Below are positions 1-64,000 of a DNA stretch of 64,000 nt, piece by piece. A program made the position numbers and the translations under genes. Position 1 is the first letter of the stretch; each line of letters starts with the position of its first letter. The stretch is from the NCBI GenBank assembly GCA_009699865.1, contig WLNJ01000001.1, forward strand, positions 62,001 through 126,000. Reading direction: 5' to 3'. Under the pieces are notes generated by a model. It did not search any database. It had not been told where the DNA came from and saw only the letters and a list, made by a program, of their open reading frames with translations. Origin of the DNA: Actinomycetota bacterium (GTDB lineage Bacteria > Actinomycetota > Thermoleophilia > Solirubrobacterales > Solirubrobacteraceae).

Positions 1-493
1 AGGCCTCACCAGCCGCATCATCAATGGTCGTCCCAACAACAGACCAGTTCGGACCCGGCTCTTGGACGTTTGCAATCAACGTGTGCCCGCCACTTGCCAC
101 AAGACAGAGGAAGGGCGGCTCGAGGGGAACTCCAGCCAGATAGGACGCGGCAACGTGCCCATGCAGATGGTCAACGGCTCTGAGCGGTATCCCTAGCCCG
201 GCAGCGAGGCCTTTCGCTGTGGCGAGGCCTACCAGAAGTGCGCCTACGAGACCTGGGCCTTGGGTGACAGCAACACTCTCGAGGTCAGCGAGCCCGATGC
301 TGGCTTCGGCTAGGGCTCGCTCGACCACGGGGAGCAGCAGCTCAAGGTGGTGCCGTGCTGCTATCTCGGGAACGACTCCCCCATAGAGATCGTGAATCAC
401 CTGGCTACCGACAACACTGCTGAGGACGTCACCGGAGGAGGTCAGCACAGCCGCACAGCTGTCATCGCAGCTGGTCTCAATCGCGAGAATCAC
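1..493 (-). CDS. tsaD: tRNA N6-adenosine threonylcarbamoyltransferase TsaD (partial, 3' end off the window)
   Basis: TsaD transfers the threonylcarbamoyl group to A37 of ANN-decoding tRNAs, working with TsaB and TsaE. About 164 N-terminal residues are visible. They begin with the ASKHA-fold strand ILAIETSCDDS, continue with PEIAARHHLELL, and reach VDHLHGH, which supplies the metal-binding histidines, and then LVASGGHT. The start is a GTG whose last two bases lie in the rimI stop codon (GTGA, 4-base overlap), so translation is probably coupled to rimI. The C-terminal half lies to the left of the window. The identification is secure because the motifs and the tsaE-tsaB-rimI-tsaD gene order are both classical. 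Confidence 0.95.
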   Translation of the reverse strand, partial: MILAIETSCDDSCAAVLTSSGDVLSSVVGSQVIHDLYGGVVPEIAARHHLELLLPVVERALAEASIGLADLESVAVTQGPGLVGALLVGLATAKGLAAGLGIPLRAVDHLHGHVAASYLAGVPLEPPFLCLVASGGHTLIANVQEPGPNWSVVGTTIDDAAGEA

Positions 494-975
494 CTCGCAC
501 CTCCGTCAGCATTGGGAACATCCTCAAGCGATCCCCTCAGGGTTGCCTCTGTTCTCCACATGATCAGAGCATCCTCGCCCGTGTCCGCGTAATAGCGGGT
601 CCTTCGCCCCGCCAGCATGAACCCGAAGGACTCATACAGCGCGATCGCAGCCTCGTTAGAAGGACGGACTTCAAGGGTCATCCGGGCGTCGTTCCCAAGC
701 TCGGCTAGAAGGGACGTCATTAGCGCCTTCGCTATCCCCCTGCCACGACAGGCTGGAGGGACTGCAATGTTCATCAGGTGCCAGTCGAGATCAAGTTGGC
801 TGCAGACGACGTAACCGACAATCTCGCCATCCGCCTCGCCGACGAAGCAGAGCGAATCAGCTCTCGTAAGTTCAAGCGCAAACATAGCGGCCGACCAAGG
901 GGCGGGAAACGACTCACGCTCGATCCGCAGAACGCGCGGCAGATCCTTCAAGACAAGGTGGCGGATCAGCATCAC
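490..975 (-). CDS. rimI: ribosomal-protein-alanine N-acetyltransferase RimI-like (GNAT)
   Basis: This is a 161-residue GNAT acetyltransferase. The acetyl-CoA loop is visible as CRGRGIAKALM around residues 95-105, and the C-terminal strand has the NEAAIALYESFGF pattern usual in RimI. In bacteria RimI acetylates the N-terminal alanine of ribosomal protein S18, and its gene is often found between tsaB and tsaD, as here. The start is either GTG at 975, which overlaps the tsaB stop (GTGA), or the next codon ATG at 972. The substrate is inferred from family and neighbourhood; another protein substrate is possible. Confidence 0.88.
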   Translation of the reverse strand: MMLIRHLVLKDLPRVLRIERESFPAPWSAAMFALELTRADSLCFVGEADGEIVGYVVCSQLDLDWHLMNIAVPPACRGRGIAKALMTSLLAELGNDARMTLEVRPSNEAAIALYESFGFMLAGRRTRYYADTGEDALIMWRTEATLRGSLEDVPNADGGAR

Positions 976-1646
976 GAACCCCGCTCCGATGTTGGAACTG
1001 CGTCAGGGCGGCGCAGGTATTCCGGAGCAACATCGACGCCCTCAGGCCAACTGCTGGCCTCAAGGCAGACATCAATCGGAGAGATCCGGTGGAGAGAGTC
1101 CGAGGGGACGGGGACCGTGAATCCGGCGGCCGTAAGGACATCAGCATTCTGGATTGCTCCATCACCGATGCAGATCGCCCCAGCTGGGAAGCCTTGCCAC
1201 CATTCCGTCTGTTCAGTCAACGGGAGTGCGAACCGGTCCTGGGGCGCAGTACTTGTGGCGACAAAGAGTTCCCCTCTCCGGGCATCGATCAATGCAACGG
1301 CAGGCTGTTGGAGTGCAGCAGCCCCCCTCAGGAGTGTGAGCAGCGATGACGCTCCCTGAGCCTTGACCCCAACAGCGAGCGCTAACCCATTTGCGGTCGC
1401 AAGCCCGATCCGAATACCCGTAAACGAACCGGGACCCACTGTGACTGCAACTCGGCCTATCTCGTCGAAACCGGCACCGACGTCAGACAGAGCCTGTTCA
1501 AGCATCCTCAATGTCGCAGAGGAATGAGCTGGTCGTGTGCCGGGCTGGGGTATGTCGAAGCGCTCCAAAGCGCGTCCATCAGGTAGCACCACACCTACCC
1601 CCGTTTCGAAGGTCGAAGTATCTATGCCAACGGTTAAGAGAGACAT
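972..1646 (-). CDS. tsaB: tRNA threonylcarbamoyladenosine biosynthesis protein TsaB
   Basis: TsaB is a 224-residue ASKHA-fold protein and the non-catalytic partner of TsaD. The N-terminus carries the family pattern GIDTSTFETGVGVV, and VTVGPGSFTGIRIGLATANGLA around residues 70-90 is the most conserved TsaB signature. Its 5' end overlaps the end of tsaE by 13 bases and its stop overlaps the rimI start, so all four genes are probably one coupled transcript. Length and motifs are normal for the family. Confidence 0.93.
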   Translation of the reverse strand: MSLLTVGIDTSTFETGVGVVLPDGRALERFDIPQPGTRPAHSSATLRMLEQALSDVGAGFDEIGRVAVTVGPGSFTGIRIGLATANGLALAVGVKAQGASSLLTLLRGAAALQQPAVALIDARRGELFVATSTAPQDRFALPLTEQTEWWQGFPAGAICIGDGAIQNADVLTAAGFTVPVPSDSLHRISPIDVCLEASSWPEGVDVAPEYLRRPDAVPTSERGS

Positions 1647-2068
1647 TCCACAAGCACCTGTCGCTCGTCGCCCCCGAGATGCTGAAGTGAGACCCGGTAA
1701 GTGGGCTGAAGGGCACCGAGGGGAGCCCGCTCAGGCCACTCGACCAATGTCACTCGCTCGGTGGAGAACTCCCCCTCGAGTACACCCGGATCCTCACCTG
1801 CCATGCCCGGCTCTAGCCGGTACAGGTCAAGGTGGGAAACAGGCAGCCGTCCCTCCTCGTAGCGCTGGGCCAGTGTGAAAGTTGGGCTGGTGATGTCGGC
1901 CGCTATCCCGAGCCCCCGACAAATGCCTCTGACGAGAACAGTCTTACCTGAGCCAAGGTCTCCCTCGAGAATCACGCGATCGCCAGCAACAAAGCACTCG
2001 GCCAACTCTGAGCCGACGGCCTCGGTCTCCCGCGGACTGGTGGTCTTGAGATCAACAGGAAATTCCAC
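1634..2068 (-). CDS. tsaE: tRNA threonylcarbamoyladenosine biosynthesis ATPase TsaE
   Basis: TsaE is a 144-residue P-loop ATPase that drives turnover of the TsaBD complex. The Walker A motif GDLGSGKT is at residues 36-43, followed by VRGICRGLG and the family stretch ITSPTFTLAQRYE. HLDLYRLE is also typical, as is VEWPER near residue 110. It is the first gene of the t6A operon. The start is GTG at 2068, preceded by a TACGCT box 6 bases upstream and no ribosome-binding site, which fits a leaderless transcript divergent from the polysaccharide locus. Confidence 0.94.
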   Translation of the reverse strand: MEFPVDLKTTSPRETEAVGSELAECFVAGDRVILEGDLGSGKTVLVRGICRGLGIAADITSPTFTLAQRYEEGRLPVSHLDLYRLEPGMAGEDPGVLEGEFSTERVTLVEWPERAPLGALQPTYRVSLQHLGGDERQVLVECLS

Positions 2069-2074
2069 CGGACG

Positions 2075-2080
2075 AGCGTA
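2075..2080 (-). promoter_or_regulatory. candidate leaderless -10 box of tsaE
   Basis: TACGCT on the minus strand lies 6 bases before the GTG start of tsaE. It fits the TANNNT-N(6-9)-start pattern shared by many unit-leading genes in this window. No clear -35 element is visible. Confidence 0.5.
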
Positions 2081-2105
2081 CAGAGGGACCGGGGTCGGAC
2101 AACGG

Positions 2106-2111
2106 TACCGT
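2106..2111 (+). promoter_or_regulatory. candidate leaderless -10 box of the O-antigen ligase-like gene
   Basis: GG-TACCGT lies 8 bases before the ATG at 2120, so transcription would start at or next to the start codon. It is divergent from the tsaE box, and together they leave only about 50 bases between the two units. Confidence 0.5.
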
Positions 2112-2119
2112 TCAGTTGG

Positions 2120-3976
2120 ATGCGCAGAACACTCATCCGTCTACAGCTCGCCGGAGTTGCTGCGCTCGTTCCTGCTGCTGTCTTCTTCCAATGGCACGCC
2201 TATTCCAACAGTGCGTTCGCGATGGCTATCAGCGCATGGCTTCTCTTCCTAGTGGGACTTGCATTGGGCCTACCTGCCCTGCCCCGAGGCGTAGCGTCCC
2301 GCATTGCGATTCTCGCCCTACTGGGACTCACCGCCCTAAGCGCTCTCTCTTTTCTCTGGGCACCGGATCTCGGCCTAGTTGTGGCAGACCTCACTGGCCT
2401 ACTGCTCTATTCAGGCTTTGCACTCGCAGCAACCTCTGCCTTAGGTAATCCGGACAGTAGAGCCAAGGTTGAGCCGGCTGTCTGGCTGACAATTGTCGCC
2501 GCCGCTGCCTATGGGCTCAGCGAACGCTTCTTTCCTGGCACCTTTGTCCTTGAACAGTCCAAGATTGCGTTCGGGCGTCTTTCGCAGCCACTGGGGTACT
2601 GGAATGCGATGGGACTCCTATGTGGAGTCGGGGTTGTGCTTGCTTCACGGCTATCCGCGGATCCACGCCGTTCCCCTTTGCTTCGACTGGCGGCAGTAGC
2701 GACCTCCCCGATCCTGATGGCCGCACTGTGGCTTACGTTCTCGCGTGGGGCACTCGCAGCAACCGGGGCTGGCCTTGCAGCTGTCGTGGCGCTGCGACCG
2801 CACCTTCGGCAGGTTCAAGCGGCGGCCCTCTCGCTCGGCACTCTCATTCCGGTTATGTTCGCGGCGGATCACCTCCCCTCCGTACTTAATCTGAGCGGAT
2901 CAAGCGTTGCGAGGGAGAGCGATGGTCTTATCTTTCTGAGTGCTGTTGCAGCCACCACCCTGGTCGCTGGTGCGGTTCACTTTGCCACCGAGCGGCGCTA
3001 CCTTCCGCATGACCGGCCAGTCGGAGGGAAGGTCCTACCCCGCCTTGCGTTGACCGCGGCTGTCCTACTGGCGCTGATGCCGGCTTTCATTGTTGTAGTG
3101 GGCGCAAGTGAGAGCGGTCAGTCAAATTCGGTGACCGGGTCAAGCGCCGCACGCTTGAACTCCTTCGAGTCCAACCGCTCGCTCTATTGGGATGTAGCAC
3201 TCACACAGTTCACTGAGTCACCTCTGATAGGGGGCGGGGCTGGATCGTTTAGAACTGCTTGGCTAGAGCATCGAAACGGGGAGCAGCCAGCTCAGAATGC
3301 CCACTCGCTTGAGCTGGAGACCCTTGGGGAACTTGGCCTGCTAGGCGCCTTGTTGCTGTTGGCGCTATTTGGCTCAATCTGGATCGCCGCCTGGTCTCGG
3401 CGACAACAGCACCCGGACCTGTTGGTTGCGAGCGCCGCAGGACTCCTCGTTTTTGTTTCGCACAGTTCAATTGATTGGGACTGGCAGCTACCCGGAGTAG
3501 TCCTTCCCGTTCTGGCGCTTGCGGCAACGTTGATTTCAACTGACGCCACCGCGGCCGAACCCAGCACATCAGCACGCGTCCAGTCAGCAGCCTTAGTGGC
3601 TATTGCATCTGCCTCAATTCTCTGGCTTGGTCACTCGTGGGAAGCAGCCAGCCTCCAGCGAGAAGCCGCGGGCAAAGCAAAGGCCGCTGAGGTCCTTGGC
3701 TGGACTCCCCCTAGGTACCGCTCTGCCGTTGCCCTTCTTAAGGATGCCGCCTGGCTGAACCCGAACCCATCTCCTAGGTACGACCTGACGCAGATCTACC
3801 TTGAGAACGACCACCCCCGGGAGGCTGCCCGCCTAGCCCTACAAACCGCGCGGGATAATCCTGGCGCGTGGTTCGCGTGGGCAATGATCTGGCAGGCCCG
3901 AATGGGGACCGACGGCCCCACAGCGATTCTGTCTCTCGCTAAGAGCAGACAGCTGCGGGGCGAGCTCCCAAAGTGA
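2120..3976 (+). CDS. O-antigen ligase / polymerase (Wzy-WaaL superfamily) membrane protein
   Basis: This is a 618-residue polytopic membrane protein with about 11-12 hydrophobic segments. The Wzy_C-type region around residues 350-415 includes SPLIGGGAGSFRTAW and, after an extracellular loop, NAHSLELETLGELGLLGA, the classic signature of O-antigen ligases and polymerases. SQPLGYWNAMG and LTFSRGALAA upstream are also typical. The C-terminal 110 residues are soluble, with TPR-like helices (PSPRYDLTQIYLENDHPREAARL). It probably joins polyprenyl-linked glycan units, or ligates a finished glycan, on the outer face of the membrane. Polymerase and ligase roles cannot be separated from sequence alone. 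It is followed by a flippase on the same strand. Confidence 0.85.
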   Translation: MRRTLIRLQLAGVAALVPAAVFFQWHAYSNSAFAMAISAWLLFLVGLALGLPALPRGVASRIAILALLGLTALSALSFLWAPDLGLVVADLTGLLLYSGFALAATSALGNPDSRAKVEPAVWLTIVAAAAYGLSERFFPGTFVLEQSKIAFGRLSQPLGYWNAMGLLCGVGVVLASRLSADPRRSPLLRLAAVATSPILMAALWLTFSRGALAATGAGLAAVVALRPHLRQVQAAALSLGTLIPVMFAADHLPSVLNLSGSSVARESDGLIFLSAVAATTLVAGAVHFATERRYLPHDRPVGGKVLPRLALTAAVLLALMPAFIVVVGASESGQSNSVTGSSAARLNSFESNRSLYWDVALTQFTESPLIGGGAGSFRTAWLEHRNGEQPAQNAHSLELETLGELGLLGALLLLALFGSIWIAAWSRRQQHPDLLVASAAGLLVFVSHSSIDWDWQLPGVVLPVLALAATLISTDATAAEPSTSARVQSAALVAIASASILWLGHSWEAASLQREAAGKAKAAEVLGWTPPRYRSAVALLKDAAWLNPNPSPRYDLTQIYLENDHPREAARLALQTARDNPGAWFAWAMIWQARMGTDGPTAILSLAKSRQLRGELPK

Positions 3977-4017
3977 CCCATTGCTGTTGCATTGCGTCAG
4001 ACCGTCGGACTCTCCGG

Positions 4018-4023
4018 TAGCGT
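4018..4023 (+). promoter_or_regulatory. candidate internal leaderless -10 box before the first flippase
   Basis: GG-TAGCGT lies 7 bases before an in-frame TTG at 4031. It matches the box and spacing found at other unit starts and is the reason 4031 is preferred as the flippase start. A TTG leaderless start is unusual, so confidence is low. Confidence 0.35.
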
Positions 4024-4030
4024 CACGACC

Positions 4031-5452
4031 TTGCCTCATCAAGAACCCCCAATGCCGCCTGGAAACCGCTGGCCCGGACCACTGAAGCCGATAGTTGCAC
4101 GGCTTAGCGGAGCGGACACCCGCTATGCCGCGATCCTCGCAGGGGCGATGATCGCCACAAACCTCGTTGCACTCATCACCACCGTCGCGTTTGGCCGCCT
4201 GCTCCATGTCGAGGGCTACGGAGAGCTCGCTGCGATCCTCTCGACCTTCATCATCCTCAGCGTCCCAGGCGCGGCCCTGCAGGTGGCAACCGCTCGTGAG
4301 GGATCACTGGGCCACCTCGGTGAGGGACGGCAGTTCGCCACCACTCTCCGTCGCTGGACCATCACCCTTGCTTTCGTGACGCTCTTGGTTACCGCCGTAT
4401 CGATCATGCTGCGGCAACCACTTGCCACCATCATCGGGGTCGGCAAAGACCAAGAATGGGCCGCGGCCTTCGTGCCACCTGCCGCATGCGTTTGGATCCT
4501 GCTCTCAATCCAGAGAGGCGCGCTTCAGGCAACGCGCGCCTACCCAGCCGTCGGGCTGAGCATGGTGGCCGAGCAGGTTGCGCGACTTGTGCTTGGCGCC
4601 GGGATTGCCTTTGTCGTCGTCAAGAGCTTCAAGGTGACCGGCGCCTATCTAGGAACGCCGCTCGCGATGCTCACGATGAGTGTGATCCTTGGCTTCGTCC
4701 TGTCTAGAAGGCTCGGGAAGCACGAAAAGGCTCGTGTTGCCCACGGACTCCGCCGCCTGACCGCAGACGCATGGGTCGCCATCGTGGGACTGGCTCTGAT
4801 TGCAGTTCTTCAGAACGTCGATGTGATTGTTGCTCAGCACCGTCTCCACGGCACTAATGCCGGCTCTTACGCGGCTGCAGCAGTAGCTGCCAAGGTCGTT
4901 GTCTGGGTCGCTATCGGTATTGGCTTCTACCTTCTTCCCGAAGCGGCTCGTCGTCATGCCCTAGGCCAGGACGCCCGCCCCGTCCTACGCAAGGCAATGA
5001 TCATGACCGGGGCTGTTGCAGCTCCTTGTCTGATCGTCTACGCCGTCGTTCCAAAGCTACTTCTCGAGTTGGCATTCGGAGATAAGTACTCACAGGGGGC
5101 TGAAGCTCTATTTGACCTCGGCATTGCGATGGCTTTCCTCTCAGTCTGTTACCTCTCAGTGCAGCTGCTTCTTGCCATGCGCGAGGTGAAGTTCCTCTGG
5201 TTCCTAGCCGCGGTAGCCATCATCGAGCCCGCAGCGCTTCTATTTGGCCCGGGCGGCGATTCGGTCGTTGGCTTCGCGCGTACAGTTCTTGTAGTTCAGG
5301 TAATCGCCGCCACTGGTGCTTTTGCCGCAGCCTGGCATGCGTCAGCCCCACCGAAGGGCGGGGCTCACTTAGTTGCTGACGCTGACGTCGCCGCAGTCGG
5401 AGGCTTGGGAAGCAGCACTACCCAAGTTCCAAACCGCGCCAACTCTCTGTAG
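4031..5452 (+). CDS. polysaccharide flippase (oligosaccharide-flippase / MVF-MATE superfamily)
   Basis: This polytopic protein of about 473 residues has roughly 12-14 membrane segments and almost no large soluble domain. VAFGRLLHVEGYGELAAI near the N-terminus is the usual Wzx pattern (amphipathic repeat with G-R-x-L and E-Y/G-G). It probably moves polyprenyl-linked oligosaccharide across the membrane. Three starts are possible: TTG at 3992, TTG at 4031 (7 bases after a TAGCGT box) and ATG at 4052. None has a Shine-Dalgarno sequence, and I chose 4031. The last 88 bases overlap the convergent membrane protein gene on the minus strand. That part encodes a hydrophilic tail that is unlikely to matter for transport. 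Confidence 0.82.
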   Translation: MPHQEPPMPPGNRWPGPLKPIVARLSGADTRYAAILAGAMIATNLVALITTVAFGRLLHVEGYGELAAILSTFIILSVPGAALQVATAREGSLGHLGEGRQFATTLRRWTITLAFVTLLVTAVSIMLRQPLATIIGVGKDQEWAAAFVPPAACVWILLSIQRGALQATRAYPAVGLSMVAEQVARLVLGAGIAFVVVKSFKVTGAYLGTPLAMLTMSVILGFVLSRRLGKHEKARVAHGLRRLTADAWVAIVGLALIAVLQNVDVIVAQHRLHGTNAGSYAAAAVAAKVVVWVAIGIGFYLLPEAARRHALGQDARPVLRKAMIMTGAVAAPCLIVYAVVPKLLLELAFGDKYSQGAEALFDLGIAMAFLSVCYLSVQLLLAMREVKFLWFLAAVAIIEPAALLFGPGGDSVVGFARTVLVVQVIAATGAFAAAWHASAPPKGGAHLVADADVAAVGGLGSSTTQVPNRANSL

Positions 5453-6999
5453 CTCCGCTTCAGATACACGTCTAGAAGAGTCACCCCGCTCGACTTGCCG
5501 GCAAGATTCGGCTCGGGCGCAGCGGTGATGCCGGCCTCATAACGAACGACGGGCGCTCCCGTTGCTTCGAGAGCCGAGATGATCTCACGCTGGACTCGCT
5601 CGCTTGTAACAACGCCCGGGGCAGCAATGTCGTACCTAGTCACATTCTCACGCCCGGCGAGAACGTAGAAAAGAGGGGCGCCGGCCGTGACGAGGTCGGA
5701 TCTACGTGAGGCCACATAGATCGGACCTGGGGGTAATCTGCGAACGGCGCCCACTGCCGACTCGAGATCCGAAAGCAGACACATCTGAACCGGCTCTCCT
5801 CGGAGGGAGCAGCGGGTGCGAGGAAGCTCCCGAACTCCATCGGCGACTTGCAGGTTGATTCTCCGAGCGTGCTGGGCTTCCCGTACCTCCCGCTCGCGCT
5901 TCCAGACTGTGTCCGCAAGGCTCCAGCCAAGGCCTGCTAGGGCCCCAAGTGCTGCAAGTCCGGCGAGAGCCTTGCGCCATCCACCAGCTGCTGGTGACAC
6001 CTTCCAAGGGCGACTCCTGCGTGAGTCCACGACCGCTGAAATCGCCCAAGCACCCAGAACCGCATCCATCACCGCTAGCGGACCCGTATGGAAGGCGTCG
6101 GCGCGCACAACAAGGTAGTGCGCCATTCCAAAGCCAAAGACAAAGGTCGTGGCCTCAATCCAACGACCTTTCCTCTGCGTCAGCAGAAGGGCCGTACCGC
6201 TGGCCGCGAGAGTCAACAAGAGCGATAGAGGAAGGTGGTACGAGAGGAACTGGGCGACTAGGTCAAGCCCCTGCGCATTCCCACCCCCATCCCACACGAG
6301 TGGAAATGGAAGCGTCTGGTACTTGCTGAACTCAAGGACGGGATACCGGATCAGCAGATCCCACGAGTTACCCGCGCCAGCCGCAGCGACAAGGGGAACA
6401 TAAATGGCCGCAGCGGCTGCCAAAGCCGAGCCGACATATTGCAGCAGGGTCCGTCGGATTCCGCCTCGCAGCACTAGCCCGATCACAGACCCCAGCGCGA
6501 GATATGCCGCAAACTCAATCCTCCAGACCGAAACAAGTCCTGTGAAGACACCGGCGAGCCACGGCCGCTTCTCAAGCTGAAGAAGCGCTCCAAGGGCAAA
6601 CATGAGGGCAACCGGATACGGGTGAGGGCCAGTGGCAGAGCTGACCGCAAAGATTGAAACAGCCCAGGCCAGAAGGGCCGGCCATCGCCCGGCCCTTCTT
6701 CCCGCCAAACGCCACGCGAGAAGGGCGACCGTTGCATCCACAACCGCACGAATGACGCGCCAGGGAACGAGCGATGCCCCGGTCAGCTTCCACGCTGCTC
6801 CAAGAAGATAGACCTGTCCCGGCGGGTAGAACCACCAGAAGTCCCGGTAGGGAACTTGCCCTGCTGCTATTCGAGACGCAGCCTGCAGCATCAGGCCCTC
6901 GTCGTTGAGCTGGATCCAATCCTTCAAGGTCAGGAAGCCAATTCCAAGACCGATCAGCCAGAGGCACGCCCCGGGGGCTGCCTTCCTCAAGCGGCTCAT
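5365..6999 (-). CDS. GT-C-type integral membrane glycosyltransferase-like protein
   Basis: This protein of about 544 residues has roughly 10-11 membrane segments. After the first segment comes an acidic external loop, QLNDEGLMLQAASRIAAGQ, followed by VPYRDFWWFYPPGQVYLLG. This layout resembles the first periplasmic loop of GT-C enzymes (ArnT/PMT group), where a D/E is catalytic. The C-terminal 150 residues are soluble (PIYVASRRSDLVTAG). GT-C enzymes use polyprenyl-phosphate sugars outside the membrane; the sugar and acceptor here are unknown. The start is placed at the ATG forming a 4-base ATGA overlap with the upstream gene; an ATG three codons earlier (7008) is possible. Its 3' end overlaps the flippase gene by 88 bases. 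Confidence 0.72.
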   Translation of the reverse strand: MSRLRKAAPGACLWLIGLGIGFLTLKDWIQLNDEGLMLQAASRIAAGQVPYRDFWWFYPPGQVYLLGAAWKLTGASLVPWRVIRAVVDATVALLAWRLAGRRAGRWPALLAWAVSIFAVSSATGPHPYPVALMFALGALLQLEKRPWLAGVFTGLVSVWRIEFAAYLALGSVIGLVLRGGIRRTLLQYVGSALAAAAAIYVPLVAAAGAGNSWDLLIRYPVLEFSKYQTLPFPLVWDGGGNAQGLDLVAQFLSYHLPLSLLLTLAASGTALLLTQRKGRWIEATTFVFGFGMAHYLVVRADAFHTGPLAVMDAVLGAWAISAVVDSRRSRPWKVSPAAGGWRKALAGLAALGALAGLGWSLADTVWKREREVREAQHARRINLQVADGVRELPRTRCSLRGEPVQMCLLSDLESAVGAVRRLPPGPIYVASRRSDLVTAGAPLFYVLAGRENVTRYDIAAPGVVTSERVQREIISALEATGAPVVRYEAGITAAPEPNLAGKSSGVTLLDVYLKRSYRELARFGTWVVLLPKPPTAATSASATK

Positions 7000-8576
7000 G
7001 ATTTCCAACCCTTCAGCTCATAAACCCTTGCGCAGCCGTAGTTGGCTCGCTGGAGAAGCCTGGAACCCAGCACGTGGGTCAAATCAGACTGGTGGCCACA
7101 GTCGGAGTAGAGAAACCTCGCCCCACTCGAGTCAATCAGGCGCCGTGCAGATGAGAGGGACATCTGCCCTCGGAACAGCTTCTCCGCGGCCGCAACACGC
7201 GCTCGGAAGTCCGGGGTCCATGAGAGTTCCCCAACCCAGACAGGACGGCCGGTATGCGCCGGCACTGACAGCGCAGCTTTGATCGGTGCCAACACTCCCC
7301 CCGATCCCGGCTTGGAGGCAATTGCTTTCAGTGCCGCGTCTTCCCCCGGTTCGAGGAAGTAGGGCTGTGCTGAGCGGTGGATCTCGAGCCTCATCAGATT
7401 GAGACGGTGGACAGTTCCTGGGACACACATGATCAGACAGAGTCCCACCCCGAGCGGAAGTCTCGCCCGCCACCACTCCGCGTCCTTCAGAAGGAGCATC
7501 CCTTCGACGGCCAGGATGCCAAGGAAGAGGCTTATCCCCTGGACGGCGTGGAACGGAAAGGTGCCCGCATGGCTGAGTCCCACAAAGGCAAACTCTCCGA
7601 CCATCAGTAGCGGAACAACGCGCAGAGCCAGCGACTGCCAGTCAGATGGGCGCCGGCCGTACGCCCTGATGGCCGGAAGCCAAGGAAGCAACGTCAACGC
7701 CCAGACACCAAGGGACCAAAGGGGGACCCTGTTGTTGGCCTCAGCGGCTATCGCCCAGACATCTTCAGTCCCTGACAGCCATCGGTAGTAGATCAGCGGC
7801 GCCAGGGCGGCTAGTAGGAATGGGAGTCGCCGACGCAACAACGCCATACGGCCAAGCCCAACATCCGCCATAGCTAGGTCGCAGATCAGGACTGCGCCAA
7901 CAAGCTCTGCTCCTTGCCATGGCTGAAGCCACGAGCACAGAAAGGCCGTACCGCAGAGAAGAATTCCAGTCACCGCCGCGGAGTCGGGTCGAGTTGCCCG
8001 TTGGGCAAGCAGTAAGCCGATCACCATCAGCGCTACGGCAATGCCAGTCATCATGTACCCCCACATCCATGACGGGGCGAAGACCTCTCCGGCTGCGAAT
8101 TCAAGCTGCCCCCGAAAGCCACCAACCAACCGGTTCCAACTCCAGATCGCGCCAGCTGGACTGAGGCCGAACAGAGCAAGGGCTAATGCGGCTGTTCTCG
8201 CACCACCCTTTGGCAGCAACTCTCGGACATATGCCGCAAAGGCGGCCACCACAAGTGGGATTGCCAGAAGCTTCCAGAGCTGATAACTGAGTACAACATC
8301 AACGCCCGCACGATTCAAAAGGCCGGAGATCAGGAACCCAGGGTGGAAAAAAGCGCTGGACTGTTGAGCCGGTATCGACCACAGACTCCTGATTGAGAGG
8401 TGTTCCCCGGAGGAAACAACCCACGAGAGGTACTGGAGTTGGTCCGCTCCTACCTGGCTCTCCGCTCCAGTCAATATCCGACCTCGGGACAGGAGGGCTG
8501 CCATAACGGCGACGCTCACGAAGGCGAATGCCGCTCCTAGGAGGATCTCCCCCTTTGATGCTTTGAGGGACCTCAC
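6996..8576 (-). CDS. GT-C-like membrane protein, paralogue A of the five-member 'DQLQYL' family
   Basis: This protein of about 526 residues is the most divergent of the copies in the polysaccharide locus. Shared motifs in order are VGADQLQYLSWV and HPGFLISGL in the first external loop, WLQPWQGAELVG mid-protein, FPFHAVQG, VPGTVHR, then a soluble C-terminal domain with GELSWTPDFRAR, SSGARFLYSDC and YGCARVYELK. It has about ten membrane segments. The acidic residue in the first external loop and the soluble tail suggest a GT-C glycosyltransferase, but I do not recognise a named family. The start is GTG at 8576, overlapping the stop of the upstream GT2 gene (GTGA); a start at 8624 is less likely. 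Confidence 0.7.
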   Translation of the reverse strand: MRSLKASKGEILLGAAFAFVSVAVMAALLSRGRILTGAESQVGADQLQYLSWVVSSGEHLSIRSLWSIPAQQSSAFFHPGFLISGLLNRAGVDVVLSYQLWKLLAIPLVVAAFAAYVRELLPKGGARTAALALALFGLSPAGAIWSWNRLVGGFRGQLEFAAGEVFAPSWMWGYMMTGIAVALMVIGLLLAQRATRPDSAAVTGILLCGTAFLCSWLQPWQGAELVGAVLICDLAMADVGLGRMALLRRRLPFLLAALAPLIYYRWLSGTEDVWAIAAEANNRVPLWSLGVWALTLLPWLPAIRAYGRRPSDWQSLALRVVPLLMVGEFAFVGLSHAGTFPFHAVQGISLFLGILAVEGMLLLKDAEWWRARLPLGVGLCLIMCVPGTVHRLNLMRLEIHRSAQPYFLEPGEDAALKAIASKPGSGGVLAPIKAALSVPAHTGRPVWVGELSWTPDFRARVAAAEKLFRGQMSLSSARRLIDSSGARFLYSDCGHQSDLTHVLGSRLLQRANYGCARVYELKGWKS

Positions 8577-9472
8577 GACTCTCGCTCCAGCTGTGCATCG
8601 CGCCGGCCAACGCTGAAAGCCCAAGCAGCCCGACTGGCCCAGATCCGCTCAGCAAGAAACTGCGGAGCGATCTCTGCGATGGGGCTAAGGGCTGTGGCAA
8701 CCGCGGCCTTACAGCGCCGAAGTGGGGTCATGGGTGCGTGAGGGGGCACTAGGTCTGGAGCAACACGCTCTAGCTCAACACTGGCCCGTCCGACCTCCCG
8801 CATCCGCTCAGCTGTCGTCCTCGGCGTGTCTGACCGCAGGTGCCAAACCTCAGCCGACGGGTCGTGCTGAAGGCGCATCCCCACCGCATCGAGTCTAGAC
8901 GCGAGCTCAACATCCGTGAACCTTCTAAGCCGCTCATCAAAGGGTCCCGATACTCGACTCAGGAGTTCCCTTTTGACGCTTACATTTGCAGTGCAGAAGT
9001 GCTCTGGTGGTACCTCACCGTGATCGCCGATCGTGTCGAAGGCAAACAGTGGACCCCCCGTCTCAAGCCACCTCATATGGCGGGTGATGCGCTTGCGGGG
9101 ATCCCACAAGACTGGGCCACCCAGAGCCTCCTCAACTAACGGAAACTGCTCGTGAAAGAGCATGTGTTTAGCGACTAGGTCCGGAGTGACGACGATGTCG
9201 TCATCGATAAACAGGACTAGCGTCCCGCTCGCGGTCCCAAGCGCCGCGTTCCGGGCCGTACTGGAACCCGACCCGCTCCCCGGCACCGAAACCACCCTCA
9301 CTTGGGGAAAATCAGCCAGGACAGAGGGAGTGCCGTCCGTGGAGGAATCGTCCGCTACGAGAACCTCGTCTTGGTCAAAATCAACCTGCCCAACGACCGC
9401 CGTCAGGCACTCCCGCAGATCAGTGGCCCGGTTGTGGGTGGGAATGACGACTGAGAGGCGGGTTGTCCCCAT
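8573..9472 (-). CDS. GT2 family glycosyltransferase
   Basis: This is a 299-residue GT-A fold transferase. LSVVIPTHNRATDL opens the nucleotide-binding half, VADDSSTDGT follows, and LVLFIDDDIVVTPDL around residues 90-104 is the metal-binding DxD site. HFCTANVSVKRELLSRVSGPFDERLRRFTDVELASRL is the acceptor-side ED-type motif region of the family. It has no membrane segment and so is cytoplasmic or membrane-peripheral. It starts on the base after the stop of the upstream GT2 gene and overlaps the next gene by 4 bases. The donor sugar is not predictable. Confidence 0.85.
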   Translation of the reverse strand: MGTTRLSVVIPTHNRATDLRECLTAVVGQVDFDQDEVLVADDSSTDGTPSVLADFPQVRVVSVPGSGSGSSTARNAALGTASGTLVLFIDDDIVVTPDLVAKHMLFHEQFPLVEEALGGPVLWDPRKRITRHMRWLETGGPLFAFDTIGDHGEVPPEHFCTANVSVKRELLSRVSGPFDERLRRFTDVELASRLDAVGMRLQHDPSAEVWHLRSDTPRTTAERMREVGRASVELERVAPDLVPPHAPMTPLRRCKAAVATALSPIAEIAPQFLAERIWASRAAWAFSVGRRDAQLERES

Positions 9473-10477
9473 CTAGATGAGGAATCCGCGCTCGCGGATG
9501 CTTGCCTTGACCAGCACAGCCACTTCGGCAGCGTCGACCGGAAGCGTCTTGGGGAGACCCGAAAAGGTTCGCGCAAGGCCATCGGGATACCAGCCATTTC
9601 GCAGCGTTATGTAGGGAAGGGCCCAGAGCAGAAATGCCCGTCGTCCAGTCAGGCGCGCCAGAACAAGCCCGGCTACAGCCACAATCAGCCGAGAGTGGCT
9701 TTCCCGCCACACATACCCCCGCCACGGGAACGCGCCGCGCAGGTGCGGGTGGCTCTTGACGAGTGGAACTAGTGACGCCCATCGGCGCGTCCCGCGCATA
9801 GCCCGCTCGAATGAATGAATCTCCACCGAGTGGTTAACAACAGCATTCTCAGCAAAGACAGCCCCACAGCCCGTGGCCAGGGAACGCATGGCTAGGTCGG
9901 CGTCCTCTCCAGCCATCGCAATCCGCTGATCGAAGCCTCCTACTCTCTCGAGCAGAGCCTTCGGGTAGAACACATTGCATGTCTCAAAGAAGGGACCGAG
10001 GTGATCGACTCGGATTGAACGGGCAAGGGGTGTACGGAGATCAAGGTCGCTGTGAACATCAGGTCGGGTCTTTCCTTGTATGACCGAGCCTGGGAAAGCA
10101 AGGTGCGCGGCAAGCCCCTCTTCAAGCCAGGTTGGCTCAGGCCGGCAGTCATCATCAGTAAACGCGACTAGCGCTCCCCGAGCTTCGGGCCAACCCCGCT
10201 GTCGGGCACCCGCTGGACCCATCGAGGCTGGATTAGTCAGGAAGACATCCACGCGCCCCTTGACAACATCTGCAGTTGCATCTTGTGAGCCGTCGTCCAC
10301 GAGAATAATTTCGAACTGATCTCTTGGAAGACTCTGGCCTTCCAGTGCGTCTAGAAGGACTCCCACTTGGTGCGCACGATCGCGGGTTGCCACCACAACC
10401 GAAATGCGGATACCCGAGGCTCGAGAAGCCTTGGATTCAGCAGTTCTCTCGGGTGCTTTCTCGGCCTTGTCTCCCAC
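9473..10477 (-). CDS. GT2 family glycosyltransferase
   Basis: This is a 334-residue GT2 enzyme with an unstructured charged N-terminus of about 25 residues. It then has ISVVVATRDRAHQVGVLL, LVDDGSQDAT, and the DxD region VAFTDDDCRPEPTWL. ETCNVFYPKALLERVGGFD and GEDADLAMRSLATG match the acceptor half of rhamnosyl/galactosyl-type GT2 proteins. A hydrophobic stretch near residues 265-290 may anchor it to the membrane. It leads a four-gene minus-strand operon (GT2, GT2, paralogue A, GT-C). The start is GTG at 10477 with a TATTCT box 9 bases upstream. Confidence 0.84.
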   Translation of the reverse strand: MGDKAEKAPERTAESKASRASGIRISVVVATRDRAHQVGVLLDALEGQSLPRDQFEIILVDDGSQDATADVVKGRVDVFLTNPASMGPAGARQRGWPEARGALVAFTDDDCRPEPTWLEEGLAAHLAFPGSVIQGKTRPDVHSDLDLRTPLARSIRVDHLGPFFETCNVFYPKALLERVGGFDQRIAMAGEDADLAMRSLATGCGAVFAENAVVNHSVEIHSFERAMRGTRRWASLVPLVKSHPHLRGAFPWRGYVWRESHSRLIVAVAGLVLARLTGRRAFLLWALPYITLRNGWYPDGLARTFSGLPKTLPVDAAEVAVLVKASIRERGFLI

Positions 10478-10486
10478 TTATAGGGG

Positions 10487-10492
10487 AGAATA
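10487..10492 (-). promoter_or_regulatory. candidate -10 box of the minus-strand GT2 operon
   Basis: TATTCT on the minus strand lies 9 bases before the GTG at 10477. It is one half of a divergent promoter region only 54 bases long. Confidence 0.4.
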
Positions 10493-10518
10493 GACAGGGA
10501 ACCCGCTACCACCATCGG

Positions 10519-10524
10519 TACGCT
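10519..10524 (+). promoter_or_regulatory. candidate leaderless -10 box of the second flippase
   Basis: GG-TACGCT lies 7 bases before the ATG at 10532. The same GGTACGCT-N7-ATG arrangement occurs before the lipoprotein gene at 56579, which strengthens both. Confidence 0.5.
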
Positions 10525-10531
10525 CCGACTC

Positions 10532-12034
10532 ATGCAGGAGGACCGCTTTGAGTTTCCCCGGAATGAACTGAGGTCTCGCGCTGCGCGAGGCGCCATCATC
10601 AACGGCCTGTTCCTGCTGGCCGTGGAGTCGCTCGGACTCGTTCAAGCCGTGGTTGTTGCCCGGTTACTGAATGCTGACGAAGTTGGTCTCTACGGAATCG
10701 TCTCGGTAACTGTCATCACCCTGCTTGCCCTCAAGCAAGTCGGAATAGATGAGGCCTATGTTCAACAGGATGGCGACGATCAGGAGGCTGCCTTCCAGCA
10801 TGCGTTCAGCCTAGACCTCGCGCTCTCTGTGGGCTTTGCGATTCTCGTTGCCGCGCTTGCCCCAGTGATTGGACTTATCTACGGGGATTTCAGCCTCACC
10901 CCCCTCATGCTCGCACTGTCCCTGCTGCCGATCCTGTTCGCGATGCAAGCGCCCGCGTGGGTCTTTCTTAGGCGCATGGACTTCGTTCGCCAGAGGAGCC
11001 TGCAGGCGGTGGTGCCTGTGGTAACGCTCGGGGTCACCGTTGGTCTCATCATCAGTGGAATGGGAACTTGGGGACTGGTCATTGGTGCGCTTGCTGGCAA
11101 CGCCGCAGCGGCTGGAATGGCATTCAAGCTCAGCCCGTACAAGCTTGCTTGGCGGTACGACTCCCAGACAGCTCGGCGCTATCTCCACTTCAGTGCCCCG
11201 ATCTTCCTAGCGGCGATCTGTGGCCTCCTCATCCGACAGGGCCAAACCCTTGCCTTCGAGACCAAGCTCGGCCTCGCGGGGGCCGGCTATCTGACGCTTG
11301 CAATAACGCTCACCCGCTACGCAGATAGAGCGGACCAAATGATCACTCAAACCATCTACCCCGCGATCTGCGCAATCACGGACAAGCCCGAACGGTTGGC
11401 GGAGGTGTTCGAGAAGAGCAACCGCCTAACGGCAATGTGGGCACTTCCCTTTGGGGCTGGTCTCGCACTCTTCGCGGACGACCTCGTCCGCTTTGTACTG
11501 GGGGATAAATGGCGCCCTGCCATTGCCCTGATCCAGATCATGGGCGTCTCGACAGCGATCTATCAGCTTGGGTTCAACTGGACCGCGTTCTATAGGGCAC
11601 TAGGCCGCACCCGCCCGCAAACCGTCTACGCAATCACCGGGCTCGTCGTATTCGCAGCGGTTCCAATTCCACTCCTTTTTACTCACGGTGCCACAGCTTT
11701 TGCTTGGGGACTCTTCGCCGTTAATCTCGTCGCTGGCTTCCTCAGATGGATCTACATGAGGCAGCTTCTCCCGGGTGTTCGGATCGCACGGTTTGTCCTC
11801 AGAGCACTTATCCCACCTCTGATCGCCGCAGTACCGATTCTCCTCTGGCGAGAGCAGTTCACTGCTGAGGGCGGCGTCAGCACCTTTGCGCTCCAGCTCC
11901 TCCTCTTCGCAACCACCTACCTGCTGTGCACCGCTGCTATGGAGAGAGTCCTTCTGAGAGAGGCCGTGAGCTACCTGCGGCGGCGCTCGGACTCGAGCGG
12001 GCCCGGCAGTCCAACTCCGACAGTGGTGGTCTGA
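10532..12034 (+). CDS. lipopolysaccharide/teichuronic-type flippase (PST family, WzxC-like)
   Basis: This is a 500-residue polytopic protein. Its start resembles the PST branch of polysaccharide exporters (WzxC/TuaB): GAIINGLFLLAVESLGLVQAVVVARLLNADEVGLYGI, with the basic N-terminus RSRAARG. It shows about 14 hydrophobic segments, KSNRLTAMWALPFGAGLALFADDLVRFVLGDKW late in the protein, and a basic cytoplasmic C-terminus. It belongs to a different branch from the flippase at 4031, so the locus may export two glycans or glycan intermediates. A glycosyltransferase gene follows after 2 bases. Confidence 0.85.
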   Translation: MQEDRFEFPRNELRSRAARGAIINGLFLLAVESLGLVQAVVVARLLNADEVGLYGIVSVTVITLLALKQVGIDEAYVQQDGDDQEAAFQHAFSLDLALSVGFAILVAALAPVIGLIYGDFSLTPLMLALSLLPILFAMQAPAWVFLRRMDFVRQRSLQAVVPVVTLGVTVGLIISGMGTWGLVIGALAGNAAAAGMAFKLSPYKLAWRYDSQTARRYLHFSAPIFLAAICGLLIRQGQTLAFETKLGLAGAGYLTLAITLTRYADRADQMITQTIYPAICAITDKPERLAEVFEKSNRLTAMWALPFGAGLALFADDLVRFVLGDKWRPAIALIQIMGVSTAIYQLGFNWTAFYRALGRTRPQTVYAITGLVVFAAVPIPLLFTHGATAFAWGLFAVNLVAGFLRWIYMRQLLPGVRIARFVLRALIPPLIAAVPILLWREQFTAEGGVSTFALQLLLFATTYLLCTAAMERVLLREAVSYLRRRSDSSGPGSPTPTVVV

Positions 12035-12036
12035 TC

Positions 12037-13209
12037 ATGCGACTCCTCTATGTCTTGGAGCGATACCCGGAGCTCTCCCAAACCTTTGTCGCTCAGGAGA
12101 TCTTGGGACTACAGGAGCTCGGCTGCGAGGTCCGCGTAGTGACGCTCTCTCAGGGTCTCTCGGCCGCTGCTCCGGCGCGAGCACGGACGGCTGATCAGGC
12201 TGGTAGAGCCAAACGCTTGACAGCCCTTCTTCGCCAAGGTTTCCAAGCACCCCTTGCCACGCTTAGCCAGCTTGCGAGGGAGCCCAACTGGCCGCCACCC
12301 AGCGGAACCGCACGGATACGAGGAGCCTTGCGAATAGCCCCCTTTGTAGAGGACGCTAAGTGGGCAGACCACATCCACTCCCACTTCGCAACCGAAGCTG
12401 CCGATATCGGCCGCCTTCTCGGCCGAGCAACGCGCACCCCTTTCTCCTTCACTGCCCACGGGGCAGACGCCTATTCCAAATCAGCGCAGCTTGCGCTGAA
12501 CATCCGAGCTGCTTCATTTGCGCGGGCTGCATCGCCTCATGTCGCAGAGATGCTCCGGAATGCCGCGCCGGACAGCCCCTCTGCTGAGCGCGTAATCGAG
12601 ATTCCAGTTGCGGTTGACACTGAACGGTTCGCCTCCCCGACCCCCTACCGGGCAGCCGGGGATGTGATCAGCATCGGCCGGCTCGTTGAGAAGAAGGGCT
12701 TCTCAACACTGATCTCTGCCTTTGCATCGGTTCAGGACTCAGAATCCCTTCGCGGCCGAGCCCTCCGCGTGATCGGCGATGGTCCTCTCCGGGCTAGCCT
12801 TGAAGCGCAGGCAACCGCCGAAGGGGCCCGCGTCTCTTTCCTTGGGTCACTTCCACACGATCAGCTGATGGAACATGTTTGGGGTGCTGCGCTATTTGCA
12901 CTCACCCCTCAAGTCACGGCAGACGGAGACCGCGACGGGCGCCCAACAGTGTTGATTGAGGCGATGGCCGCCGGGCTCCCGGTCCTGTCGACTTCCATTC
13001 CAGGGATTGATGACCTCGTTACTTCTGCAATTGGAACCCTCGCTGAGCCTGGAAACATAACTTCAGTCGGCCTGAGCCTAGTTTCGCTGCTTGGACTCCC
13101 CCCAGAGACTCGGCAGAGAATGGGCGAGCAAGGTATCTCAGTGGCAATCCCGTATGGCAGGACCGAAGTAGCTAAGGAGATCCTTGAGGCCTTCCAGGAC
13201 GGACGCTGA
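12037..13209 (+). CDS. GT4 family glycosyltransferase (WcaL-like)
   Basis: This is a 390-residue GT-B fold enzyme. The N-terminal domain begins MRLLYVLERYPELSQTFVAQEI, a pattern typical of colanic-acid WcaL-type transferases. HSHFATEAADIGRL and FSFTAHGADAY follow. The C-terminal donor domain has GRLVEKKGFSTLISAF, VIGDGPLRASLEAQA and the GT4 signature RPTVLIEAMAAGLPVLSTSIPGIDDLV. The ATG at 12037, two bases after the flippase stop, is clearly better than longer upstream starts, which would lie inside the flippase gene. It probably adds a sugar to the lipid-linked unit the flippase handles. Donor unknown. Confidence 0.86.
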   Translation: MRLLYVLERYPELSQTFVAQEILGLQELGCEVRVVTLSQGLSAAAPARARTADQAGRAKRLTALLRQGFQAPLATLSQLAREPNWPPPSGTARIRGALRIAPFVEDAKWADHIHSHFATEAADIGRLLGRATRTPFSFTAHGADAYSKSAQLALNIRAASFARAASPHVAEMLRNAAPDSPSAERVIEIPVAVDTERFASPTPYRAAGDVISIGRLVEKKGFSTLISAFASVQDSESLRGRALRVIGDGPLRASLEAQATAEGARVSFLGSLPHDQLMEHVWGAALFALTPQVTADGDRDGRPTVLIEAMAAGLPVLSTSIPGIDDLVTSAIGTLAEPGNITSVGLSLVSLLGLPPETRQRMGEQGISVAIPYGRTEVAKEILEAFQDGR

Positions 13210-13232
13210 CAGAGCCCTTGCCGTCCTCCCCG

Positions 13233-14852
13233 CTACTTAAGAACGTAGACCGTCGCGCACCCAAAGCGATGCTCTGAAGCGAGCAGAGGACCGAGGGCAG
13301 TGGCAAGAGACGGAAGCGTCCCGGTTAGGCCAGTGCAGTTCACGAAGATGTACCTAGCCCCGGTCGAACGAACCACCTGCTGGGTAGCGGCCGGCGGATA
13401 GACACCCAGGAAGACTGCCGCAGCAAGATTCGCACGCTCCTGCCAGTCAGGCGACCAAGATCTCGGACCCACATAGGCCTCCTGGCCGCTGTAGGCGGGC
13501 ACAAGCATTCCTCCATAAGGGTCTGCCAGAACCTTCCCGCGAGGGGCAGCATCGAGAAACCTCAAAGCCTCCTGCTCGGACGGAGAGATGTAATACGGGA
13601 AATAGCCCTTATCAACGTTGTCTGAGGCCATCCTCATCCGATGGACCGTCCCGGGGACTGACAGGGCTAGAACCACTGGGACAACCCACCACCAGCGAGG
13701 GCGCGGCAGCCAGGCCGGACGACCACTCCCAAAGCATTGGACGGCTAGAACTGCCAGGGGAAGCGCGAGTCCTTGAAAAGAGTGATAGGGAAAAGTGCCG
13801 AAAGGCTGAAGATAAACCACCAAAACGGCAACCGGCCAGAATCGCACTGCGATCTCTTGCCACCCGTCAGCCCTCTTGTGGAGGGAGATCAGCGCCGGGA
13901 TGGCGAGCGGCGCCACGGTCAGTGCGATGGCCCAGAGTGGCCAGTCCCAGTGAGCCTGGGCTCCCCGCTTGTTCATCTCACCAGCCAACTTCCATGATGG
14001 GTCTCTCGCTGCCACAGCCGCGTAATAGATAGCCGGGATCAGGCCGGCAGTCACGACCCAGAAAAGCCGAAGATCCGGTCGCGTGTCCCTCCTCCACCAC
14101 CGGAAGCCCTCTACCAGGAGGACGATCCCGATTAACTCGGCTCCCTGCCATGGCTGAAGCCAAGTAACTAAGAGGGCCCCTGCTGACGCAAGCGCGATGC
14201 GGGCGGCACCTTCGGCCTCTCGGGCCCGCTCAATCAGCAGAAGCACTAGCGGCAGGAGAAACACTGCAATAGCACCGAACTCGTACCCCATCAGCAACTG
14301 CCCCGTCCACATCTCAGATGAGATGAAGTCAAGGCTGTAACGGACTGAGTCGCCAGCTCCAATCCAGTTGGCCAACGTGCTCCAGCCCATCAGGGTAAAG
14401 AGGGCCAAAAGCATTGCGGTTCGCTGAGCCCAAGGTCCAACTATCAAGCGCCGACAGTACTGCCGTATGCCGAAGAAGACAACAATCACAGCAATGGGTT
14501 TCCAGACCGCCGTATACGCCTCAGGGAGCGGAACCCCAAGCCCTCGATGGAGCCATCCGGAGATCAAGTAACCCGGGTGGAGAAACACCCTGTGGTCTGG
14601 CCTAAAGTCGAACAGGTTCCCGACCAGCCAATGGTCCCCCGCGTCCCGTACCCAGGCGAGGTACTGAAGCTGATCGACTGTGAAAAGACCATCACCACCA
14701 CTCAGGTGCCTTCCGGTCAGCAGCAACGGCAACATCACCATCATCGAGAGCGCTCCCGTAGCGAGAAGAAAGACGCCGTCAAACCAGTCGAACCGTCGGG
14801 CTGATCCGCCGGCAGGAGCCGGTTTCTTTGGATCGTCCACCATGGCGCTCAC
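13233..14852 (-). CDS. GT-C-like membrane protein, paralogue B of the five-member family
   Basis: This is a 539-residue polytopic protein, the third and last of three tandem paralogues behind the methyltransferase-GT2 gene. Conserved blocks are FTVDQLQYLAWVRDAGDHWL, HRVFLHPGYLISGW, WLQPWQGAELIG, FPYHSFQG, VPGTVHRMR, and a soluble tail with YPYY-type FPYYISPSEQEALRFL, SWSPDWQERA, STGARYIFVNC and FGCATVYVLK. The GTG start overlaps the stop of paralogue C (GTGA). About ten membrane segments and an acidic first external loop fit a GT-C fold. The activity is inferred, not shown. Confidence 0.72.
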   Translation of the reverse strand: MSAMVDDPKKPAPAGGSARRFDWFDGVFLLATGALSMMVMLPLLLTGRHLSGGDGLFTVDQLQYLAWVRDAGDHWLVGNLFDFRPDHRVFLHPGYLISGWLHRGLGVPLPEAYTAVWKPIAVIVVFFGIRQYCRRLIVGPWAQRTAMLLALFTLMGWSTLANWIGAGDSVRYSLDFISSEMWTGQLLMGYEFGAIAVFLLPLVLLLIERAREAEGAARIALASAGALLVTWLQPWQGAELIGIVLLVEGFRWWRRDTRPDLRLFWVVTAGLIPAIYYAAVAARDPSWKLAGEMNKRGAQAHWDWPLWAIALTVAPLAIPALISLHKRADGWQEIAVRFWPVAVLVVYLQPFGTFPYHSFQGLALPLAVLAVQCFGSGRPAWLPRPRWWWVVPVVLALSVPGTVHRMRMASDNVDKGYFPYYISPSEQEALRFLDAAPRGKVLADPYGGMLVPAYSGQEAYVGPRSWSPDWQERANLAAAVFLGVYPPAATQQVVRSTGARYIFVNCTGLTGTLPSLATALGPLLASEHRFGCATVYVLK

Positions 14853-16555
14853 CTGACGATTGGCTTTCCTACCCGGGCAGAGACCCGGTCAGATCTCCCC
14901 GTGGGTTTCAGAACGTAGACCCGCGCACAACCGAACGTATGCACCGATTGCACGAGTTGACCAAGTTCGTGGGACAGCGAAAGCGGCGGCTCTACACGAC
15001 CCTGACACTCCTGAAATACATATCTTGCCCCCGTCGACTTAACGAACCGCTGGGCGTATCTAGGCCGTAGCTGATCACCAAAGAAGGCTCCCGTTACGCG
15101 CGCCCTGAGCTCCCACGATGGCGTCCAAGAGAACGGCCCGAGGTACACCTCCCTGCCTGCATAGGGAGCCACAAGAAGGCCCCCGTACGAAGATGCCAAG
15201 ACAGCTCCCGGTCGGTTGTCACGCTCAAGCCAGGATAGGGCAGCCTCCTCGCCGGAAAAGATGTAATACGGGTAGGCGACATTGTGGATGTTGTTGCGGA
15301 CCAAGCGGACTTTGTGAGCCGTCCCAGGGATGATGAACAGGGCCAAGACTGGGACAACCCAGATCCAGTGTGGTTTAGGAACCCACTTCGGCCGGTGGAC
15401 CGTAAGGCCTTGAACCGCAAGGATCCCCAGTGGAAGTGTTAGCCCCTGAACCGAGTGGTAGGGGAAGGTCCCAAAAGGCTGGAAGAAAACAGCCAGTACG
15501 GCAAATGGCCAGACCCGCACGGCAACCTGCTGCCAATCGTCAGCACGACGGCCCAGTCCGAGTGCCGCCGGGATCAGAAGTGGAAGAAGAGTTATTGCCA
15601 CCATCCAAAGAGGCCACTCCCAGAGTGGCTGCGCTCCCGCCGCATTGGCCTTGCCGGCAAGCTCCCATGAGGAGTCAGTTGCAGACAAAACCGCGTAGTA
15701 CACCGCCGGCAAGCCACTGACTACAAGCACAGGAGTAAGGCGCCAGGCAATGGGCTCCTTATCTCGAACCCTGCGCCAAAGCTCTACGGCCACGATGATC
15801 AGGATCAGCTCTGCTCCTTGCCACGGCTGGAGCCACATCACCCAAGCCCCACCAGCCGCGCACGCGGTCAGGAGCGCTCGGTGTCCACCTTGCCTCCCCC
15901 TCTCTACACCAAGCAAGACCAACGGCATAGCAAATACGGCAACCGCGGTCATCATGTACCCGAGCAGGGTCTGGACTGTCCAGAGCTCCCCAGATATGAA
16001 GTCAAGCTGGTACTGACCCGGAGCACCACCCCATCCTGTCGTCTTTGCAAGCCCACTCCAAGGCATCACAACGAAAAGGGCAATAACAAGCCCGACCCTC
16101 GCAGGCCAGCCCCTAGGAAGCAGCCTACGTGTGTACTTCAGGCAGCCAACGAAGGCAACCGCAACAGCAAGCGGCTTCCATACGGCAATAAACGAGACGG
16201 CAAGTGATGCTCCCAGCCAGCGGTGGACTATTCCGGACAGCAGAAACCCCGGGTGGAGGAAGACCCGATGGTCGGTCCTCATGTCGAACTCGTTTCCAAT
16301 CAGCCAGTGATCCCCGGCCTCACGAATCCAAGTCAGGTACTGCATCTGATCTGGGGGGAACAGGCCATCTGCCCCGCTGAGCATCCGGCCCTTGAGAAGC
16401 AAGGGGGCAAGGACAACCATTGACAGGAGTGTGAGCAGGGCGAGGCACAGCCAGTCAAACCAGTCGAGACTCAAATACCGGTTCGCGATCAGCGGGTGGG
16501 CTCCCGCGTCCGTTATCTCGGGACTCACCGAGCCACTCTTACGGTCAGCCTCCAT
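14849..16555 (-). CDS. GT-C-like membrane protein, paralogue C of the five-member family
   Basis: This is a 568-residue protein. It carries LDWFDW just before the first membrane segment (also in paralogue D), FPPDQMQYLTWIREAGDHWL, HRVFLHPGFLLSG, WLQPWQGAELI, PAVYYAVLSATDSSWELAGK, FPYHSVQG, IPGTAHK, and the C-terminal YPYYIFSGEEAAL, GPFSWTPSWELRAR, STGARYVFQEC, FGCARVYVLK. The end of paralogue D overlaps its start by 11 bases. It is nearly collinear with paralogues B and D, so recent local duplication is likely. Differences cluster in the middle membrane segments, which may set donor or acceptor choice. Confidence 0.74.
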   Translation of the reverse strand: MEADRKSGSVSPEITDAGAHPLIANRYLSLDWFDWLCLALLTLLSMVVLAPLLLKGRMLSGADGLFPPDQMQYLTWIREAGDHWLIGNEFDMRTDHRVFLHPGFLLSGIVHRWLGASLAVSFIAVWKPLAVAVAFVGCLKYTRRLLPRGWPARVGLVIALFVVMPWSGLAKTTGWGGAPGQYQLDFISGELWTVQTLLGYMMTAVAVFAMPLVLLGVERGRQGGHRALLTACAAGGAWVMWLQPWQGAELILIIVAVELWRRVRDKEPIAWRLTPVLVVSGLPAVYYAVLSATDSSWELAGKANAAGAQPLWEWPLWMVAITLLPLLIPAALGLGRRADDWQQVAVRVWPFAVLAVFFQPFGTFPYHSVQGLTLPLGILAVQGLTVHRPKWVPKPHWIWVVPVLALFIIPGTAHKVRLVRNNIHNVAYPYYIFSGEEAALSWLERDNRPGAVLASSYGGLLVAPYAGREVYLGPFSWTPSWELRARVTGAFFGDQLRPRYAQRFVKSTGARYVFQECQGRVEPPLSLSHELGQLVQSVHTFGCARVYVLKPTGRSDRVSARVGKPIVR

Positions 16556-18242
16556 CAGGCCCTCCCAGCTCGGACGAGACGCGGTCAGACTTGGCGGACC
16601 GCTTCAGCACATAGACGCGCGCGCAGCCAAAATCATGGGTGCTGAGAATGATCGGTCCCAGCTCCCTGCCCAGCGACGTGGCCGGCTGGGCATTGCCATG
16701 GCAGGCTTGGAAGATGAACCTTGCTCCCGTTGATTCCACTGCTGCCTGAGCTGCGGCAGGGCTCATAAAATTCCCAAAGATTGCTCCGACTGGCAGTGCC
16801 CTCTGAAAGTAGTTCGGTGTCCAAGAGAATGGTCCCATGAGCGCCTCTCGCCCAGTGTAGGCGGGGATTAACAGCCCTCCATATTCATCAGTCATGACAC
16901 CGCCTGGCTGAGGGTCAACCTCAAGAAAGCGCAGTGCCCGCTTCTCGCCTGGAGCGATGTAATACGGGTAGGCAACCTTGTTGATTTGGTTGTACGCGCT
17001 CCACATCTTGTGGATCGTCCCTGGGACTGAAAGAAAGAGCAGGACTGGCACAACCCACCAAAACGCTGGTCGGGGAACCCAGCGGGGACGGTAGGAAGTC
17101 ATGCCCTGCGCCGCCAATACGCCGATAGGGAACATTAGGCCTTGTGCTGAATGGAACGGGAAGGTCCCGAATGGCTGCAGAAAGACAATCAGGGCTGCCA
17201 GTGGCCAGAACCTAACTGCCGCCTGCCCCCAACTCAAGTCCTTGCGCCTCAACGCGAATAGAGCAGGAATACCCAAGGGCGCGAGGGTGAGGAGAACCAC
17301 CCACCAAGGCCAGCCCCAGAGTGGACTTCCGTCAGCTTGGTTCACCTCACCAGCCAACTTCCATGCTGCATCCGTCTTAGACAGGAGTGCGTAGTAGACC
17401 GCTGGGATGGCCCCGGCCACAAATAGCCAGAGCAATCCAATGTCGATGGACTTTCCGTAACGCCAACGCCGGAACACCTCCACAAAGCCGATGATCAAGA
17501 GTGTCTCCCCTCCCTGCCAAGGCTGGAGCCACATCACAAGCCCCGAGCCAAGCGACAGCAGGACCAGCAGGCGGGTACTACCGTCACCAGAGCTGCGCTT
17601 GGCCACCCCGAGGAGCACGAACACCATCAGGGCGATTGCTATCGCCGTCATGGAATAGCCCTGCAATGGCTGCACGGTCCAAATCTCGCCGGACATGAAG
17701 TCCAGCTTCAGGCCCCAGATGTAGTTGTTACGTCGATTTCCAATGTCGAAGAACTTCACCAGCCCGCTCCATGGCATAACAGCGAACAGCACAATGAAGA
17801 TGGCCCCTCTGCGAGCCCAAGTCCCAACGACAAGGTGCCTGACCCAACAGAGGGCCGCAGCGAAAGTGAGCACTGCGGCAACTGGTTTCCAGAGGGCAGC
17901 GTAGGCGGCCTGGATTGGAACACCCAACCGGAATAAGAGTCCCGAGATTAGAAAGCCGGGATGCAGAAAGACGCGTGAATCAGGGGAGAAGTCCCAGCGG
18001 TTACCGATCAGCCCGTGATTACCCGCCTCTCTAATCCAGGTCAGGTACTGCAACTGGTCGAGGGCTACAGGACTTTCACCCCCACTCCAGGTCCTCCCTT
18101 TGAGCAGCAGCGGCACCACGATCGCGAATGAGGCGACGACTACACCTGCAAACGCACTCCAGTCGAACCAGTCAAGTCCGAGCTCCCTCCGCTGCCGAGG
18201 GGTGCTCAAGGACGGTCCAGCATCAGCGGGCAGCGCGCTCAT
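16545..18242 (-). CDS. GT-C-like membrane protein, paralogue D of the five-member family
   Basis: This 565-residue protein is the first of three tandem paralogues, 24 bases downstream of the methyltransferase-GT2 fusion gene. Blocks: LDWFDW, VALDQLQYLTWIREAGNHGL (about residues 60-79), HPGFLISGL, WLQPWQGGETLL, PAVYYALLSKTDAAWKLAGE, FPFHSAQG, VPGTIHK, YPYYIAPGEKRALRFL, GPFSWTPNYFQRA, STGARFIFQAC, FGCARVYVLK. It has one variation in an otherwise fixed block: QGGE instead of QGAE. As a GT-C-like protein it would use lipid-phosphate sugars, and the gene upstream looks able to make such a donor. That link is inference from position and fold. Confidence 0.74.
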   Translation of the reverse strand: MSALPADAGPSLSTPRQRRELGLDWFDWSAFAGVVVASFAIVVPLLLKGRTWSGGESPVALDQLQYLTWIREAGNHGLIGNRWDFSPDSRVFLHPGFLISGLLFRLGVPIQAAYAALWKPVAAVLTFAAALCWVRHLVVGTWARRGAIFIVLFAVMPWSGLVKFFDIGNRRNNYIWGLKLDFMSGEIWTVQPLQGYSMTAIAIALMVFVLLGVAKRSSGDGSTRLLVLLSLGSGLVMWLQPWQGGETLLIIGFVEVFRRWRYGKSIDIGLLWLFVAGAIPAVYYALLSKTDAAWKLAGEVNQADGSPLWGWPWWVVLLTLAPLGIPALFALRRKDLSWGQAAVRFWPLAALIVFLQPFGTFPFHSAQGLMFPIGVLAAQGMTSYRPRWVPRPAFWWVVPVLLFLSVPGTIHKMWSAYNQINKVAYPYYIAPGEKRALRFLEVDPQPGGVMTDEYGGLLIPAYTGREALMGPFSWTPNYFQRALPVGAIFGNFMSPAAAQAAVESTGARFIFQACHGNAQPATSLGRELGPIILSTHDFGCARVYVLKRSAKSDRVSSELGGPDGG

Positions 18243-18266
18243 AGGGAAAACAAGCGCCCTTAGGCG

Positions 18267-19982
18267 TTAGGACCTTGAGGCCGGGTCGCTCAGACGCTCG
18301 GCGCGAAGCTTCGCTGCTGGCGGCCGGAGCACAGCCCAGTCACGCTTGCGTTCGTCCCGCCGGAAGCGGTAAAGAACGCGAAGTGTCTTAAGCCCGTACT
18401 TGACGCTCGTCCGGAAGGAGACACTTGAGGCCTCAAGGAAGTAGCGGGTCGGGATGGCGATCTCAACAACTCGGGCGCCACTGGCAGTGAGCTGGGCGAA
18501 GATCTCCTGGTCGAACACAAACTCATCATCGTTTCGCAGGAAAGCAATCTTGTTGAGGCAGTCCACTGAGAAGGCTCTGTATCCAGTGTGGTATTCAGAG
18601 TAGTCGCGCCGGAAGGCTGTGTTCTCGCACCAAGTTAGAAACTTGTTGCCCACCCACTTCCATCGCGGCATGCCACCAGAGATCGCCCGATCGTCGAGCA
18701 TCCGTGACCCAATCACGCAATCTGCGCGGCCCTCAGCAATTGGTTGGACCATCTCAGCCAACAGAGAAGGGTCGTACTGGTTGTCAGCGTGGACCATGAC
18801 GACGACATCAGCACCATCAAGGGCTGCTCGGCTGTAGCAAGTCTTCTGGTTGGCTCCATAGCCCCTGTTCTTCGGATGGCGGAGGACATCAAAGCCCTCA
18901 TCGAGAGCCACTTGCACCGTGTCGTCCGGGCCATGGTCGTCAACGACAAGACCTCGGTCGGCCTTATCTGCTGGGATCTCCTTGGCTACAAGGGGAAGGG
19001 TCTTGGCGGCGTTATATGCCGGAAGGACGACATGAACCTTGAGGTCTCCCCCACGATCCGTCATCAGGGGCTTGCCGGTCACTTGGACGGCAACATTGTG
19101 GGCCAGGATGACGACCTCGTCTCCCAATGGAAGCGAGACCATCCGGCGTCCAAGTGGCGACTTTCCGATCGGTCGCAGGATCGAGAACGGGAAGCCACGA
19201 TCCGCAAGTCCGTTGATCCAGTATGAGAAAGCGAATGTCCTGACAAGATCCTTGTTCTCGCTGATCACGAGCCCCGTAGCGCTGAGAAGCTCAGCCAAGG
19301 TCAGGCGTGGCAGGAGGAATGTGTGTGCTGGCACGAAGCCCCACCAGTTGCCACGAGCAAGGCGTGCTAGACGCGCTGATGGGTCCGGTGTGACGATGCA
19401 GAGCACTCCTCCTGGAGCCAGCAGGCGCTTGCAGTGATCAATAGCGCTGACTGGGTCGGTCAGATGCTCAATCACATCAGCAAGTACGACAACATCAAAT
19501 CCTTGTTCGTCCAGAAAGTCTTCGAGGCCTACTTCACGGACATCGAGACCAAGTTCGTCCCGTGCATGGGCCGCGTTGGCTGAGCTGAGCTCAAGACCCA
19601 TCGTGTCGTAGCCGGCCTTCTTGGCCTGGTCGAGCAGGAGACCATGGCCACAGCCAACATCGAGAAGTCGTCCACCCGGCTTGTACTTAGCAATCATGTC
19701 CAGGAGTCTGTCCCCGGTTGCCCGACGCCCAGCCTCCTCGTCCAGATACGACGTGTCGGTCATGTCCCGGTAGAGGTCATGCAGGTCGCCGCCCGCGGGA
19801 AGTGATGGCTGAATCACAGTGCCGCAGTCTCTGCACCGGAAGAGATCGCAGTAGATCCGTGACTCGTGATTCGACGGAGCCATGGCTGCCGATCCGGCTA
19901 CATCGATCGTCCCCGGGTAGGCGAGATCGGCGGTACCGCCGCAGATGCGGCAGTCAGTGGTCTTCGTTGTCTCCTCAGGCAT
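18267..19982 (-). CDS. fusion of a zinc-ribbon class I SAM methyltransferase and a DPM1-like GT2
   Basis: This protein of about 571 residues has three parts. Residues 10-60 hold two CxxC pairs (CRIC and CRDC), a zinc-ribbon seen in C-methyltransferases of sugar pathways. Residues 70-280 are a Rossmann methyltransferase with LLDVGCGHGLLLDQA as the SAM motif and VVVLADVIEHLTDP. Residues 310-540 are a GT2 domain of the dolichyl-phosphate-mannose-synthase type: VVLPAYNAAKTL, LVVDDHGPDDT, VVMVHADNQYDPSLL as the metal site, and TGYRAFS. The expected product is a polyprenyl-phosphate sugar, perhaps methylated. I prefer ATG 19982, which follows a TACTCT box, over TTG 20012. Confidence 0.8.
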   Translation of the reverse strand: MPEETTKTTDCRICGGTADLAYPGTIDVAGSAAMAPSNHESRIYCDLFRCRDCGTVIQPSLPAGGDLHDLYRDMTDTSYLDEEAGRRATGDRLLDMIAKYKPGGRLLDVGCGHGLLLDQAKKAGYDTMGLELSSANAAHARDELGLDVREVGLEDFLDEQGFDVVVLADVIEHLTDPVSAIDHCKRLLAPGGVLCIVTPDPSARLARLARGNWWGFVPAHTFLLPRLTLAELLSATGLVISENKDLVRTFAFSYWINGLADRGFPFSILRPIGKSPLGRRMVSLPLGDEVVILAHNVAVQVTGKPLMTDRGGDLKVHVVLPAYNAAKTLPLVAKEIPADKADRGLVVDDHGPDDTVQVALDEGFDVLRHPKNRGYGANQKTCYSRAALDGADVVVMVHADNQYDPSLLAEMVQPIAEGRADCVIGSRMLDDRAISGGMPRWKWVGNKFLTWCENTAFRRDYSEYHTGYRAFSVDCLNKIAFLRNDDEFVFDQEIFAQLTASGARVVEIAIPTRYFLEASSVSFRTSVKYGLKTLRVLYRFRRDERKRDWAVLRPPAAKLRAERLSDPASRS

Positions 19983-19991
19983 CGAGCCGAA

Positions 19992-19997
19992 AGAGTA
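19992..19997 (-). promoter_or_regulatory. candidate -10 box of the methyltransferase-GT2/paralogue operon
   Basis: TACTCT on the minus strand is 9 bases before ATG 19982. If real, it leads the operon of the fusion gene and paralogues D, C and B, and it excludes the longer TTG start at 20012. Confidence 0.4.
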
Positions 19998-20049
19998 GCC
20001 GTCTGAGCGCAACCGCGTGTCACCTGCAGCACAACTCCCCCCGGAGGCC

Positions 20050-20055
20050 TACCAT
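20050..20055 (+). promoter_or_regulatory. candidate leaderless -10 box of the ALG5-like GT2 gene
   Basis: TACCAT sits 7 bases before GTG 20063. The identical TACCAT-N7-GTG layout precedes trpF at 59803. Confidence 0.5.
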
Positions 20056-20062
20056 CGCCTCT

Positions 20063-20872
20063 GTGAGCAATCCCCCAATCGAGATCTCAGTTGTCATCCC
20101 CGCTTACTGCGAAGAGCTCGGAATCGCGGCGACCATCTCAGCCATTCACGACACCTTCGAGGCCGAAGGCTGCGGATTTGAGATCATCGTTGTTGACAAC
20201 GCGTCTACTGATCAAACCGTTGCCAAAGTTGAGGAGCTGCACCTCCCAACTGTCCGCGTACTGATCAACGAGATCAACCGGGGCAAGGGCATGTCAGTGC
20301 GGCGGGGCATGCTTGAGGCCAGCGGAAAGCTGCGCCTTCACTGTGACGCCGACTGCGCCCCGTCTCTCGCAAGTCTGCCGAAGATGCGCGACCTGATCAC
20401 CGCCGGAGCGGACGTGGTTGTCGGCTCGAGGCTTGGACCCGGAGCCGACATTGGGAAGAAGCAGCCGCTACTTCGACGGATCGCAGGATCGTCATTCCAG
20501 ACTCTCTGCCGGGTAATCCTCAGGGAACCAACTCGAGACCGATTCTGTGGCTTCAAGCTCTGGACAGGGACCGCCGCCGCCGATGTGTTCAGCAACATCG
20601 TGCTCGACGGTTGGACCTTCGACGCCGAGGCCCTCTCCTTGGCGAGGCGTTTGGGTTACGGAGTTGTCGAGACCGGGATCGTCTGGGCCGACCGTGAAGG
20701 GTCGCGGCTCTCAATGCTGAAAGTCCTGATCCCAGTTACGCGGGAACTCTTGGTTGCCCGACGCAATGTCAACCGAGTTGCTTCAGGCAGACGCAAAGAA
20801 ATCGTGGATCGACTCAGCCAGCCAGTCGATCATGCCCCGGCTGAGCCCAGGGTGACACCCAACCCAGACTGA
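20063..20872 (+). CDS. GT2 polyprenyl-phosphate sugar synthase-like (ALG5/dolichyl-phosphate glucosyltransferase type)
   Basis: This 269-residue enzyme begins ISVVIPAYCEELGIAATISAI, followed by IVVDNASTDQTVAKVEEL, the glycine-rich NRGKGMSVRRGMLEASG, and LRLHCDADCAPSLASL with the DxD metal site. RDRFCGFKLWTG and GWTFDAEALSLARRLGYGV are strongly typical of ALG5-like transferases, which attach glucose or a related sugar to polyprenyl phosphate. It lacks C-terminal membrane segments. GTG 20063 is chosen because the domain begins there and a TACCAT box lies 7 bases upstream; longer in-frame starts run into the divergent fusion gene. Its last 90 bases overlap the convergent dehydrase gene. Confidence 0.84.
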   Translation: MSNPPIEISVVIPAYCEELGIAATISAIHDTFEAEGCGFEIIVVDNASTDQTVAKVEELHLPTVRVLINEINRGKGMSVRRGMLEASGKLRLHCDADCAPSLASLPKMRDLITAGADVVVGSRLGPGADIGKKQPLLRRIAGSSFQTLCRVILREPTRDRFCGFKLWTGTAAADVFSNIVLDGWTFDAEALSLARRLGYGVVETGIVWADREGSRLSMLKVLIPVTRELLVARRNVNRVASGRRKEIVDRLSQPVDHAPAEPRVTPNPD

Positions 20873-22111
20873 GCCGTCTGTCACAAGGTCGGCGCCTTCT
20901 AGGCTTCCGCTCACACGATGCCCAAGCGGAAGATAGGCCGGCTGGCGAGTCATGTTGCCTGCGAGAAGGAGACGTGAGTCGATTTTGCGCTCCTCAAGGA
21001 ACATCTGCAGCTCCTTCCGCTTCGCCGAGTCTCCATCACGCAGAGTGAACGGGTAACCAAACCACGACGGGTCCGCCCCGGAAATCATCCGCGGAAGTAC
21101 GAGCACATCCTCCAAATCCCGCATCAGGCCATCCAGATACGCAAAGTTCTCGCGTCTCGCCTCATGGAATCCATCCACTCGCTCCAGCTGAGCCACACCG
21201 AGAGCTGCCTGCATGTCGGTGACCTTGAAGTTGAACCCGAGATGGCTGAACACATACTTGTGGTCGTAATCGACGGGCATCTCGCCGTACTGACCATCAA
21301 AGCGATGACCACAGGCATTGTTGACGCCAGGTGGGCAGTAACAGTCCCGTCCCCACTCGCGCAGCGAAGCCACTGCTCGAGTCCAGCCCGGGTCTTCGGT
21401 GCCGACAGCCCCTCCCTCACCCGTTGTCATGTGATGAGCCGGGTAGAACGAATAGGTGGAGGCCTGTCCAAATGTTCCAACTCGCCTTCCCGCAAACTCG
21501 CTGCCGAGCGCGTCGCAGCAATCCTCGATCAGATGCAGGCCGCGGTCCTTACACAGTGCCTCGATTGCAACACCATCAAACGGGTTACCAAGGCAGTGCG
21601 CTGCAACGATGGCCCTAGTCTTGGGACCAATAGCAGCCTCGAACATCTCAACCGTGGGATTGAGCGTGTCTACCTCAACATCAATGTAGACCGGTACGAG
21701 GCCCTGCTGATAGATCGGGTTGACTGTGGTGGGGAACCCAACCGCAGGCGTAATCACCTCATCCCCAGGCTCGAGGGGTCGCTCAATCAGATGGCTGCGC
21801 AATGCACTGATGGCAAGCAGATTGGCCTGTGAACCCGATCCAACAATTACATTGGCGGGCCGCTTGGTGGCTTTGGGTAGATGCGCTCTGAACCGCTCGG
21901 CCCATTGACCCTCCGTTAGCCAGGCGTCAAGAACTGCGCTAACAGCGTTCTCGAGCTCGGCCGGTCCAATGACCTTCTCCCCAACGCTGACAGTCGTCTC
22001 TCCCGGTACAAAGTCTCGCGGTACGAAACGGGCCTCCGCATATGCGCGGGTGGCATCCAATGCCGCTGCACGTAGGACCTGAAGTTCGTGGCTCTCACTG
22101 GAAGTGCTCAT
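20783..22111 (-). CDS. E1-type CDP-4-dehydro-6-deoxyglucose 3-dehydrase (RfbH/DdhC-like, DegT/DnrJ fold)
   Basis: This is a 442-residue PLP enzyme of the DegT/DnrJ/EryC1 fold. In SFYPAHHMTTGEGGAV, His226 stands where aminotransferases have the PLP lysine; this is the hallmark of the E1 dehydrase that removes the C3 hydroxyl in 3,6-dideoxyhexose synthesis. The cysteines fit the E1 [2Fe-2S] pattern exactly: C199-X57-C257-X-C259-X7-C267. The enzyme therefore probably dehydrates a nucleotide-linked 4-keto-6-deoxy sugar. The partner reductase E3 and the CDP-glucose 4,6-dehydratase are not in this window. A TAGGAT box is 9 bases before the ATG. Confidence 0.88.
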   Translation of the reverse strand: MSTSSESHELQVLRAAALDATRAYAEARFVPRDFVPGETTVSVGEKVIGPAELENAVSAVLDAWLTEGQWAERFRAHLPKATKRPANVIVGSGSQANLLAISALRSHLIERPLEPGDEVITPAVGFPTTVNPIYQQGLVPVYIDVEVDTLNPTVEMFEAAIGPKTRAIVAAHCLGNPFDGVAIEALCKDRGLHLIEDCCDALGSEFAGRRVGTFGQASTYSFYPAHHMTTGEGGAVGTEDPGWTRAVASLREWGRDCYCPPGVNNACGHRFDGQYGEMPVDYDHKYVFSHLGFNFKVTDMQAALGVAQLERVDGFHEARRENFAYLDGLMRDLEDVLVLPRMISGADPSWFGYPFTLRDGDSAKRKELQMFLEERKIDSRLLLAGNMTRQPAYLPLGHRVSGSLEGADLVTDGSVWVGCHPGLSRGMIDWLAESIHDFFASA

Positions 22112-22120
22112 GCCGCCGTA

Positions 22121-22126
22121 ATCCTA
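22121..22126 (-). promoter_or_regulatory. candidate -10 box of the E1 dehydrase gene
   Basis: TAGGAT on the minus strand lies 9 bases before ATG 22111, in the 47-base gap after the upstream GT4 gene. Confidence 0.4.
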
Positions 22127-22158
22127 CGGATGAGAGCCGGCGTCCGCTTCAGCGACCG

Positions 22159-23337
22159 TCAGGCTGTCGCGGGGCGCCAAAGACCCCTCCGGCGGACGGA
22201 CTGCCGCTCCCGTGGTGCCATGGGCACACCATCAAGAGAGTCCACGGCCTTTGCAAGACCGACAGCGAATGCGCCCTTGGAGAACCGTTCAGCGCTCGCA
22301 CGGCAGGCCGCTGGATCGAATGAGCCAGGGTCGAAGCTACCGAGCGCGCTCACCATCGTCTCAACGTCGGCGCTAGCGAATAGAGCGCCGCTCTGTCCGG
22401 GCATAACGGTTTCTAGTGCTCCACCAGCAGCCAAGGCCAGCACCGGACGACCCGAAGCCTGAGCTTCAACTGAGGCGATGCCGAACTCCTCCGTCGCGCA
22501 TTGAATCAGCGCTGCGCAGCCGCTCAACCGCTCAGCAACCTCACTGTCAGCGACACGGCCCGTGAACTCGACGGTGTCACCCGCGAGGCTGCGTAGCCGC
22601 CGTAGGTCGGGGCCATCGCCCATAACCGTCAAAGGGACCCCCATCTGGCTGCATGCCTGCACAATCACGTCGATTCGCTTGTGCGGCATTAGCTCGGACA
22701 GAACAACAAACCGCTCACCTGCGTGACCAGTCCGAAACCGTCCAACATCGACGGGTGGGTGCAGAACGGACGAGGAGCGGCCAAACGAACGGGCTAGCCG
22801 TTCTCTGGTGATCTCACCATTGGCCACATAGACGTCAACCTCACGTGCAACCGCGCGATCCCAACTCCGCCAACGACCCAGGATCCGCTCAAGGGCTTTG
22901 CGCACAGGAAGTGGCCTACCGCGCGTTGCGTCCAAACGCTGGTCCCATGCGTAGCGAAATGGGTTGTGCGAGTAGCAGACATGCCGCTGGCCCTCGTGGG
23001 CGATCACCCCGTGGGACCAAGCTGAAGATGAGGAGATGATCAAGTCAAATTCACTCATGTCTAGTGACTCAACCGCCCTCGGATAGAACGGGAGCAGACC
23101 CCTGAAGTTTGAGGAGCTCGGGCGAAGATTCTGTAGATATGAGGTAGTTACACCCCGCGCCGAAAACCGACCCTCTGTTCCATCTTCGTTATAGACCGGG
23201 CTGTATACGGTCGCGTCTGGGAATAGATCACACAGCGCAAGGAACACTCTCTCTCCGCCCCTCAGGCTCAGCAGAAAGTCGTGAACAAGCGCCACCCGTC
23301 CGTGTTTCCTTAATCCGCTTGTGTCGCCCACACCCAC
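22159..23337 (-). CDS. GT4 family glycosyltransferase (WbaZ-like)
   Basis: This is a GT-B enzyme of about 392 residues. VALVHDFLLSLRGGERVFLAL opens the acceptor domain. CYSHNPFRYAWDQRL around residue 125 is the motif seen in WbaZ-type mannosyltransferases. The donor domain has VVLSELMPHKRIDVIVQAC, VMGDGPDLRRL and EEFGIASVEAQASGRPVLALAAGGA. Several GTG starts are possible within the first 15 codons (23337, 23331, 23295) and the sequence does not decide among them. It sits upstream of the E1 dehydrase on the minus strand and is divergent from the secreted hydrolase. The donor sugar is uncertain. Confidence 0.84.
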   Translation of the reverse strand: MGVGDTSGLRKHGRVALVHDFLLSLRGGERVFLALCDLFPDATVYSPVYNEDGTEGRFSARGVTTSYLQNLRPSSSNFRGLLPFYPRAVESLDMSEFDLIISSSSAWSHGVIAHEGQRHVCYSHNPFRYAWDQRLDATRGRPLPVRKALERILGRWRSWDRAVAREVDVYVANGEITRERLARSFGRSSSVLHPPVDVGRFRTGHAGERFVVLSELMPHKRIDVIVQACSQMGVPLTVMGDGPDLRRLRSLAGDTVEFTGRVADSEVAERLSGCAALIQCATEEFGIASVEAQASGRPVLALAAGGALETVMPGQSGALFASADVETMVSALGSFDPGSFDPAACRASAERFSKGAFAVGLAKAVDSLDGVPMAPRERQSVRRRGLWRPATA

Positions 23338-23443
23338 CCCATTTTGTCTGGCTCCTCAGAGCTGGAACGGTACAGCGCACCGGTACTGCCTACTTGGAAA
23401 TGGAAAGATTTGGCAAACATGTGGCACATATCCGCTTGTCGGC

Positions 23444-23452
23444 TGTAATACT
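23444..23452 (+). promoter_or_regulatory. candidate extended -10 element of the first hydrolase gene
   Basis: TGT-AATACT (TGn plus a -10-like hexamer) ends 7 bases before the ATG at 23460. This again suggests a leaderless or nearly leaderless transcript. The hexamer departs from TANNNT at its first base. Confidence 0.35.
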
Positions 23453-23459
23453 CGGCCCC

Positions 23460-24863
23460 ATGAAAAGACTCGTACTTGTGGCCGCTGCCACCGCCATCGC
23501 AATGACCGCCTTCCCAGCAGTGGGCTCGGCGACGACACTCAAGAGGACGGTCGCACAAGGATTCCTTGGTGTGGACATGGACCCATGGGATAGCGGCGAC
23601 ATGAGGGAGGCCAATATCTCCACCCAGCTTGACCGCGCAGCTGCCGCAGGCGTGGAAAGCATCCGATTCCCGCTCTACTGGTTCAAGATCCAGAAGTACT
23701 CCTCGATGGCACGGGTGCCGAGCAGCGAATCAGCTAACTACATTGCAGACCCGAACGACGCGGCCGCCGCTCCTTACCGCTGGACCGAGCTGGACTACTT
23801 CATCGGAGAAGCCGCCAAGCGCGGCATTCGCGTAATGCCTTCGATCATGGGTGCCCCACTCTGGGCTGATGACGAGGCTTACACCTACGACCCAACCGGC
23901 ACACACGGGAGTGCATCGAGCCCACTGAGGATGAACATCCCCAACAACTTTGATCAGTACGGGGCATTCGTCGCAACCCTGGCTCGCCGCTACGGCTCGA
24001 GTGGCTCATTCTGGACGGGAAATCCAAGCATTACCAAGATCCCCGTTCTGAGTTGGCAGATCTGGAACGAGCCGGACTTCTCCTATTACTGGCCTCAGCA
24101 TGCAGACCAGTGTGTCTCGACGAAGAACAAGACGCCGCATATCTGCCCCGCCGACTCGCGCACGCATAAGGAGCTGTCAGCGACACTCCTCAAGAAGGCA
24201 GGTGAGGTCAAGCAGTACTGGGCCCCAACGTTCGTCTCACTCCTCAGGGCAACACGCCCCAAGGTGAAAGCCGTTGACCCTGCAGCCAAGATTGTCCTCG
24301 CCAGCCTCACAAACGCGGGCTGGATTGACCTAAACTTTGTTTATCTGGCCGGCGGTAAGGGACTCTTTGACGCCATGGGCGCCAACATCTTTGTCGCAAC
24401 CGCAAACACCGCCAAGGCCGTCAGCTACTACCGCGCTGCACTCAAGACGGCGAAGGACCCGAACCTTCCAATGATCGTGACCGAGTTTTCGTGGTCGTCA
24501 GCGATCACAAACATGCCAATCAGCTCAGCATTCTGCCCCCATGCGGTGGCGCTGCCAGCAGACCCAACCCAGTGCAAGATGAAGACAATCGTGACCGACG
24601 AAGCGGGACAGTCGAAGAACCTTGGGACGGCGGTTGATTCTTACGCGAAGATGATCAGCAGCGGCCACATTATTGGCCTCTACTGGTACTCGTGGGCCTC
24701 CAAGAACAGTGGCACCGACAGCATCTGGGACTACTCAGGTCTGAACAGCGTCACTGGCTCCACAGTTACGGCCAAGCCTGCCCTTGCAACATTCACATCT
24801 CGGGCAATGAAGCTCGAAGGCTGCAAGACCAAGCGCGTCGCAACCGCCTGCGCCACCAAGTAA
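23460..24863 (+). CDS. secreted clan-A glycoside hydrolase-like protein (GH5/GH39-like), copy 1
   Basis: This is a 467-residue exported protein. Residues 1-26 form a signal peptide (basic start, hydrophobic core, cleavage near AVGSATT). The (beta/alpha)8 domain has QGFLGVDMDPWD, GVESIRFPLYWFKIQ, and the acid/base site SWQIWNEPDFSYYWPQH with Glu204. The nucleophile candidate is Glu342 in IVTEFSWSS. The protein ends with a two-cysteine tail, EGCKTKRVATAC, also present in the next gene. It probably cleaves or remodels a glycan outside the cell; substrate and exact family are not clear. The ATG at 23460 is chosen because it begins the signal peptide; longer upstream frames have no leader. Confidence 0.78.
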   Translation: MKRLVLVAAATAIAMTAFPAVGSATTLKRTVAQGFLGVDMDPWDSGDMREANISTQLDRAAAAGVESIRFPLYWFKIQKYSSMARVPSSESANYIADPNDAAAAPYRWTELDYFIGEAAKRGIRVMPSIMGAPLWADDEAYTYDPTGTHGSASSPLRMNIPNNFDQYGAFVATLARRYGSSGSFWTGNPSITKIPVLSWQIWNEPDFSYYWPQHADQCVSTKNKTPHICPADSRTHKELSATLLKKAGEVKQYWAPTFVSLLRATRPKVKAVDPAAKIVLASLTNAGWIDLNFVYLAGGKGLFDAMGANIFVATANTAKAVSYYRAALKTAKDPNLPMIVTEFSWSSAITNMPISSAFCPHAVALPADPTQCKMKTIVTDEAGQSKNLGTAVDSYAKMISSGHIIGLYWYSWASKNSGTDSIWDYSGLNSVTGSTVTAKPALATFTSRAMKLEGCKTKRVATACATK

Positions 24864-24923
24864 AAGTCTCGTAAATCAGCGCGAAGGAGCGCAACCTTCA
24901 GACCGCTTAGTGGTTCGAAGGGT

Positions 24924-26183
24924 ATGAGCAGCCATGCCCGTACGAGCCTACTTGCCCTTATCGCGGTTACTTCGATCGCCTTGGGCTCCACTCCAGGCTT
25001 GGCCTCTGCTGCTCCTCGGAAAGTGCCACAGGGATTCTTTGGGGTCGACATGGACCCTTGGCAGTTCAGCCGAATGGGCTCAACTGTCGACGCCGAAATG
25101 ACGGCGGCTGCAGCCAGCGGTGTTGAGAGCGTGAGGATCCCCCTCTACTGGTTCGACATCCAGCCGTACGCGACATGGGCTCAGATCCCCTGGGCGCTGC
25201 GCGGGCGCTACACGGCTAGCCCCGATGGGGGTGCGCCGTACAACTGGACTGCGGCGGATGCCTTCATGACCGCTGCAGCAAGAACGGGAATCAGGGTGCT
25301 ACCGATCGTGCTCGGCGCTCCCCGCTGGGCTGCTGATGCAAAGGACAACCGGAGCATCCCCGTTCCAGCGTCACCCGCAAGGTACGCGGAGTTCTGCGCA
25401 GCCGCCGCAGGCCGATACGGAACGGGAGGCAGCTTCTGGGCTAGCCACCCAGACCTGACCCCCACCCCTGTGACCACATGGCAAATCTGGAACGAGCCTG
25501 ACCTTGACCGCTTCTGGCCTCAACACAAGGGCGAGACCCAGACAGTGATTGTGTCCGGCCGAACCAAGCGTTTAAAGGGTCTGGGGTTCGCACCAAGCTA
25601 CGTCGCGCTCCTAAGGGCGTCTAGGGCAAGTATCAAGGCCACTGACAGCAACGCACGCGTCATGCTCGCCAGTATGACCAACCTCGCATGGTCATCCCTC
25701 AAGCTGCTCTACGCGAGCGGGGCGCACGGAAGCTTCGACGAAGTGGGAGCCAACGTTTTCAGCAAGACCGCACCCAACATTGTGTCTGCGGTGAAGACAA
25801 TCCGGGCAACGATGGCTTCCAATCACGATTCCACCCTGCCCTACTCCGTAACCGAATACTCGTGGTCTTCAGCTAGCGGGACTATTGGCCCCACCTCACA
25901 CATGGGTTGGCTTGTCTCGACCCCAGCCGTCCAGGCCAAGAACGCGGGCCTCGCCATAGACCAGTTCCTCCTTCGCAGGGTCTCTCTCAAGCTAAGGGCA
26001 ACCTACTGGTACACATGGGGAAGCTCAGACTCTGGAGCCGCCAGTGTGTGGGACTACGCGGGAATGCGCCGCCTCCAGCCAGACGCAATCCTGAGTAAGC
26101 CCGTGCTTGCAACCTTCGCTAAGAAGGCGTTGGCAGCGGAGGGTTGCCGCACCAAGACTGTTGCAACAGCCTGCGCAAGTTAA
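24924..26183 (+). CDS. secreted clan-A glycoside hydrolase-like protein, copy 2
   Basis: This 419-residue paralogue of the preceding gene lies 60 bases downstream. It has a signal peptide of about 30 residues (LLALIAVTSIALG, cleavage near LASAAP), QGFFGVDMDPWQ, GVESVRIPLYWFDIQ, TWQIWNEPDLDRFWPQH with acid/base Glu191, and YSVTEYSWSSASG with nucleophile candidate Glu311. The C-terminus EGCRTKTVATAC matches copy 1. It lacks an insertion of about 20 residues that copy 1 carries before its nucleophile strand. Both copies face out of the cell in a surface-glycan locus, which suggests trimming, release or modification of the locus product. Confidence 0.78.
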   Translation: MSSHARTSLLALIAVTSIALGSTPGLASAAPRKVPQGFFGVDMDPWQFSRMGSTVDAEMTAAAASGVESVRIPLYWFDIQPYATWAQIPWALRGRYTASPDGGAPYNWTAADAFMTAAARTGIRVLPIVLGAPRWAADAKDNRSIPVPASPARYAEFCAAAAGRYGTGGSFWASHPDLTPTPVTTWQIWNEPDLDRFWPQHKGETQTVIVSGRTKRLKGLGFAPSYVALLRASRASIKATDSNARVMLASMTNLAWSSLKLLYASGAHGSFDEVGANVFSKTAPNIVSAVKTIRATMASNHDSTLPYSVTEYSWSSASGTIGPTSHMGWLVSTPAVQAKNAGLAIDQFLLRRVSLKLRATYWYTWGSSDSGAASVWDYAGMRRLQPDAILSKPVLATFAKKALAAEGCRTKTVATACAS

Positions 26184-26188
26184 CTAGC

Positions 26189-27229
26189 TCAGACGGAACC
26201 GAGCACCGCGTCGACCGCTAGGGCCGTCGCTTGCCAGGTCAGACCCTCAACCCTTTGAGACCCAAGCCGGACTAGGTCAGCGCGGACATTCGGGTCAAAC
26301 GCAGCAGACATCACCGCTGCAGTCATCTCGTCAGCTGAGCTCGGATCCACAAGAAGCGCTGCCCCACCCGCTGCTTCAACGAGCGCAGTCATGTTGGAGC
26401 AGACCACTGGGGTCCCGCAAGCCATCGCCTCACAGACCGGCAGTCCGAACCCCTCGTAGATGGAAGGAAGCACCATCACCCGGGCGCCCGCATAGAGGGC
26501 TGCAAGGTCCCCGGCCGGAACTGGCCCCAGATCCCGAACAAGTGATGAGCGTGTCTCCGCCGCAAGCTGCGGGCGACCACCACCGACCGCAACAAGATCT
26601 AACCCCTCCTCTGCCATGGCGATCGCAACAGGGTCTAGAGCCCCAAGGTTCTTGCGCTTGACATGACTCCCAACCGTCAGCACATAAGGCCGCTCAGCTA
26701 ACCCGTGCCTCTCCAGGATCACTCGGTCGGCAGGACCTCCAGCTCCATGATTGAACAGCTCATCCGGAACGCCGGGAGGCACCACAACGATCTTGTCCGG
26801 GTCCGCCTGACATAGCTCGATCAGTTCGGTGCGGCTGAACTCACTTGGGACAATCACCTTGACCGCCTTGGAAACCAGTCGCGGAAGCAGAAAGCTCTGC
26901 CAAGCGGTGTAAAGGCGGGAGAAGTCATCCGGGAACCGCAGCGGAGCAGCGTCGTGAATAATCACGACATTGCGCCGGGAAACAAGCGGTGCCAAGTTGG
27001 CAGGGCTCAGGATCAAACCCGTGTGCCGTCGCCAAGCTAGAGCGGGCAGAAACCCCTGCTCCCATAGGTGACCAAGGCGATGCGCGAACATGGCCGGCGG
27101 GGCTGCAACCCGGTAAGCGGACGGGCTGATTTGCGGGAGCCTTACCGACAATTCACGCGCCCAGCGCTCGACGCCCCCGGTCTCGGGTCGCATCGCCGCT
27201 CTGGCATTGATCAGTGTGACTCTCTCCAC
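26189..27229 (-). CDS. GT4 family glycosyltransferase
   Basis: This GT-B enzyme of about 346 residues has the N-terminal pattern INARAAMRPETGGVERWARELSVRLP and VVIIHDAAPLRFPDDFS, typical of mannosyl/rhamnosyl GT4 enzymes (WbdA/MtfB-like). The donor domain contains VLTVGSHVKRKNLGAL, VAVGGGRPQLAA and MVLPSIYEGFGLPVCEAMACGTPVVCSNMTALVE. GTG 27229 is chosen because it begins the Rossmann domain and lies 8 bases after a TAGCCT box; a longer frame from 27298 would run into the divergent gene. It ends 5 bases from the convergent hydrolase gene, leaving no room for a separate terminator. Confidence 0.85.
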   Translation of the reverse strand: MERVTLINARAAMRPETGGVERWARELSVRLPQISPSAYRVAAPPAMFAHRLGHLWEQGFLPALAWRRHTGLILSPANLAPLVSRRNVVIIHDAAPLRFPDDFSRLYTAWQSFLLPRLVSKAVKVIVPSEFSRTELIELCQADPDKIVVVPPGVPDELFNHGAGGPADRVILERHGLAERPYVLTVGSHVKRKNLGALDPVAIAMAEEGLDLVAVGGGRPQLAAETRSSLVRDLGPVPAGDLAALYAGARVMVLPSIYEGFGLPVCEAMACGTPVVCSNMTALVEAAGGAALLVDPSSADEMTAAVMSAAFDPNVRADLVRLGSQRVEGLTWQATALAVDAVLGSV

Positions 27230-27235
27230 CCCCGT

Positions 27236-27255
27236 CGAGGCTAACGGTAGCCTCG
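27236..27255. promoter_or_regulatory. 20-base palindrome carrying two divergent TAGCCT boxes
   Basis: The arms CGAGGCTA and TAGCCTCG are perfect 8-base inverted repeats around a 4-base centre. Each arm contains TAGCCT in the direction of the gene it faces. On the minus strand (27238-27243) it is 8 bases before GTG 27229. On the plus strand (27248-27253) it is 15 bases before ATG 27269. It may be a divergent promoter pair, an operator, or both. Confidence 0.5.
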
Positions 27256-27268
27256 GGTATGACGGCTT

Positions 27269-29329
27269 ATGAATGAACAGCAACCAATCCTGATCCACGC
27301 ATACTCCGGACCACTAGGCGGCTCCGAGCGAATCCTCCTCGATCTCCTGCGCCGAATGGACCGCCCAGCCGTACTCGCTTGCCCACCCGGACTCCTCGCC
27401 GACAGCGCTGAAGGGGACGGAGTGACCGTCTTCAGAGTCAAGGAGCGCCCATTACAGGCGCGTGGCGCCCTAAGCGCGGCTACCGCACTAAGCGACCTAC
27501 TCGGTCATGGTCGCGAGATCAGGAAGCTATCTAGGGATCTAAACCCAGCCCTGATCGTCTCTTGGGGTATGCGCTCGGCGATGGCATCGACTCTCACCCT
27601 GAAACGGCCTGGCTGCCCTCTAGTTGCAGAACATGTGGACCTTCTACCCCCTGGACCTCAAGGTCATGCCGCCCGCCGCGCGCTACTGCGTTGCGACCGG
27701 GTGATTTGTCTGTCATATGCAATTGCCGAGGACCTTGAGTCCGCGTGGCATGCGAGTGGGCGCATCTCAGTGGTGCATCCGGGGGTTGAACTTCAGGAGA
27801 ACGCTGAGGCGCGGAGGTCTGAGATGCCAACAGCCCTGATGTTGGCAGCGATCGAGCCTTGGAAAGGGCAGCACACTGCGCTGGAAGCAGTCGCCAAGAC
27901 TCCAGGCGTGAGGCTCGTGTTGGCCGGCTCCCCAATTGGCGGAGGCGAAACCGAATACCTCAGGGAGCTCAAACGCCGCGCCTCCCTTCCGGACCTAGCC
28001 GGGAGGGTTGATTTCCCTGGCTGGATAGATGGGGCAGGCGCCCTAGCTGACGCAACAGTCCTAGTCCACACAGCCCCATCCGAACCGTTTGGACGCGCAC
28101 TGATTGACGCAATGGCAGCTGGGCGACCGGTAATTGCGTTCAACGCCGCCGGGCCGAGAGAGATCGTCACTCCAGACTGCGGACGCCTAGTTCCCGCAGA
28201 CAACCCTGCTGATCTAGCCGCAGCACTCTCAGAAATTTGCGCGGACCCCACGCTCGCCGGAGCCATGGGTGCGGCCGGGCGGCGCCGCGTGGCGGCTGAC
28301 TTTGACGCGGTCCATCAAGCCGCAAAGTGGCAGCGTGCAGCACTCTCACTGGCCCCCCTTCCAGCCGGGTCCAAACATGTTGGTCCCAGCGCCCTAGACG
28401 GACACCAAGCAGCGGCCGAGCATGCGGGTCCGGGCTCAAAGATTTCGATTGTGACGGTCATCCACAACAGCGCACCAGACCTCTCAAGGCTTCTCTCAAG
28501 CATCGCCCGCCATCTCCCAGCTGCCGAGGTCATCGTCGTAGATTCCGGATCCACCGATGGAGGAAGTTCCATCGCGGCCACCTGGCCCGGTGACGCAACC
28601 CTGCTCATGCTCGATGGGAACAGGGGCTACGGAGCCGGCTGCGTGACTGGGATGAGCTCTGCCACTCGGCCGATCACCGCGCTGGTAAACCCCGACGTGG
28701 AGCTGGTTGATGCATCCCTCGCGGTTCTGGCCGCAGACCTCCTTTCGCCAAGCAGACCGGACAGGTTGCTCTCCCCACTTCTAATTCACCCTGATGGGCG
28801 GAGACAGGATGCGGTTCACCCCCTTCCAGGCACACCCCGGGAGTTTCTGCGAGCACTGATTCCAGCCCAAGCGCTCCCCGGCAGACTCTCCACGGTTGCT
28901 GAGCCACACCGCTCCAACCGCTCCATTCGCGTCGGTTGGGCCGTCGGAGCCTGCCTAGTCGCCCGGACTGAAACCCTGCGGGCACTGGGGCCCTTCAACC
29001 CTGATGTGCACCTATACGCGGAAGACCTAGACCTGTGCCTCCGGGCAGCCGAAAGGGGTATCGAGACTTGGTATCACCCAGAAGCAAGAGTGATCCACCG
29101 TGAGGCGCACTCCACACGGCAAGTCTTTGATGGTGAGCCATCACGCCTTCTGGCTGAAAGGCGGCGGCAAGTGGTTGGGGAGCGCCTCGGCCGATTTGCG
29201 CAGCAGCGCGATGACGCAGTTCAGTGGATAACACTTTGCGACCGAATTCTCTTCAAGGAAATCCTCCGTCGAGATACCGCTAAGGAACGTTCGCGACTTT
29301 CAGGCCTCCGAGAGGCTAGAAGGGCCTAA
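27269..29329 (+). CDS. bifunctional glycosyltransferase, GT4 fused to GT2
   Basis: This 686-residue protein contains two transferases. Residues 1-365 are GT4-like: IHAYSGPLGGSERILLDLL, VICLSYAIAEDL, LMLAAIEPWKGQHTALEAV and SEPFGRALIDAMAAGRPVIAFNAAG. A linker of about 25 residues follows. Residues 391-640 are GT2-like of the rhamnosyltransferase type: ISIVTVIHNSAPDLSRLL, VVDSGSTDGGSS, LDGNRGYGAGC, ALVNPDVELVD as the metal site and VHLYAEDLDLCLRAAERG. Such fusions usually add two sugars in sequence or pair chain start with extension. Its TAA stop shares a base with the ATG of the next GT2 gene. Confidence 0.85.
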   Translation: MNEQQPILIHAYSGPLGGSERILLDLLRRMDRPAVLACPPGLLADSAEGDGVTVFRVKERPLQARGALSAATALSDLLGHGREIRKLSRDLNPALIVSWGMRSAMASTLTLKRPGCPLVAEHVDLLPPGPQGHAARRALLRCDRVICLSYAIAEDLESAWHASGRISVVHPGVELQENAEARRSEMPTALMLAAIEPWKGQHTALEAVAKTPGVRLVLAGSPIGGGETEYLRELKRRASLPDLAGRVDFPGWIDGAGALADATVLVHTAPSEPFGRALIDAMAAGRPVIAFNAAGPREIVTPDCGRLVPADNPADLAAALSEICADPTLAGAMGAAGRRRVAADFDAVHQAAKWQRAALSLAPLPAGSKHVGPSALDGHQAAAEHAGPGSKISIVTVIHNSAPDLSRLLSSIARHLPAAEVIVVDSGSTDGGSSIAATWPGDATLLMLDGNRGYGAGCVTGMSSATRPITALVNPDVELVDASLAVLAADLLSPSRPDRLLSPLLIHPDGRRQDAVHPLPGTPREFLRALIPAQALPGRLSTVAEPHRSNRSIRVGWAVGACLVARTETLRALGPFNPDVHLYAEDLDLCLRAAERGIETWYHPEARVIHREAHSTRQVFDGEPSRLLAERRRQVVGERLGRFAQQRDDAVQWITLCDRILFKEILRRDTAKERSRLSGLREARRA

Positions 29330-30345
29330 TGCCTTCCGGCTCGAGCGCGCCAGACCACTCAATCTCACCCCTCACAGCGGCAACGACGCCAGGCGTGACC
29401 GTTGTTATCCCCAACTGGAACGGGATGCAGTGGCTTGATGGCGTCTTGGGGTCGATTGCCAAGCAGGACATGGCCCCACTCGAAACGATCGTCGTAGACA
29501 ACGGCAGCACCGACGGATCAGTTGAACACCTCAAAACCCAGTGGCCTGCCGTCGAGGTCATTCACTGGGATTCAAACCGCGGATTCGCCGCCGCAGCGAA
29601 CGCCGGTTTCCACCATGCAAGCGGTGACCTTGTCGCCTTGATCAACACCGACATCGTCCTCGAGCCGGACTGGCTCCGCCGCGCGTCTGTGGCACTGAGA
29701 TCGCGCACTGACGCGGCCAGTGTCGCGACCAAGATGCTCGACATGGGCGACCGGACGCTGATTTACGACACGGGCGACTTTCTCCGGCGTGATGGCGCCT
29801 GCGAACAGCGTGGCCGATTCCATATGGACACAGGCTCCTATGACACCCCAGGGGAAGTATGGAGCGCGTGCGCTGGAGCTGCCATCTACCGACGGCAGCC
29901 TGTGCTTGAACTCGGCGGGTTTGACGAACGCTTCTTCACCTACCTTGAGGATGTCGAGCTGGGCTTGAGGCTTCGACTGGCTGGCTGGACCTGTATCTAC
30001 GAGCCCTGCGTGGCTCTTCACGCCGGCGGCGGCTCCGAGGCGGCACTCTCCGGCGGTGCCGCGAAGTGGGTGGAGCGGAACACCATCCTGATAGTTGCAA
30101 GGCATTTTCCACTGTCCTGGTTGGGTCCAGTTGTGTACCGCCAGACAGCATGGAAGCTCGCTGCTATCCGCTCCGGCACGCTGACCTCTTACGCGAAGGG
30201 GTTCTTCACTGGGTGCCGCCTCATAGGCTCAATGCTGAGATCGAGGCAGCTTGCAGGCCCGACCAAGTTGACAGTTCAAGAAGCTATTCCTTGGCGTCCG
30301 TGGCACGGACCCAAAGCTGGCGGGCACAGAGACTCAACCCACTAG
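29329..30345 (+). CDS. GT2 family glycosyltransferase (rhamnosyltransferase-like)
   Basis: This 338-residue enzyme carries VTVVIPNWNGMQWLDGVL, IVVDNGSTDGSVEHL, DSNRGFAAAANAGFHHASG and LVALINTDIVLEPDWL with the metal site, then FDERFFTYLEDVELGLRLRLAGW, the acceptor motif of WbbL/RfbF-like rhamnosyltransferases. The N-terminus has about 20 flexible residues. The start overlaps the TAA stop of the GT4-GT2 gene by one base (TAATG), so the two are translationally coupled. Its stop overlaps the convergent uracil-DNA glycosylase gene by 4 bases, which marks the right end of the polysaccharide locus. Confidence 0.87.
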   Translation: MPSGSSAPDHSISPLTAATTPGVTVVIPNWNGMQWLDGVLGSIAKQDMAPLETIVVDNGSTDGSVEHLKTQWPAVEVIHWDSNRGFAAAANAGFHHASGDLVALINTDIVLEPDWLRRASVALRSRTDAASVATKMLDMGDRTLIYDTGDFLRRDGACEQRGRFHMDTGSYDTPGEVWSACAGAAIYRRQPVLELGGFDERFFTYLEDVELGLRLRLAGWTCIYEPCVALHAGGGSEAALSGGAAKWVERNTILIVARHFPLSWLGPVVYRQTAWKLAAIRSGTLTSYAKGFFTGCRLIGSMLRSRQLAGPTKLTVQEAIPWRPWHGPKAGGHRDSTH

Positions 30346-30953
30346 GCAGACGGGCTGGCCGAACGCTGCCTTTCCGCCTCCCTCAACAGGGCGGGTATCT
30401 GAGCAATGTCGTCCCGGAGCAGGCTCCGAGTTTGAGTTGACCGAAGCGCGGCAGCCGGATGGAAGAGTGGTAAGACCAGCGCGGCGTGCCCAAATACCTC
30501 ACGTTCCTCTGGAACTCCGTGGACGGAGCTAATCCCTGCTCGGTCACCGCGGACCAGCCTCAGGGCAAAGTTGCCCAGAGTGCAGATCAGGAGGGGAGCA
30601 ATCAGTTGGACCTGCGCCTCCAACCAGCCAGAACAGGCGCTGATCTCGTCCCTTTTGGGGTCCCTGTTGTCTGGCGGTCGGCACTTGATAACACTCGTGA
30701 TGAACACCTCCTCCTCGGCAACACCGGCATCGGCAAGGAGGGACCTGAGCAACACGCCGGACCTTCCCACGAATGGAAGGCCCTGTTCATCCTCAAGTCG
30801 GCCGGGTGCCTCCCCTATGAAGAACACGTTGGCATCAGCTCTGCCCTCTCCGAACACAACATGACCCCTACTCTCGGCGAGTTCACAACGCTGGCAGCCT
30901 TGGGCCTCCATTCGGATTACCTCCAGCTCAGCAATTCCACGCGAATTGGACAC
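30342..30953 (-). CDS. uracil-DNA glycosylase, family 4 (iron-sulfur type)
   Basis: This 203-residue enzyme removes uracil from DNA. The active-site motif GEAPGRLEDEQGLPFVGRSG is at residues 47-66, and the DNA-intercalating HPAA motif is near residue 165. The [4Fe-4S] ligands of family 4 are in place: C20, C23, C91 and C107. CRPPDNRDPKRDEISAC is also typical. The start is GTG 30953, with a TAATCT box 6 bases upstream and no ribosome-binding site. It is a single-gene unit bordering the polysaccharide locus and has no evident role in it. Confidence 0.92.
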   Translation of the reverse strand: MSNSRGIAELEVIRMEAQGCQRCELAESRGHVVFGEGRADANVFFIGEAPGRLEDEQGLPFVGRSGVLLRSLLADAGVAEEEVFITSVIKCRPPDNRDPKRDEISACSGWLEAQVQLIAPLLICTLGNFALRLVRGDRAGISSVHGVPEEREVFGHAALVLPLFHPAAALRSTQTRSLLRDDIAQIPALLREAERQRSASPSA

Positions 30954-30959
30954 GGGCTG

Positions 30960-30965
30960 AGATTA
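30960..30965 (-). promoter_or_regulatory. candidate leaderless -10 box of the uracil-DNA glycosylase gene
   Basis: TAATCT on the minus strand, 6 bases before GTG 30953. The bases between here and the start of the next gene are the longest gene-free stretch in the window (about 160 bases), and I see no RNA gene in it. Confidence 0.45.
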
Positions 30966-31116
30966 GCCTCATATCTGCGTGTGATGTGCCGAGCTGCGCG
31001 GATCCCGCGCGCTAGGCGTTACAGTTCAGGGACAGCCTCGGGAGCAGGCACGGGCAACCGGCAGGACTCCCGCAGTGAGGCCCCAAGAACACAAAGCAAG
31101 TCGACCGGTATCTCCA

Positions 31117-31935
31117 ATGAGAGAACTGGATCGGGATCAACCGACATACACCGCGTCCGCTCCGACGCTCGCAAGCCCCTCAGTTGGGGAGCACACCTTG
31201 CGGTCTGAGCGGCTCGATCTCGGGATTGTGGGGGCCGGCAGGTTGGGGACCGCCCTTGCCGTGGCGCTCGAGAAGCAGGGACACCGAATTTCGGGTCCTC
31301 ACGGACGAGGCGAGCAACCCCCAATAGATGCCGACCTCATCTTCATCTGCGTGTCCGATGATGAAATAGCGGACGTTGCATCGGCACTGCCTTCTGATCA
31401 AGTCGTCGCTCACTGCAGTGGAGCCCGGGGCCTTGAGCTACTGATGGGGCGACCTGGCTTCTGTCTCCATCCTTTGATGACCGTCACCTCGGACGCGGAG
31501 GCCGCAACCTTCAGGGGAGCCTTTGCGGCTATCGATGCCTCATCGGCAGAGCATCTCCGCTTGGCAGAGGGCATCTGCGCCGACCTGCAGATGACCCCAC
31601 TGCGGATTGATTCTGACGACCGTGCGACCTATCACGCGGCAGCGACCGTTGCCTCCAATTTCCTCGTCACAATCGAAGCTGCTGCCGAGCAAATCGCCGC
31701 GGCCGCCGGCGTCCCGCGCGAGGCCCTAGTCCCCCTCGCCCAGGCGACGCTGAATAACTGGGCTGCAAACGGACCCGAGAACGCCCTGACTGGTCCTATC
31801 GCCCGTGGAGACACCGGTACGGTTGCGGCGCAACGAGCCGCCATAGCGGAGGCAACACCAGATCTTCTTCCACTCTTTGATGCACTCTGCGAGGCGACAG
31901 CTCAGCTGGCAACAGCGAAGGGAGCTAAGGCGTGA
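31117..31935 (+). CDS. DUF2520 Rossmann-like oxidoreductase
   Basis: The core begins LDLGIVGAGRLGTALAVALEKQGH, an NAD(P)-binding Rossmann start, and continues with DADLIFICVSDDEIADVASAL, FCLHPLMTVTSD and an all-helical half containing YHAAATVASNFLVTIEAAAEQIA. This layout is the DUF2520 family, related to NADP-dependent F420 and ketopantoate reductases. It precedes panC and panB in one operon (GTGA overlap with panC), so a role in pantothenate synthesis is possible but unproven. The start is uncertain: GTG 31075 has an AGGA 8 bases upstream, ATG 31117 is the first ATG, and TTG 31198 would begin right at the Rossmann core. Confidence 0.75.
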   Translation: MRELDRDQPTYTASAPTLASPSVGEHTLRSERLDLGIVGAGRLGTALAVALEKQGHRISGPHGRGEQPPIDADLIFICVSDDEIADVASALPSDQVVAHCSGARGLELLMGRPGFCLHPLMTVTSDAEAATFRGAFAAIDASSAEHLRLAEGICADLQMTPLRIDSDDRATYHAAATVASNFLVTIEAAAEQIAAAAGVPREALVPLAQATLNNWAANGPENALTGPIARGDTGTVAAQRAAIAEATPDLLPLFDALCEATAQLATAKGAKA

Positions 31936-32876
31936 TTACCTGCCGCTCAAACAGCGAACTTCGCACCGCACTGGAAGCTCTCTCCTCTGCGGGCAGTATG
32001 AAGGAGAGTTCGACCAAGACCAAGGTCGGCTTCATACCCACCATGGGTTCGTTGCACGAAGGGCACCTGAGCCTTATCTCCCAGGCGGTGGCCGACTCTT
32101 CGATCACTGTTGCGAGCATCTTCGTCAATCCAACCCAGTTTGGGCCAGGGGAAGACTTCGACGCTTACCCACGTAATCAGCGCCGTGACCTTCGTCTACT
32201 GCAGGGAACCGGTGTGGACATAGCGTTCCTCCCCAGTGTGCAGGACATCTATCCAGCGGCTTGCTCGACCCCCATTCTGGCCGCCCCCTCCCTCTCCAGC
32301 TGCCTATGCGGAGACACCCGACCCGGTTCTCATTTTGACGGGGTTGCGACCGTCGTAGACCGCCTCTTCCGGATCGTCGCTCCAAGCACCGCCTGGTTCG
32401 GCGAGAAGGATTGGCAGCAGCTTCAGGTAATTCGTGAGATGGCATCGACCCTCCATCCCGCCCTCGAGATCAAATCCGGATTGACCGTTAGGGAACCCGA
32501 TGGACTGGCAATGTCAAGCCGGAATGCCTACCTAACTCCCACTCAACGGTTCCAGGCCCGAGCCGTTCCCGTTGCGATGCAGGCAGTCCGACAGCTGACC
32601 CCTACGCTCGGAATCTCGGCTGCGCTGGAAGCTGGTCGCTCAGTGCTCTTGGATGCCGGCCTTGCCTGCGAGTACTTGGAAGTGAGGTCCGCTGAAACCC
32701 TCACCTCCTACCCCCACGGTGCCAGCGCAACGCCCCAGTCCCTAGACGGCCTGAGGCTGTTTGTGGCCGCCAGAGTCGGGGATGTTCGACTGATTGACAA
32801 CGCCGCGCTGACCTACGCCCACCTGACCGAGACAGCACCAGCTGCTGGGTCGAGCCAATCCGCTCTTGCGGCCTAA
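31932..32876 (+). CDS. panC: pantoate-beta-alanine ligase
   Basis: This 314-residue enzyme joins pantoate and beta-alanine with ATP to make pantothenate. Signature motifs are FIPTMGSLHEGHLSL (HxGH nucleotidyl-transfer site), VASIFVNPTQFGPGEDFDAYPR, WFGEKDWQQLQVIREM, and LAMSSRNAYLTP with the KMSKS-like site. The usual FG[EQ]KDYQQ has Trp in place of Tyr. The C-terminus is about 25 residues longer than many PanC proteins, with an alanine/serine-rich tail. The GTG start overlaps the DUF2520 stop by four bases, so the genes are coupled. Confidence 0.95.
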   Translation: MITCRSNSELRTALEALSSAGSMKESSTKTKVGFIPTMGSLHEGHLSLISQAVADSSITVASIFVNPTQFGPGEDFDAYPRNQRRDLRLLQGTGVDIAFLPSVQDIYPAACSTPILAAPSLSSCLCGDTRPGSHFDGVATVVDRLFRIVAPSTAWFGEKDWQQLQVIREMASTLHPALEIKSGLTVREPDGLAMSSRNAYLTPTQRFQARAVPVAMQAVRQLTPTLGISAALEAGRSVLLDAGLACEYLEVRSAETLTSYPHGASATPQSLDGLRLFVAARVGDVRLIDNAALTYAHLTETAPAAGSSQSALAA

Positions 32877-32903
32877 TCCAGTTTAGAAAGGAGCACGCCA
32901 ACA

Positions 32904-33821
32904 ATGTCAAGCCTTCCAAGTCGCCCTCAGGATGCAGCTAACGCCGCTGACAGACCAGCCGTGAGCTTCGCTGACCTCAATGAGATGGCACGCTCAGGAG
33001 AGCCGATCGTGATGGTCACCGCCTATGACCACCCGTCCGCTTCGGTCGCACAGGACGCCGGCGTGGACATAATTCTGGTTGGAGACAGCGCAGCAATGGT
33101 CGTTCTAGGTCATGACTCAACACTCCCAATCACGATGGACGAAATGGTCATGCTCTCTTCAGCAGTTAGGCGAGGCGCTCATACCCCACTGATCGTCGGC
33201 GACATGCCCTTCGGCTCCTACGAGGCAAGTGACGCGTTGGCAGTCAAGAACGCCCAGCGGTTCATCAAGGAAGCTGGCTGCGATGCAGTCAAGCTAGAAG
33301 GTGGTGGCACTAGCGCCCAGCGGGCAAGAGCCATTGCTGCCGCGGGTGTCCCAGTGATGGGCCACATTGGGCTCACACCCCAGACCGCAGCTGCACTTGG
33401 GGGCTACAAGGCTCAGGGCCGAACAGCAGGAGCAGCCGCCAGCGTTCTGGAAGATGCGATGCGCCTTCAGGATGCCGGCTGCTTCTCAATTGTGATCGAG
33501 TGTGTCCCCAGCGCAGTCACGGAAGTGATCGTTGAGCAGCTCTCAATCCCAACGATCGGAATTGGTGCCGGTCCTTCAACAGCTGGTCAGGTGCTCGTGT
33601 ACCACGACCTGCTCGGACTGAGGGAGGGCCGCACTGCGAAGTTCGTCAAGCCCTACGCAACACTCCGCGATTCGGCGATCAGAGCGGTCACGACCTACGC
33701 CAGTGAAGTGCGCTCCGGTGAGTACCCCGGACCAGAGCATGGTTACTCAATTGAGCCGGCCGAGCTGAACTCTCTTCGCCAATCGTTGGGCCAAACGAAG
33801 GCGCCTGGGCGAGTTCAGTAA
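32904..33821 (+). CDS. panB: 3-methyl-2-oxobutanoate hydroxymethyltransferase
   Basis: PanB makes ketopantoate from 2-ketoisovalerate and methylene-tetrahydrofolate. The 305-residue protein has VMVTAYDHPSASVAQDAG, ILVGDSAAMVVLGHDSTLPITMDEM with the metal-binding Asp, LIVGDMPFGSY, VKLEGG, VPVMGHIGLTPQT and IGIGAGPSTAGQVLVYHDLLGL. A clear ribosome-binding site, AAAGGAG, ends 10 bases before the ATG; this is one of the few good Shine-Dalgarno sites in the window and fits an internal operon gene. The 3' end overlaps the convergent htpX by 7 bases. panE and panD are not in the window. Confidence 0.96.
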   Translation: MSSLPSRPQDAANAADRPAVSFADLNEMARSGEPIVMVTAYDHPSASVAQDAGVDIILVGDSAAMVVLGHDSTLPITMDEMVMLSSAVRRGAHTPLIVGDMPFGSYEASDALAVKNAQRFIKEAGCDAVKLEGGGTSAQRARAIAAAGVPVMGHIGLTPQTAAALGGYKAQGRTAGAAASVLEDAMRLQDAGCFSIVIECVPSAVTEVIVEQLSIPTIGIGAGPSTAGQVLVYHDLLGLREGRTAKFVKPYATLRDSAIRAVTTYASEVRSGEYPGPEHGYSIEPAELNSLRQSLGQTKAPGRVQ

Positions 33822-34765
33822 GCGGCCGTTACGCCGAGGGCGCGGCTGACATGCAACTGACCGCCGGCGAGCTCATCGAGCCTTGCGATCCGCTCTTCAA
33901 GCGGTGGATGAGTACTAAACATGCTCGAGGCCTTGCCGTTTCCCCCAAGCGGGGCAACGATGCACAGGTGCGCGGTAGCGGTTGACCCAGTCCGAGCTGG
34001 GACAGTGCTGCCGCCGAGCTTACGCAGTGCACTGGCAAGACCCTGCGGGTACTTTGTAAATTCGGCCGCTGAGGCATCCGCAAGGAACTCTCTGCGACGG
34101 CTGATGCTCATCTGAATCATCATCGCTGCGATTGGCGCCAAGATGACGATAAGGATGCTGATCACAACTCCCACGATTCCCAAGTCACCTTCCTCATCGG
34201 AGCTTCCGCCCCAGAAGATCATGTAGGAAACAAACTCCGCAATCAGGGCGATACCACCAGCAAGGACAGCCGCGTAGGTCATCAGCTTCACGTCCAGATT
34301 GCGGACGTGCCCCATCTCATGGGCAATCACACCCTCCAACTCCTCTTTGTCAAGCAGTTCGAGCAGGCCCTGATTGACACACACAACCGCCTGCTTCGGG
34401 TCCTTGCCCGCTGCAAAGGCGTTGGGAGCAGGATCCGGTGAGACATAGACTCGCGGCATTGGCTGGCCAGATGCGATCGCCATCACTTCGACGGCATCCC
34501 AAACTGGTGGGCACTCCTCGCGGCTCTTGATCTGCTTGGCGCGCGCAACTGTGACGGCCAGATCGTCGCCCATTGTCAGCGTCACAAGGACGATGACAAT
34601 TGCCACACAGCAAAACACGACAAATGCTCCGGGGCCAAAACGGAGTGAGACGGCAAAGCCGAGGGCCCCATAGACCGCAAAGAAGAGCACGAAAAGCATC
34701 CGGCTCCTAAGCCGGTTGCTCTTGATCTGCTCATCAAGCGGTGGTAGGTCTACCCCGAGTCCCAT
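33815..34765 (-). CDS. htpX: HtpX-like membrane zinc metalloprotease (M48)
   Basis: This 316-residue M48 protease acts in membrane-protein quality control. Two hydrophobic segments near residues 23-63 precede the catalytic domain. The zinc site is HEMGH at residues 149-153, with the third ligand in RRREFLADASA near residue 226. Two more membrane segments lie between the two parts of the site, as expected, and FSTHPPLEERIARL is the usual C-terminal motif. lemA lies 11 bases upstream; lemA-htpX pairs are common. A GGAG-type site just before the ATG supports the start. Confidence 0.92.
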   Translation of the reverse strand: MGLGVDLPPLDEQIKSNRLRSRMLFVLFFAVYGALGFAVSLRFGPGAFVVFCCVAIVIVLVTLTMGDDLAVTVARAKQIKSREECPPVWDAVEVMAIASGQPMPRVYVSPDPAPNAFAAGKDPKQAVVCVNQGLLELLDKEELEGVIAHEMGHVRNLDVKLMTYAAVLAGGIALIAEFVSYMIFWGGSSDEEGDLGIVGVVISILIVILAPIAAMMIQMSISRRREFLADASAAEFTKYPQGLASALRKLGGSTVPARTGSTATAHLCIVAPLGGNGKASSMFSTHPPLEERIARLDELAGGQLHVSRALGVTAAY

Positions 34766-34776
34766 CAGCTAACTCC

Positions 34777-35334
34777 TCAGTTGAAGGAAACGCTAGGAAC
34801 TGCTGACTCAGCTGGATTATCGAGTTCAAAGAACTCGCGCTCCGTGACCTTTGCAATGGGAGCAATCCACTTGCTTGGGATTGTCTGGCACGCGGTGTTG
34901 AGTGCCTTGACTGTTGTGTTGTAGAACCGACGCGCGGCAGAGAGGCGGTCTTCTGTTGCCGTGAGCTCTCCCTGCAGCTGCAGGAAGTTCTGGTTTGCCT
35001 TCAGGTCTGGGTATGCCTCAGCAACAGCGAAAAGCTTCCCGAGTGCCTGGGTGAGCGCCCCTTCTGCTTGCCCCTGAGCGGCTGGCCCTTGCGCATTGAC
35101 TGCGCTGGTACGGGCAGCAGTTACCTCTTCAAAGGTTCCTCTCTCGTGGGCTGCATATCCCTTGACGGACTCTACGAGGTTGGGGATTAGGTCGTGACGA
35201 CGCTTCAGCTGCACATCAATCTCGGACTCGCCTTCCTCAGCTGCAACACGGAGGCTGACAAGGCGGTTGTAGGTGCTGAAAAAGAAGATGCCAACTACGA
35301 CGGCGATGACTACAAGAACGATTACTGCGGTCAC
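34777..35334 (-). CDS. lemA: LemA family membrane protein
   Basis: This 185-residue protein has a single N-terminal membrane segment (residues 3-20, AVIVLVVIAVVVGIFFF) and a cytoplasm- or outside-facing helical bundle. YNRLVSLRVAAEEGESEIDVQLKRRHDLIPNLVESVKGYAAHE and RFYNTTVKALN are LemA signatures. The biochemical role of the family is not settled; pairing with htpX suggests a membrane-stress function. The start is GTG 35334, with GGAG 8 bases upstream and a two-part promoter further up, so this unit appears to be leadered. Confidence 0.92.
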   Translation of the reverse strand: MTAVIVLVVIAVVVGIFFFSTYNRLVSLRVAAEEGESEIDVQLKRRHDLIPNLVESVKGYAAHERGTFEEVTAARTSAVNAQGPAAQGQAEGALTQALGKLFAVAEAYPDLKANQNFLQLQGELTATEDRLSAARRFYNTTVKALNTACQTIPSKWIAPIAKVTEREFFELDNPAESAVPSVSFN

Positions 35335-35366
35335 GATCTCTCCAATGCTCGGTGGACTGTGTGTTC

Positions 35367-35395
35367 ACTATGGCACACGCCAAACCAACTTCCAA
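35367..35395 (-). promoter_or_regulatory. candidate -35/-10 promoter of lemA-htpX
   Basis: On the minus strand, TTGGAA (35390-35395) and CATAGT (35367-35372) are 17 bases apart, each 4 of 6 to the housekeeping consensus. The promoter lies about 32 bases before the GTG, leaving a leader with a GGAG site. This contrasts with the leaderless boxes elsewhere. Confidence 0.4.
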
Positions 35396-35416
35396 GCGGA
35401 TTTGCCCAGCCGACCT

Positions 35417-36019
35417 TCAGTCTTTGGGAACAGTCCCAATTACCTTTGCCGGGGACCCCGCTGCGATGGAGAACGGCGGGAGGTCGCTGGTGACGACACT
35501 GTTGGCGCCAACAACGCAACGCTCTCCTACGGTGACTCCAGATGTGATGACGACATTGGCTCCAAGCCAGCAGTCTCTTCCGATGGTGGTCGGTCCCTTG
35601 CTGGCGAATCCTTGGAGCGTCATCGGCTGGGTTGGATCGTCAAACCGATGGTTCGCGTCAGTGATCACCGACCCGTTGGCAATCATGGTGTTGGCCCCGA
35701 TCTCGACCAGGTCCACTGCGGCAATCAGGACGTTGATGTTGATCAGAACCCCATCACCAATAACAATTCGGCCCGTCTCACCACCGGTCAGCCATACAAG
35801 CGGTTCGAAGAGAACACCTGTCCCAAGCGTCAGTCTCCCCTCTCTCAGAAGCTCAAGCGGCTCCCCGTGGAGCGGCATCCGTGCAAACGCACCAGCTCGG
35901 GCGAGATGACGGTGAAGTGCCAGGCGACGCCAGGGCAGCATGTCCCGGTGATACCAAGCCCACTTAGACCGCCAGAGCTTCCAGCCCATGGGTACGTTTT
36001 GATCTTCTCTGCTACTCAT
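35417..36019 (-). CDS. left-handed beta-helix (hexapeptide) O-acetyltransferase
   Basis: This 200-residue protein has hexapeptide repeats from about residue 85 to 190: IVIGDGVLININVLI, VEIGANTMIANGSVI, TIGRDCWLGANVVITSGVTVGERCVVGANSVV. TDANHRFDD supplies the catalytic histidine, and AAGSPAKVIGTVP is the usual closing motif. It resembles the WcaF/maltose-acetyltransferase group, so a sugar acceptor is likely, perhaps a surface glycan. Its ATG follows the uvrA stop by one base, so it is co-transcribed with a DNA-repair gene, a linkage with no obvious functional meaning. Confidence 0.86.
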   Translation of the reverse strand: MSSREDQNVPMGWKLWRSKWAWYHRDMLPWRRLALHRHLARAGAFARMPLHGEPLELLREGRLTLGTGVLFEPLVWLTGGETGRIVIGDGVLININVLIAAVDLVEIGANTMIANGSVITDANHRFDDPTQPMTLQGFASKGPTTIGRDCWLGANVVITSGVTVGERCVVGANSVVTSDLPPFSIAAGSPAKVIGTVPKD

Positions 36020-36020
36020 G

Positions 36021-38927
36021 TCAGCCCGCAGGGGCCTTCGGCTTAGCCTTCTTCTTGACCCTGGCTACCGGCTTCTTTCCTGGCAGAGCCGCCTTTGCTC
36101 CCGGAGCAGCAAGGGCATCCTTAAGGAAGCCACCGGTATAGCTAGCCGCCACTCCGGCGACAGTCTCCGGGGTCCCCGTTGCGACGATCTCACCACCTCC
36201 CTCACCGCCCTGCGGACCAAGGTCCAACAGCCAGTCAGCCGCTCGGATCACGTCTAGGTTGTGCTCGATCACGACAACACTGTTTCCGCTGTCCACTAGC
36301 CGTTGGAGCACCTCAAGCAAACGCTCGATGTCAGCGAAGTGAAGCCCCGTGGTTGGCTCATCCAAGACATACAGAGTGCTTCCTGTTGCAATCTTGGACA
36401 GCTCGGCCGCAAGCTTGATGCGTTGAGCTTCTCCACCTGAAAGCGTCGTAGCTGGCTGACCAAGCCGCATGTAGTCAAGACCCACATCACAGAGCGCCTG
36501 GACTCGGCGTCGGATCTTGGGTATGGCCTCGAAGAAATCAAGTGCGTCCTCACAGCTCATCGCAAGGACGTCGGCGATCGTCTTCCCCTTGTACCGAACC
36601 TCAAGGGTCTCCCGGTTGTAGCGCTTGCCATCACACTGCTCGCACGGGACATAGACATCAGGGAGGAAGTGCATTTCGATCTTCAGCTGCCCATCCCCCC
36701 GACAAACCTCGCAGCGACCACCCTTGACATTGAAGGAGAACCGTCCGGGCTTATAGCCACGGGCAAGCGCGTCCGGAGTGCGGGAGTAGAGGTCGCGAAT
36801 CTGGTCAAAGAGCCCGATGTAGGTAGCTGGGTTGGATCGTGGCGTCCGTCCGATTGGGGACTGGTCCACTGCGATCACCTTGTCGAGCTGCTCGAGCCCG
36901 ACGATGCCCGCGTGGCGACCCGGCCGCTGCTTGGCGCGCTGAAGCTGCGCGGCCGCGCTCCTCAACAGAATGTCGTTGACCAGAGTGCTCTTACCGGACC
37001 CGCTCACACCAGTGACACAAGTCATAACCCCAAGGGGCACCTTGACCGTCACATCCTTGAGGTTGTGCTCAACGGCCCCCTTGATGGTGAGATTCCCCTT
37101 GGCCTTGCGGCGCTTGGCCGGATAGGGAATCTGTTTGGCCCCACTCAGGTACTGACCGGTCAGTGAATCCTTCACCCGGCAGATTTGCGCAGCCGTGCCC
37201 TCCGCAACGATGTGGCCCCCATGTTCTCCCGCACCGGGTCCCATGTCAATGACATGGTCGGCGGCTCGCATGGTTCCCTCGTCGTGCTCAACCACTAGGA
37301 CCGTGTTGCCAATATCCCTGAGGCGCTCAAGTGTTCCAATCAAGCGCTCGTTGTCCCGCTGATGAAGACCAATTGATGGCTCATCGAGCACATAAAGAAC
37401 CCCAACTAGCGCTGAACCAATCTGGGTTGCGAGCCGGATTCTCTGAGCCTCTCCGCCAGAGAGAGTTCCCGCGCCCCGGTCCAGAGACAAGTAGCCGACT
37501 CCGACATCGTCGAGGAAGCGCAAGCGCTCCTCAATCTCCTTCAGGATCAACCTGGCGATTCGACGGTCCTGATCTGACAACTCGATGGCGCGTACCCAGG
37601 CGAGCGCGCGTGAGGCCGAGAGGTGCGTGAACGCGTCCAGGCTTCGGTCCGCAACGGTCACGGCGCGTGATTCGGGGCGCAGTCTCGCTCCGTCACACGC
37701 TGGGCAGTCCACGAGGCTCATGTACTCCTCGATGCGGTCCTTGACCATGTCGGAATCGCTCTCGGTGTGGCGCCGCTTGAGCTGCGGGACCAGCCCCTCA
37801 AACTTTGTCGTGTACCTGCGTCGCCGCCCGTAGCGGTTCTTGTAGGCGACATCCATCTTCTCTCCATCTGTTCCCCAGAGGAACACATCCCTTTGCTCAT
37901 CCGTGAGCTTGTTCCAGGGAACATCGAGCGGAACCTCGTACTTCTCGGCAAGCCCGGTTGTGAGCTGGGCGTAGTAGTCGGCCGCGCTGGCAGCCCAAGG
38001 AGCCAGGGCGCCCTCAGCTATCGAAAGGGAGGGGTTAGGAACGATCAGATCAGGGTCAACCTCAAGTTGAGCACCAAGTCCCGTGCAGCGCGGACATGCC
38101 CCGTGTGGACTGTTGAACGAGAAAACACGTGGCTCCATCTCCGCAATACCCGGCCCGTGCTCGGTGCAAGCGAACCGCTCGCTGTAGAGCGTCACCTCAC
38201 CCGTCTGTGCATCCTCGATCTCAACGAGTCCCTCCGCCAGCGAGGCAGCCGTCTCAAGTGAGTCAGACAGGCGGCGGCGAATGTCATCGCGCATCGTGAG
38301 CCTGTCAACCACAACGCTGATGTCGTGCTTGAGCTTCTTGTCGAGCGCAATCTCCTCATCGAGCCGGAGGACTTTCCCGTCAACCTTCACACGCGAGAAC
38401 CCCTCTCCCCGGAGTTCATCAAGCACATTCTGGTGCTCCCCTTTGCGGCTTCGGACAACAGGGGCCATGACCATGAACTTCGTTTCGGCAGGCAGCTCAA
38501 GCACCTGATCGACAATCTGTTCCACCGACTGACCTGTGATTGGCTTCCCGCAGACATGGCAGTGAGGCTTCCCGATGCGAGCCCACAGAAGCCGCAGGTA
38601 GTCGTAGATCTCCGTCACGGTGCCAACTGTCGACCGAGGGTTTCTGGAAGTCGTCTTCTGATCAATTGAGATCGCTGGCGAAAGCCCCTCGATGGAGTCA
38701 ACATCGGGCTTGTCCATTTGCCCTAAGAACTGACGTGCATATGCGGAAAGGCTCTCTACATAACGTCGCTGCCCCTCGGCGTAGATCGTGTCAAAGGCAA
38801 GCGAGCTCTTTCCCGACCCCGACAGCCCAGTGATGACGACTAGCGCGTCCCGCGGAAGCTCAACATCAACATTGCGCAGGTTGTGTTCCCGCGCACCACG
38901 AATGATGATCTTGTCCTGATGGGCCAT
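36021..38927 (-). CDS. uvrA: excinuclease ABC subunit A
   Basis: UvrA recognises DNA damage and loads UvrB. The 968-residue protein has two ABC modules: Walker [17 protein letters not shown] near residue 35 and [15 protein letters not shown] near 640, with LSGGEAQR signatures in each half. Zinc-binding cysteine pairs are present ([33 protein letters not shown]). It ends in a lysine-rich tail ([15 protein letters not shown]). A TAGGCT box lies 7 bases before the ATG, so it appears to have its own leaderless promoter even though uvrB lies upstream on the same strand. Confidence 0.98.
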
Positions 38928-38934
38928 GGCAGCC

Positions 38935-38940
38935 AGCCTA
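38935..38940 (-). promoter_or_regulatory. candidate leaderless -10 box of uvrA
   Basis: CGC-TAGGCT on the minus strand, 7 bases before the uvrA ATG. The same hexamer and spacing precede the small gene at 39293. I see no obvious SOS-type operator in this short gap. Confidence 0.5.
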
Positions 38941-38975
38941 GCGCTGCCCGAGGGTGCGCCGCGGCTGGGCTTTGG

Positions 38976-39293
38976 CTACGGCTGAGGTGGGTAAAAGCGG
39001 TCGAGCAGGCTTGAAATCTCAGCGTTTGGGTACTTCGCTGAAAGCTCTGCATCAACCTCATCCCGGCTGCGACCGCTGGTGGCAGCGTCGAGGGCAACCA
39101 GCCGCATTGCTGCCTCATCAGCATCAGCCGGCGGCCCGAGAGGCTCAAGTGGCTTCACCGCTTCGACTGGGGTCAGTGGACCTGAATCAGATGCCACACC
39201 AGCCTCGAGCTCCTCAGCATGCCGAATAAGCCCATTTGCAGCCTCTCTAAGCGCCTGGGCGGCCTTGGTGGCGGGATTATTCGCTGAACTCAT
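38976..39293 (-). CDS. hypothetical protein, 105 residues
   Basis: This small soluble, acidic, alanine-rich protein lies between uvrB and uvrA. It begins MSSANNPATKAAQALREAANGL and has a predicted N-terminal amphipathic helix (about residues 10-30), a proline-rich middle (LEPLGPPADADEAAM), and a C-terminal helical part (SRDEVDAELSAKYPNAEISSLLDRFYP). I do not recognise a family. It is probably real: ATG 39293 has a TAGGCT box exactly 7 bases upstream and the gene fills the gap. A longer frame to 39329 would include the promoter. A repair-related role is only suggested by position. Confidence 0.65.
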   Translation of the reverse strand: MSSANNPATKAAQALREAANGLIRHAEELEAGVASDSGPLTPVEAVKPLEPLGPPADADEAAMRLVALDAATSGRSRDEVDAELSAKYPNAEISSLLDRFYPPQP

Positions 39294-39300
39294 TCTGTGG

Positions 39301-39306
39301 AGCCTA
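39301..39306 (-). promoter_or_regulatory. candidate leaderless -10 box of the small uvrA-uvrB spacer gene
   Basis: GGC-TAGGCT on the minus strand, 7 bases before ATG 39293. It sets the start of the small gene. Confidence 0.5.
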
Positions 39307-39350
39307 GCCCTGTTTACGTAAGGCTGCACCCAATGTGGGGTTTGCGCGCC

Positions 39351-41360
39351 TCACGCAGACCTGCCGAGAGCCTGGGCGATGTCCAATCGCCGCTTGAGTG
39401 AACGGATCTCGTCGCGGAGCTTGGTTGCCAACTCAAAACGAAGTTCCTCCGCCGCAGTGAGCATCTCCTCCTCCATCTCAATAATCGCGTGCTCAATCTC
39501 TGCCGCGCTCATGCCCTCGGCATCCACCTGACGCTTCCGACTGATCGGAACCTTCGACTCGCCTTGGAGGAACTCCCCGATGTCACTGATGCCCTTTGTG
39601 ATCGTCCACGGCTCAATCCCATGTTCCTCGTTGTACGCAACCTGGATCGCACGCCGTCGATCCGTCTCCCCTATTGCCCGGATCATTGAGTCCGTCTCAC
39701 GGTCGGCGTACATCACAACCTTCCCGTCGATGTTTCTTGCGGCCCGGCCAATTGTCTGAATGAGTGCCGTGTCCCCCCTCAAGAAGCCCTCCTTATCCGC
39801 ATCGAGGATGGCCACCAGCGCAACCTCCGGCAGGTCCAGCCCCTCTCTCAGAAGATTGACCCCGATAAGGACATCAAACTCGCCAAGTCTGAGCTCCCGG
39901 ATGATCTGAATCCTCTCGAGGGTCTCAATGTCGCTGTGTAGATAGCGGACCTTCATACCGGCCTCCAACAGGTACTCGCTCAAGTCCTCCGCCATCTTCT
40001 TTGTCAGGGTCGTAACCAAGGCACGCTGATCGCGGGCAATAACAGCCTTCATCTCTCCAATCAGGTCGTCCACCTGGTTGGTTGTCGGTCGAACGCTGAT
40101 TGGCGGATCGATAATCCCCGTTGGGCGAACGATCTGCTCAACAACAGAGCCACCACAGCCCTTCTCGAACTTCCCGGGGGTAGCGGACACAAAGACAAGC
40201 TGCCCAGTGTTAGCGAGGAACTCCTCGAACTTCTGAGGACGATTATCAAGCGAGCTTGGCAGCCTGAACCCGAAGTCGATCAGGGTCTGTTTCCGCGAAC
40301 GGTCGCCTTCGTACATCCCGCCAATTTGAGGCACCGTCTGGTGACTCTCGTCAATGAAGCAAATGCCATCGTCGGGGAAGTAGTCGAGAAGACAGAATGG
40401 ACGATCCCCCGGGTTGCGTCCGTCAAGGATCCGCGAGTAGTTCTCGATACCACCACAGAAGCCCGTTTCCCTGAGCATCTCCATGTCGTATCTGGTCCGC
40501 TGCCGCAAACGCTGGGACTCAAGAATCTTGTTCTCGGCCTCCAGCTCATCACAACGAGCCTCGAGCTCAGCTCCAATCTCCCTGACTGCCCGCGCGATCA
40601 GATCGGGGTCAACGCTGTAGTGGGTGGCCGGCCAGATGGCGACATGCCCCATGTCGTCCTCAATCAACTCGCCCGTAAGAGGGTCGTAGGCCTGGCACCG
40701 CTCAACCTCGTCCCCGAAAAACTCCACTCGATATGCGCTCTCCATATACGCGGGCATGATCTCCAAGGTGTCCCCACGGACCCGGAAGCCGCCGCGCTCA
40801 AGCACCGTGTCATTGCGCTTGTACTGGTTCCTGACCAACCGGCCGAGCAGATCCTCCCTATTGACCGACTCACCCTTGCGAAGGGTCTGCAGGTTGGCGT
40901 CGTAGCTCTCAGGCGAGCCCATCCCATAGATGCAGGACACGGAGGCCACAATGATCACGTCCCTGCGAGCAAAGAGTGAGGCTGTAGCGGCGTGCCTAAG
41001 CCGGTCGATCTCCTGGTTAATAGCCGAATCCTTCTCGATGTAAAGATCGCGACTGGGAACGTATGCCTCGGGCTGGTAGTAGTCGTAGTAGGAAACGAAG
41101 TACTCGACGGAGTTGTCCGGGAAGAAGGTCCGGAACTCGTTACACAGCTGGGCAGCCAGCGTCTTGTTGTGAGCGATGACGAGTGCTGGCCGTTGCACCT
41201 CAGCGATGGTCGCGGCCATCGTCATTGTCTTGCCCGTCCCCGTTGCGCCCAACAGCGTCTGATAGCGCTCGCCAGCCCTCAGTCCCTTGGATAGATCGGC
41301 GATCGCAGCTGGTTGATCAGCGGCCGGTAGAAAGTCGCTGTCGAGGCGGAAGTCAGTCAC
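39351..41360 (-). CDS. uvrB: excinuclease ABC subunit B
   Basis: UvrB is the damage-verifying helicase-like subunit of nucleotide excision repair. The 669-residue protein has Walker A GATGTGKT near residue 42, the beta-hairpin region YYDYYQPEAYVPSRD, FIDESHQTVPQIGGMY with the DExH box, and helicase motifs LVTTLTKKMAEDL and IQTIGRAARN. The C-terminal UVR domain (EIEHAIIEMEEEMLTAAEELRFELATKLRDEI) binds UvrA or UvrC. The start is GTG 41360, with a TATCGT box 8 bases upstream. Confidence 0.98.
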   Translation of the reverse strand: MTDFRLDSDFLPAADQPAAIADLSKGLRAGERYQTLLGATGTGKTMTMAATIAEVQRPALVIAHNKTLAAQLCNEFRTFFPDNSVEYFVSYYDYYQPEAYVPSRDLYIEKDSAINQEIDRLRHAATASLFARRDVIIVASVSCIYGMGSPESYDANLQTLRKGESVNREDLLGRLVRNQYKRNDTVLERGGFRVRGDTLEIMPAYMESAYRVEFFGDEVERCQAYDPLTGELIEDDMGHVAIWPATHYSVDPDLIARAVREIGAELEARCDELEAENKILESQRLRQRTRYDMEMLRETGFCGGIENYSRILDGRNPGDRPFCLLDYFPDDGICFIDESHQTVPQIGGMYEGDRSRKQTLIDFGFRLPSSLDNRPQKFEEFLANTGQLVFVSATPGKFEKGCGGSVVEQIVRPTGIIDPPISVRPTTNQVDDLIGEMKAVIARDQRALVTTLTKKMAEDLSEYLLEAGMKVRYLHSDIETLERIQIIRELRLGEFDVLIGVNLLREGLDLPEVALVAILDADKEGFLRGDTALIQTIGRAARNIDGKVVMYADRETDSMIRAIGETDRRRAIQVAYNEEHGIEPWTITKGISDIGEFLQGESKVPISRKRQVDAEGMSAAEIEHAIIEMEEEMLTAAEELRFELATKLRDEIRSLKRRLDIAQALGRSA

Positions 41361-41368
41361 TGTCGCGA

Positions 41369-41374
41369 ACGATA
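41369..41374 (-). promoter_or_regulatory. candidate leaderless -10 box of uvrB
   Basis: GGC-TATCGT on the minus strand, 8 bases before GTG 41360. Confidence 0.5.
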
Positions 41375-41406
41375 GCCGCGCACGGGGAGACTTCTCTCAG
41401 ACCAAC

Positions 41407-42387
41407 TCAGCGGAGCAAGCCATCCGCTTCGAGAGTCTGCCTCAGGCCGGTCTCAAGTCCCCTCGGGCTATATCCAAGCTCAGCCTTGGCCTTATCGCTG
41501 CTGGCCCAGAAGGTAACCCCATCGGCACTGTCGGCGACCTCCTTGAGGTTAGGCCCGGCTCCGAGTGCTGGCCCTGCGATCCGTCCAACTGGGTTGAGCG
41601 CGCGGACTATTCCCGCTGGAACCGTCAACCGCGGAACCCTGCGGCCCAGAATCCTGGCTTCGGTAGCCACCACACCGCGCAGCGTTTCAATGTCGCCACC
41701 GAGCACATAGGACTCACCAGGACGACCCTTGTCTAGGGCCAGCAGGATCCCGGCTGCAACATCGTCACGGTGGACAACACTTAGACCAAGGTCAGGGAAC
41801 AACATCGCGGGAAGCTGCCGCTTGGCGTACTTGGTGATGACTCCACCCAAGGCGCTGTGGTCAGCCGGTCCGTAGACACCGCCGGGCTGGACAATCACAA
41901 GCGGCAGGCCAGCCTGAGCAATCCGCTCAGCCTCTAGCTGGGCGAGCACCTTGGTCTCCTCGTAACAGGACGTATAACCCTTGCCCTCATGCGTGAATGT
42001 CTCATCAACTATTAGCCCCTTGGTATCTCCGAAGGTGGCGCAGGTTGAGACATAGACAGCCTTGCCAACCCCAGCCTTTCGGGCAGCCTCTAGAACATTG
42101 ACGGTTCCATCAACGTTTGCTCGTCGCATCGGCTCCATCTCGGCCTTGCTGATCCCCACCTCATAGACCGCAGCGCAGTGGATCGCCGCGTCACACCCCT
42201 CCATTGCGCGCTCGATGGCAGCCGTGTCATCGAGGTCACCTTGAGCGATTGAAACTCCACGGCTCTTGAGTTCCATCGCCTTCTCCGGTGAGCGCACAAG
42301 CGCGACGACTTGGTCACCTCTCGCCTGCGCGAGTCGTGCGACTTCCCCGCCAATGAACCCCGTTGCTCCAGTTAAGAAGATCTTCAC
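41407..42387 (-). CDS. NAD-dependent epimerase/dehydratase family protein (extended SDR)
   Basis: This 326-residue extended short-chain dehydrogenase has the NAD-binding TGATGFIGGEVARLA, an acidic QGDLDD at the second strand, YVSTCATFGD, and the catalytic pair in YTSCYEETKVLAQ (YxxxK with C-Y-E-E-T-K). VVHRDDVAAGILLAL is typical of dihydroflavonol-reductase-like SDRs. The substrate is unknown; the sequence resembles hopanoid/sterol- or flavonol-type SDRs more than nucleotide-sugar epimerases. The GTG start has TAGGTT 7 bases upstream, so it probably has its own promoter despite lying between repair and cell-wall genes. Confidence 0.82.
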   Translation of the reverse strand: MKIFLTGATGFIGGEVARLAQARGDQVVALVRSPEKAMELKSRGVSIAQGDLDDTAAIERAMEGCDAAIHCAAVYEVGISKAEMEPMRRANVDGTVNVLEAARKAGVGKAVYVSTCATFGDTKGLIVDETFTHEGKGYTSCYEETKVLAQLEAERIAQAGLPLVIVQPGGVYGPADHSALGGVITKYAKRQLPAMLFPDLGLSVVHRDDVAAGILLALDKGRPGESYVLGGDIETLRGVVATEARILGRRVPRLTVPAGIVRALNPVGRIAGPALGAGPNLKEVADSADGVTFWASSDKAKAELGYSPRGLETGLRQTLEADGLLR

Positions 42388-42394
42388 GTGAGAA

Positions 42395-42400
42395 AACCTA
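42395..42400 (-). promoter_or_regulatory. candidate leaderless -10 box of the SDR gene
   Basis: CGC-TAGGTT on the minus strand, 7 bases before GTG 42387. Confidence 0.48.
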
Positions 42401-42415
42401 GCGCCTCAACCAACC

Positions 42416-42991
42416 TCAACGGACTGAAAGTTCCTTGGAGTACTTGGCCTCATAGTCAGACTTGGCCGACAACACGCGCTCGACATAAGCCTTGGTCTCG
42501 GGGAACGGAATCTCATCAACCCGGAGGCCGTGCCCGTCTGCTTTGGCGCTCGCGACCCACTTGTCCACATTGCCCATGCCCGCGTTGTAAGACGCGACGG
42601 CGAGAGTCGTATCACCGTCGTACCTCTGGAGGAGATACCTCAGGTACCAAGAGCCGTAACGGATATTGACCTGCGGGTCGCCAAGATCCGTCGGAACAAA
42701 AGCTGTACCCCCGCTCTTCTTCGCAATGAACAGCGCTGTACTGGGGAGAATCTGCATTAGACCCTCGGCCCCAGCAGAGGACGGACGAGGGTTGAACTTC
42801 GTCTCGGCGTAGATGACCGCGGCAATCAGATACGGATCAAGGTCCTTCGCGCGCGCCTGCTGTCTAACCACGCTTGCATGGTTCAACGGAAGGGTCAGCT
42901 CTCTCACCGCCCCATTTAGCTTCGACAGTTGGCTTAGTCCGACGACACCGGTCAGCCCGAGACACAGCAGGATGAAAACGCGCCGGCTCAA
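42416..42991 (-). CDS. lytic transglycosylase (SLT domain)
   Basis: This 191-residue secreted or membrane-anchored cell-wall enzyme starts with a hydrophobic segment (residues 5-20, FILLCLGLTGVVGL). The SLT domain contains LIAAVIYAETKFNP with the catalytic Glu, SSAGAEGLMQILPSTA, NIRYGSWYLRYLL and LAVASYNAG. It cleaves peptidoglycan between MurNAc and GlcNAc. The start is TTG 42991, overlapping the coaE stop (TTGA), so translation is coupled to coaE. A start further in would remove the signal anchor. Confidence 0.9.
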   Translation of the reverse strand: MSRRVFILLCLGLTGVVGLSQLSKLNGAVRELTLPLNHASVVRQQARAKDLDPYLIAAVIYAETKFNPRPSSAGAEGLMQILPSTALFIAKKSGGTAFVPTDLGDPQVNIRYGSWYLRYLLQRYDGDTTLAVASYNAGMGNVDKWVASAKADGHGLRVDEIPFPETKAYVERVLSAKSDYEAKYSKELSVR

Positions 42992-43614
42992 GCCGTTATC
43001 CCAGCAACAACCTCGCTCAGCTTGCTCTCGAGCTCAACCTCAGAGCCATCGTTGAGGACAGTCCACTCAGCGCGGGATGCCTTGTCCGCCTGGGAAAACT
43101 GTCGGGCGGCACGCTCGTCGACGGCCGCATGCCCTCTCGAAGCCGCTCGCTGGGCTCGGACATCCTCATCGGTCACCACGCAAATCGTTGTGTCGAAGAC
43201 CGTTTCCATTCCGCTCTCAAACAGAAGGGGTACCTCAACAACGGCGAGCAGCGGCTTTGGCGTGCTCGCCCCCAAACCTGACTGCCACTCCTGAATGCGC
43301 TGGCCAACCCGGGGCCAGATCAGCTCCTCCATCCACTGCCTGCCCGCTGGGTCGCTGAAGACCGCCGTGGCAAGCGCTTGCCTGTCTAGTACCCCTTCAG
43401 TAGCAACCGAAGGACCGAACTTGGCAACCATCTCGCCGACAACCTCGGGCTCAGCCTGGATTTGATGGACAACCTCATCAGCAGACAGAACCGCGCAGCC
43501 GAGTCGGTTCAATGCACGCAGGGCGGTTGATTTACCGGCTCCCATACCCCCGGTCAGTCCTACAAAAGGTATTCCGTCAGGAGTCGGAATCCGCGGCCTC
43601 GCCGGCCGGTTCAT
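42988..43614 (-). CDS. coaE: dephospho-CoA kinase
   Basis: CoaE phosphorylates dephospho-CoA in the last step of CoA synthesis. The protein of about 208 residues has the P-loop FVGLTGGMGAGKSTALRAL, LSADEVVHQ, AVVEVPLLFESGMETVFD and the lid region RAQRAASRGHAAVDERAARQ. ATG 43614 gives the usual family length and overlaps the end of rpsA by 38 bases; a start at 43659 would extend further into rpsA. The rpsA-coaE order is common in actinobacteria. Confidence 0.93.
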   Translation of the reverse strand: MNRPARPRIPTPDGIPFVGLTGGMGAGKSTALRALNRLGCAVLSADEVVHQIQAEPEVVGEMVAKFGPSVATEGVLDRQALATAVFSDPAGRQWMEELIWPRVGQRIQEWQSGLGASTPKPLLAVVEVPLLFESGMETVFDTTICVVTDEDVRAQRAASRGHAAVDERAARQFSQADKASRAEWTVLNDGSEVELESKLSEVVAGITA

Positions 43615-45046
43615 CCTCTGCGTCGGCTGCCACGTCGGCGGCCGGCGATTCTTCCTCAACTACTGGCTCCTCAGCGGGTGCCTCTGCTTCAGCTTCAGCG
43701 GGTGCCTCTGCTTCAGCTTCAGCGGGTGCCTCTGCCTCAGCTTCAGCGGGTGCCTCTGCCTCAGCTTCAGCGGGTGCCTCTGCCTCAGCAGGTGCTTCGT
43801 CGGCAGCTGCGTCGGCTTCTCCAGAAGTTGGGTCAGCAGCTGCAAGAGGATCCTCTTCGCCAAGCTCAACATCGACAACTGACGCATCAAAGTCAGCTGG
43901 TGTCTCTGCGTAGGCTTCAGGCTGTTCGGCCTCAGCGCGCTTCATGGAAAGAGAAACGCGACGACGCTCATCGTCGATCTCAAGGAACTTGACGATGACG
44001 GTCATGCCCGGCTCAACAACCTCGCGAGGGTTTTCAACATGGCGGTCGGCCAGCTCACTGATGTGAACAAGGCCCTCAACGCCATCCTGGATCTCTACGA
44101 AGGCGCCGAACTGAACGCACTTAGTGACCTTGCCTGTGGTCTCGTCGCCAACACCAAACGTGTCGACAACCTGCTGCCACGGATCGGCCTGAGTCTGCTT
44201 GAGCCCAAGGCTGATGCGCTGACGCTCCCGGTCAATGTCAAGAACCTTGACGTTGACAAGGTCGCCGATGGCAACAACCTCACTTGGGTGATTGACATGC
44301 GACCACGAAAGCTCAGAAATATGGATCAGGCCGTCAATCCCCTCGAGGTCAACGAAAGCGCCGAACTCAACAATGTTGGAGACGGTGCCCTCAACGATCT
44401 TGCCTGGCTCGAGCCGGTCAAGGATGGTCTGACGCACTTCCTTGCGCTCCTCTTCAAGCACTGCGCGTCGAGAGAGAACAACGTTGTTGCGTGAGCGGTT
44501 GAGCTCAATGACCTTGCACTCAATTGGGTTGCCCATGAACTCGTCAAGGTTGGCCACTCGCCTGATGTCCACGAGCGATGCCGGAAGGAAGCCGCGAACG
44601 CCGAGGTCGATAATCAGGCCGCCCTTGACAACTTCGATGACTGTTCCCTCAACTGGGGTACCAGCTTCAGCAGATTCCTCAATGCGGCGCCAAGCCTTCT
44701 CAAAGCGAGCTCGCTTACGCGAGAGAATGAGTCGGCCTTCCTGATCTTCCTTAGTGAGGACGAGGGCGTCCACCTCTTCGCCGATCTCAACTTCGCCGTG
44801 AGTGTCGACCGACTTGCGGATCGAAAGCTCGTTGGCAGGAATGACGCCTTCGCTCTTGTAGCCGATGTCGACAAGGACTTCGTCGTTATCGATGCGTACG
44901 ACCTTGCCGGAGACAACATCGCCTTCAGCAAAGTTGGTGAGCGTTGCTTCGTAGTTGGGAACGATCTTGCCGTCGATCTCGAGGAGCAAACCGTTGCTGC
45001 CTTCGACGATCTTCGCGTTAGTTGGGATTTCAGAGGTAGTTGACAT
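43577..45046 (-). CDS. rpsA: 30S ribosomal protein S1
   Basis: This 489-residue protein has four S1 RNA-binding repeats (about residues 40-105, 121-190, 206-278, 292-365), each with the GxVxxxxxxGxxVD pattern, for example GTVSNIVEFGAFVDLEGIDG. S1 helps mRNA bind the ribosome. The last 110 residues are an acidic, alanine/proline-rich tail containing about five EAEAEAPA repeats. ATG 45046 begins the conserved MSTTSEIPT segment; a longer frame upstream covers the TACCCT box and is unlikely. The gene is the first of a group with coaE and the transglycosylase. Confidence 0.96.
   Translation of the reverse strand: MSTTSEIPTNAKIVEGSNGLLLEIDGKIVPNYEATLTNFAEGDVVSGKVVRIDNDEVLVDIGYKSEGVIPANELSIRKSVDTHGEVEIGEEVDALVLTKEDQEGRLILSRKRARFEKAWRRIEESAEAGTPVEGTVIEVVKGGLIIDLGVRGFLPASLVDIRRVANLDEFMGNPIECKVIELNRSRNNVVLSRRAVLEEERKEVRQTILDRLEPGKIVEGTVSNIVEFGAFVDLEGIDGLIHISELSWSHVNHPSEVVAIGDLVNVKVLDIDRERQRISLGLKQTQADPWQQVVDTFGVGDETTGKVTKCVQFGAFVEIQDGVEGLVHISELADRHVENPREVVEPGMTVIVKFLEIDDERRRVSLSMKRAEAEQPEAYAETPADFDASVVDVELGEEDPLAAADPTSGEADAAADEAPAEAEAPAEAEAEAPAEAEAEAPAEAEAEAPAEAEAEAPAEEPVVEEESPAADVAADAEDEPAGEAADSDS
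43681..43794. repeat. 24-base tandem repeat inside rpsA
   Basis: Four complete 24-base units (43681, 43705, 43729, 43753) and one 18-base partial unit encode the 8-residue repeat with APAEAEAE character in the S1 tail. Units 3 and 4 differ from 1 and 2 by one synonymous change (CTT to CTC in the plus-strand text). The array is in frame, so copy-number change would lengthen or shorten the tail without a frameshift. Confidence 0.9.
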
Positions 45047-45055
45047 TGGACGGGG

Positions 45056-45061
45056 AGGGTA
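45056..45061 (-). promoter_or_regulatory. candidate -10 box of rpsA
   Basis: GC-TACCCT on the minus strand, 9 bases before ATG 45046. It sits in the 38-base gap after the transporter gene and would separate rpsA from the polA operon. Confidence 0.45.
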
Positions 45062-45084
45062 GCGGGATCCGGCGCCCAACGAGT

Positions 45085-46008
45085 TCAGGGGCCACCTTCA
45101 TGCCCGAGTGGCCACAGGACAAGCCCGGCCCCAGCAGCCAACATCGCAACCCCTCCGAGACGGCCAACCCCGATCGTGACGACAGTTAAGTCCAATATTC
45201 CAAGGGCATCTGCCGCTATCCCAAAGAGGAGACCACCAGCGATGGTGGCGGCAGCGACCCCCGCCGCGCCGATCACAGGCACGGCCTTGAGCGTTGCCAT
45301 CACATACACCGCACCGAGCGGCCCGCCGAGCAATGCCCACCATGGGACCGGTGCCCCAGATCCCCCGTCATGTCCGAAGATCAGGACCACCGCTGAGATC
45401 ACAAAGAGGTAAAGGCACCCCACGCAGGTTTGGGCAACAGCCGCCCCTAACCCCCCAACACGTAGCGCTAGGCGCGAGTTGACCGGTGGCTGAAACGCAA
45501 CAAGAATGCCGGCCAGCAACGCGCAGGTAGCTGGCAGCACCTCAAGCCCCTTCGCCTCACCACCACTAATCACTGCGGTCGCCACGAGGAGGAGCGCGAC
45601 GCCAAACCAGGTCCGGGCTGTCGGAACCCTTCGCCGGACACCCACAAAGCCGCGCCAGTCGATCAAGACGGCGCCAAGAAGAGTCCCGGCAACCGAGGCT
45701 GCGGCAAGACCGCCAGCCCCGAGGTCGTCAACTGTGAGGACTGCGACCAGAACATAAGTCCCGCCTATCAAGCCACCAGCAAGATCAACCAGAGAAACCC
45801 CACTCAACCGTCGCGGCAGTCCCGCCACCGAGCCAACCCCAGACACACAGACGCTCGCAATTACCAGCACCACAAGCCCACTAAGAAACGAGGACGTACT
45901 GGCGACAAGCACTCCGACGCTGTGCCCAAGCCTCCCATTGATCGGCCCCTGTAAGGCTGCCATTCCGCCCAGCACCCCGGCCGAGGCTGCTGCGCCTAGC
46001 CGAGTCAC
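45085..46008 (-). CDS. YdcZ-type DMT transporter with two DUF606 repeats
   Basis: This 307-residue protein with about ten membrane segments is made of two similar halves of five. The first half carries LQGPINGRLG and ASTSSFLSG; the second repeats FQPPVNSRLALRVG and AVAQTCVG. This is the DUF606 (YdcZ) family of the drug/metabolite transporter superfamily, here in the fused two-domain form. The substrate is unknown. The GTG start overlaps the acyltransferase stop (GTGA). It is the last gene of the polA-led run. Confidence 0.85.
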   Translation of the reverse strand: MTRLGAAASAGVLGGMAALQGPINGRLGHSVGVLVASTSSFLSGLVVLVIASVCVSGVGSVAGLPRRLSGVSLVDLAGGLIGGTYVLVAVLTVDDLGAGGLAAASVAGTLLGAVLIDWRGFVGVRRRVPTARTWFGVALLLVATAVISGGEAKGLEVLPATCALLAGILVAFQPPVNSRLALRVGGLGAAVAQTCVGCLYLFVISAVVLIFGHDGGSGAPVPWWALLGGPLGAVYVMATLKAVPVIGAAGVAAATIAGGLLFGIAADALGILDLTVVTIGVGRLGGVAMLAAGAGLVLWPLGHEGGP

Positions 46009-47243
46009 CGGCCTTGGACTACCTGGCGACGGCGATGCGACAGCGCAATCAGGCGTTTCTCAACCAGAGTCCATGACAGCCCAGCCAGACCAATGCTCAC
46101 AGCAAGTGAGACCAAGACGGCGAGCAGAACAACGGGCCATGATCCGGTCACTCCCTCTCCACCTGGCTCTGCAAGGTACCCGTGCTCACCTAGAGCCCAG
46201 TGAAGGTTGCCAGCGAGCACGGTAAGCACAGCCAAGTGCCATAGATAGAGGCCGTAAGAGATCTCGCCCACCCGGCTTAACCAGCCCGAGCCCAGGGTTC
46301 TCCCCACAAGTCCTATGCCGGGGACCGCACAGACACCGGCCAACACGAGGCCGCCCGCAACCAGAGCCCGGAGCTCGTGGTCAGTGACCGTGGCTAGACC
46401 CCAGGCCTGACTCCCAAAGCCGATCGAACCAAAGGGAGAGTTGCCGTGGACAGCGCCAATCAGTCCGTAGGCCATTAGAGCTGCCAAAGCGGGAACCCAA
46501 GGGCGCCTCGAGCAAAGGGCAAGTAGGTGGCTACTACGTTCGCCGCCCTCTCTCATCACAAGCAGTACCGCAATCAGCATCCCCAAGGCAAACTGGTCAA
46601 GGGCCGCTGGGAGTGCCGTCAACGGAACAATCGCGCCAGCCCTGTCACCGCCGTAGTGAGACACCACCATCACCTTCCATGCCACTGACGCCAAGATCAG
46701 AAGTCCAAGACCTGCAAGAACAACCCGGCCGCGGGACTTCGTGGTTGCAGCCACCCGGCTGACTATCAGAGCGAGAAGGGCCGCCCAGAATGGCAGGAAG
46801 ACATAGAACGCAACCTCCACACACAATGTCCAGGCCTGTCCGATCCCCCCGACAAAAGTCTCCAAGCGGTAGGCCTGCAGGAAGCCGAAGTAGGTAACAA
46901 CCCCACCCCCAGTAAAGACCTGAGCGGTCCGACCTAGCAGTACCGCCACGAGAGGAAGCGCTAGCCAATAGGCCGGAACGATCCGAAAGAGGCGGTGCCG
47001 GCCGTAGTCCCTCGTCGAGGGGCGCTCCTCACCCTGAATCAGGCTCCTAGCGAATGGGCGGAAAAGAAGCAACCCACTAATGCAGTAGAACAGCGGAACG
47101 CCCACACTTAGGTAGTACCCGTAGTTAGTGGAGCTCAGGTGACCAGTAACAAACAGGGCGTGATAGCCGAAGATAAGAAGCGCTGCAACCGCACGGAGCG
47201 AGTCAACCAGTGGGAGCCTTGCCGACTTCGTGCCACCCCTCAC
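46005..47243 (-). CDS. acyltransferase-3 family membrane O-acyltransferase (OafA-like)
   Basis: This 412-residue protein has about ten membrane segments. LPLVDSLRAVAALLIFGYHALF contains the family RAxA and the key H in the first segment. YGRHRLFRIVPAYWLALPL matches the second conserved motif (R-x-x-R-I-x-P), and GQAWTLCVEVAFYVFLPF is the W-T/S-L-x-x-E motif. It would acetylate sugars or lipids at the membrane, most likely a surface glycan. It is coupled by 4-base overlaps to both its upstream GT-C-like gene and the downstream transporter, so the three may act together. Confidence 0.88.
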   Translation of the reverse strand: MRGGTKSARLPLVDSLRAVAALLIFGYHALFVTGHLSSTNYGYYLSVGVPLFYCISGLLLFRPFARSLIQGEERPSTRDYGRHRLFRIVPAYWLALPLVAVLLGRTAQVFTGGGVVTYFGFLQAYRLETFVGGIGQAWTLCVEVAFYVFLPFWAALLALIVSRVAATTKSRGRVVLAGLGLLILASVAWKVMVVSHYGGDRAGAIVPLTALPAALDQFALGMLIAVLLVMREGGERSSHLLALCSRRPWVPALAALMAYGLIGAVHGNSPFGSIGFGSQAWGLATVTDHELRALVAGGLVLAGVCAVPGIGLVGRTLGSGWLSRVGEISYGLYLWHLAVLTVLAGNLHWALGEHGYLAEPGGEGVTGSWPVVLLAVLVSLAVSIGLAGLSWTLVEKRLIALSHRRRQVVQGR

Positions 47244-48871
47244 CTTGTGGGAGCTCCACTAATCCGCAGCACCGTCACACAGCCCTGCTTCCAAACAACA
47301 CGAGTGAAGGGACGAACTGTCCTGAAGAAGCCAGGTTTTGCCCTGCAGTCCTCGATGATGAACCCGCCACCCCGCCGTACAAGCAAGCTGCGAGCTTCGG
47401 CGGTGCTGAGCTGACCTGCGAAGAGCCTGTCTAGCTGCTTCCGGCGGACAGGGGATTGAGGAGTCCAAGAGTCAGCCCCCAGCCAAGACTGCCTTCCGGT
47501 GTAGGCGGGAATGACAGTGGCAAGATAATTCTCGGTCACGACTCCCCCCGACTCAGGGTTTTCATCCAACCAACGCAACGCGGATCGCTCATCAGCAGTC
47601 AGGAAGAAAGGCTGCAACCCAGCATTGACGGCATCGCGCATTTGCGTCACCCGGTACACCGTTCCCGGTACGACCAGAAGACCGACCAAGACCGCCGCGA
47701 GGAGCCGACCGAGCTGTTTGGTCTTGAGAGCATCCCTGAGCGCCAATACGGCCAGAATCGCAAGAGGAAACTGAATCCCCTGAACGGCATGGAACGGAAA
47801 TGTGCCAAGCGGTGCGTAATAGACGAGAAGTGCGGCAATCGGCCACATCCGTAGCGCTACCGAGCCAGCAGAGCCCCAGCGGTCTCCTCCCGGCCGATAG
47901 GACCACGCGGCTGGTATCGCTAATGGGGCCAAGGTCGCGATCAGCACCCACACTGGCCACCTAGGTAGGTCATTCGCCTTGCCCGCAAGTTCCCAAGCCG
48001 GATCAGTCTTAGACAGAACGAAGTAGTAGATCAGCGGAACCAAGGGCGCTACGAGCACCGGTAGCGCAGATTTGGCTACCGCCCCGACCGAGCGCCCATC
48101 GGACTTGAATCTGATCGCTTCCGTAACAGCAATGGCGACCATCAGAGTGGCACCCTGCCATGGCTGAAGCCAGGCAGCGAACACCGCGCAGACGGCTGCG
48201 AGAGCGACCATCTTCTTGTTGCCATCACGACCGCGCTCCCACGCCAGCAGGCCCAGCGGGACCAGTCCGACGGCAACGGCTGAAAAGACATAACCCCAGA
48301 GGTAAGAGCCAGTCCAAGTCTCCCCCCCGGCAAAGTCAAGTTGAAACTTTGCAGCAGCCCCCGGCGCGAGGGTCCATCCTGCCAGTGCCGCTGCGGGAGC
48401 ACAGTAGAAGAGGCCGATCACCATGGCAATCCGGCGGTCGGACCGCCTCGGGATATGCCGGTGAACTATTCCCGTCACCCCGAAGAACAGGGCGGCAATC
48501 GCAAATGGCTTGGCTAGGGCATAGCTGACAACCAGCCCGACTCCCAGCCGATAGGCCAGCCCGCTGAGGAGAACTCCTGGATGAACGAATGTGTAGTCAA
48601 GGGGCCCAAAGTCGTAGAGGTTGGCCGCCGCAAAGTGCTGGCTCGACTGACGCAGCCAGTTGAGGTACTGGAGTGGGTCGACAACCAGGAACCCGTCCCC
48701 TCCAGTAACTACGCCGCCTTTGACGATTGTCCGCAGGACTAGTCCGCCGAGCACAGCGAACGCGAGCAGGCCAAGGGCCGCCAAGACAAGCCACTCAAAC
48801 CTGTCTCGCCGACCCTCGGGCGTACCCTCAGCCCGGCCGTGATGGTCAGTGAGGGTCGTTGCGTCAGTCAC
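47240..48871 (-). CDS. GT-C-like membrane protein, paralogue E of the five-member family
   Basis: This 543-residue copy lies about 29 kb from the others, in an operon with polA. Motifs are recognisable but changed: VVDPLQYLNWLRQSSQHF (DP for DQ), FVHPGVLLSGL, WLQPWQGATL (QGAT for QGAE), PLIYYFVLSKTDPAWELAGK, FPFHAVQG, VPGTVYR, a soluble tail with ADSWTPQSPVRR, a degraded RRGGGFIIEDC and QGCVTVLR. It keeps the fold but may differ in substrate. It is followed by an acyltransferase-3. The GTG start overlaps the polA stop (GTGA). No enzyme activity is known to me. Confidence 0.72.
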   Translation of the reverse strand: MTDATTLTDHHGRAEGTPEGRRDRFEWLVLAALGLLAFAVLGGLVLRTIVKGGVVTGGDGFLVVDPLQYLNWLRQSSQHFAAANLYDFGPLDYTFVHPGVLLSGLAYRLGVGLVVSYALAKPFAIAALFFGVTGIVHRHIPRRSDRRIAMVIGLFYCAPAAALAGWTLAPGAAAKFQLDFAGGETWTGSYLWGYVFSAVAVGLVPLGLLAWERGRDGNKKMVALAAVCAVFAAWLQPWQGATLMVAIAVTEAIRFKSDGRSVGAVAKSALPVLVAPLVPLIYYFVLSKTDPAWELAGKANDLPRWPVWVLIATLAPLAIPAAWSYRPGGDRWGSAGSVALRMWPIAALLVYYAPLGTFPFHAVQGIQFPLAILAVLALRDALKTKQLGRLLAAVLVGLLVVPGTVYRVTQMRDAVNAGLQPFFLTADERSALRWLDENPESGGVVTENYLATVIPAYTGRQSWLGADSWTPQSPVRRKQLDRLFAGQLSTAEARSLLVRRGGGFIIEDCRAKPGFFRTVRPFTRVVWKQGCVTVLRISGAPTR

Positions 48872-51459
48872 TTGGCATCAAGCCAGTTCGGGCCGAATCC
48901 GGAATCCACCACAAGCGGCGGATCCAGCTCATAGGCGGCGATCATTGCCGCCGAAGCGAGCTGGGCAACCTCCTCCGCCTCAGCCTTGGGGGCTTCAAGC
49001 AAGAGTTCATCGTGTACCTGCAGGAGGAGCCGTGCCTTAAGTTGACCAGCATCCAGGGCTTCAGCGCAGCGGAGCATCCCCAACTTCATGATGTCCGCAG
49101 CAGTCCCCTGCACCACAGTGTTAACCGCAAGCCGGGCGCCTAACTGACGCACTTGGGGATTACGGGCCCGCAGTTCGGGGATAGGACGGCGTCGGCCAAG
49201 CAATGTTTCGGCGTAGCCCTTTGTCTCCGCAACAACAACAGCCGAATCCATGTAGTCCTTGAGCGCTGGGAAGCCCGCGAAGTACCTCTCGATGAACTCT
49301 TTGGCTTCCGACTGAGGGATGTCAAGCCTGTCGGCAAGACCGAAGGCAGACAGCCCGTAGACAATCCCGTAGTTGATCATCTTCGCTTTAGTGCGCATGG
49401 CGCCATCAACACTGCCCTTATCGATGCCAAACACTTCAGCTGCCGTTGCCGTGTGGACATCATCTCCCTCACGGAAGATCTGCTTCAGGGCCTTGTCATC
49501 AGCAAGGTGGGCAAGGATTCTAAGCTCGACTTGGGAGTAATCACAGGAGACTAGAACCGAGTCTTCTGGCGCGACAAAGCACGCTCGGATTTCCTTGCCG
49601 CGGGAGGTCCGCACCGGGATGTTTTGCAGATTGGGGTCGGTTGATGAAAGCCGGCCGGTCGCAGTCGCCGCCTGATTGAAGGTCGTATGGATGCGCCCAT
49701 CAACAGGGCTGACAAGCTTGGGGAGAGCGTCGAGGTAGGTGGAGATCAACTTCGTTGTCTCCCGCCACTCCTCAATGAGAGGAACTATCGGATGTTCAGA
49801 CCTAATTGACTGAAGTACCCGCGCATCAGTTGAGTAGCCGGTCTTGCCCTTGCGGCCCTTTGTAAGCCCGAGCTTCTCGAAGAGGATCCCCCCAACCTGT
49901 TGTGGGGATCCAACGCTGAACTCCTCTCCTGCCAGCTCGTGGATCTGCTTCTCAACATCAGCGGCCGCCTTCCTGATCCGCTTGGCAATCGTCTCGAGGG
50001 CTTCGATGTCGAGCAGCACGCCCACCCGCTCCATCTCACGAAGGACAGAGATCGCCGGGATCTCAACATCACGAAAAAGCGGGGTCAGCTCAAGCTCACT
50101 TAGCTTCGGTCGCTGGACCGCAGCAAGAGCGTACGTACAGGTGACCGCCGCGACAAGCTCATCATCACTGGCAGCAGAGATCCCGGCCTCCGCGGACAGC
50201 TCATCCAGCGCATACCCGCGCCGCGCGGGGTCAAGCAGGTGCGCTGCGATCATCGTGTCGTGATCAACCTGGGCTGGCACCCAGCCCAAGCTCTTGGCGT
50301 CATGACTGATGATGGGACGGTCACCCAAGGCAACAACCAGCTCCTCAACATCACCTACTGGCCCGGTCAGGACAGACTTGCCATCAGCCGTCACCGCGAA
50401 GCGGACTCCAGTGTCGTCCGCAAAGAGCGCTCCCTCAGGAGGCTCATCACCCGAAACAGTGATGGCAAGTGGGCCATCGCCAAATGTGGCCGCTTCTAAG
50501 GCCGTCCCTTCCGTCACTCGGGGCTTGACAACCGCCACCGTCGCGCTCACTGCCACTGGCTCATCGGGCCCTGACTCAACCCCCAGATAGCGCTCGAGGC
50601 GCTTGAGCGGCTCTCTCAGCTCCCATCGCCTGAAGGTCTCTCTCAGCAAATCGGCATCCGGTGGTCCGCTCGGTGCATCAGATGGCGCCAGGTCGAGCGG
50701 GAGATCCCTCTGAGCTGTGGCAATGTCACGGCACATACGCGCGACATCAGCGTGCTCGCGGATCGCCTCTTGCCGCTTGGGACCCTTCACTTCGTCTACA
50801 TGGTCAATGACTGCCTCAAGCGAGCCGTATTGAGCAAGCAGAGCCGAGGCGGTCTTCTCTCCTACCCCCGGGACACCGGGCAGGTTGTCTGAGCTGTCCC
50901 CCTTTAGACCGATCAAGTCAGCAACGAGCTCGGGTCCGACTCCGTAGCGCTCAAGAACTGTCGCTGCGTCATAAGCCTTCACGTCGCTCACACCGCGCCC
51001 TGTGGTCACGACGGTCACTAGGTCGTCCACAAGTTGCAGCGCATCGCGATCACCAGTCACGATCGTGACGTGGATCCCCTCCTTCTTGGCCCGCTCGGCG
51101 AGAGTTGCGATCACATCATCAGCCTCACAGCCCTCCACGGCGGCATTGAGATGGCCGAATGCAGAGCAAAGTCCTTCTAGGTGTGGCCACTGCTCCTTGA
51201 GGAGATCGGGGCGTGAGATCCGTCCTGCTTTGTATTCCGGGTAGATCTCGCGGCGTCCACTGTGCCCTTTATCCCAAGCGACAATGGTTGGTCGGAACCC
51301 GTAGTCGGTGATTAACCGGGTCAGCATTTGGGCGAATCCGAGGATCGCATTTGTCGGCTCGCCCTTGGATGTCGCGATCGTCTCGGGGAGCGCGTAAAAC
51401 GCCCGGTAGGCCAGTGAGCTTCCGTCGATCAGAACCAGTTCGCGCTTTTCTTCACCCAT
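48868..51459 (-). CDS. polA: DNA polymerase I
   Basis: This 863-residue PolA has a 5'-3' exonuclease domain (residues 1-290: LVLIDGSSLAYRAFYAL, GCEADDVIATLA, VTGDRDALQLV, DLIGLKGDSSDNLPGVPGVGEKTA), a middle domain, and a family A polymerase domain (VSCDYSQVELRILAHL motif A, RTKAKMINYGIVYGLSAFGLA motif B, LLLQVHDELLLE motif C). The middle domain keeps the fold but lacks the DxE, NxxxD and YxxxD residues of proofreading exonucleases. ATG 51459 begins MGEEKRELVLIDGSS; a longer frame covers its TAGCGT box and is rejected. Confidence 0.97.
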   Translation of the reverse strand: MGEEKRELVLIDGSSLAYRAFYALPETIATSKGEPTNAILGFAQMLTRLITDYGFRPTIVAWDKGHSGRREIYPEYKAGRISRPDLLKEQWPHLEGLCSAFGHLNAAVEGCEADDVIATLAERAKKEGIHVTIVTGDRDALQLVDDLVTVVTTGRGVSDVKAYDAATVLERYGVGPELVADLIGLKGDSSDNLPGVPGVGEKTASALLAQYGSLEAVIDHVDEVKGPKRQEAIREHADVARMCRDIATAQRDLPLDLAPSDAPSGPPDADLLRETFRRWELREPLKRLERYLGVESGPDEPVAVSATVAVVKPRVTEGTALEAATFGDGPLAITVSGDEPPEGALFADDTGVRFAVTADGKSVLTGPVGDVEELVVALGDRPIISHDAKSLGWVPAQVDHDTMIAAHLLDPARRGYALDELSAEAGISAASDDELVAAVTCTYALAAVQRPKLSELELTPLFRDVEIPAISVLREMERVGVLLDIEALETIAKRIRKAAADVEKQIHELAGEEFSVGSPQQVGGILFEKLGLTKGRKGKTGYSTDARVLQSIRSEHPIVPLIEEWRETTKLISTYLDALPKLVSPVDGRIHTTFNQAATATGRLSSTDPNLQNIPVRTSRGKEIRACFVAPEDSVLVSCDYSQVELRILAHLADDKALKQIFREGDDVHTATAAEVFGIDKGSVDGAMRTKAKMINYGIVYGLSAFGLADRLDIPQSEAKEFIERYFAGFPALKDYMDSAVVVAETKGYAETLLGRRRPIPELRARNPQVRQLGARLAVNTVVQGTAADIMKLGMLRCAEALDAGQLKARLLLQVHDELLLEAPKAEAEEVAQLASAAMIAAYELDPPLVVDSGFGPNWLDAK

Positions 51460-51467
51460 TGCCGGAG

Positions 51468-51473
51468 ACGCTA
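51468..51473 (-). promoter_or_regulatory. candidate leaderless -10 box of polA
   Basis: GG-TAGCGT on the minus strand, 8 bases before ATG 51459. It would lead the unit polA, paralogue E, acyltransferase and transporter. Confidence 0.48.
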
Positions 51474-51533
51474 CCGTCGCCGGCGGCCGCCCGCCGCGCA
51501 CGCCTCGATGATCCACGCCGACCAACGGCTGCG

Positions 51534-51539
51534 TATGAT
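51534..51539 (+). promoter_or_regulatory. candidate -10 box of the malic enzyme gene
   Basis: TATGAT matches the housekeeping -10 at 5 of 6 positions but has no clear -35. It lies 56 bases before ATG 51596, so this would be a leadered transcript without a good ribosome-binding site. Low confidence. Confidence 0.3.
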
Positions 51540-51595
51540 CGGTGTCCCTTCGGCATCGGCTATTCGAGCCTGCCTCTCAGTCCACCCGAGAAGAC

Positions 51596-53062
51596 ATGAC
51601 TACAACAAGCGCCCAATACACATTGACCATCCGAGTCGAACTGCTCCATCACCCGGGCATGCTTGGCCATGTCACCACTGCCATCGGAGCCGCCGGCGGC
51701 ACCATTGGAGCAGTCGATCTTGTCGAGGTCGACGGAGACATCACCCTCCGCGATATCAGCGTGATGGCCTCGGACCGCAACCACTGGTCCCGGATTCTTG
51801 AAGCCATTGACGGCGTCGAGGGATCACGAGTCATCGACACCACCGATCGGACATTCCTCATGCATGTTGGAGGAAAGATCGAGCAGCACAACCGCTTCCC
51901 GGTCAAGACCCGTGACGACCTTTCAATGGCCTACACGCCTGGCGTGGCCAGAGTTTGCAAGGCAATCCACGACGATCCCGACAAGGCTTTCCAGTACACA
52001 ATCAAGCGCAACACGGTTGCAATTGTTTCTGACGGAACCGCTGTGCTTGGACTCGGCGACATTGGCCCTCGCGCCGCAATGCCCGTCATGGAAGGCAAGG
52101 CTGTTCTCCTCAAGGAGTTTGCTGGCGTCGACGGATTCCCAATCTGCCTAGACACAACGGATGTCGAAGAGATCATCGCGACAGTAAGGGCAATCTCACC
52201 GACTTTTGGTGGGATCAACCTGGAGGACATCTCAGCCCCCCGCTGCTTTGAGATCGAAGACAGGCTCCGCGCAGAGCTCGACATCCCCGTATTTCATGAT
52301 GACCAGCACGGCACCGCTGTCGTCGTCCTCGCCGCCCTGATGAACGCGGCAAAGCTGCTTGACAAGGAACTGAGTGACATGAAGGCCCTTGTCGTCGGCC
52401 TCGGCGCCGCAGGCGTTGCGGTCACAAAGATGCTGATCGCTGGTGGCCTCACAGACATCATCGGCTGCGACTCCCAAGGCGCCGTCCACACAGAGCGCGC
52501 TGACTATGTTGACGGCTCGATGCCGCCAATCAAGCGCTGGTATGCCGAAACCACAAATCCGGCCCACCTGAGCGGCGGGCCTGCCGATGTCATCGAAGGC
52601 TGCGACCTCTTCATTGGCCTCTCCGGTGCCAAGGTCATGGCCCCAGAGGCCCTGAAAAAGATGGCCGACGACGCAATTGTCTTCGCTATGGCAAATCCCG
52701 ATCCCGAGATTGCCCCAGAAGAGGCAGAGAAGTACGTCAAGATCGTCGCTACTGGTCGCTCGGACTATCCCAACCAGATCAACAACGTTCTCTGCTTCCC
52801 CGGGATGTTCCGCGGAGCACTCGACGTCCGCGCTAGCGACATCACGGAGGGCATGAAGCTCGCCGCAGCCGAGGCAATCGCGGCGATTGTCAAGCCTGAG
52901 GAGCTCGCGTCTTGCTACATAATTCCATCTGTATTCAACCGTGAGGTCGCGCCAGCCGTAGCAGAGGCAGTGGCCCGCGAAGCACGCGCCTCCGGACACG
53001 CCGTAGCCGGGAACGAACTCGGCTTCGCGCAGTCCGACTCAGACCAACTGCACGCCAGCTAG
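51596..53062 (+). CDS. NAD(P)-dependent malic enzyme with an N-terminal ACT domain
   Basis: This 488-residue protein oxidatively decarboxylates malate to pyruvate. Residues 1-85 are an ACT regulatory domain (TLTIRVELLHHPGMLGHVTTAIGAAGGTIG). The catalytic part has MAYTPGVARVCKAI, NTVAIVSDGTAVLGLGDIGP with the nucleotide and malate site, FGGINLEDISAPRCFEIE, IPVFHDDQHGTAVVVLAAL for metal binding, and VVGLGAAGVAVTKML as the NAD(P) Rossmann motif. The ACT domain suggests feedback by an amino acid. ATG 51596 gives the ACT domain directly; the frame from 51542 adds 18 residues with no homologous look. A TIGR01777 gene follows after 31 bases. Confidence 0.92.
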   Translation: MTTTSAQYTLTIRVELLHHPGMLGHVTTAIGAAGGTIGAVDLVEVDGDITLRDISVMASDRNHWSRILEAIDGVEGSRVIDTTDRTFLMHVGGKIEQHNRFPVKTRDDLSMAYTPGVARVCKAIHDDPDKAFQYTIKRNTVAIVSDGTAVLGLGDIGPRAAMPVMEGKAVLLKEFAGVDGFPICLDTTDVEEIIATVRAISPTFGGINLEDISAPRCFEIEDRLRAELDIPVFHDDQHGTAVVVLAALMNAAKLLDKELSDMKALVVGLGAAGVAVTKMLIAGGLTDIIGCDSQGAVHTERADYVDGSMPPIKRWYAETTNPAHLSGGPADVIEGCDLFIGLSGAKVMAPEALKKMADDAIVFAMANPDPEIAPEEAEKYVKIVATGRSDYPNQINNVLCFPGMFRGALDVRASDITEGMKLAAAEAIAAIVKPEELASCYIIPSVFNREVAPAVAEAVAREARASGHAVAGNELGFAQSDSDQLHAS

Positions 53063-53093
53063 AAGACTGGCGGGCGAAGGGAGCCCCCAGAAC

Positions 53094-54002
53094 ATGAAGA
53101 TCACCGTCACAGGAGCCACAGGCATGATTGGCCGGAAGCTGGTTGCCGAGCTCAAACAGCGAGGCGACGACGTCACCGTCCTTTCGCGCAATCCCGAAGC
53201 CGCCGAAGCTGCCCTTGGAGTCAAAGCCGTCGCTTGGAACCCAGAATCCGAGCAGGCACCTGTTGCTGTTATCTCGCACTCCGAGGCCGTCATCCATCTC
53301 GCGGGCGAATCTGTTGCCCAGCGCTGGACCGTCAAGGCAAAGGCGGGAATCCGCTCCTCGCGAGTTGATGGAACCGCCAACCTTGTTGCCGCAATGCGCC
53401 AGGCAGATGTCAAGCCCCGGGTCTTCATCAGCGGCTCAGCTGTTGGTTGGTACGGGCCGCGCGACGCATCCCCCGTCACGGAGGGTTCAAGCCCTGGTGA
53501 GGATTTTCTTGCCCAAGTCTGCGTTGATTGGGAAACCGCCGCACAGGAGGCAGTTGAGCTTGGTATTCGGACCGTAATCCTGCGTACCGGAGTCGTATTG
53601 AGCTCAAACGGTGGAGCGCTCTCCCGCATGCTTCCGCCCTTCAAGGCCGGAGTTGGAGGCCCCGTTGCTGGGGGGAAGCAGATGGTCCCTTGGATTCACA
53701 TCGACGACATTGTGGGTTTGATTCTGGCGTCGCTTGACGGTGACGAGCGCTGGTCTGGAGTATTCAATGCCACGGCTCCCCACCCCGCTTCCAATACGGA
53801 GCTCTCTAAAACCCTTGGGCGGGTTCTGCGCCGGCCGGCCTTCGCTCCCGTCCCAGCCTTTGCGATCAAGGCTATGTACGGAGAGATGGCTCAGATCGTT
53901 ACTACCGGACAGAACGCAGTCCCAGTCCGTGCCACCGAGCTAGGCTTTCGGTGGACGCAGCCGGAGCTAGAAAGCGCCCTCCGTCAACTGCTTTCGCGCT
54001 GA
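53094..54002 (+). CDS. TIGR01777 family SDR epimerase (YfcH-like)
   Basis: This 302-residue atypical short-chain dehydrogenase has KITVTGATGMIGRKLVAEL at the start for NAD(P) binding. It also has VIHLAGESVAQRWTVKAKAGIRSSRVDGT, FISGSAVGWYGPRDA, and VPWIHIDDIVGLI, all characteristic of the TIGR01777 group. The biochemical function of this group is not well established. An AAGGGAG-like site lies 10-12 bases before the ATG, fitting an operon with the malic enzyme gene. It ends 3 bases from the convergent solute-binding-protein gene. Confidence 0.88.
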   Translation: MKITVTGATGMIGRKLVAELKQRGDDVTVLSRNPEAAEAALGVKAVAWNPESEQAPVAVISHSEAVIHLAGESVAQRWTVKAKAGIRSSRVDGTANLVAAMRQADVKPRVFISGSAVGWYGPRDASPVTEGSSPGEDFLAQVCVDWETAAQEAVELGIRTVILRTGVVLSSNGGALSRMLPPFKAGVGGPVAGGKQMVPWIHIDDIVGLILASLDGDERWSGVFNATAPHPASNTELSKTLGRVLRRPAFAPVPAFAIKAMYGEMAQIVTTGQNAVPVRATELGFRWTQPELESALRQLLSR

Positions 54003-54005
54003 AGT

Positions 54006-55280
54006 TCAGCCGGCCTGATTTCCAGCCGCTGGGCGTGGCGTTGGCCTAGGCGCTCGTAGTTGCTTGGCGAAGATGATCCGGCCACGACTGATGCGGTATT
54101 GCCCATAGGAGTTGACTGTCGTGTCGCCCCTCCTCAGGACCCTATAAGCCCCTAGAACCTTGCTCACGTGCCGATGCCCAACGGCGCAAGCAATGATTGA
54201 TGAACGGTTGGGAAAACCCTTAACCAGACGAGTCTGACTAAGGCATCCCAGGGCCAACTCGGCTGCGGCATAGCCCGACACGACGGCCGGAGCAACCAGC
54301 GAGCCGCCCACAGTTGAGAGCCGGTCAATCAAGTACCGGCCGGCCCTCGGATAGAGCCCGGGATCACCGAGGGTGCCCACCAATGTGACCCGCCTTCCGA
54401 GGGCGTTGGAAATCCCGCCCCACCTCGGATCACTGATCGAACGGTTGATCAAGGCATCCGGGAGAAGGATCTCGGACTTTGGATTCGCCCTAGCGGCGTC
54501 TGTGATGACCCTGACTGCGTCCTTCCCCGGCTCTCCCGCATAGAAGATGCAAGCAGCTCTAACTGAATGGACCTGCGCTCGGTAGGCGTCATCCCTGGGT
54601 TGCACTGTGGCCGTGGCGGTAACCGGAAGACCACGCGCTCCCGCCTCAAAGGTGACGATCTCTCCCAGTCCAGCTCCGTAGATAGAGCCATCGTTTAGGA
54701 CTGCGAGGGAATCGCACCGTCGTCCCTTCGCTAACTCAACCGTCAGGGCCCCCTGCATGCCGTCCCTAGCTACTAGCCTGACCAGTGTGCGGCGGCCGGT
54801 GGGGAAGTACTGGTAAGGCTCGCCCGGCCCAGCGCCAACCCCTCCGACAGTAAGTCCCTCCGCCGTGGACGAAGGAGTGAGCTGAAGTACCCCAGCCTGA
54901 TTGAGGATGGGCAGAGCAACAGCGGTTCCACCCGATTCAACCTCCCCGATATAGGCAAAAGTAGTCGCGTCAAGAGTCGCGCGGCGGGCGTTCTCAGCCG
55001 CGACACCGGCGTCCCAACCCGTGCCACCCACCGCCGAGCTGTCTAGAGCCACATAGTGAACGCGGTAGGTTCGCTCCCTCTTGCTCAGGTCATAGACTGC
55101 GCCGCGAATAGCCCTCTCGACCAACCGCGATTGCAGACGCTGGGGTCCCCTGTGGGCCATGCTTGACCAGAGCGTCACAACATGCCGAGTGTCCTTTGGT
55201 GGTTTGACATCCCCTCCACCGCACCCAGCTGCCACTAATACAAAGAGGATTATTAGGGCCCCGACCGCACGATGCTTCAC
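54006..55280 (-). CDS. lipoprotein with a type-1 periplasmic-binding (Leu/Ile/Val-type) fold, copy 1
   Basis: This protein of about 424 residues starts at GTG 55280, which overlaps the stop of the upstream gene (GTGA). A lipoprotein signal, hydrophobic IILFVLVAAGC, places the modified cysteine near residue 20. The mature part resembles type-1 solute-binding proteins: TFAYIGEVESGGTAVALPILNQAGVLQLTPSSTAEGL and IFYAGEPGKDAVRVITDAARAN. It is probably a ligand sensor or transport receptor on the outer membrane face. A long upstream extension to 55553 is rejected, as it overlaps the neighbour and lacks a signal. No ABC permease or ATPase is nearby. Confidence 0.8.
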   Translation of the reverse strand: MKHRAVGALIILFVLVAAGCGGGDVKPPKDTRHVVTLWSSMAHRGPQRLQSRLVERAIRGAVYDLSKRERTYRVHYVALDSSAVGGTGWDAGVAAENARRATLDATTFAYIGEVESGGTAVALPILNQAGVLQLTPSSTAEGLTVGGVGAGPGEPYQYFPTGRRTLVRLVARDGMQGALTVELAKGRRCDSLAVLNDGSIYGAGLGEIVTFEAGARGLPVTATATVQPRDDAYRAQVHSVRAACIFYAGEPGKDAVRVITDAARANPKSEILLPDALINRSISDPRWGGISNALGRRVTLVGTLGDPGLYPRAGRYLIDRLSTVGGSLVAPAVVSGYAAAELALGCLSQTRLVKGFPNRSSIIACAVGHRHVSKVLGAYRVLRRGDTTVNSYGQYRISRGRIIFAKQLRAPRPTPRPAAGNQAG

Positions 55281-56521
55281 GGCAGAACCCCGACAAAGAC
55301 GGGTCCGCCTGGCGCTGCTTTCCAGGCCCCAACAGGAGCCGTAGGCCAGTTGCCAGCAGCGTCTAGCCGGATAGGGCCAAGAAGTGAGTTGACAGTCCTG
55401 ACCCTCCTCAGCTCGTCCGTGACCCTCAGCCGTAGGGCGTCCAAGCTCGGGATCGGATGCTCCCCAGCGTGCCTCGCGCTGCTGAGGGCACGCAATACAG
55501 CCTTCATGGCGGCCGCTCCGCGCAGCGCACCCGGAGTAGGAAGCCACCCCCACTCCTCCTTAAACAGCTTCTCGAGCCTCGCTCCCTGACTGCCCTGCAG
55601 CGCGGAGGGAAGGGCGCCTGAGTAGCCAATTGTCCCACCAGTGACCGCTGGGAGCGATTGGAGGAACCCGGGTGGAACTGCTGGGCCGGTCACCATCAGC
55701 TGCTCAGCTCTGCTGTCCTTAATCGTGGACCAGAAGGAAGCCTGCGCCACACCTGGGGATCCAGTCCAGATGATCGCTTGCGCTCTCAATGTGTCTGCCT
55801 CTGCGGCAATCCCCTCCCAATCTGCGTTGCCAGCCGGGACCGACTCATGTCCAACAAGCGTGATCCCAGAGCGCGGTGCAAGCTGCTCGACGGCCGAGGA
55901 GTAGGAGTCCCCCGCAGTATCTCCCCCATCGACGGTGAGGACACGGGTGATCCCCCGCCGCCTCAAGTCCGAGAGCATCTTTCCAGCAATCGCGATGTCT
56001 GTTGAAGCCGTCCTCGCGAAAGTCACACCGAAGGTTGCTATCGCTGGGTAGTACTTGATTGGGGCTCCTGGAAAGGCTGGGTCAGCCTGCGTGAAGGGAA
56101 GCCCTGAGGCTGATGGGGAAACCGCAATCACCCCAACTTCATTGAGCCTCGGAAGCTCGACTGCGAGGGTGTCGGAGTCAATCCCACCAACCCACGCAAC
56201 AACTGGACTGCCTGACTCCAATGCATCAGACACGAGGGACGCAACGTGTTCAGGATTGAATCCCTCGGCACTTGGGTCGGACTCGTCTAGAACCGCAAGC
56301 CGAATGCTGTCGGGTCCCGACTCGGGAAGTCCCTCTGCTTTCAGCTGCATTCGCGCAGCACGCACCGTGTCGCGGCCAAGCGGCCCATCGGGTCCTTGAA
56401 GCGGGGCCGCAAGGACAATCGTGGTCCGCGAGTCAGGAACCTTGGACTGCCCCTCATCTCCGCAGCCGGCTAGTGCAACGATGAAGACGGCGAAAATGGG
56501 TAAGTGAGAAGTTGCGCGCAT
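55277..56521 (-). CDS. lipoprotein with a type-1 periplasmic-binding (Leu/Ile/Val-type) fold, copy 2
   Basis: This 414-residue protein has a lipoprotein signal, FAVFIVALAGC, with the cysteine near residue 20. The mature domain shows IVLAAPLQGPDGPLGRDTVRAARMQL, VVAWVGGIDSDTLAVELPRLNEVGVIAVSPSASGL, and RAQAIIWTGSPGVAQASF, the layout of branched-chain amino-acid-type receptors. It is a distant relative of the downstream gene and probably coupled to it. Without transporter genes nearby, the pair may be orphan receptors or act with a transporter elsewhere. A TAGACT box is 13 bases before the ATG, slightly further than at other genes. Confidence 0.82.
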   Translation of the reverse strand: MRATSHLPIFAVFIVALAGCGDEGQSKVPDSRTTIVLAAPLQGPDGPLGRDTVRAARMQLKAEGLPESGPDSIRLAVLDESDPSAEGFNPEHVASLVSDALESGSPVVAWVGGIDSDTLAVELPRLNEVGVIAVSPSASGLPFTQADPAFPGAPIKYYPAIATFGVTFARTASTDIAIAGKMLSDLRRRGITRVLTVDGGDTAGDSYSSAVEQLAPRSGITLVGHESVPAGNADWEGIAAEADTLRAQAIIWTGSPGVAQASFWSTIKDSRAEQLMVTGPAVPPGFLQSLPAVTGGTIGYSGALPSALQGSQGARLEKLFKEEWGWLPTPGALRGAAAMKAVLRALSSARHAGEHPIPSLDALRLRVTDELRRVRTVNSLLGPIRLDAAGNWPTAPVGAWKAAPGGPVFVGVLP

Positions 56522-56565
56522 CGGAGAGGATCCAAGTCTAAGCCCGGGCAGGGGCTCACGTAGGG

Positions 56566-56571
56566 TACGCT
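56566..56571 (+). promoter_or_regulatory. candidate leaderless -10 box of the small lipoprotein gene
   Basis: GG-TACGCT sits 7 bases before ATG 56579. The box and spacing are identical to those before the flippase at 10532. Confidence 0.5.
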
Positions 56572-56578
56572 CGCCCAG

Positions 56579-56944
56579 ATGCGCACACCAATCGCTCTAA
56601 CAGTTGTCATCTCAGCTGCCATCGTCGGCTGCGGTCCGGGCCCAGGAGCCACTCCTGGCGGCTCCCTCACGCCCGCCCAGCACACAGCGAGACTTGCCCT
56701 GATCACCGACAACGCCAAGTTGAATGATCGGGAGCTAGCTCACCTTTGCCCCGCCGCATACCCTGCTGATGTCCTTGATGACCTTAAGAAGTACGGCTAC
56801 GACCGACAGAAGATCACAGTCAAACGGTTTACGTCCGCCCAGCTCGCACAGGCCCTCTCCGCGCGCTGCGGCAAGCCAGTACCGCTCGGTCAGCCGGTAG
56901 CTAAGAAGCCGGCGTCCAAACAGCCAGCTACTAAGACCAAGTAG
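56579..56944 (+). CDS. small putative lipoprotein, 121 residues
   Basis: The N-terminus MRTPIALTVVISAAIVGC reads as a lipoprotein signal with the modified cysteine at residue 18. A proline/glycine-rich linker follows, then a short helical domain (DNAKLNDRELAHLCPAAYPADVLDDLKKYGYD) with two further cysteines that could pair (one near residue 57, one near residue 96). The C-terminus is lysine-rich (KKPASKQPATKTK) and may bind an anionic cell-wall polymer. I do not recognise a family. It is supported by the strong TACGCT box, the clean signal peptide and the lack of any better frame. It is convergent with the trp operon, ending 4 bases from it. Confidence 0.72.
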   Translation: MRTPIALTVVISAAIVGCGPGPGATPGGSLTPAQHTARLALITDNAKLNDRELAHLCPAAYPADVLDDLKKYGYDRQKITVKRFTSAQLAQALSARCGKPVPLGQPVAKKPASKQPATKTK

Positions 56945-56948
56945 TCGG

Positions 56949-57131
56949 TCAGTCGCCGGGAGGCGTCTGATTGCCCGGCAGGTTAGGCAAGATCGCCTTA
57001 AGCGTTGCTGAGATCAAGACGATCAAAACAACCAGCATGAAGGCATCGAAGCCCTTCACGTTAAGCGACCAGAGCACTAGCCAAAGGCAAACTGCTCCGA
57101 ATGTGGCTGCTGCCATTCCCATTCTTGGCAT
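56949..57131 (-). CDS. small membrane protein, 60 residues, last gene of the trp operon
   Basis: Two hydrophobic helices (about residues 6-24 and 29-48: ATFGAVCLWLVLWSL and AFMLVVLIVLISATL) are followed by a polar tail (NLPGNQTPPGD). This hairpin layout is common in small actinobacterial membrane proteins of unknown role. The ATG follows the trpA stop by a single base, so it is almost certainly co-transcribed and coupled with trpA. No function can be assigned; position alone links it to tryptophan synthesis. Confidence 0.68.
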   Translation of the reverse strand: MPRMGMAAATFGAVCLWLVLWSLNVKGFDAFMLVVLIVLISATLKAILPNLPGNQTPPGD

Positions 57132-57132
57132 G

Positions 57133-57918
57133 CTAGCGGAGTGAGTCCGCGAACCCCTTGACGACGAGTCCCACCGCTGTGGAGGGATCAGCTGCCGTTG
57201 CTGCTTCTCGGATCAGTCGGCTACCAATGATTACTCCTTCAGCACCTGCGTCAGCAGTGCTTGACGCCTGCTCAGGAGTGGAGATCCCGAACCCAACGGC
57301 CACGGGGACTGATGTATTAGCGCGTGCCCGCTCGACCACCGCGTCAATTCCAGCAGCAGGACCACTGCGCTCACCAGTCGTGCCGGCGACCGAAACTGTG
57401 TAGAGGAAGCCACGGGCCCGCGCGCCAATCTCTGCGAGTCGGGAATCGGGGGTTGTCGGTGCGACCAGCGGGACTAGTGCAAGCCCGTGCGCGTCGAGCG
57501 CCGCTAGGGCCTCCGGGGCCTCCTCAAGGGGAAGATCAGGACAGATCAACCCGCTGACGCCTGCCTCTACTAGTTCAGCTGCAAATGCCTCCCAGCCCAT
57601 CGAGAGCACAAGGTTGGCGTAACACATGACAACGGTGGGAACCGCCTCGGATACAGCTTTGGCGACTCGAAGCGAGGCCTGCACTGTCGCGCCATTTCGC
57701 AAAGCTTGAGTTGCAGCCTCGTGAATTACGGGGCCGTCGGCAAGGGGGTCGCTGTACGGGATGCCAACCTCCACTAGGTCAGCTCCGTTAGCGGCACACG
57801 ATAAGCCGATTGCTATTGACGTTTCCTCATCGGGAAAACAGGCCATCATGTAGGGCATCAGCGCCGCGCGGCCCGTGCGCTGCTCAAAAGCTGCCCCAAT
57901 TCGCTCGCAGCCAGTCAT
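57133..57918 (-). CDS. trpA: tryptophan synthase alpha chain
   Basis: TrpA cleaves indole-3-glycerol phosphate to indole. The 261-residue TIM barrel has [18 protein letters not shown], which contains the catalytic Glu and Asp, [29 protein letters not shown] and [14 protein letters not shown] with the phosphate-binding loop near IIGSRLI. The ATG overlaps the trpB stop by four bases (ATGA). Length and motifs are normal. Confidence 0.97.
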
Positions 57919-59075
57919 GAGGTCCGGGCGATAACTTCAGCCAAGTCCTTGTCGCCCCGCCCCGAAAGAATGAGCAGGTCTCGCTCCCCGGGATTGGCCA
58001 TGGCCCACGCGAACGCATGCGCGGTCTCGAGCGCGGGGATGATTCCCTCCAGCTCGGAAACTCTCCTGAACGCAGCAAGGGCGTCTGCGTCCGTAACGGC
58101 TACATATGTGGCTCTACCAGTCTCGCGCAGCCATGCGTGCTGGGGGCCGGAGCCGGGGTAGTCAAGCCCGGCGCTCACGCTGTGAGCCTCTGCGATCTGC
58201 CCCTCGTCGTTCTGCATGATCGCTGAGAGCGAACCGTGGAGAATCCCTGGCCTTCCACCAGCGGTAAGTGGTGCGCCATGCCTCCCTGAATCAAGTCCTT
58301 CTCCTGCTGCCTCAACACCAATTAGCTCAACCTCGGCGTCCTCCAGAAACGCTGCGAAGCCTCCAATCGCATTACTTCCTCCGCCTACACAGGCGATGAC
58401 CCGCTTAGGTAACTCGCCAGTCCGGTCAAGCATCTGGGCCCTAGCCTCGTCCGAGATAACCCGCTGAAGATCGCGAACAATTGCGGGAAATGGGGCTGGA
58501 CCAACCGCCGAGCCGATGATGTAGTGGCTTGTCTCAACGCTTGCCACCCAGTCACGGATCGCCTCGCTGACAGCTTCCTTCAGAGTCTTAGCACCGGATT
58601 CAACGGGTGCCACTGTTGCTCCGAGCAGGCGCATCCGCTCCACATTGGGCTGCTGCCTGCGAATGTCCTCTGCGCCCATGTAGACGACACACTCAAGGCC
58701 TAGTCGCGCGCAAGCAACAGCCGTAGCAACCCCATGCTGCCCGGCCCCAGTCTCCGCGATTATGCGACGTTTGCCCATCCGCTTGGCCAAAAGGGCCTGA
58801 CCAAGAGCGTTGTTGATCTTGTGGGCGCCTGTGTGAAGGAGGTCCTCGCGCTTAAGCCAAAGCTCCCCACCGGTGAGCTCACTGAGCCGTTCGGCTCGAT
58901 AAAGGGGTGTCGGACGGCCGGCGAAGTCCCTCAACAAGATTCCAAGTTCAGCCTCATAGGCCGGGTCATTCCGCGCGGCAACCCACGCCTCTTCAAGCTC
59001 AACGAGGGCTGGCATCAATGTCTCCGGCACATACCTGCCGCCAAAAGGGCCGAACCTGTGCTCAACCTCGGTCAC
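57915..59075 (-). CDS. trpB: tryptophan synthase beta chain
   Basis: TrpB condenses indole with serine using PLP. The 386-residue protein has [42 protein letters not shown] with the PLP lysine at residue 86, [12 protein letters not shown] with the catalytic Glu, and the phosphate-binding [17 protein letters not shown] and SEGIIPALE-type [15 protein letters not shown] are also conserved. This is a standard TrpB1, not the TrpB2 form. The GTG start overlaps the trpF stop (GTGA). Confidence 0.98.
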
Positions 59076-59803
59076 GATGCCTCCTCGGGCGCCGCAGCAG
59101 CTTCGTCAACCTCCAAGGGTGGACCATCTAGGCCACCGTCAAAGACTTCTTCCTCGGGAACAAAAGGATCCGTCGACCGAACAGCGTCCGCAAAGTCGCG
59201 CATGCGGACAGGGTCCTTAATCCCCGGCGCTGCTTCAGTCCCGCTGGCCACGTCTACAGCAAATGGGTGGGCCGCGCCAATGGCATCAATCACATTGTCC
59301 GCGCGCAAGCCGCCGGCGAGGATGAACGGCACCGGACCTTGGTGAGTTCCCGCGAACTCCCAAGGGAAGCTCTCCCCTGTGCCGCCTGGCATCTCGGGTA
59401 CATGAGTGTCCAGCAGGTGGTAGGCAGTTGGGTAAATCCGAAGGTCGAGAACGTCTGCCGGACTCTTGACACGCGCGGCCTTGATCACGCCGCAGCCCGT
59501 TCGTCGAGAGATCTCGGAGCAGTAATCAGGGCCCTCATCTCCGTGGAGCTGGATCAGAGTCAACCCGACGAGATCGGCGATGCGCGCAACGCTGTCAAGG
59601 GTTGCGTTGTAGAAGACCCCTACTGACTCGGCTTTGCGCTTAACGAGGGTCGCGATCTCGAAAGCGTCATCGATCTCGCAGTGCCGCGGAGACTCCCGAT
59701 GGAAAACCATTCCGACGGCCCACGCTTCCAGCTCAAGCGCGAGCTCGGCATCTTCAAGGCGGGTCATTCCGCAGAACTTGATTCTCGTCGGTTGTGTGCT
59801 CAC
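59072..59803 (-). CDS. trpF: phosphoribosylanthranilate isomerase with an acidic C-terminal extension
   Basis: TrpF converts PRA to CdRP. The 243-residue protein starts [16 protein letters not shown] with the catalytic Cys, continues with [40 protein letters not shown] with the general-acid Asp, and [12 protein letters not shown], and ends with the phosphate loop [15 protein letters not shown]. About 33 extra acidic residues follow the normal end of the family ([11 protein letters not shown] to AAAPEEAS). GTG 59803 is 7 bases after a TACCAT box, so trpF likely starts a new transcription unit after the protease gene. Confidence 0.95.
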
Positions 59804-59810
59804 GGGCTGG

Positions 59811-59816
59811 ATGGTA
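59811..59816 (-). promoter_or_regulatory. candidate leaderless -10 box of trpF-trpB-trpA
   Basis: GAC-TACCAT on the minus strand, 7 bases before GTG 59803. It lies just after the hairpin terminator behind the protease gene, which supports a split of the trp genes into two units. Confidence 0.5.
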
Positions 59817-59820
59817 GTCG

Positions 59821-59863
59821 CCAAAGCAAGAACGCCCCGCCCGCGGGATGCGGACGAGGCGTT
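59821..59863 (-). terminator. intrinsic terminator after the HtrA-like gene
   Basis: On the minus strand a stem with arms AACGCC-t-CGTCCGC and GCGGGCG-g-GGCGTT (59831-59863; 13 paired positions, one G-T wobble, one mismatch, 5-base loop) is followed by CTTGCTTTGG, a moderately T-rich tail. It lies about 31 bases after the protease stop codon at 59895. Confidence 0.7.
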
Positions 59864-59894
59864 GTCTGGCTTACTCGACGAGGGAGGAGTCCCG

Positions 59895-61064
59895 TCAGAG
59901 CTTGGCCGGCCGCACCCCAAGCGTCACGTTCAGGGTGATGGTCTCCTTGCCTCGCCGGACCTTCATCGGGACCTTCGTCCCGGGCTTGTCTCCGGCAATA
60001 ACTGCAGCAAGATCGTCTGAAGTCCTGATCTCATGTCCTCCAGCGGCGATGATGATGTCCCCACCAACAAAGATCTGCTGACCCCCAGTGGTGCGCTGTC
60101 GACTCCCCCCGCGGATGCCAGCCGCAGCGGCCGGGCTCTTTGGAACCACCCGCTGGACAAGTGCCCCATAGCCCGAGGACAGGCGCAGGCTGGACAGTGA
60201 CGCGTCAACTGTCGTGGACTCGACCCCAAGCCAGCCCCGTTCGACCCGGCGACCCTGAGACAGCGCTGGGAGGATTGACTTTGCTGTGTTGATCGGAACC
60301 GCAAAGCCGATGCCAACGTTGCCCGACGAGCCGGAGCCACCGGTCTCAATTTGGCTGTTGACACCAATAACTTCACCAGCCGTGTTTAGAAGCGGACCGC
60401 CGCTGTTGCCTGGATTGATAGCTGCGTCGGTCTGGATCACATCACTGATCTGGAATCCGTTGGGTGCCGCAATCCGACGCTGCAGGGCGCTCACCACTCC
60501 CGTCGTCAGTGTCCGATCAAGGTTGAACGGGTTGCCAATAGCCAAGACTGGATCGCCCACCTGGACAGCACTCGAACTACCGAGAGTGAGTGGGTGCAAG
60601 TCGAGACCATCGGTGTTGACCTTCAGTAGCGCAAGGTCAGTGGAGGGATCCTTGCCAACAAGGGTTGCTGGGGCAGTCTTTTTGTCGTCGAATCCAACTC
60701 GGATCGCCGTCGCACCATTGACGACGTGGTAGTTGGTGAGGATTAGGCCCTTCTTGTCAATAACAAAGCCAGACCCCGTGGCCTGCCCGGACTGCTGGCC
60801 GCCGAATCCAAACTGATCTTGAGTCTGCTGAACGATGGTTGAGCTGATGAACACAACACCTGGCGCATCGCGTTTGTAGATCTCCCTTGCGCTCAGCGGG
60901 CTGCCACCATCAGCGGCAGGAACAGCACCACCTGAGCTAATGCCCGCGGAGCCGTAGACAGTGGTGGTCGTCGAACCGACTCCCAACACTCCGATAACGA
61001 GCGCGACTACGCCTCCACCTGCAACCCCGGCTAGTCCCATCGAAACTGCGTTCTGTTTGTTCAT
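59895..61064 (-). CDS. HtrA/DegP-like membrane-anchored serine protease with PDZ domain (S1C)
   Basis: This 389-residue protein has an N-terminal hydrophobic anchor (residues 9-30, MGLAGVAGGGVVALVIGVL), a flexible serine/glycine linker and a chymotrypsin-like domain. The triad is His113 (LTNYHVV), Asp143 (STDLALLK) and Ser221 (NPGNSGGPL). A PDZ domain covers about residues 295-385 (GYGALVQRVVPKSPAAAAGI, GGDIIIAAGGHEI). Such proteases degrade misfolded envelope proteins. It lies 33 bases after trpC and before trpF on the same strand, which is unusual. ATG 61064 is preferred; TTG 61091 would place the hairpin at 61065-61082 inside the coding region. Confidence 0.93.
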   Translation of the reverse strand: MNKQNAVSMGLAGVAGGGVVALVIGVLGVGSTTTTVYGSAGISSGGAVPAADGGSPLSAREIYKRDAPGVVFISSTIVQQTQDQFGFGGQQSGQATGSGFVIDKKGLILTNYHVVNGATAIRVGFDDKKTAPATLVGKDPSTDLALLKVNTDGLDLHPLTLGSSSAVQVGDPVLAIGNPFNLDRTLTTGVVSALQRRIAAPNGFQISDVIQTDAAINPGNSGGPLLNTAGEVIGVNSQIETGGSGSSGNVGIGFAVPINTAKSILPALSQGRRVERGWLGVESTTVDASLSSLRLSSGYGALVQRVVPKSPAAAAGIRGGSRQRTTGGQQIFVGGDIIIAAGGHEIRTSDDLAAVIAGDKPGTKVPMKVRRGKETITLNVTLGVRPAKL

Positions 61065-61082
61065 GACCCGATCATGCGGGTC
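61065..61082. promoter_or_regulatory. inverted repeat touching the HtrA start codon
   Basis: The arms GACCCG and CGGGTC are perfect 6-base inverted repeats around a 6-base loop, ending one base before the ATG on the minus strand. It could fold in the mRNA and mask the start, or be a protein-binding site. There is no Shine-Dalgarno sequence in the usual window, and the short arms make chance possible. Confidence 0.35.
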
Positions 61083-61097
61083 ATTCCTCAAGATTTC

Positions 61098-61877
61098 CTA
61101 AGTACGGTCGAGCAAGACCTTTACCGCATCAGCTATGTCAGTTGATCGCATCAGTGCCTCTCCAACAAGAACAGCGTCAACCCCCACGCGCTCGAGCTCG
61201 TGGAGCTCCTCGGCCGCCGAGATACCCGACTCAGAAACCACAGTCTTGCCGGCTGGAACATCGGCGAGAAGCTCAAACGTACGTTTCAAGTCAACGCTGA
61301 AGTCCTTCAGATTCCGGTTGTTGATCCCGATCAGCGTCGCTGCTGAACCGAGGGCCACCTCAAGCTCAGCCTCGTCGTGAACTTCGGTCAGTACATCGAG
61401 TCGGAGTGAGTGTGCTTCAGCCGCAAGCTCCGCAAGCTCTGACTCTTCGAGCGCCGCGACGATCAAGAGAATGGCATCGGCTCCAGCCTCCGCCGCCTCA
61501 AGCAGCTGGTAGCTCCCGACGATGAAGTCCTTTCGGAGGATTGGGAGATCGGTCAGTGACCGAGCGAGCCGGAGGTCGTCCAGCGAACCCCCGAAACCTT
61601 CCTCCTCAGTCAGGATGCTTAGGGCACTGGCTCCACCGGCTTCGTAGGCACTGATGACATCGCTCAGTTCTAGATCGGCTCTAATCACGCCTGCTGAGGG
61701 GCTTCTCCGCTTGTGTTCAGCAATCAGTGAGATCCCAGGATGCCCAAGCGTCTGGGCAAAATGACGCTCCGGGCGTGAGGTGTCGATCCGAGAGCGCAGG
61801 TCCGCCTCCGGGATCACTGACATCCTGCGCGCGACTGCTGCACGTGTTGATTCGAGAATGGAATCGAGGCGACTCAT
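61098..61877 (-). CDS. trpC: indole-3-glycerol phosphate synthase
   Basis: This 259-residue TIM barrel converts CdRP to indole-3-glycerol phosphate. The active site is visible in LIAEHKRRSPSAGVI (Glu and Lys), ALSILTEEEGFGG, LPILRKDFIVGSYQL, ILLIVAAL, IGINNRNLKDFSVDL and VVSESGI. It starts 6 bases after the trpD stop and is followed by the HtrA-like gene. This is a monofunctional TrpC; trpF is separate. Confidence 0.97.
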   Translation of the reverse strand: MSRLDSILESTRAAVARRMSVIPEADLRSRIDTSRPERHFAQTLGHPGISLIAEHKRRSPSAGVIRADLELSDVISAYEAGGASALSILTEEEGFGGSLDDLRLARSLTDLPILRKDFIVGSYQLLEAAEAGADAILLIVAALEESELAELAAEAHSLRLDVLTEVHDEAELEVALGSAATLIGINNRNLKDFSVDLKRTFELLADVPAGKTVVSESGISAAEELHELERVGVDAVLVGEALMRSTDIADAVKVLLDRT

Positions 61878-61883
61878 AGGAAG

Positions 61884-62909
61884 CTACACAGAGGCAAGCT
61901 GGTCAACGACAGCTTGGGCGGCACCAGAATCGATGGCCTGTTCTGCTGTGCGTACGCAGGCGGCGAAGTCTTGTGAGTCGCCAGCAGCAAGTATTGCGGC
62001 GGCAGCGTTCACAACGGCCAGATCTCTTGTTGGGCCCAACTCACCGGACAGAATCGCCCGGGTGATCCGAGCGTTGTCAGCAGGGCCACCCCCGGCCACA
62101 TCGTCTGGATTAGCAACCGCAATGCCATAGTCCTGCGGGTCGAGGGTCCAATGTGTGATCTTGCCCTCGCGAACCTCAACAACCCCAGTTGGGGCCGACG
62201 TACTGATCTCGTCAAGACCGTCATGGCTGGAAAGAACAAGGGCGCGAACGGCACCCAGCTCGGCCAAGGCACCGGCAACTACATCAACGGTTGACGGGTC
62301 ACTAACCCCAACAACTTGACGGTCGGCCCCCGCAGGATTGGTCAGCGGTCCCAGCAGATTGAATGCGGTCCTCGTCCCCAGCGCCTTCCTGACTGGAACA
62401 ACATGCTTGGTCGCCGCATGGTGGGCCGGAGCGAACATGAATCCAAACCCGATGGAATCAACATCAGACGCAATCTGCTCCGGAGAGCGATCAATGGGAA
62501 TCCCAAGTGCCTCAAGCAAGTCTGCTGACCCAGATAGTCCTGTGGCTGATCGGTTTCCATGCTTGGCAATGCCGATGCCGGCTCCTGCAGCAATAAGGGC
62601 GGCGGTCGTGGACACGTTGAATGTTCTGCGCCCACCCCCAGTGCCTGCTGTGTCAACAAGATCACCACGAGTTGGCCTTACTGGCGTCGCAAGTGACCGC
62701 ATTGCTGCCGCGAGGCCCGCCAGTTCCGATGCGGTCTCGCCCTTAGCTCTGAGCGCAATCAGAAACCCAGCCGTTAGCACCTCAGAAACGCGTCCCTCCA
62801 TGATCTCAAGAAGCACCGCCTCGGCGTCACTAGCTGAGAGATCGTCTCCAGCGCAGAGAGATTCGACAGCCTTGATCAGTATTTCGTTGGGGACTTGCTC
62901 GTCAGTCAT
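61884..62909 (-). CDS. trpD: anthranilate phosphoribosyltransferase
   Basis: TrpD joins anthranilate with PRPP. The 341-residue protein has VDTAGTGGGRRTFNVSTTAALIAAG and IAKHGNRSATGLSGSADLLEALG for PRPP and anthranilate binding, then FMFAPAHHAATKHVVPVRKALGTRTAFNLLGPLTNPA. GTGGG replaces the more common GTGGD, a variant in the PRPP loop worth noting. ATG 62909 is preferred because it overlaps the trpG stop by four bases (ATGA); a frame to 62963 would run into trpG. Confidence 0.96.
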   Translation of the reverse strand: MTDEQVPNEILIKAVESLCAGDDLSASDAEAVLLEIMEGRVSEVLTAGFLIALRAKGETASELAGLAAAMRSLATPVRPTRGDLVDTAGTGGGRRTFNVSTTAALIAAGAGIGIAKHGNRSATGLSGSADLLEALGIPIDRSPEQIASDVDSIGFGFMFAPAHHAATKHVVPVRKALGTRTAFNLLGPLTNPAGADRQVVGVSDPSTVDVVAGALAELGAVRALVLSSHDGLDEISTSAPTGVVEVREGKITHWTLDPQDYGIAVANPDDVAGGGPADNARITRAILSGELGPTRDLAVVNAAAAILAAGDSQDFAACVRTAEQAIDSGAAQAVVDQLASV

Positions 62910-63496
62910 TGCTCTAGAGCATCGCTGCTGGCAAGGAAGTTCGCAACCAGTGCGTGTCCGCACTCAGTCAGAATCGACTCGGGGTGGAACTGCACCCCTT
63001 CAGCTGGGAGTGTTGGGTGCCTAAGTCCCATCACCACTCCTTCAGAGCTCCTGGCGACAACCTCGAGCTCGCCCGTTGAGTCAGGTTTAACGACAAGCGA
63101 GTGGTAACGCCCGACCGTCAGCGGTGAGGGAAGCCCGAGATAAACGCCCTTCCCATCGTGCTCAATAACTCCGGTCTTGCCATGCACAGGCTCCCCCGTG
63201 ATGACAGTGCCGCCAAAAGCCTGAGCCATTGCCTGATGCCCAAGGCACACGCCAAGTGTCGGAATGCCCGCCTCCGGGAAGGCGCGGACACAGTCCAAGG
63301 TGATCCCAGCCTCATTAGGCGTGCACGGGCCAGGCGATACAACAAGTCGGTCGTAGCCACGCGCGACTAGCTCGGCGGCTTCAGCCTTGTCATTGCGAAC
63401 CACGTCAACCTCAGCACCAAGCTCGCCCAAGTATTGGACGAGGTTCCAAGTGAATGAGTCGTAGTTGTCAAGTACAAGAACGCGCATCAGCTTCAT
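62906..63496 (-). CDS. trpG: anthranilate synthase glutamine amidotransferase subunit
   Basis: This glutaminase of about 196 residues supplies ammonia to Trp[23 protein letters not shown] opens the class I amidotransferase fold. The nucleophile Cys is in [16 protein letters not shown], and the His-Glu pair in [27 protein letters not shown] is also conserved. It may double as the folate-pathway PabA, as in many bacteria. ATG 63496 overlaps the trpE stop by four bases (ATGA); TTG 63502 and ATG 63487 are alternatives. Confidence 0.95.
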
Positions 63497-64000
63497 GCCC
63501 AATCAGGCCTGGTCGACGCCATCTCAACCGCACGCATGACGGCCTTGGCCTTATTGACGGACTCAGTCAGTTCATTCTCAGGAAGGGCGTCGGCAACCGT
63601 GCCGCCACCAGCCTGGATGTGGGCCTTGCCGTCCTTCACTACAACGGTCCTGATGTGGATGCAGACATCTAGATCCCCGGTGTATGAGAGCCATCCGATT
63701 GCGCCCCCGTAGCCCCCGCGCTTGACTGTCTCAACCTCATCGATAATTTCCATTGCCCGAACCTTTGGCGCCCCTGAGAGCGTGCCGGCTGGAAGCACAG
63801 CGCGGAGTGCGTCAATAGCCGAGACGTCATCCCTCAACTCGCCTCCAACTGAGCTGACGATGTGCATCACATGGGAGTACATCTCTACTGCCATCAGCTC
63901 TTCAACTTCAACGCTTCCGTACTTCGAGACGCGGCCCAGATCGTTGCGACCAAGGTCGACAAGCATCACGTGCTCTGCCCGCTCCTTCTCATCTGCAAGT
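63493..64000 (-). CDS. trpE: anthranilate synthase component I (partial, 5' end off the window)
   Basis: The last 168 residues of TrpE are visible. They include [96 protein letters not shown] and [16 protein letters not shown], which form the chorismate and magnesium site. The N-terminal regulatory half and any leader peptide or attenuator lie to the right of the window, so control of the operon cannot be judged here. Confidence 0.96.

What the first reader, a model, noticed from the sequence alone, without database searches (positions are those of the whole stretch)
6996..18242. Multicopy family of GT-C-like membrane proteins without a recognisable name
Four copies (A 6996, B 13233, C 14849, D 16545) lie in this locus and a fifth (E) at 47240. 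All share, in order, a D-Q-[LM]-Q-Y-L block and HPG[FY]L[IL]SG in the first external loop, WLQPWQG, FP[YF]H[AS]xQG, [VI]PGT[VAI][HY][RK], and a soluble tail with SWTP, STGAR[YF]xF and FGCARVYVLK. B, C and D are tandem. The acidic first loop and soluble tail fit a GT-C fold, but I cannot tie the family to a known enzyme. Gene amplification suggests each copy adds a different sugar or branch to one glycan.
Basis: partly seen in the sequence, partly recalled or inferred. Interest (0 to 1): 0.78.

Follow-up and report, generated by a model that had tools for sequence, protein, structure and literature searches.

The report
Unnamed family of membrane sugar transferases
A small-genome actinobacterium carries seven copies of a membrane protein that no database names; its predicted shape shows it to be a sugar-attaching enzyme of the GT-C type, probably used with a neighbouring enzyme to decorate a polysaccharide on the cell surface.

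Summary
Five paralogues (A-E) are in the window and two more lie elsewhere in the same 1.70 Mb Solirubrobacterales genome. No Pfam or NCBIfam family and no PDB sequence matches them. An AlphaFold model (pLDDT 90) matches GT-C_A enzymes throughout: STT3, AftA, PMT, ArnT, PglB. An aspartate invariant in 57 of 57 homologues sits at the tip of the first juxtamembrane helix, where GT-C_A enzymes keep their catalytic Asp. The family is not an oligosaccharyltransferase: WWDYG and TIXE are absent. It was found only in Solirubrobacterales and close kin. B, C and D are a genus-specific tandem triplication; E is an older paralogue; A is a divergent genus-specific copy. All six copies tested are under purifying selection. 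The D-C-B operon starts with a methyltransferase fused to a polyprenyl-phosphate-sugar-synthase-like GT2. Where genomes carry that fusion without this family, a PMT_2-type or GT-C-looking protein usually sits next to it. Best explanation: extracytoplasmic sugar transferases of a three-component decoration system on a Wzx/Wzy-type surface glycan. This is a new sequence family of a known kind. Donor, acceptor and division of labour among copies remain unproven.

The parts
6996..8624 (-). family copy A (542 aa; its start codon is uncertain because it overlaps the upstream GT2 by 52 bp); genus-specific divergent copy
13233..14852 (-). family copy B (539 aa), third of the tandem; overlaps C by 4 bp
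14849..16555 (-). family copy C (568 aa), second of the tandem; overlaps D by 11 bp; the modelled protein
16545..18242 (-). family copy D (565 aa), first of the tandem; starts 24 bp after the MT-GT2 stop codon
47240..48871 (-). family copy E (543 aa), older paralogue; in an E-acyltransferase-DMT transporter gene string
16205..16387 (-). copy C external loop 1 (residues 57-117) with D69 (codon 16349-16351), Y73 and the HPG block; predicted catalytic loop with two juxtamembrane helices
   Evidence: model; conservation
15986..15988 (-). copy C E190 in external loop 2, acidic in 55 of 57 homologues
15455..15457 (-). copy C H367 in the loop between TM9 and TM10 (GTFPYH), conserved in 56 of 57
14906..15271 (-). 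copy C extracytoplasmic C-terminal domain (residues 429-550) with invariant C517 and C543; resembles the C-terminal globular domain of archaeal AglB
18267..20012 (-). fused SAM methyltransferase (about residues 97-250) and GT2 domain (about 326-550) resembling polyprenyl-phosphate sugar synthases; first gene of the MT-GT2, D, C, B string; candidate donor maker
5365..7008 (-). second GT-C-like membrane protein without Pfam family (NDEG motif), directly after copy A and after family members in other genera
3992..5452 (+). Wzx/MATE-type polysaccharide exporter (Polysacc_synt), flippase candidate
10532..12034 (+). Wzx/MATE-type polysaccharide exporter (Polysacc_synt_3), flippase candidate
2120..3976 (+). 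Wzy/O-antigen ligase-type membrane protein
8573..10477 (-). two GT2 glycosyltransferases (8573-9472, 9473-10477) upstream of copy A
46005..47243 (-). acyltransferase 3 directly after copy E; neighbour conserved in other genera
45085..46008 (-). DMT-family (YdcZ-like) transporter after the acyltransferase; possible small flippase for copy E (inference)

Best explanation
The family is a sequence-novel group of GT-C_A glycosyltransferases. Each protein has 11 predicted transmembrane helices, two juxtamembrane helices in the first external loop, and an extracytoplasmic C-terminal domain with two invariant cysteines (a disulfide is inferred). The invariant Asp of the D-x-x-Q-Y-L block (D69 in C) is inferred to be the catalytic base at the tip of the first juxtamembrane helix. 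The Tyr four residues later, the acidic residue of external loop 2 and the His of the TM9-TM10 loop would help to position substrates and hold the donor phosphate. The donor is most likely a polyprenyl-phosphate monosaccharide. For the D-C-B operon it is most likely made by the methyltransferase-GT2 fusion protein encoded first in the string, and flipped by a MATE or DMT-type transporter of the locus. The acceptor is most likely the surface glycan built by the surrounding Wzx/Wzy and GT2/GT4 genes. Shown: homology, fold (as a prediction), conservation, gene context, purifying selection. Inferred: chemistry, donor, acceptor, and that B, C and D differ in acceptor or linkage.
For: AlphaFold2 model of C at pLDDT 90.1, pTM 0.90. 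Foldseek's top 36 PDB matches are all GT-C proteins, with probability 1.00 for STT3, AglB, ArnT, AftA, AftD and PglB; transporters appear only at probability about 0.1. VIA-align: Z 18.6 with STT3 (8age_A, 460 residues, rmsd 5.7), 18.1 with AftA (473 residues, rmsd 5.8), 15.2 with ArnT (436 residues, rmsd 6.3); the C-terminal domain matches AglB 3vu0 at Z 8.5, rmsd 2.9, 111 residues, 19% identity. D69 57/57, Y73 57/57, E/D190 55/57, H367 56/57, C517 and C543 57/57. GT-C_A enzymes share TM1-7 plus JM1 and JM2, with the essential Asp at the tip of JM1 and TM3 usually kinked (PMC12041299); the model shows all of these. In PimE the base D58 is followed four residues later by an essential Tyr (Y62) that hydrogen-bonds to it, and H322 binds the phosphate (PMC12041525). 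D69 lines up with the DE catalytic Asp of PMT_2 proteins in profile alignment (weak, 14%, against 0.3% or less for unrelated controls). The MT-GT2 gene neighbours family members across genera. The high-scoring members occur with the fusion in 18 of 18 genomes, 5 genera. In genomes with the fusion but without the family, the gene next to it is usually a PMT_2-type or GT-C-looking membrane protein. Orthologues in a sister species: dN/dS 0.03-0.10.
Against: No member has a demonstrated activity. Profile-profile similarity to PMT_2 families is weak (2.7-14%). The GT2 domain of the fusion matches AglJ and PpgS models only below their cut-offs (86 vs 325 bits, 57 vs 370). The MT-GT2 fusion also occurs in 14 genomes without the family, and 20 genomes with lower-scoring family members lack the fusion, so the partnership is not obligatory for the whole family. 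Copies A and E are not next to the fusion gene.
Confidence: 0.76

Rival explanations
1. It is an oligosaccharide transferase: like STT3/AglB/PglB it moves a whole glycan from a polyprenyl-pyrophosphate carrier onto a protein or another glycan.
For: STT3 chains are the best structural matches, and the C-terminal domain resembles that of AglB. The EL1 Asp plus EL2 acid plus EL5 layout is similar.
Against: WWDYG occurs in 0 of 57 sequences, the TM9-TM10 loop has H and no TIXE/SVSE motif, and 11 rather than 13 TM helices are predicted. No gene in the own genome reaches PF02516. Pmt4 and AftA match about as well (Z 18.5 and 18.1).
Confidence: 0.12
2. It is a GT-C-fold protein that has lost catalysis and acts as a scaffold or lipid-substrate binder, like PIG-U in GPI transamidase.
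For: PIG-U also appears in the fold matches at Z 9.9. Paralogue families often contain inactive members.
Against: D69 is invariant in all 57 members including every paralogue, and the catalytic loops are the best conserved parts (EL5 80-87% and EL1 60-69% among B, C and D against about 50% overall).
Confidence: 0.06
3. It is a transporter or flippase of lipid-linked sugars.
For: Polytopic membrane protein in a polysaccharide locus that needs flippases.
Against: Transporter folds match at probability about 0.1 while GT-C folds match at 1.00. The locus has its own Wzx/MATE genes.
Confidence: 0.02
4. It is a GT-C transferase, but B, C and D are redundant dosage copies rather than specialised ones.
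For: External loops 1 and 5 are much more alike than the rest, so donor and chemistry may be the same.
Against: About 50% divergence, each copy separately kept in a sister species with dN/dS 0.03-0.07, and distinct branches at 100/100 support.
Confidence: 0.15

Closest known systems
GT-C_A glycosyltransferases as a fold class (ArnT GT83, PMT GT39, AftA/AftB/Emb, PimE GT87, STT3 GT66)
   Same: TM1-7 plus JM1/JM2 module, Asp at the tip of JM1, kinked TM3, extracytoplasmic domain after the last helix; structure matches Z 14-18.6 for STT3, PMT, AftA, ArnT and PglB
   Different: no match to any GT-C family of Pfam or NCBIfam at E up to 1 and none to a PDB GT-C sequence; own EL1 motif DxxQYLxW, WLQPWQG and GTFPYH blocks, invariant cysteine pair
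STT3/AglB/PglB oligosaccharyltransferases (GT66)
   Same: best structural hits; C-terminal domain like AglB 3vu0 (Z 8.5); acid in EL1 and EL2
   Different: no WWDYG, no TIXE/SVSE, 11 instead of 13 TM helices
Three-component extracytoplasmic glycosylation (GtrA/GtrB/Gtr; Citrobacter youngae ORF12-15 with GT136; PMC11127046)
   Same: locus has a lipid-P-sugar-synthase-like GT2, MATE-type transporters and a GT-C enzyme; GT136 was likewise founded for a GT-C enzyme without sequence similarity to known GT families
   Different: the candidate donor maker is a GT2 fused to a SAM methyltransferase, not a polyprenyl-phosphoribose synthase; three tandem GT-Cs follow it; a second GT-C type lies beside copy A
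PMT_2 (PF13231) proteins of Solirubrobacterales
   Same: in genomes without this family a PMT_2-type protein often sits next to the same MT-GT2 fusion gene; catalytic Asp lines up in profile alignment
   Different: profile-profile probability only 2.7-14%; no shared Pfam match

Membership tests
GT-C_A fold glycosyltransferases | seven-TM core with two juxtamembrane helices between TM1 and TM2 | tested here: met
   model helices TM1 32-54, JM1 67-82, JM2 102-114, TM2 118-145; structural matches; definition PMC12041299
GT-C_A fold glycosyltransferases | essential Asp at the tip of JM1 | tested here: met
   D69 at the N-terminal end of helix 67-82, 57/57; position and conservation only, essentiality itself not tested
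GT-C_A fold glycosyltransferases | kinked TM3 split in two helices | tested here: met
   helices 150-161 and 166-173
GT-C_A fold glycosyltransferases | transfer of sugar from a polyprenyl-phosphate donor | not testable with these tools
   no biochemical data; supported only by context
STT3/AglB/PglB oligosaccharyltransferases (GT66) | WWDYG motif in the C-terminal domain | tested here: not met
   0 of 57; motif definition PMC8342417
STT3/AglB/PglB oligosaccharyltransferases (GT66) | TIXE/SVSE motif in external loop 5 | tested here: not met
   loop reads GTFPYH or GNxATH in the members inspected, no TIXE/SVSE
STT3/AglB/PglB oligosaccharyltransferases (GT66) | DXD-type motifs in EL1 and EL2 | tested here: inconclusive
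   single invariant D69 in EL1 and E/D190 in EL2, no clear DXD
STT3/AglB/PglB oligosaccharyltransferases (GT66) | 13 TM helices | tested here: not met
   11 TM helices in the predicted model
Named GT-C sequence families of Pfam and NCBIfam (PMT, PMT_2, STT3, Glyco_transf_22 and others) | match above curated cut-off | tested here: not met
   no GT-C family at E up to 1 for 24 members in Pfam; NCBIfam none at 0.01
CAZy GT families by CAZy's own profiles | CAZy assignment | not testable with these tools
   no CAZy library available
Three-component extracytoplasmic glycosylation system | GT-C enzyme encoded with a polyprenyl-phosphate sugar synthase | tested here: inconclusive
   MT-GT2 gene 24 bp upstream of D, neighbour conserved across genera; its GT2 resembles AglJ and PpgS below cut-off; activity unknown
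Three-component extracytoplasmic glycosylation system | dedicated flippase (GtrA/SMR or MATE) | tested here: inconclusive
   two MATE-type Wzx genes in the locus and a DMT gene near E, which may instead serve the repeat unit or something else

The most novel reading that the evidence does not exclude
A new GT-C family working with a bifunctional methyltransferase-GT2 enzyme that makes a methylated lipid-phosphate sugar, which three tandem specialised transferases then place at different positions of a surface glycan outside the membrane.
Probability: 0.22. Interest if true: 0.6.

Novelty: new member of a known kind. Interest (0 to 1): 0.42.

Why it matters
GT-C enzymes are hard to find by sequence, and a functionally proven orphan can found a new CAZy family (GT136 is the recent example, PMC11127046). 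This family was absent from the Pfam and NCBIfam libraries searched, is multicopy in a 1.7 Mb genome, and keeps a conserved partner gene, which makes its donor directly testable. It would add a surface-glycan decoration system for Solirubrobacterales; my literature searches found nothing specific on their GT-C enzymes. A member with a chromosome sequence from a named strain exists (Svornostia abyssi J379).

Tried and rejected
Pfam, NCBIfam and PDB sequence searches gave only noise hits. Search for STT3 (PF02516) in the own genome: none. Profile-profile comparison with three PMT_2 groups (2.7, 14 and 7%) and with the 5365-7008 family (44%) gave low probabilities, above controls (0.3% or less) but no proof of a specific kinship. 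A loose search of 200 class genomes found only short weak hits outside the order. Of 396 phylum genomes only three matched, all in the own family. Transporter hypothesis: rejected by fold. Reading the whole repertoire as one recent amplification: rejected by the tree. Literature searches for the family, for Solirubrobacterales GT-C enzymes and for a methyltransferase fusion found nothing specific. The neighbour 5365-7008 was modelled only moderately (pLDDT 70), yet its best Foldseek hits are GT-C enzymes.
Full report
What is there. Five ORFs of 539-568 codons on the minus strand form one protein family: A 6996-8624, B 13233-14852, C 14849-16555, D 16545-18242, E 47240-48871. C shares 51% identity with B and D, 38% with E and 35% with A over the whole length. 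Two more copies lie on other contigs of the same genome (31% each), which makes seven in 1,697,948 bases at 92% completeness.

No sequence name. At E up to 1 neither Pfam nor NCBIfam gives more than noise for any copy. The same holds for 24 members from related genomes, and a profile of 24 members finds no GT-C chain in the PDB (only a bacteriorhodopsin at E 0.13).

Fold. AlphaFold2 on the 24-member alignment gives pLDDT 90.1 and pTM 0.90. Foldseek's first 36 PDB hits are all GT-C fold proteins: STT3, AglB, PglB, ArnT, AftA, AftB, AftD, Emb, DPY19, Pmt4, PimE. The first transporter comes at rank 37 with probability 0.08. VIA-align gives Z 18.6 for STT3 (460 residues, rmsd 5.7), 18.5 for Pmt4 (342 residues, rmsd 4.4), 18.1 for AftA (473 residues, rmsd 5.8), 15.2 for ArnT. 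Residues 430-550 alone match the C-terminal globular domain of AglB (3vu0, Z 8.5, rmsd 2.9, 19% identity).

Active-site anatomy. In 57 non-identical homologues D69 and Y73 are invariant, residue 190 is E or D in 55, H367 is present in 56, C517 and C543 in all. In the model D69 lies at the start of the first helix after TM1 (67-82), a second juxtamembrane helix follows (102-114), and TM3 is split in two (150-161, 166-173). These are the published marks of GT-C_A enzymes, whose essential Asp sits at the tip of JM1 (PMC12041299). In PimE the base D58 is followed at +4 by Y62, which hydrogen-bonds to it and is essential, while H322 binds the donor phosphate (PMC12041525). The D69/Y73 spacing is the same; an equivalent role for H367 is an inference, because no superposition could be made. 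Conserved arginines cluster at the predicted cytoplasmic ends (143, 144, 152, 219, 221, 335), which agrees with the topology that puts these loops and the C-terminal domain outside.

Not an oligosaccharyltransferase by motif. WWDYG is absent from all 57, the loop that should hold TIXE/SVSE reads otherwise, and 11 rather than 13 TM helices are predicted (motif definitions PMC8342417). It resembles STT3 in fold but fails these tested membership features.

Distribution and history. A scan of 84,980 species genomes found 39 loci whose titles mostly name Solirubrobacterales or Thermoleophilia; some carry only general actinobacterial titles and three are titled Bifidobacterium breve, probably wrongly. 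Within the order 38 of 219 genomes have it; in an even sample of the phylum 3 of 396, all from the own family. The tree puts B, C and D, with their orthologues in sister species, in one genus-specific clade (100/100), sister to the copy found in that position in other genera. E belongs to an older clade whose members lie beside an acyltransferase in several other genera. A is a genus-specific long branch. Comparison with orthologues in the sister species G001 gives dN/dS 0.03-0.10 for the six copies tested, so these copies are functional.

Context. Genes around A-D encode a Wzy/ligase-type protein, two Wzx/MATE exporters, two GT2, several GT4 and a DegT aminotransferase: a surface polysaccharide locus. 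The string MT-GT2, D, C, B is close-packed (24 bp gap, then 11 and 4 bp overlaps). The first gene encodes a SAM methyltransferase fused to a GT2 that resembles dolichyl/polyprenyl-phosphate sugar synthases (AglJ 86 bits, PpgS 57 bits, both below cut-off). The fusion gene neighbours family members in several genera. In 219 genomes, those with high-scoring family members (18 genomes, 5 genera) all carry the fusion, against 14 of 201 others. This grouping was chosen after seeing the data and the genomes are related, so the Fisher p of 5e-18 is only descriptive. In the fusion-bearing genomes without the family that I looked at, the gene next to the fusion was a PMT_2 protein above cut-off in two (L101, L103) and below cut-off in two more (L097, L102); two others have a large membrane-protein-like neighbour without a Pfam match (L098, L104), in L099 a weak PMT_2 protein lies one gene further on, and L100 showed no such neighbour. 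This swap is the best evidence that the fusion feeds a GT-C enzyme.

Mechanism proposed. The GT2 domain charges polyprenyl phosphate with a sugar (the methyltransferase domain may methylate it), a MATE or DMT transporter flips it, and the GT-C copies transfer it outside the membrane to the glycan, as in three-component systems (PMC11127046). Shown: family, fold prediction, conservation, context, selection. Inferred: all chemistry. Among B, C and D the loops EL5 (80-87%) and EL1 (60-69%) are better conserved than the rest, which fits a common chemistry and perhaps a common donor, with differences elsewhere; it does not show different sugars.

Assessment.

Noticed in passing
window 5365-7008 (-): A second membrane protein without Pfam match, with an invariant NDEG motif; it follows a family copy in this genome and in several other genera. 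Its model (pLDDT 70) matches GT-C enzymes (STT3, AftA, ALG9, ArnT), so it is probably another orphan GT-C family.
   Followed up: partly
window 18267-20012 (-): A SAM methyltransferase fused to a polyprenyl-phosphate-sugar-synthase-like GT2 domain, full length in 30 of 219 Solirubrobacterales genomes (split over contigs in two more) and often beside a GT-C-type gene.
   Followed up: partly
window 43577-51525 (-): Copy E, an acyltransferase and a DMT-type transporter lie, with 4-bp overlaps, between polA and a gene with S1 domains (rpsA-like).
   Followed up: no
window 23319-24863 and 24924-26183 (+): Two paralogous secreted proteins that look like glycoside hydrolases by eye (WQIWNEPD motif) but have no Pfam match at E 0.01.
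   Followed up: no
whole genome G000: A 1.7 Mb genome with 11 PMT_2 matches besides the seven family copies: a heavy load of GT-C-type enzymes for a small genome.
   Followed up: no
L038, L041, L049: Records titled Bifidobacterium breve carry Solirubrobacterales-type loci; the titles are probably wrong.
   Followed up: no

What the first reader, a model, noticed from the sequence alone, without database searches (positions are those of the whole stretch)
18267..20872. Divergent pair of polyprenyl-phosphate sugar synthases placed to feed the GT-C-like proteins
The DPM1-like domain of the fusion gene leads the operon of paralogues D, C and B. The ALG5-like GT2 is divergently transcribed 80 bases away. 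These two enzyme types make lipid-phosphate sugars, the known donors of GT-C enzymes. The arrangement is a complete candidate module: donor synthesis on the inner side, transfer on the outer side.
Basis: partly seen in the sequence, partly recalled or inferred. Interest (0 to 1): 0.62.

Follow-up and report, generated by a model that had tools for sequence, protein, structure and literature searches.

The report
Paired lipid-sugar makers feeding membrane glycosyltransferases
Two back-to-back bacterial genes very probably load sugars onto a membrane lipid so that matching membrane enzymes can attach them to a surface polysaccharide, and one loader is fused to a methyl-adding enzyme, so it may load an altered sugar.

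Summary
FUSION (18267-19982, minus) and ALG5L (20063-20872, plus) are divergent, 80 bp apart; FUSION leads an operon of GT-C paralogues D, C and B. Both GT2 domains have Pyrococcus DPMS as closest solved relative; three other window GT2s do not. An AlphaFold model of paralogue D is clearly GT-C. Among 232 genomes of the order, the 18 with close paralogues all carry both synthases; 17 keep the pair head to head. A tree splits the paralogues into a clade beside FUSION (with B, C, D) and one beside ALG5L (with E, moved 26 kb away here). Where close paralogues are absent, FUSION is followed directly by other GT-C families (PMT_2, AftD) in 9 of 15 loci, which argues for a donor synthase rather than inherited gene order. 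Against: 19 of 39 genomes with any member of the wider GT-C family lack both synthases. Sugars, lipid and activity are unproven. Verdict: new variant of known multi-component transmembrane glycosylation systems.

The parts
18267..19982 (-). FUSION: bifunctional protein, N-terminal SAM methyltransferase with a Cys4 (probable zinc) region (about residues 8-300) plus C-terminal DPMS-like GT2 domain (about residues 312-550); proposed polyprenyl-phosphate sugar synthase for GT-C paralogues B, C, D
   Evidence: Pfam; model pLDDT 87.3; PDB relatives; C11 C14 C50 C53 invariant in 16 of 16 aligned orthologues
19983..20062 (.). 80 bp divergent intergenic region; no sigma-70-like promoter found by a simple scan
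   Evidence: (0 found, 0.2 expected)
20063..20872 (+). ALG5L: DPMS/ALG5-like GT2 without transmembrane helices; proposed polyprenyl-phosphate sugar synthase for GT-C paralogue E
16545..18242 (-). Paralogue D: GT-C membrane glycosyltransferase, first gene after FUSION
   Evidence: fold; FUSION-linked clade
14849..16555 (-). Paralogue C: GT-C, FUSION-linked clade
   Evidence: 51% identical to D
13233..14852 (-). Paralogue B: GT-C, FUSION-linked clade
   Evidence: 50% identical to D
47240..48871 (-). Paralogue E: GT-C of the ALG5L-linked clade; beside polA here, directly after ALG5L in other genera
   Evidence: tree (100/100)
6996..8624 (-). Paralogue A: GT-C family member outside both clades; donor unknown
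   Evidence: tree
5365..7008 (-). Associated membrane protein, kept directly after the C-type paralogue in several relatives; GT-C-like by eye only, no Pfam family
10532..12034 (+). MOP/Wzx-like membrane protein: one of two candidate flippases (the other is 3992-5452); a Wzx-like gene follows FUSION in Svornostia and relatives
   Evidence: named by eye from the sequence and by comparison with the loci; function inferred
20783..22111 (-). RfbH-like enzyme, convergent with ALG5L and overlapping it by 90 bp; near the module in three genera, not in the g14 loci; possible link to a deoxysugar donor
   Evidence: NCBIfam PRK15407 561 bits over cut-off 423

Best explanation
This is a two-armed transmembrane glycosylation module inside a Wzx/Wzy-like surface polysaccharide locus. 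On the cytoplasmic side ALG5L and the GT2 half of FUSION each move a sugar from a nucleotide sugar to the phosphate of polyprenyl phosphate. The lipid-P-sugars are flipped, probably by a MOP/Wzx-type flippase. On the outer side the GT-C paralogues take the sugar from the lipid and add it to the polysaccharide: B, C and D use the FUSION product, E uses the ALG5L product. Shown: gene order, co-inheritance, family and predicted fold of the parts, and the one-clade-per-synthase split. Inferred: lipid acceptor, sugars, flippase, acceptor glycan, and that the methyltransferase half of FUSION acts on the same sugar.
For: Closest solved relative of both GT2s is P. furiosus DPMS (ALG5L profile 7.1e-23, then ArnC 6e-13 and GtrB 7e-13; FUSION-GT2 profile 1.1e-7; FUSION model Z 21.9, then ArnC 20.9, GtrB 20.5). 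Three other window GT2s match chondroitin synthase or PglI best and EpsD/MftF models. DPMS residues kept: ALG5L has the equivalents of D91, R117, R131 and E12; FUSION those of D91, Q93 and R117. GT-C fold: model of D pLDDT 91.4, Foldseek ranks 1-29 all GT-C enzymes, Z up to 18.0. Co-occurrence: all 18 genomes with close paralogues have both, against 3 (ALG5L) and 16 (FUSION) of the 214 others. Two clades, each tied to one synthase. FUSION directly followed by a PMT_2-type (8) or AftD-type (1) GT-C in 9 of 15 inspected genomes without close paralogues. ALG5L beside a YfhO-family protein in 2 of the 3 ALG5L genomes that lack FUSION; YfhO is a GT-C partner of a lipid-P-sugar synthase in PMC8035078 (passages).
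Against: Curated synthase cut-offs are not reached. ALG5L has Ala and Gly where DPMS has Q93 and S135. For FUSION the soluble enzymes GpgS (Z 20.2) and MpgS (Z 19.7) lie close behind DPMS, and MpgS is second by sequence. No flippase shown; GtrA absent in 6 of 9 genomes tested. 19 of 39 genomes with any member of the wider GT-C family lack both synthases. G003 keeps ALG5L but no clade-E GT-C was found. FUSION in G189 has no membrane protein beside it. The Fisher test takes no account of phylogeny.
Confidence: 0.8

Rival explanations
1. The two GT2s are ordinary cytoplasmic glycosyltransferases that build the polysaccharide repeat unit on undecaprenyl pyrophosphate; they are next to the GT-Cs only because the whole polysaccharide locus is inherited together.
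For: The locus holds many GT1/GT2 genes and Wzx-like and Wzy-like genes that stay nearby; curated synthase cut-offs are not reached; GpgS and MpgS are near DPMS in fold space.
Against: Closest relatives are lipid-P-sugar synthases, unlike three other GT2s of the same locus. FUSION keeps a GT-C directly behind it even with no close paralogue and, in G015 and relatives, with no other polysaccharide gene recognised by eye nearby.
Confidence: 0.13
2. The GT-C paralogues are oligosaccharyltransferase-like: they transfer whole lipid-pyrophosphate-linked glycans, and the GT2s serve another purpose.
For: Best Foldseek and VIA matches of D are OST subunits (2.5e-7; Z 18.0).
Against: Monosaccharide-P enzymes score nearly as well (Pmt4 Z 17.8, AftA 17.0, DPY19 16.7, ArnT 15.0). 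The OST motif WWDYG (recalled) is absent from the consensus. Two synthase types are co-inherited with the clades.
Confidence: 0.07
3. Only ALG5L and E form a donor-transferase pair; FUSION mainly makes a methylated sugar used elsewhere, and D, C and B take another donor.
For: FUSION is wider than the close paralogues (34 against 18 genomes) and is followed by different GT-C families in different genera.
Against: Its neighbours are still GT-Cs in most loci; B, C, D and all seven FUSION-linked copies in the tree form one clade (100/99); in the window genus D or C follows FUSION directly.
Confidence: 0.12

Closest known systems
Multi-component (three-component) transmembrane glycosylation systems: GtrA/GtrB/Gtr, CsbB-GtcA-YfhO, the ribofuranose system with GT136
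   Same: GT-A synthase of a lipid-P-sugar, flippase, GT-C transferase (PMC8035078 and PMC11127046, passages read); synthase and GT-C genes adjacent here.
   Different: Two synthases share one divergent intergenic region, each with its own GT-C clade; one synthase is fused to a methyltransferase; the GT-C paralogues B, C and D match no Pfam family and no NCBIfam family but one weak CrcB hit for B at 0.019; no GtrA in three genomes of this genus.
P. furiosus dolichyl-phosphate mannose synthase (5mlz), ArnC, GtrB; ALG5
   Same: GT2 fold, metal Asp, phosphate-binding Arg.
   Different: No transmembrane helices seen in ALG5L or FUSION by a hydropathy count (relatives); Q93 and S135 equivalents changed in ALG5L; D89 equivalent is His in FUSION; sugar unknown. 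The ALG5 resemblance itself is recalled.
Nucleotide-deoxysugar 3-C-methyltransferases MtmC, TcaB9, KijD1
   Same: Best fold match of FUSION's first half (Z 24.2, 239 residues, 2.6 A); among PDB hits only KijD1 and TcaB9 align through the N-terminal Cys region (1.1e-9 and 4.9e-9); four invariant Cys.
   Different: Their C-terminal domain is missing and a GT2 domain stands in its place; the Pfam models of that family (PF08421, PF08484, recalled) are not listed; generic methyltransferases score better by sequence (3e-14).
Mycobacterial Ppm1/PpgS with GT-C lipoglycan enzymes
   Same: Polyprenyl-P-sugar synthase feeding GT-C enzymes in an actinobacterium (start of the abstract of PMC3485146); PpgS model 57.4 bits on FUSION.
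   Different: Ppm1's fusion partner is not a methyltransferase (recalled); no such divergent pair is known to me there (recalled).

Membership tests
Polyprenyl-phosphate glycosyl synthase (DPMS/GtrB/ArnC type GT2) | GT-A fold, GT2 domain | tested here: met
   PF00535 63.1 and 84.6 bits; FUSION GT2 model Z 21.9 to DPMS; ALG5L by sequence only
Polyprenyl-phosphate glycosyl synthase (DPMS/GtrB/ArnC type GT2) | Closest known sequences are lipid-P synthases rather than other GT2s | tested here: met
   controls 27-29 and 76 differ
Polyprenyl-phosphate glycosyl synthase (DPMS/GtrB/ArnC type GT2) | Metal residues D91 and Q93, phosphate residues R117, R131, S135 of DPMS | tested here: inconclusive
   ALG5L keeps D91, R117, R131 and not Q93, S135; FUSION keeps D91, Q93, R117, rest not aligned
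Polyprenyl-phosphate glycosyl synthase (DPMS/GtrB/ArnC type GT2) | Curated equivalog cut-off (AglJ, PpgS, dolichyl-P hexose transferase) | tested here: not met
   86 of 325, 57.4 of 370, 55.6 of 375 bits; these models are narrow, so this excludes those equivalogs, not the wider type
Polyprenyl-phosphate glycosyl synthase (DPMS/GtrB/ArnC type GT2) | Transfers sugar to polyprenyl phosphate | not testable with these tools
   needs enzyme assay
GT-C glycosyltransferase | GT-C membrane fold | tested here: met
   AlphaFold model of D, pLDDT 91.4, pTM 0.92; Foldseek ranks 1-29 all GT-C; VIA Z 18.0, 461 residues, 5.7 A
GT-C glycosyltransferase | Invariant acidic residue in the first outer loop | tested here: met
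   D62, after the first long helices of the model, invariant in 23 of 23 rows; its catalytic role and outer location are inferred
GT-C glycosyltransferase | Uses a lipid-linked donor | not testable with these tools
   needs assay
Multi-component transmembrane glycosylation system | Lipid-P-sugar synthase and GT-C encoded together and co-inherited | tested here: met
   18 of 18 genomes; clades; partner exchange
Multi-component transmembrane glycosylation system | Flippase (GtrA, SMR, MATE or Wzx type) | tested here: inconclusive
   GtrA absent in 6 of 9 genomes; MOP/Wzx-like genes present but unassigned
Oligosaccharyltransferase (Stt3/AglB/PglB) | WWDYG-type motif (recalled) | tested here: not met
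   not in the A2 consensus
Nucleotide-sugar C-methyltransferase (MtmC/TcaB9/KijD1) | SAM methyltransferase core with N-terminal Cys4 region | tested here: met
   zinc itself not testable
Nucleotide-sugar C-methyltransferase (MtmC/TcaB9/KijD1) | C-terminal domain and Pfam models of the family | tested here: not met
   alignment ends near residue 285 of about 405; the models are not among the families listed for 16 members (25 of 29 families shown)

The most novel reading that the evidence does not exclude
FUSION is a self-contained maker of a methylated lipid-linked sugar: its first half C-methylates a 4-keto-deoxysugar nucleotide (a neighbouring RfbH-type enzyme would supply such sugars), its second half moves the branched sugar to polyprenyl phosphate, and GT-C enzymes of several unrelated families then place it on the outer surface. 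This would be a branched-sugar glycosylation pathway, and the paralogues would found new GT-C families.
Probability: 0.3. Interest if true: 0.72.

Novelty: new variant of a known kind. Interest (0 to 1): 0.5.

Why it matters
Two paper searches that paired Solirubrobacter or Solirubrobacterales with glycosyltransferase terms listed no study of such an envelope pathway (listings only, 15 of 1,479 and 10 of 260 hits shown). If right, the module gives a ready test of which GT-C uses which lipid-sugar, because each synthase has its own GT-C clade, and FUSION occurs with several GT-C families, so one can ask what decides donor choice. A methyltransferase fused to a lipid-sugar synthase would also couple sugar editing to lipid charging. 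A named strain with a complete chromosome carries it: Svornostia abyssi J379.

Tried and rejected
Oligosaccharyltransferase reading of the paralogues: best fold hits are OSTs, but monosaccharide-P GT-Cs are almost tied and the OST motif is absent. GtrA flippase: none in three genomes of this genus. CDP-sugar supply: CDP-glucose dehydratase and cytidylyltransferase models reach cut-off in 5 of 8 and 4 of 8 genomes, but not in the three of this genus, where an adjacent below-cut-off pair exists (G000:C17); inconclusive. Promoter scan of the intergenic region: nothing. A2 profile against PDB sequences: no hit. FUSION outside the order: E <= 1e-90 in 2 of 396 genomes drawn from the phylum, both in the own family. 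Outer paralogues: 22 loci (L108-L129) searched with both GT2 profiles; 7 have any GT2 hit within the flanks, the best being L111 (104 bits) and L112 (72 bits); so the outer family is mostly not linked to these synthases. Papers: searches found nothing for GT-C/GT2 actinobacterial lipid sugars, Svornostia abyssi, or a methyltransferase-GT2 fusion; the library holds open-licence papers only.

Rows dropped before counts: of 25 genomes with ALG5L at E <= 1e-30, 4 were dropped (32-36% identity, far below the 55% group). Of 81 with FUSION at E <= 1e-45, 47 with single-domain matches were dropped; 32 full-length plus 2 split over contigs were kept. G023 (601.6 bits) was left out of the 18 close-paralogue genomes because the tree puts its copies outside both clades; 11 of the 18 are in that tree, the other 7 were placed by bit score (626 or more). 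G205 was not inspected among the 16 FUSION genomes without close paralogues. My gene calls in relatives are home-made.
Full report
What is there. The window (60% GC) lies in a 1.7 Mb assembly (69 contigs, 91.96% complete) whose relatives are mostly titled Solirubrobacterales or Actinobacteria. FUSION (18267-19982, minus) and ALG5L (20063-20872, plus) start 80 bp apart in opposite directions. FUSION is followed by D, C and B with a 24 bp gap and 11 and 4 bp overlaps. FUSION is a methyltransferase followed by a GT2 domain; ALG5L is a single GT2 domain. Five family members lie in the window (A to E), two more elsewhere in the genome.

What the GT2 domains are. ALG5L and FUSION-GT2 both have P. 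furiosus dolichyl-phosphate mannose synthase as closest solved sequence (single: 7.5e-14 and 1.1e-4; profiles: 7.1e-23 and 1.1e-7). For ALG5L the next are ArnC and GtrB. As controls, GT2s at 8573, 9473 and 29329 match chondroitin synthase or PglI best and EpsD or MftF models. In the DPMS paper (PMC5526996, passages) D91 and Q93 hold the metal and R117, R131, S135 the lipid phosphate. By my reading of the alignments ALG5L keeps D91 (D97), R117 (R123), R131 (R138) and E12 (E17), with Ala and Gly for Q93 and S135; FUSION keeps D91 (D400), Q93 (Q402), R117 (R427), and D89 is His398. No curated equivalog cut-off is met, so the sugar cannot be named. In the FUSION model DPMS leads (Z 21.9), with ArnC 20.9 and GtrB 20.5, but the soluble GpgS is at 20.2.

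What the paralogues are. B, C and D have no Pfam match and no useful NCBIfam match; the family profile has no PDB sequence match. The model of D (pLDDT 91.4, pTM 0.92) finds only GT-C enzymes at Foldseek ranks 1-29, some of them named only as translocon complexes that contain OST; by VIA the yeast OST subunit Z 18.0, Pmt4 17.8, AftA 17.0, DPY19 16.7, ArnT 15.0. D62 is invariant in 23 of 23 rows.

Co-inheritance. In the 232 genomes of the order that were searched (300 were asked for): 39 have some family member, 21 have ALG5L at 55% identity or more, 34 have FUSION (32 full length, 2 split over contigs). Eighteen have a close paralogue, and all 18 have both synthases; outside these, ALG5L occurs in 3 of 214 and FUSION in 16 of 214 (the Fisher values there ignore phylogeny). 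The pair is on one contig and divergent in 18 of 21, with 52-152 bp between in 17; G211 has 3147 bp; the other 3 (one genus) lack FUSION.

Each synthase has its own GT-C. In other genera a paralogue follows ALG5L directly (11 of the 17 head-to-head genomes by the coordinates) and another lies in FUSION's operon, after a GT4-like gene and in some a Wzx-like gene. The tree of 33 rows puts all seven FUSION-linked copies with window B, C and D (100/99) and all six ALG5L-linked copies with window E (100/100). So E at 47240-48871 is the ALG5L partner that moved away in this genus, and B, C, D are a local expansion of the FUSION partner. In G003 no E was found.

Partner exchange. Sixteen genomes have FUSION but no close paralogue; I inspected 15. 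The next gene on the same strand is a PMT_2-type GT-C in 8 (G006 and G034 above the Pfam cut-off, the other six 52-67% identical to the G006 protein, one of these scanned at 17.3 bits, below cut-off) and an AftD GT-C domain in G193 (1.2e-56). G028 has a PMT_2-like protein one gene further (25.6 bits, cut-off 26.1), G183 an unnamed 8-helix protein directly after, G109 and G113 a convergent 6- to 8-helix protein; in G104 the contig ends; G189 has none. In the genus without FUSION, ALG5L follows a YfhO-family protein in G224 (37.6 bits, cut-off 28.5) and its homologue in G225; none was seen in G060. YfhO is listed as the GT-C of a lipid-P-sugar system in PMC8035078 (passages). This is the strongest argument that the GT2s supply donors: the GT-C family changes while the arrangement stays.

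The methyltransferase half. Its best folds are MtmC (Z 24.2), TcaB9 (23.8) and KijD1 (23.4), nucleotide-deoxysugar C-methyltransferases. By sequence, generic methyltransferases score better (3e-14), but only KijD1 (1.1e-9) and TcaB9 (4.9e-9) align through the N-terminal Cys region, whose four Cys are invariant in 16 of 16. Their C-terminal domain is missing here and their Pfam models are not listed. Separate methyltransferase-like and GT2 genes lie side by side in G010, G022 and G026. I infer that FUSION methylates the sugar it loads; this is not shown.

Limits. The outer family is mostly not linked to these synthases: 19 of 39 genomes have neither, and 22 outer loci show GT2 hits in only 7. 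The flippase is unknown. Donor, lipid, linkage and acceptor are untested.

Verdict. It works like the multi-component transmembrane glycosylation systems; membership is met for synthase plus GT-C and open for the flippase. New are the two-armed divergent layout, the methyltransferase fusion and the unnamed GT-C family.

Noticed in passing
L092, L095, L103 (CAMDBT010000002, CAMCVN010000001, CAMCUD010000040): Three public records titled Bifidobacterium breve carry this Solirubrobacterales module; the titles look wrong.
   Followed up: no
window 47240-48871: Paralogue E sits beside polA in this genus although its orthologues follow ALG5L elsewhere: a relocation of about 26 kb.
   Followed up: yes
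window 5365-7008: A membrane protein without Pfam family, 44-53% identical in relatives that hold the module, kept near or right after the C-type paralogue; may be another GT-C.
   Followed up: partly
G227:C35, G228:C267, G212:C24: Methyltransferase-only relatives of FUSION's first half (50-56% identity) with a FUSION-like GT2 elsewhere in the genome: split or unfused forms.
   Followed up: partly
G000:C17:13719-15361: Adjacent relatives of CDP-glucose 4,6-dehydratase and glucose-1-phosphate cytidylyltransferase, both below cut-off.
   Followed up: no
L073 (G060:C10), 1-675: Next to ALG5L in G060 is what looks by eye like a second, GtrB-like GT2 with two membrane helices on the opposite strand.
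   Followed up: no
window 23319-26183: Two tandem secreted glycosyl-hydrolase-like paralogues (by eye) inside the polysaccharide locus, kept in the same genus.
   Followed up: no
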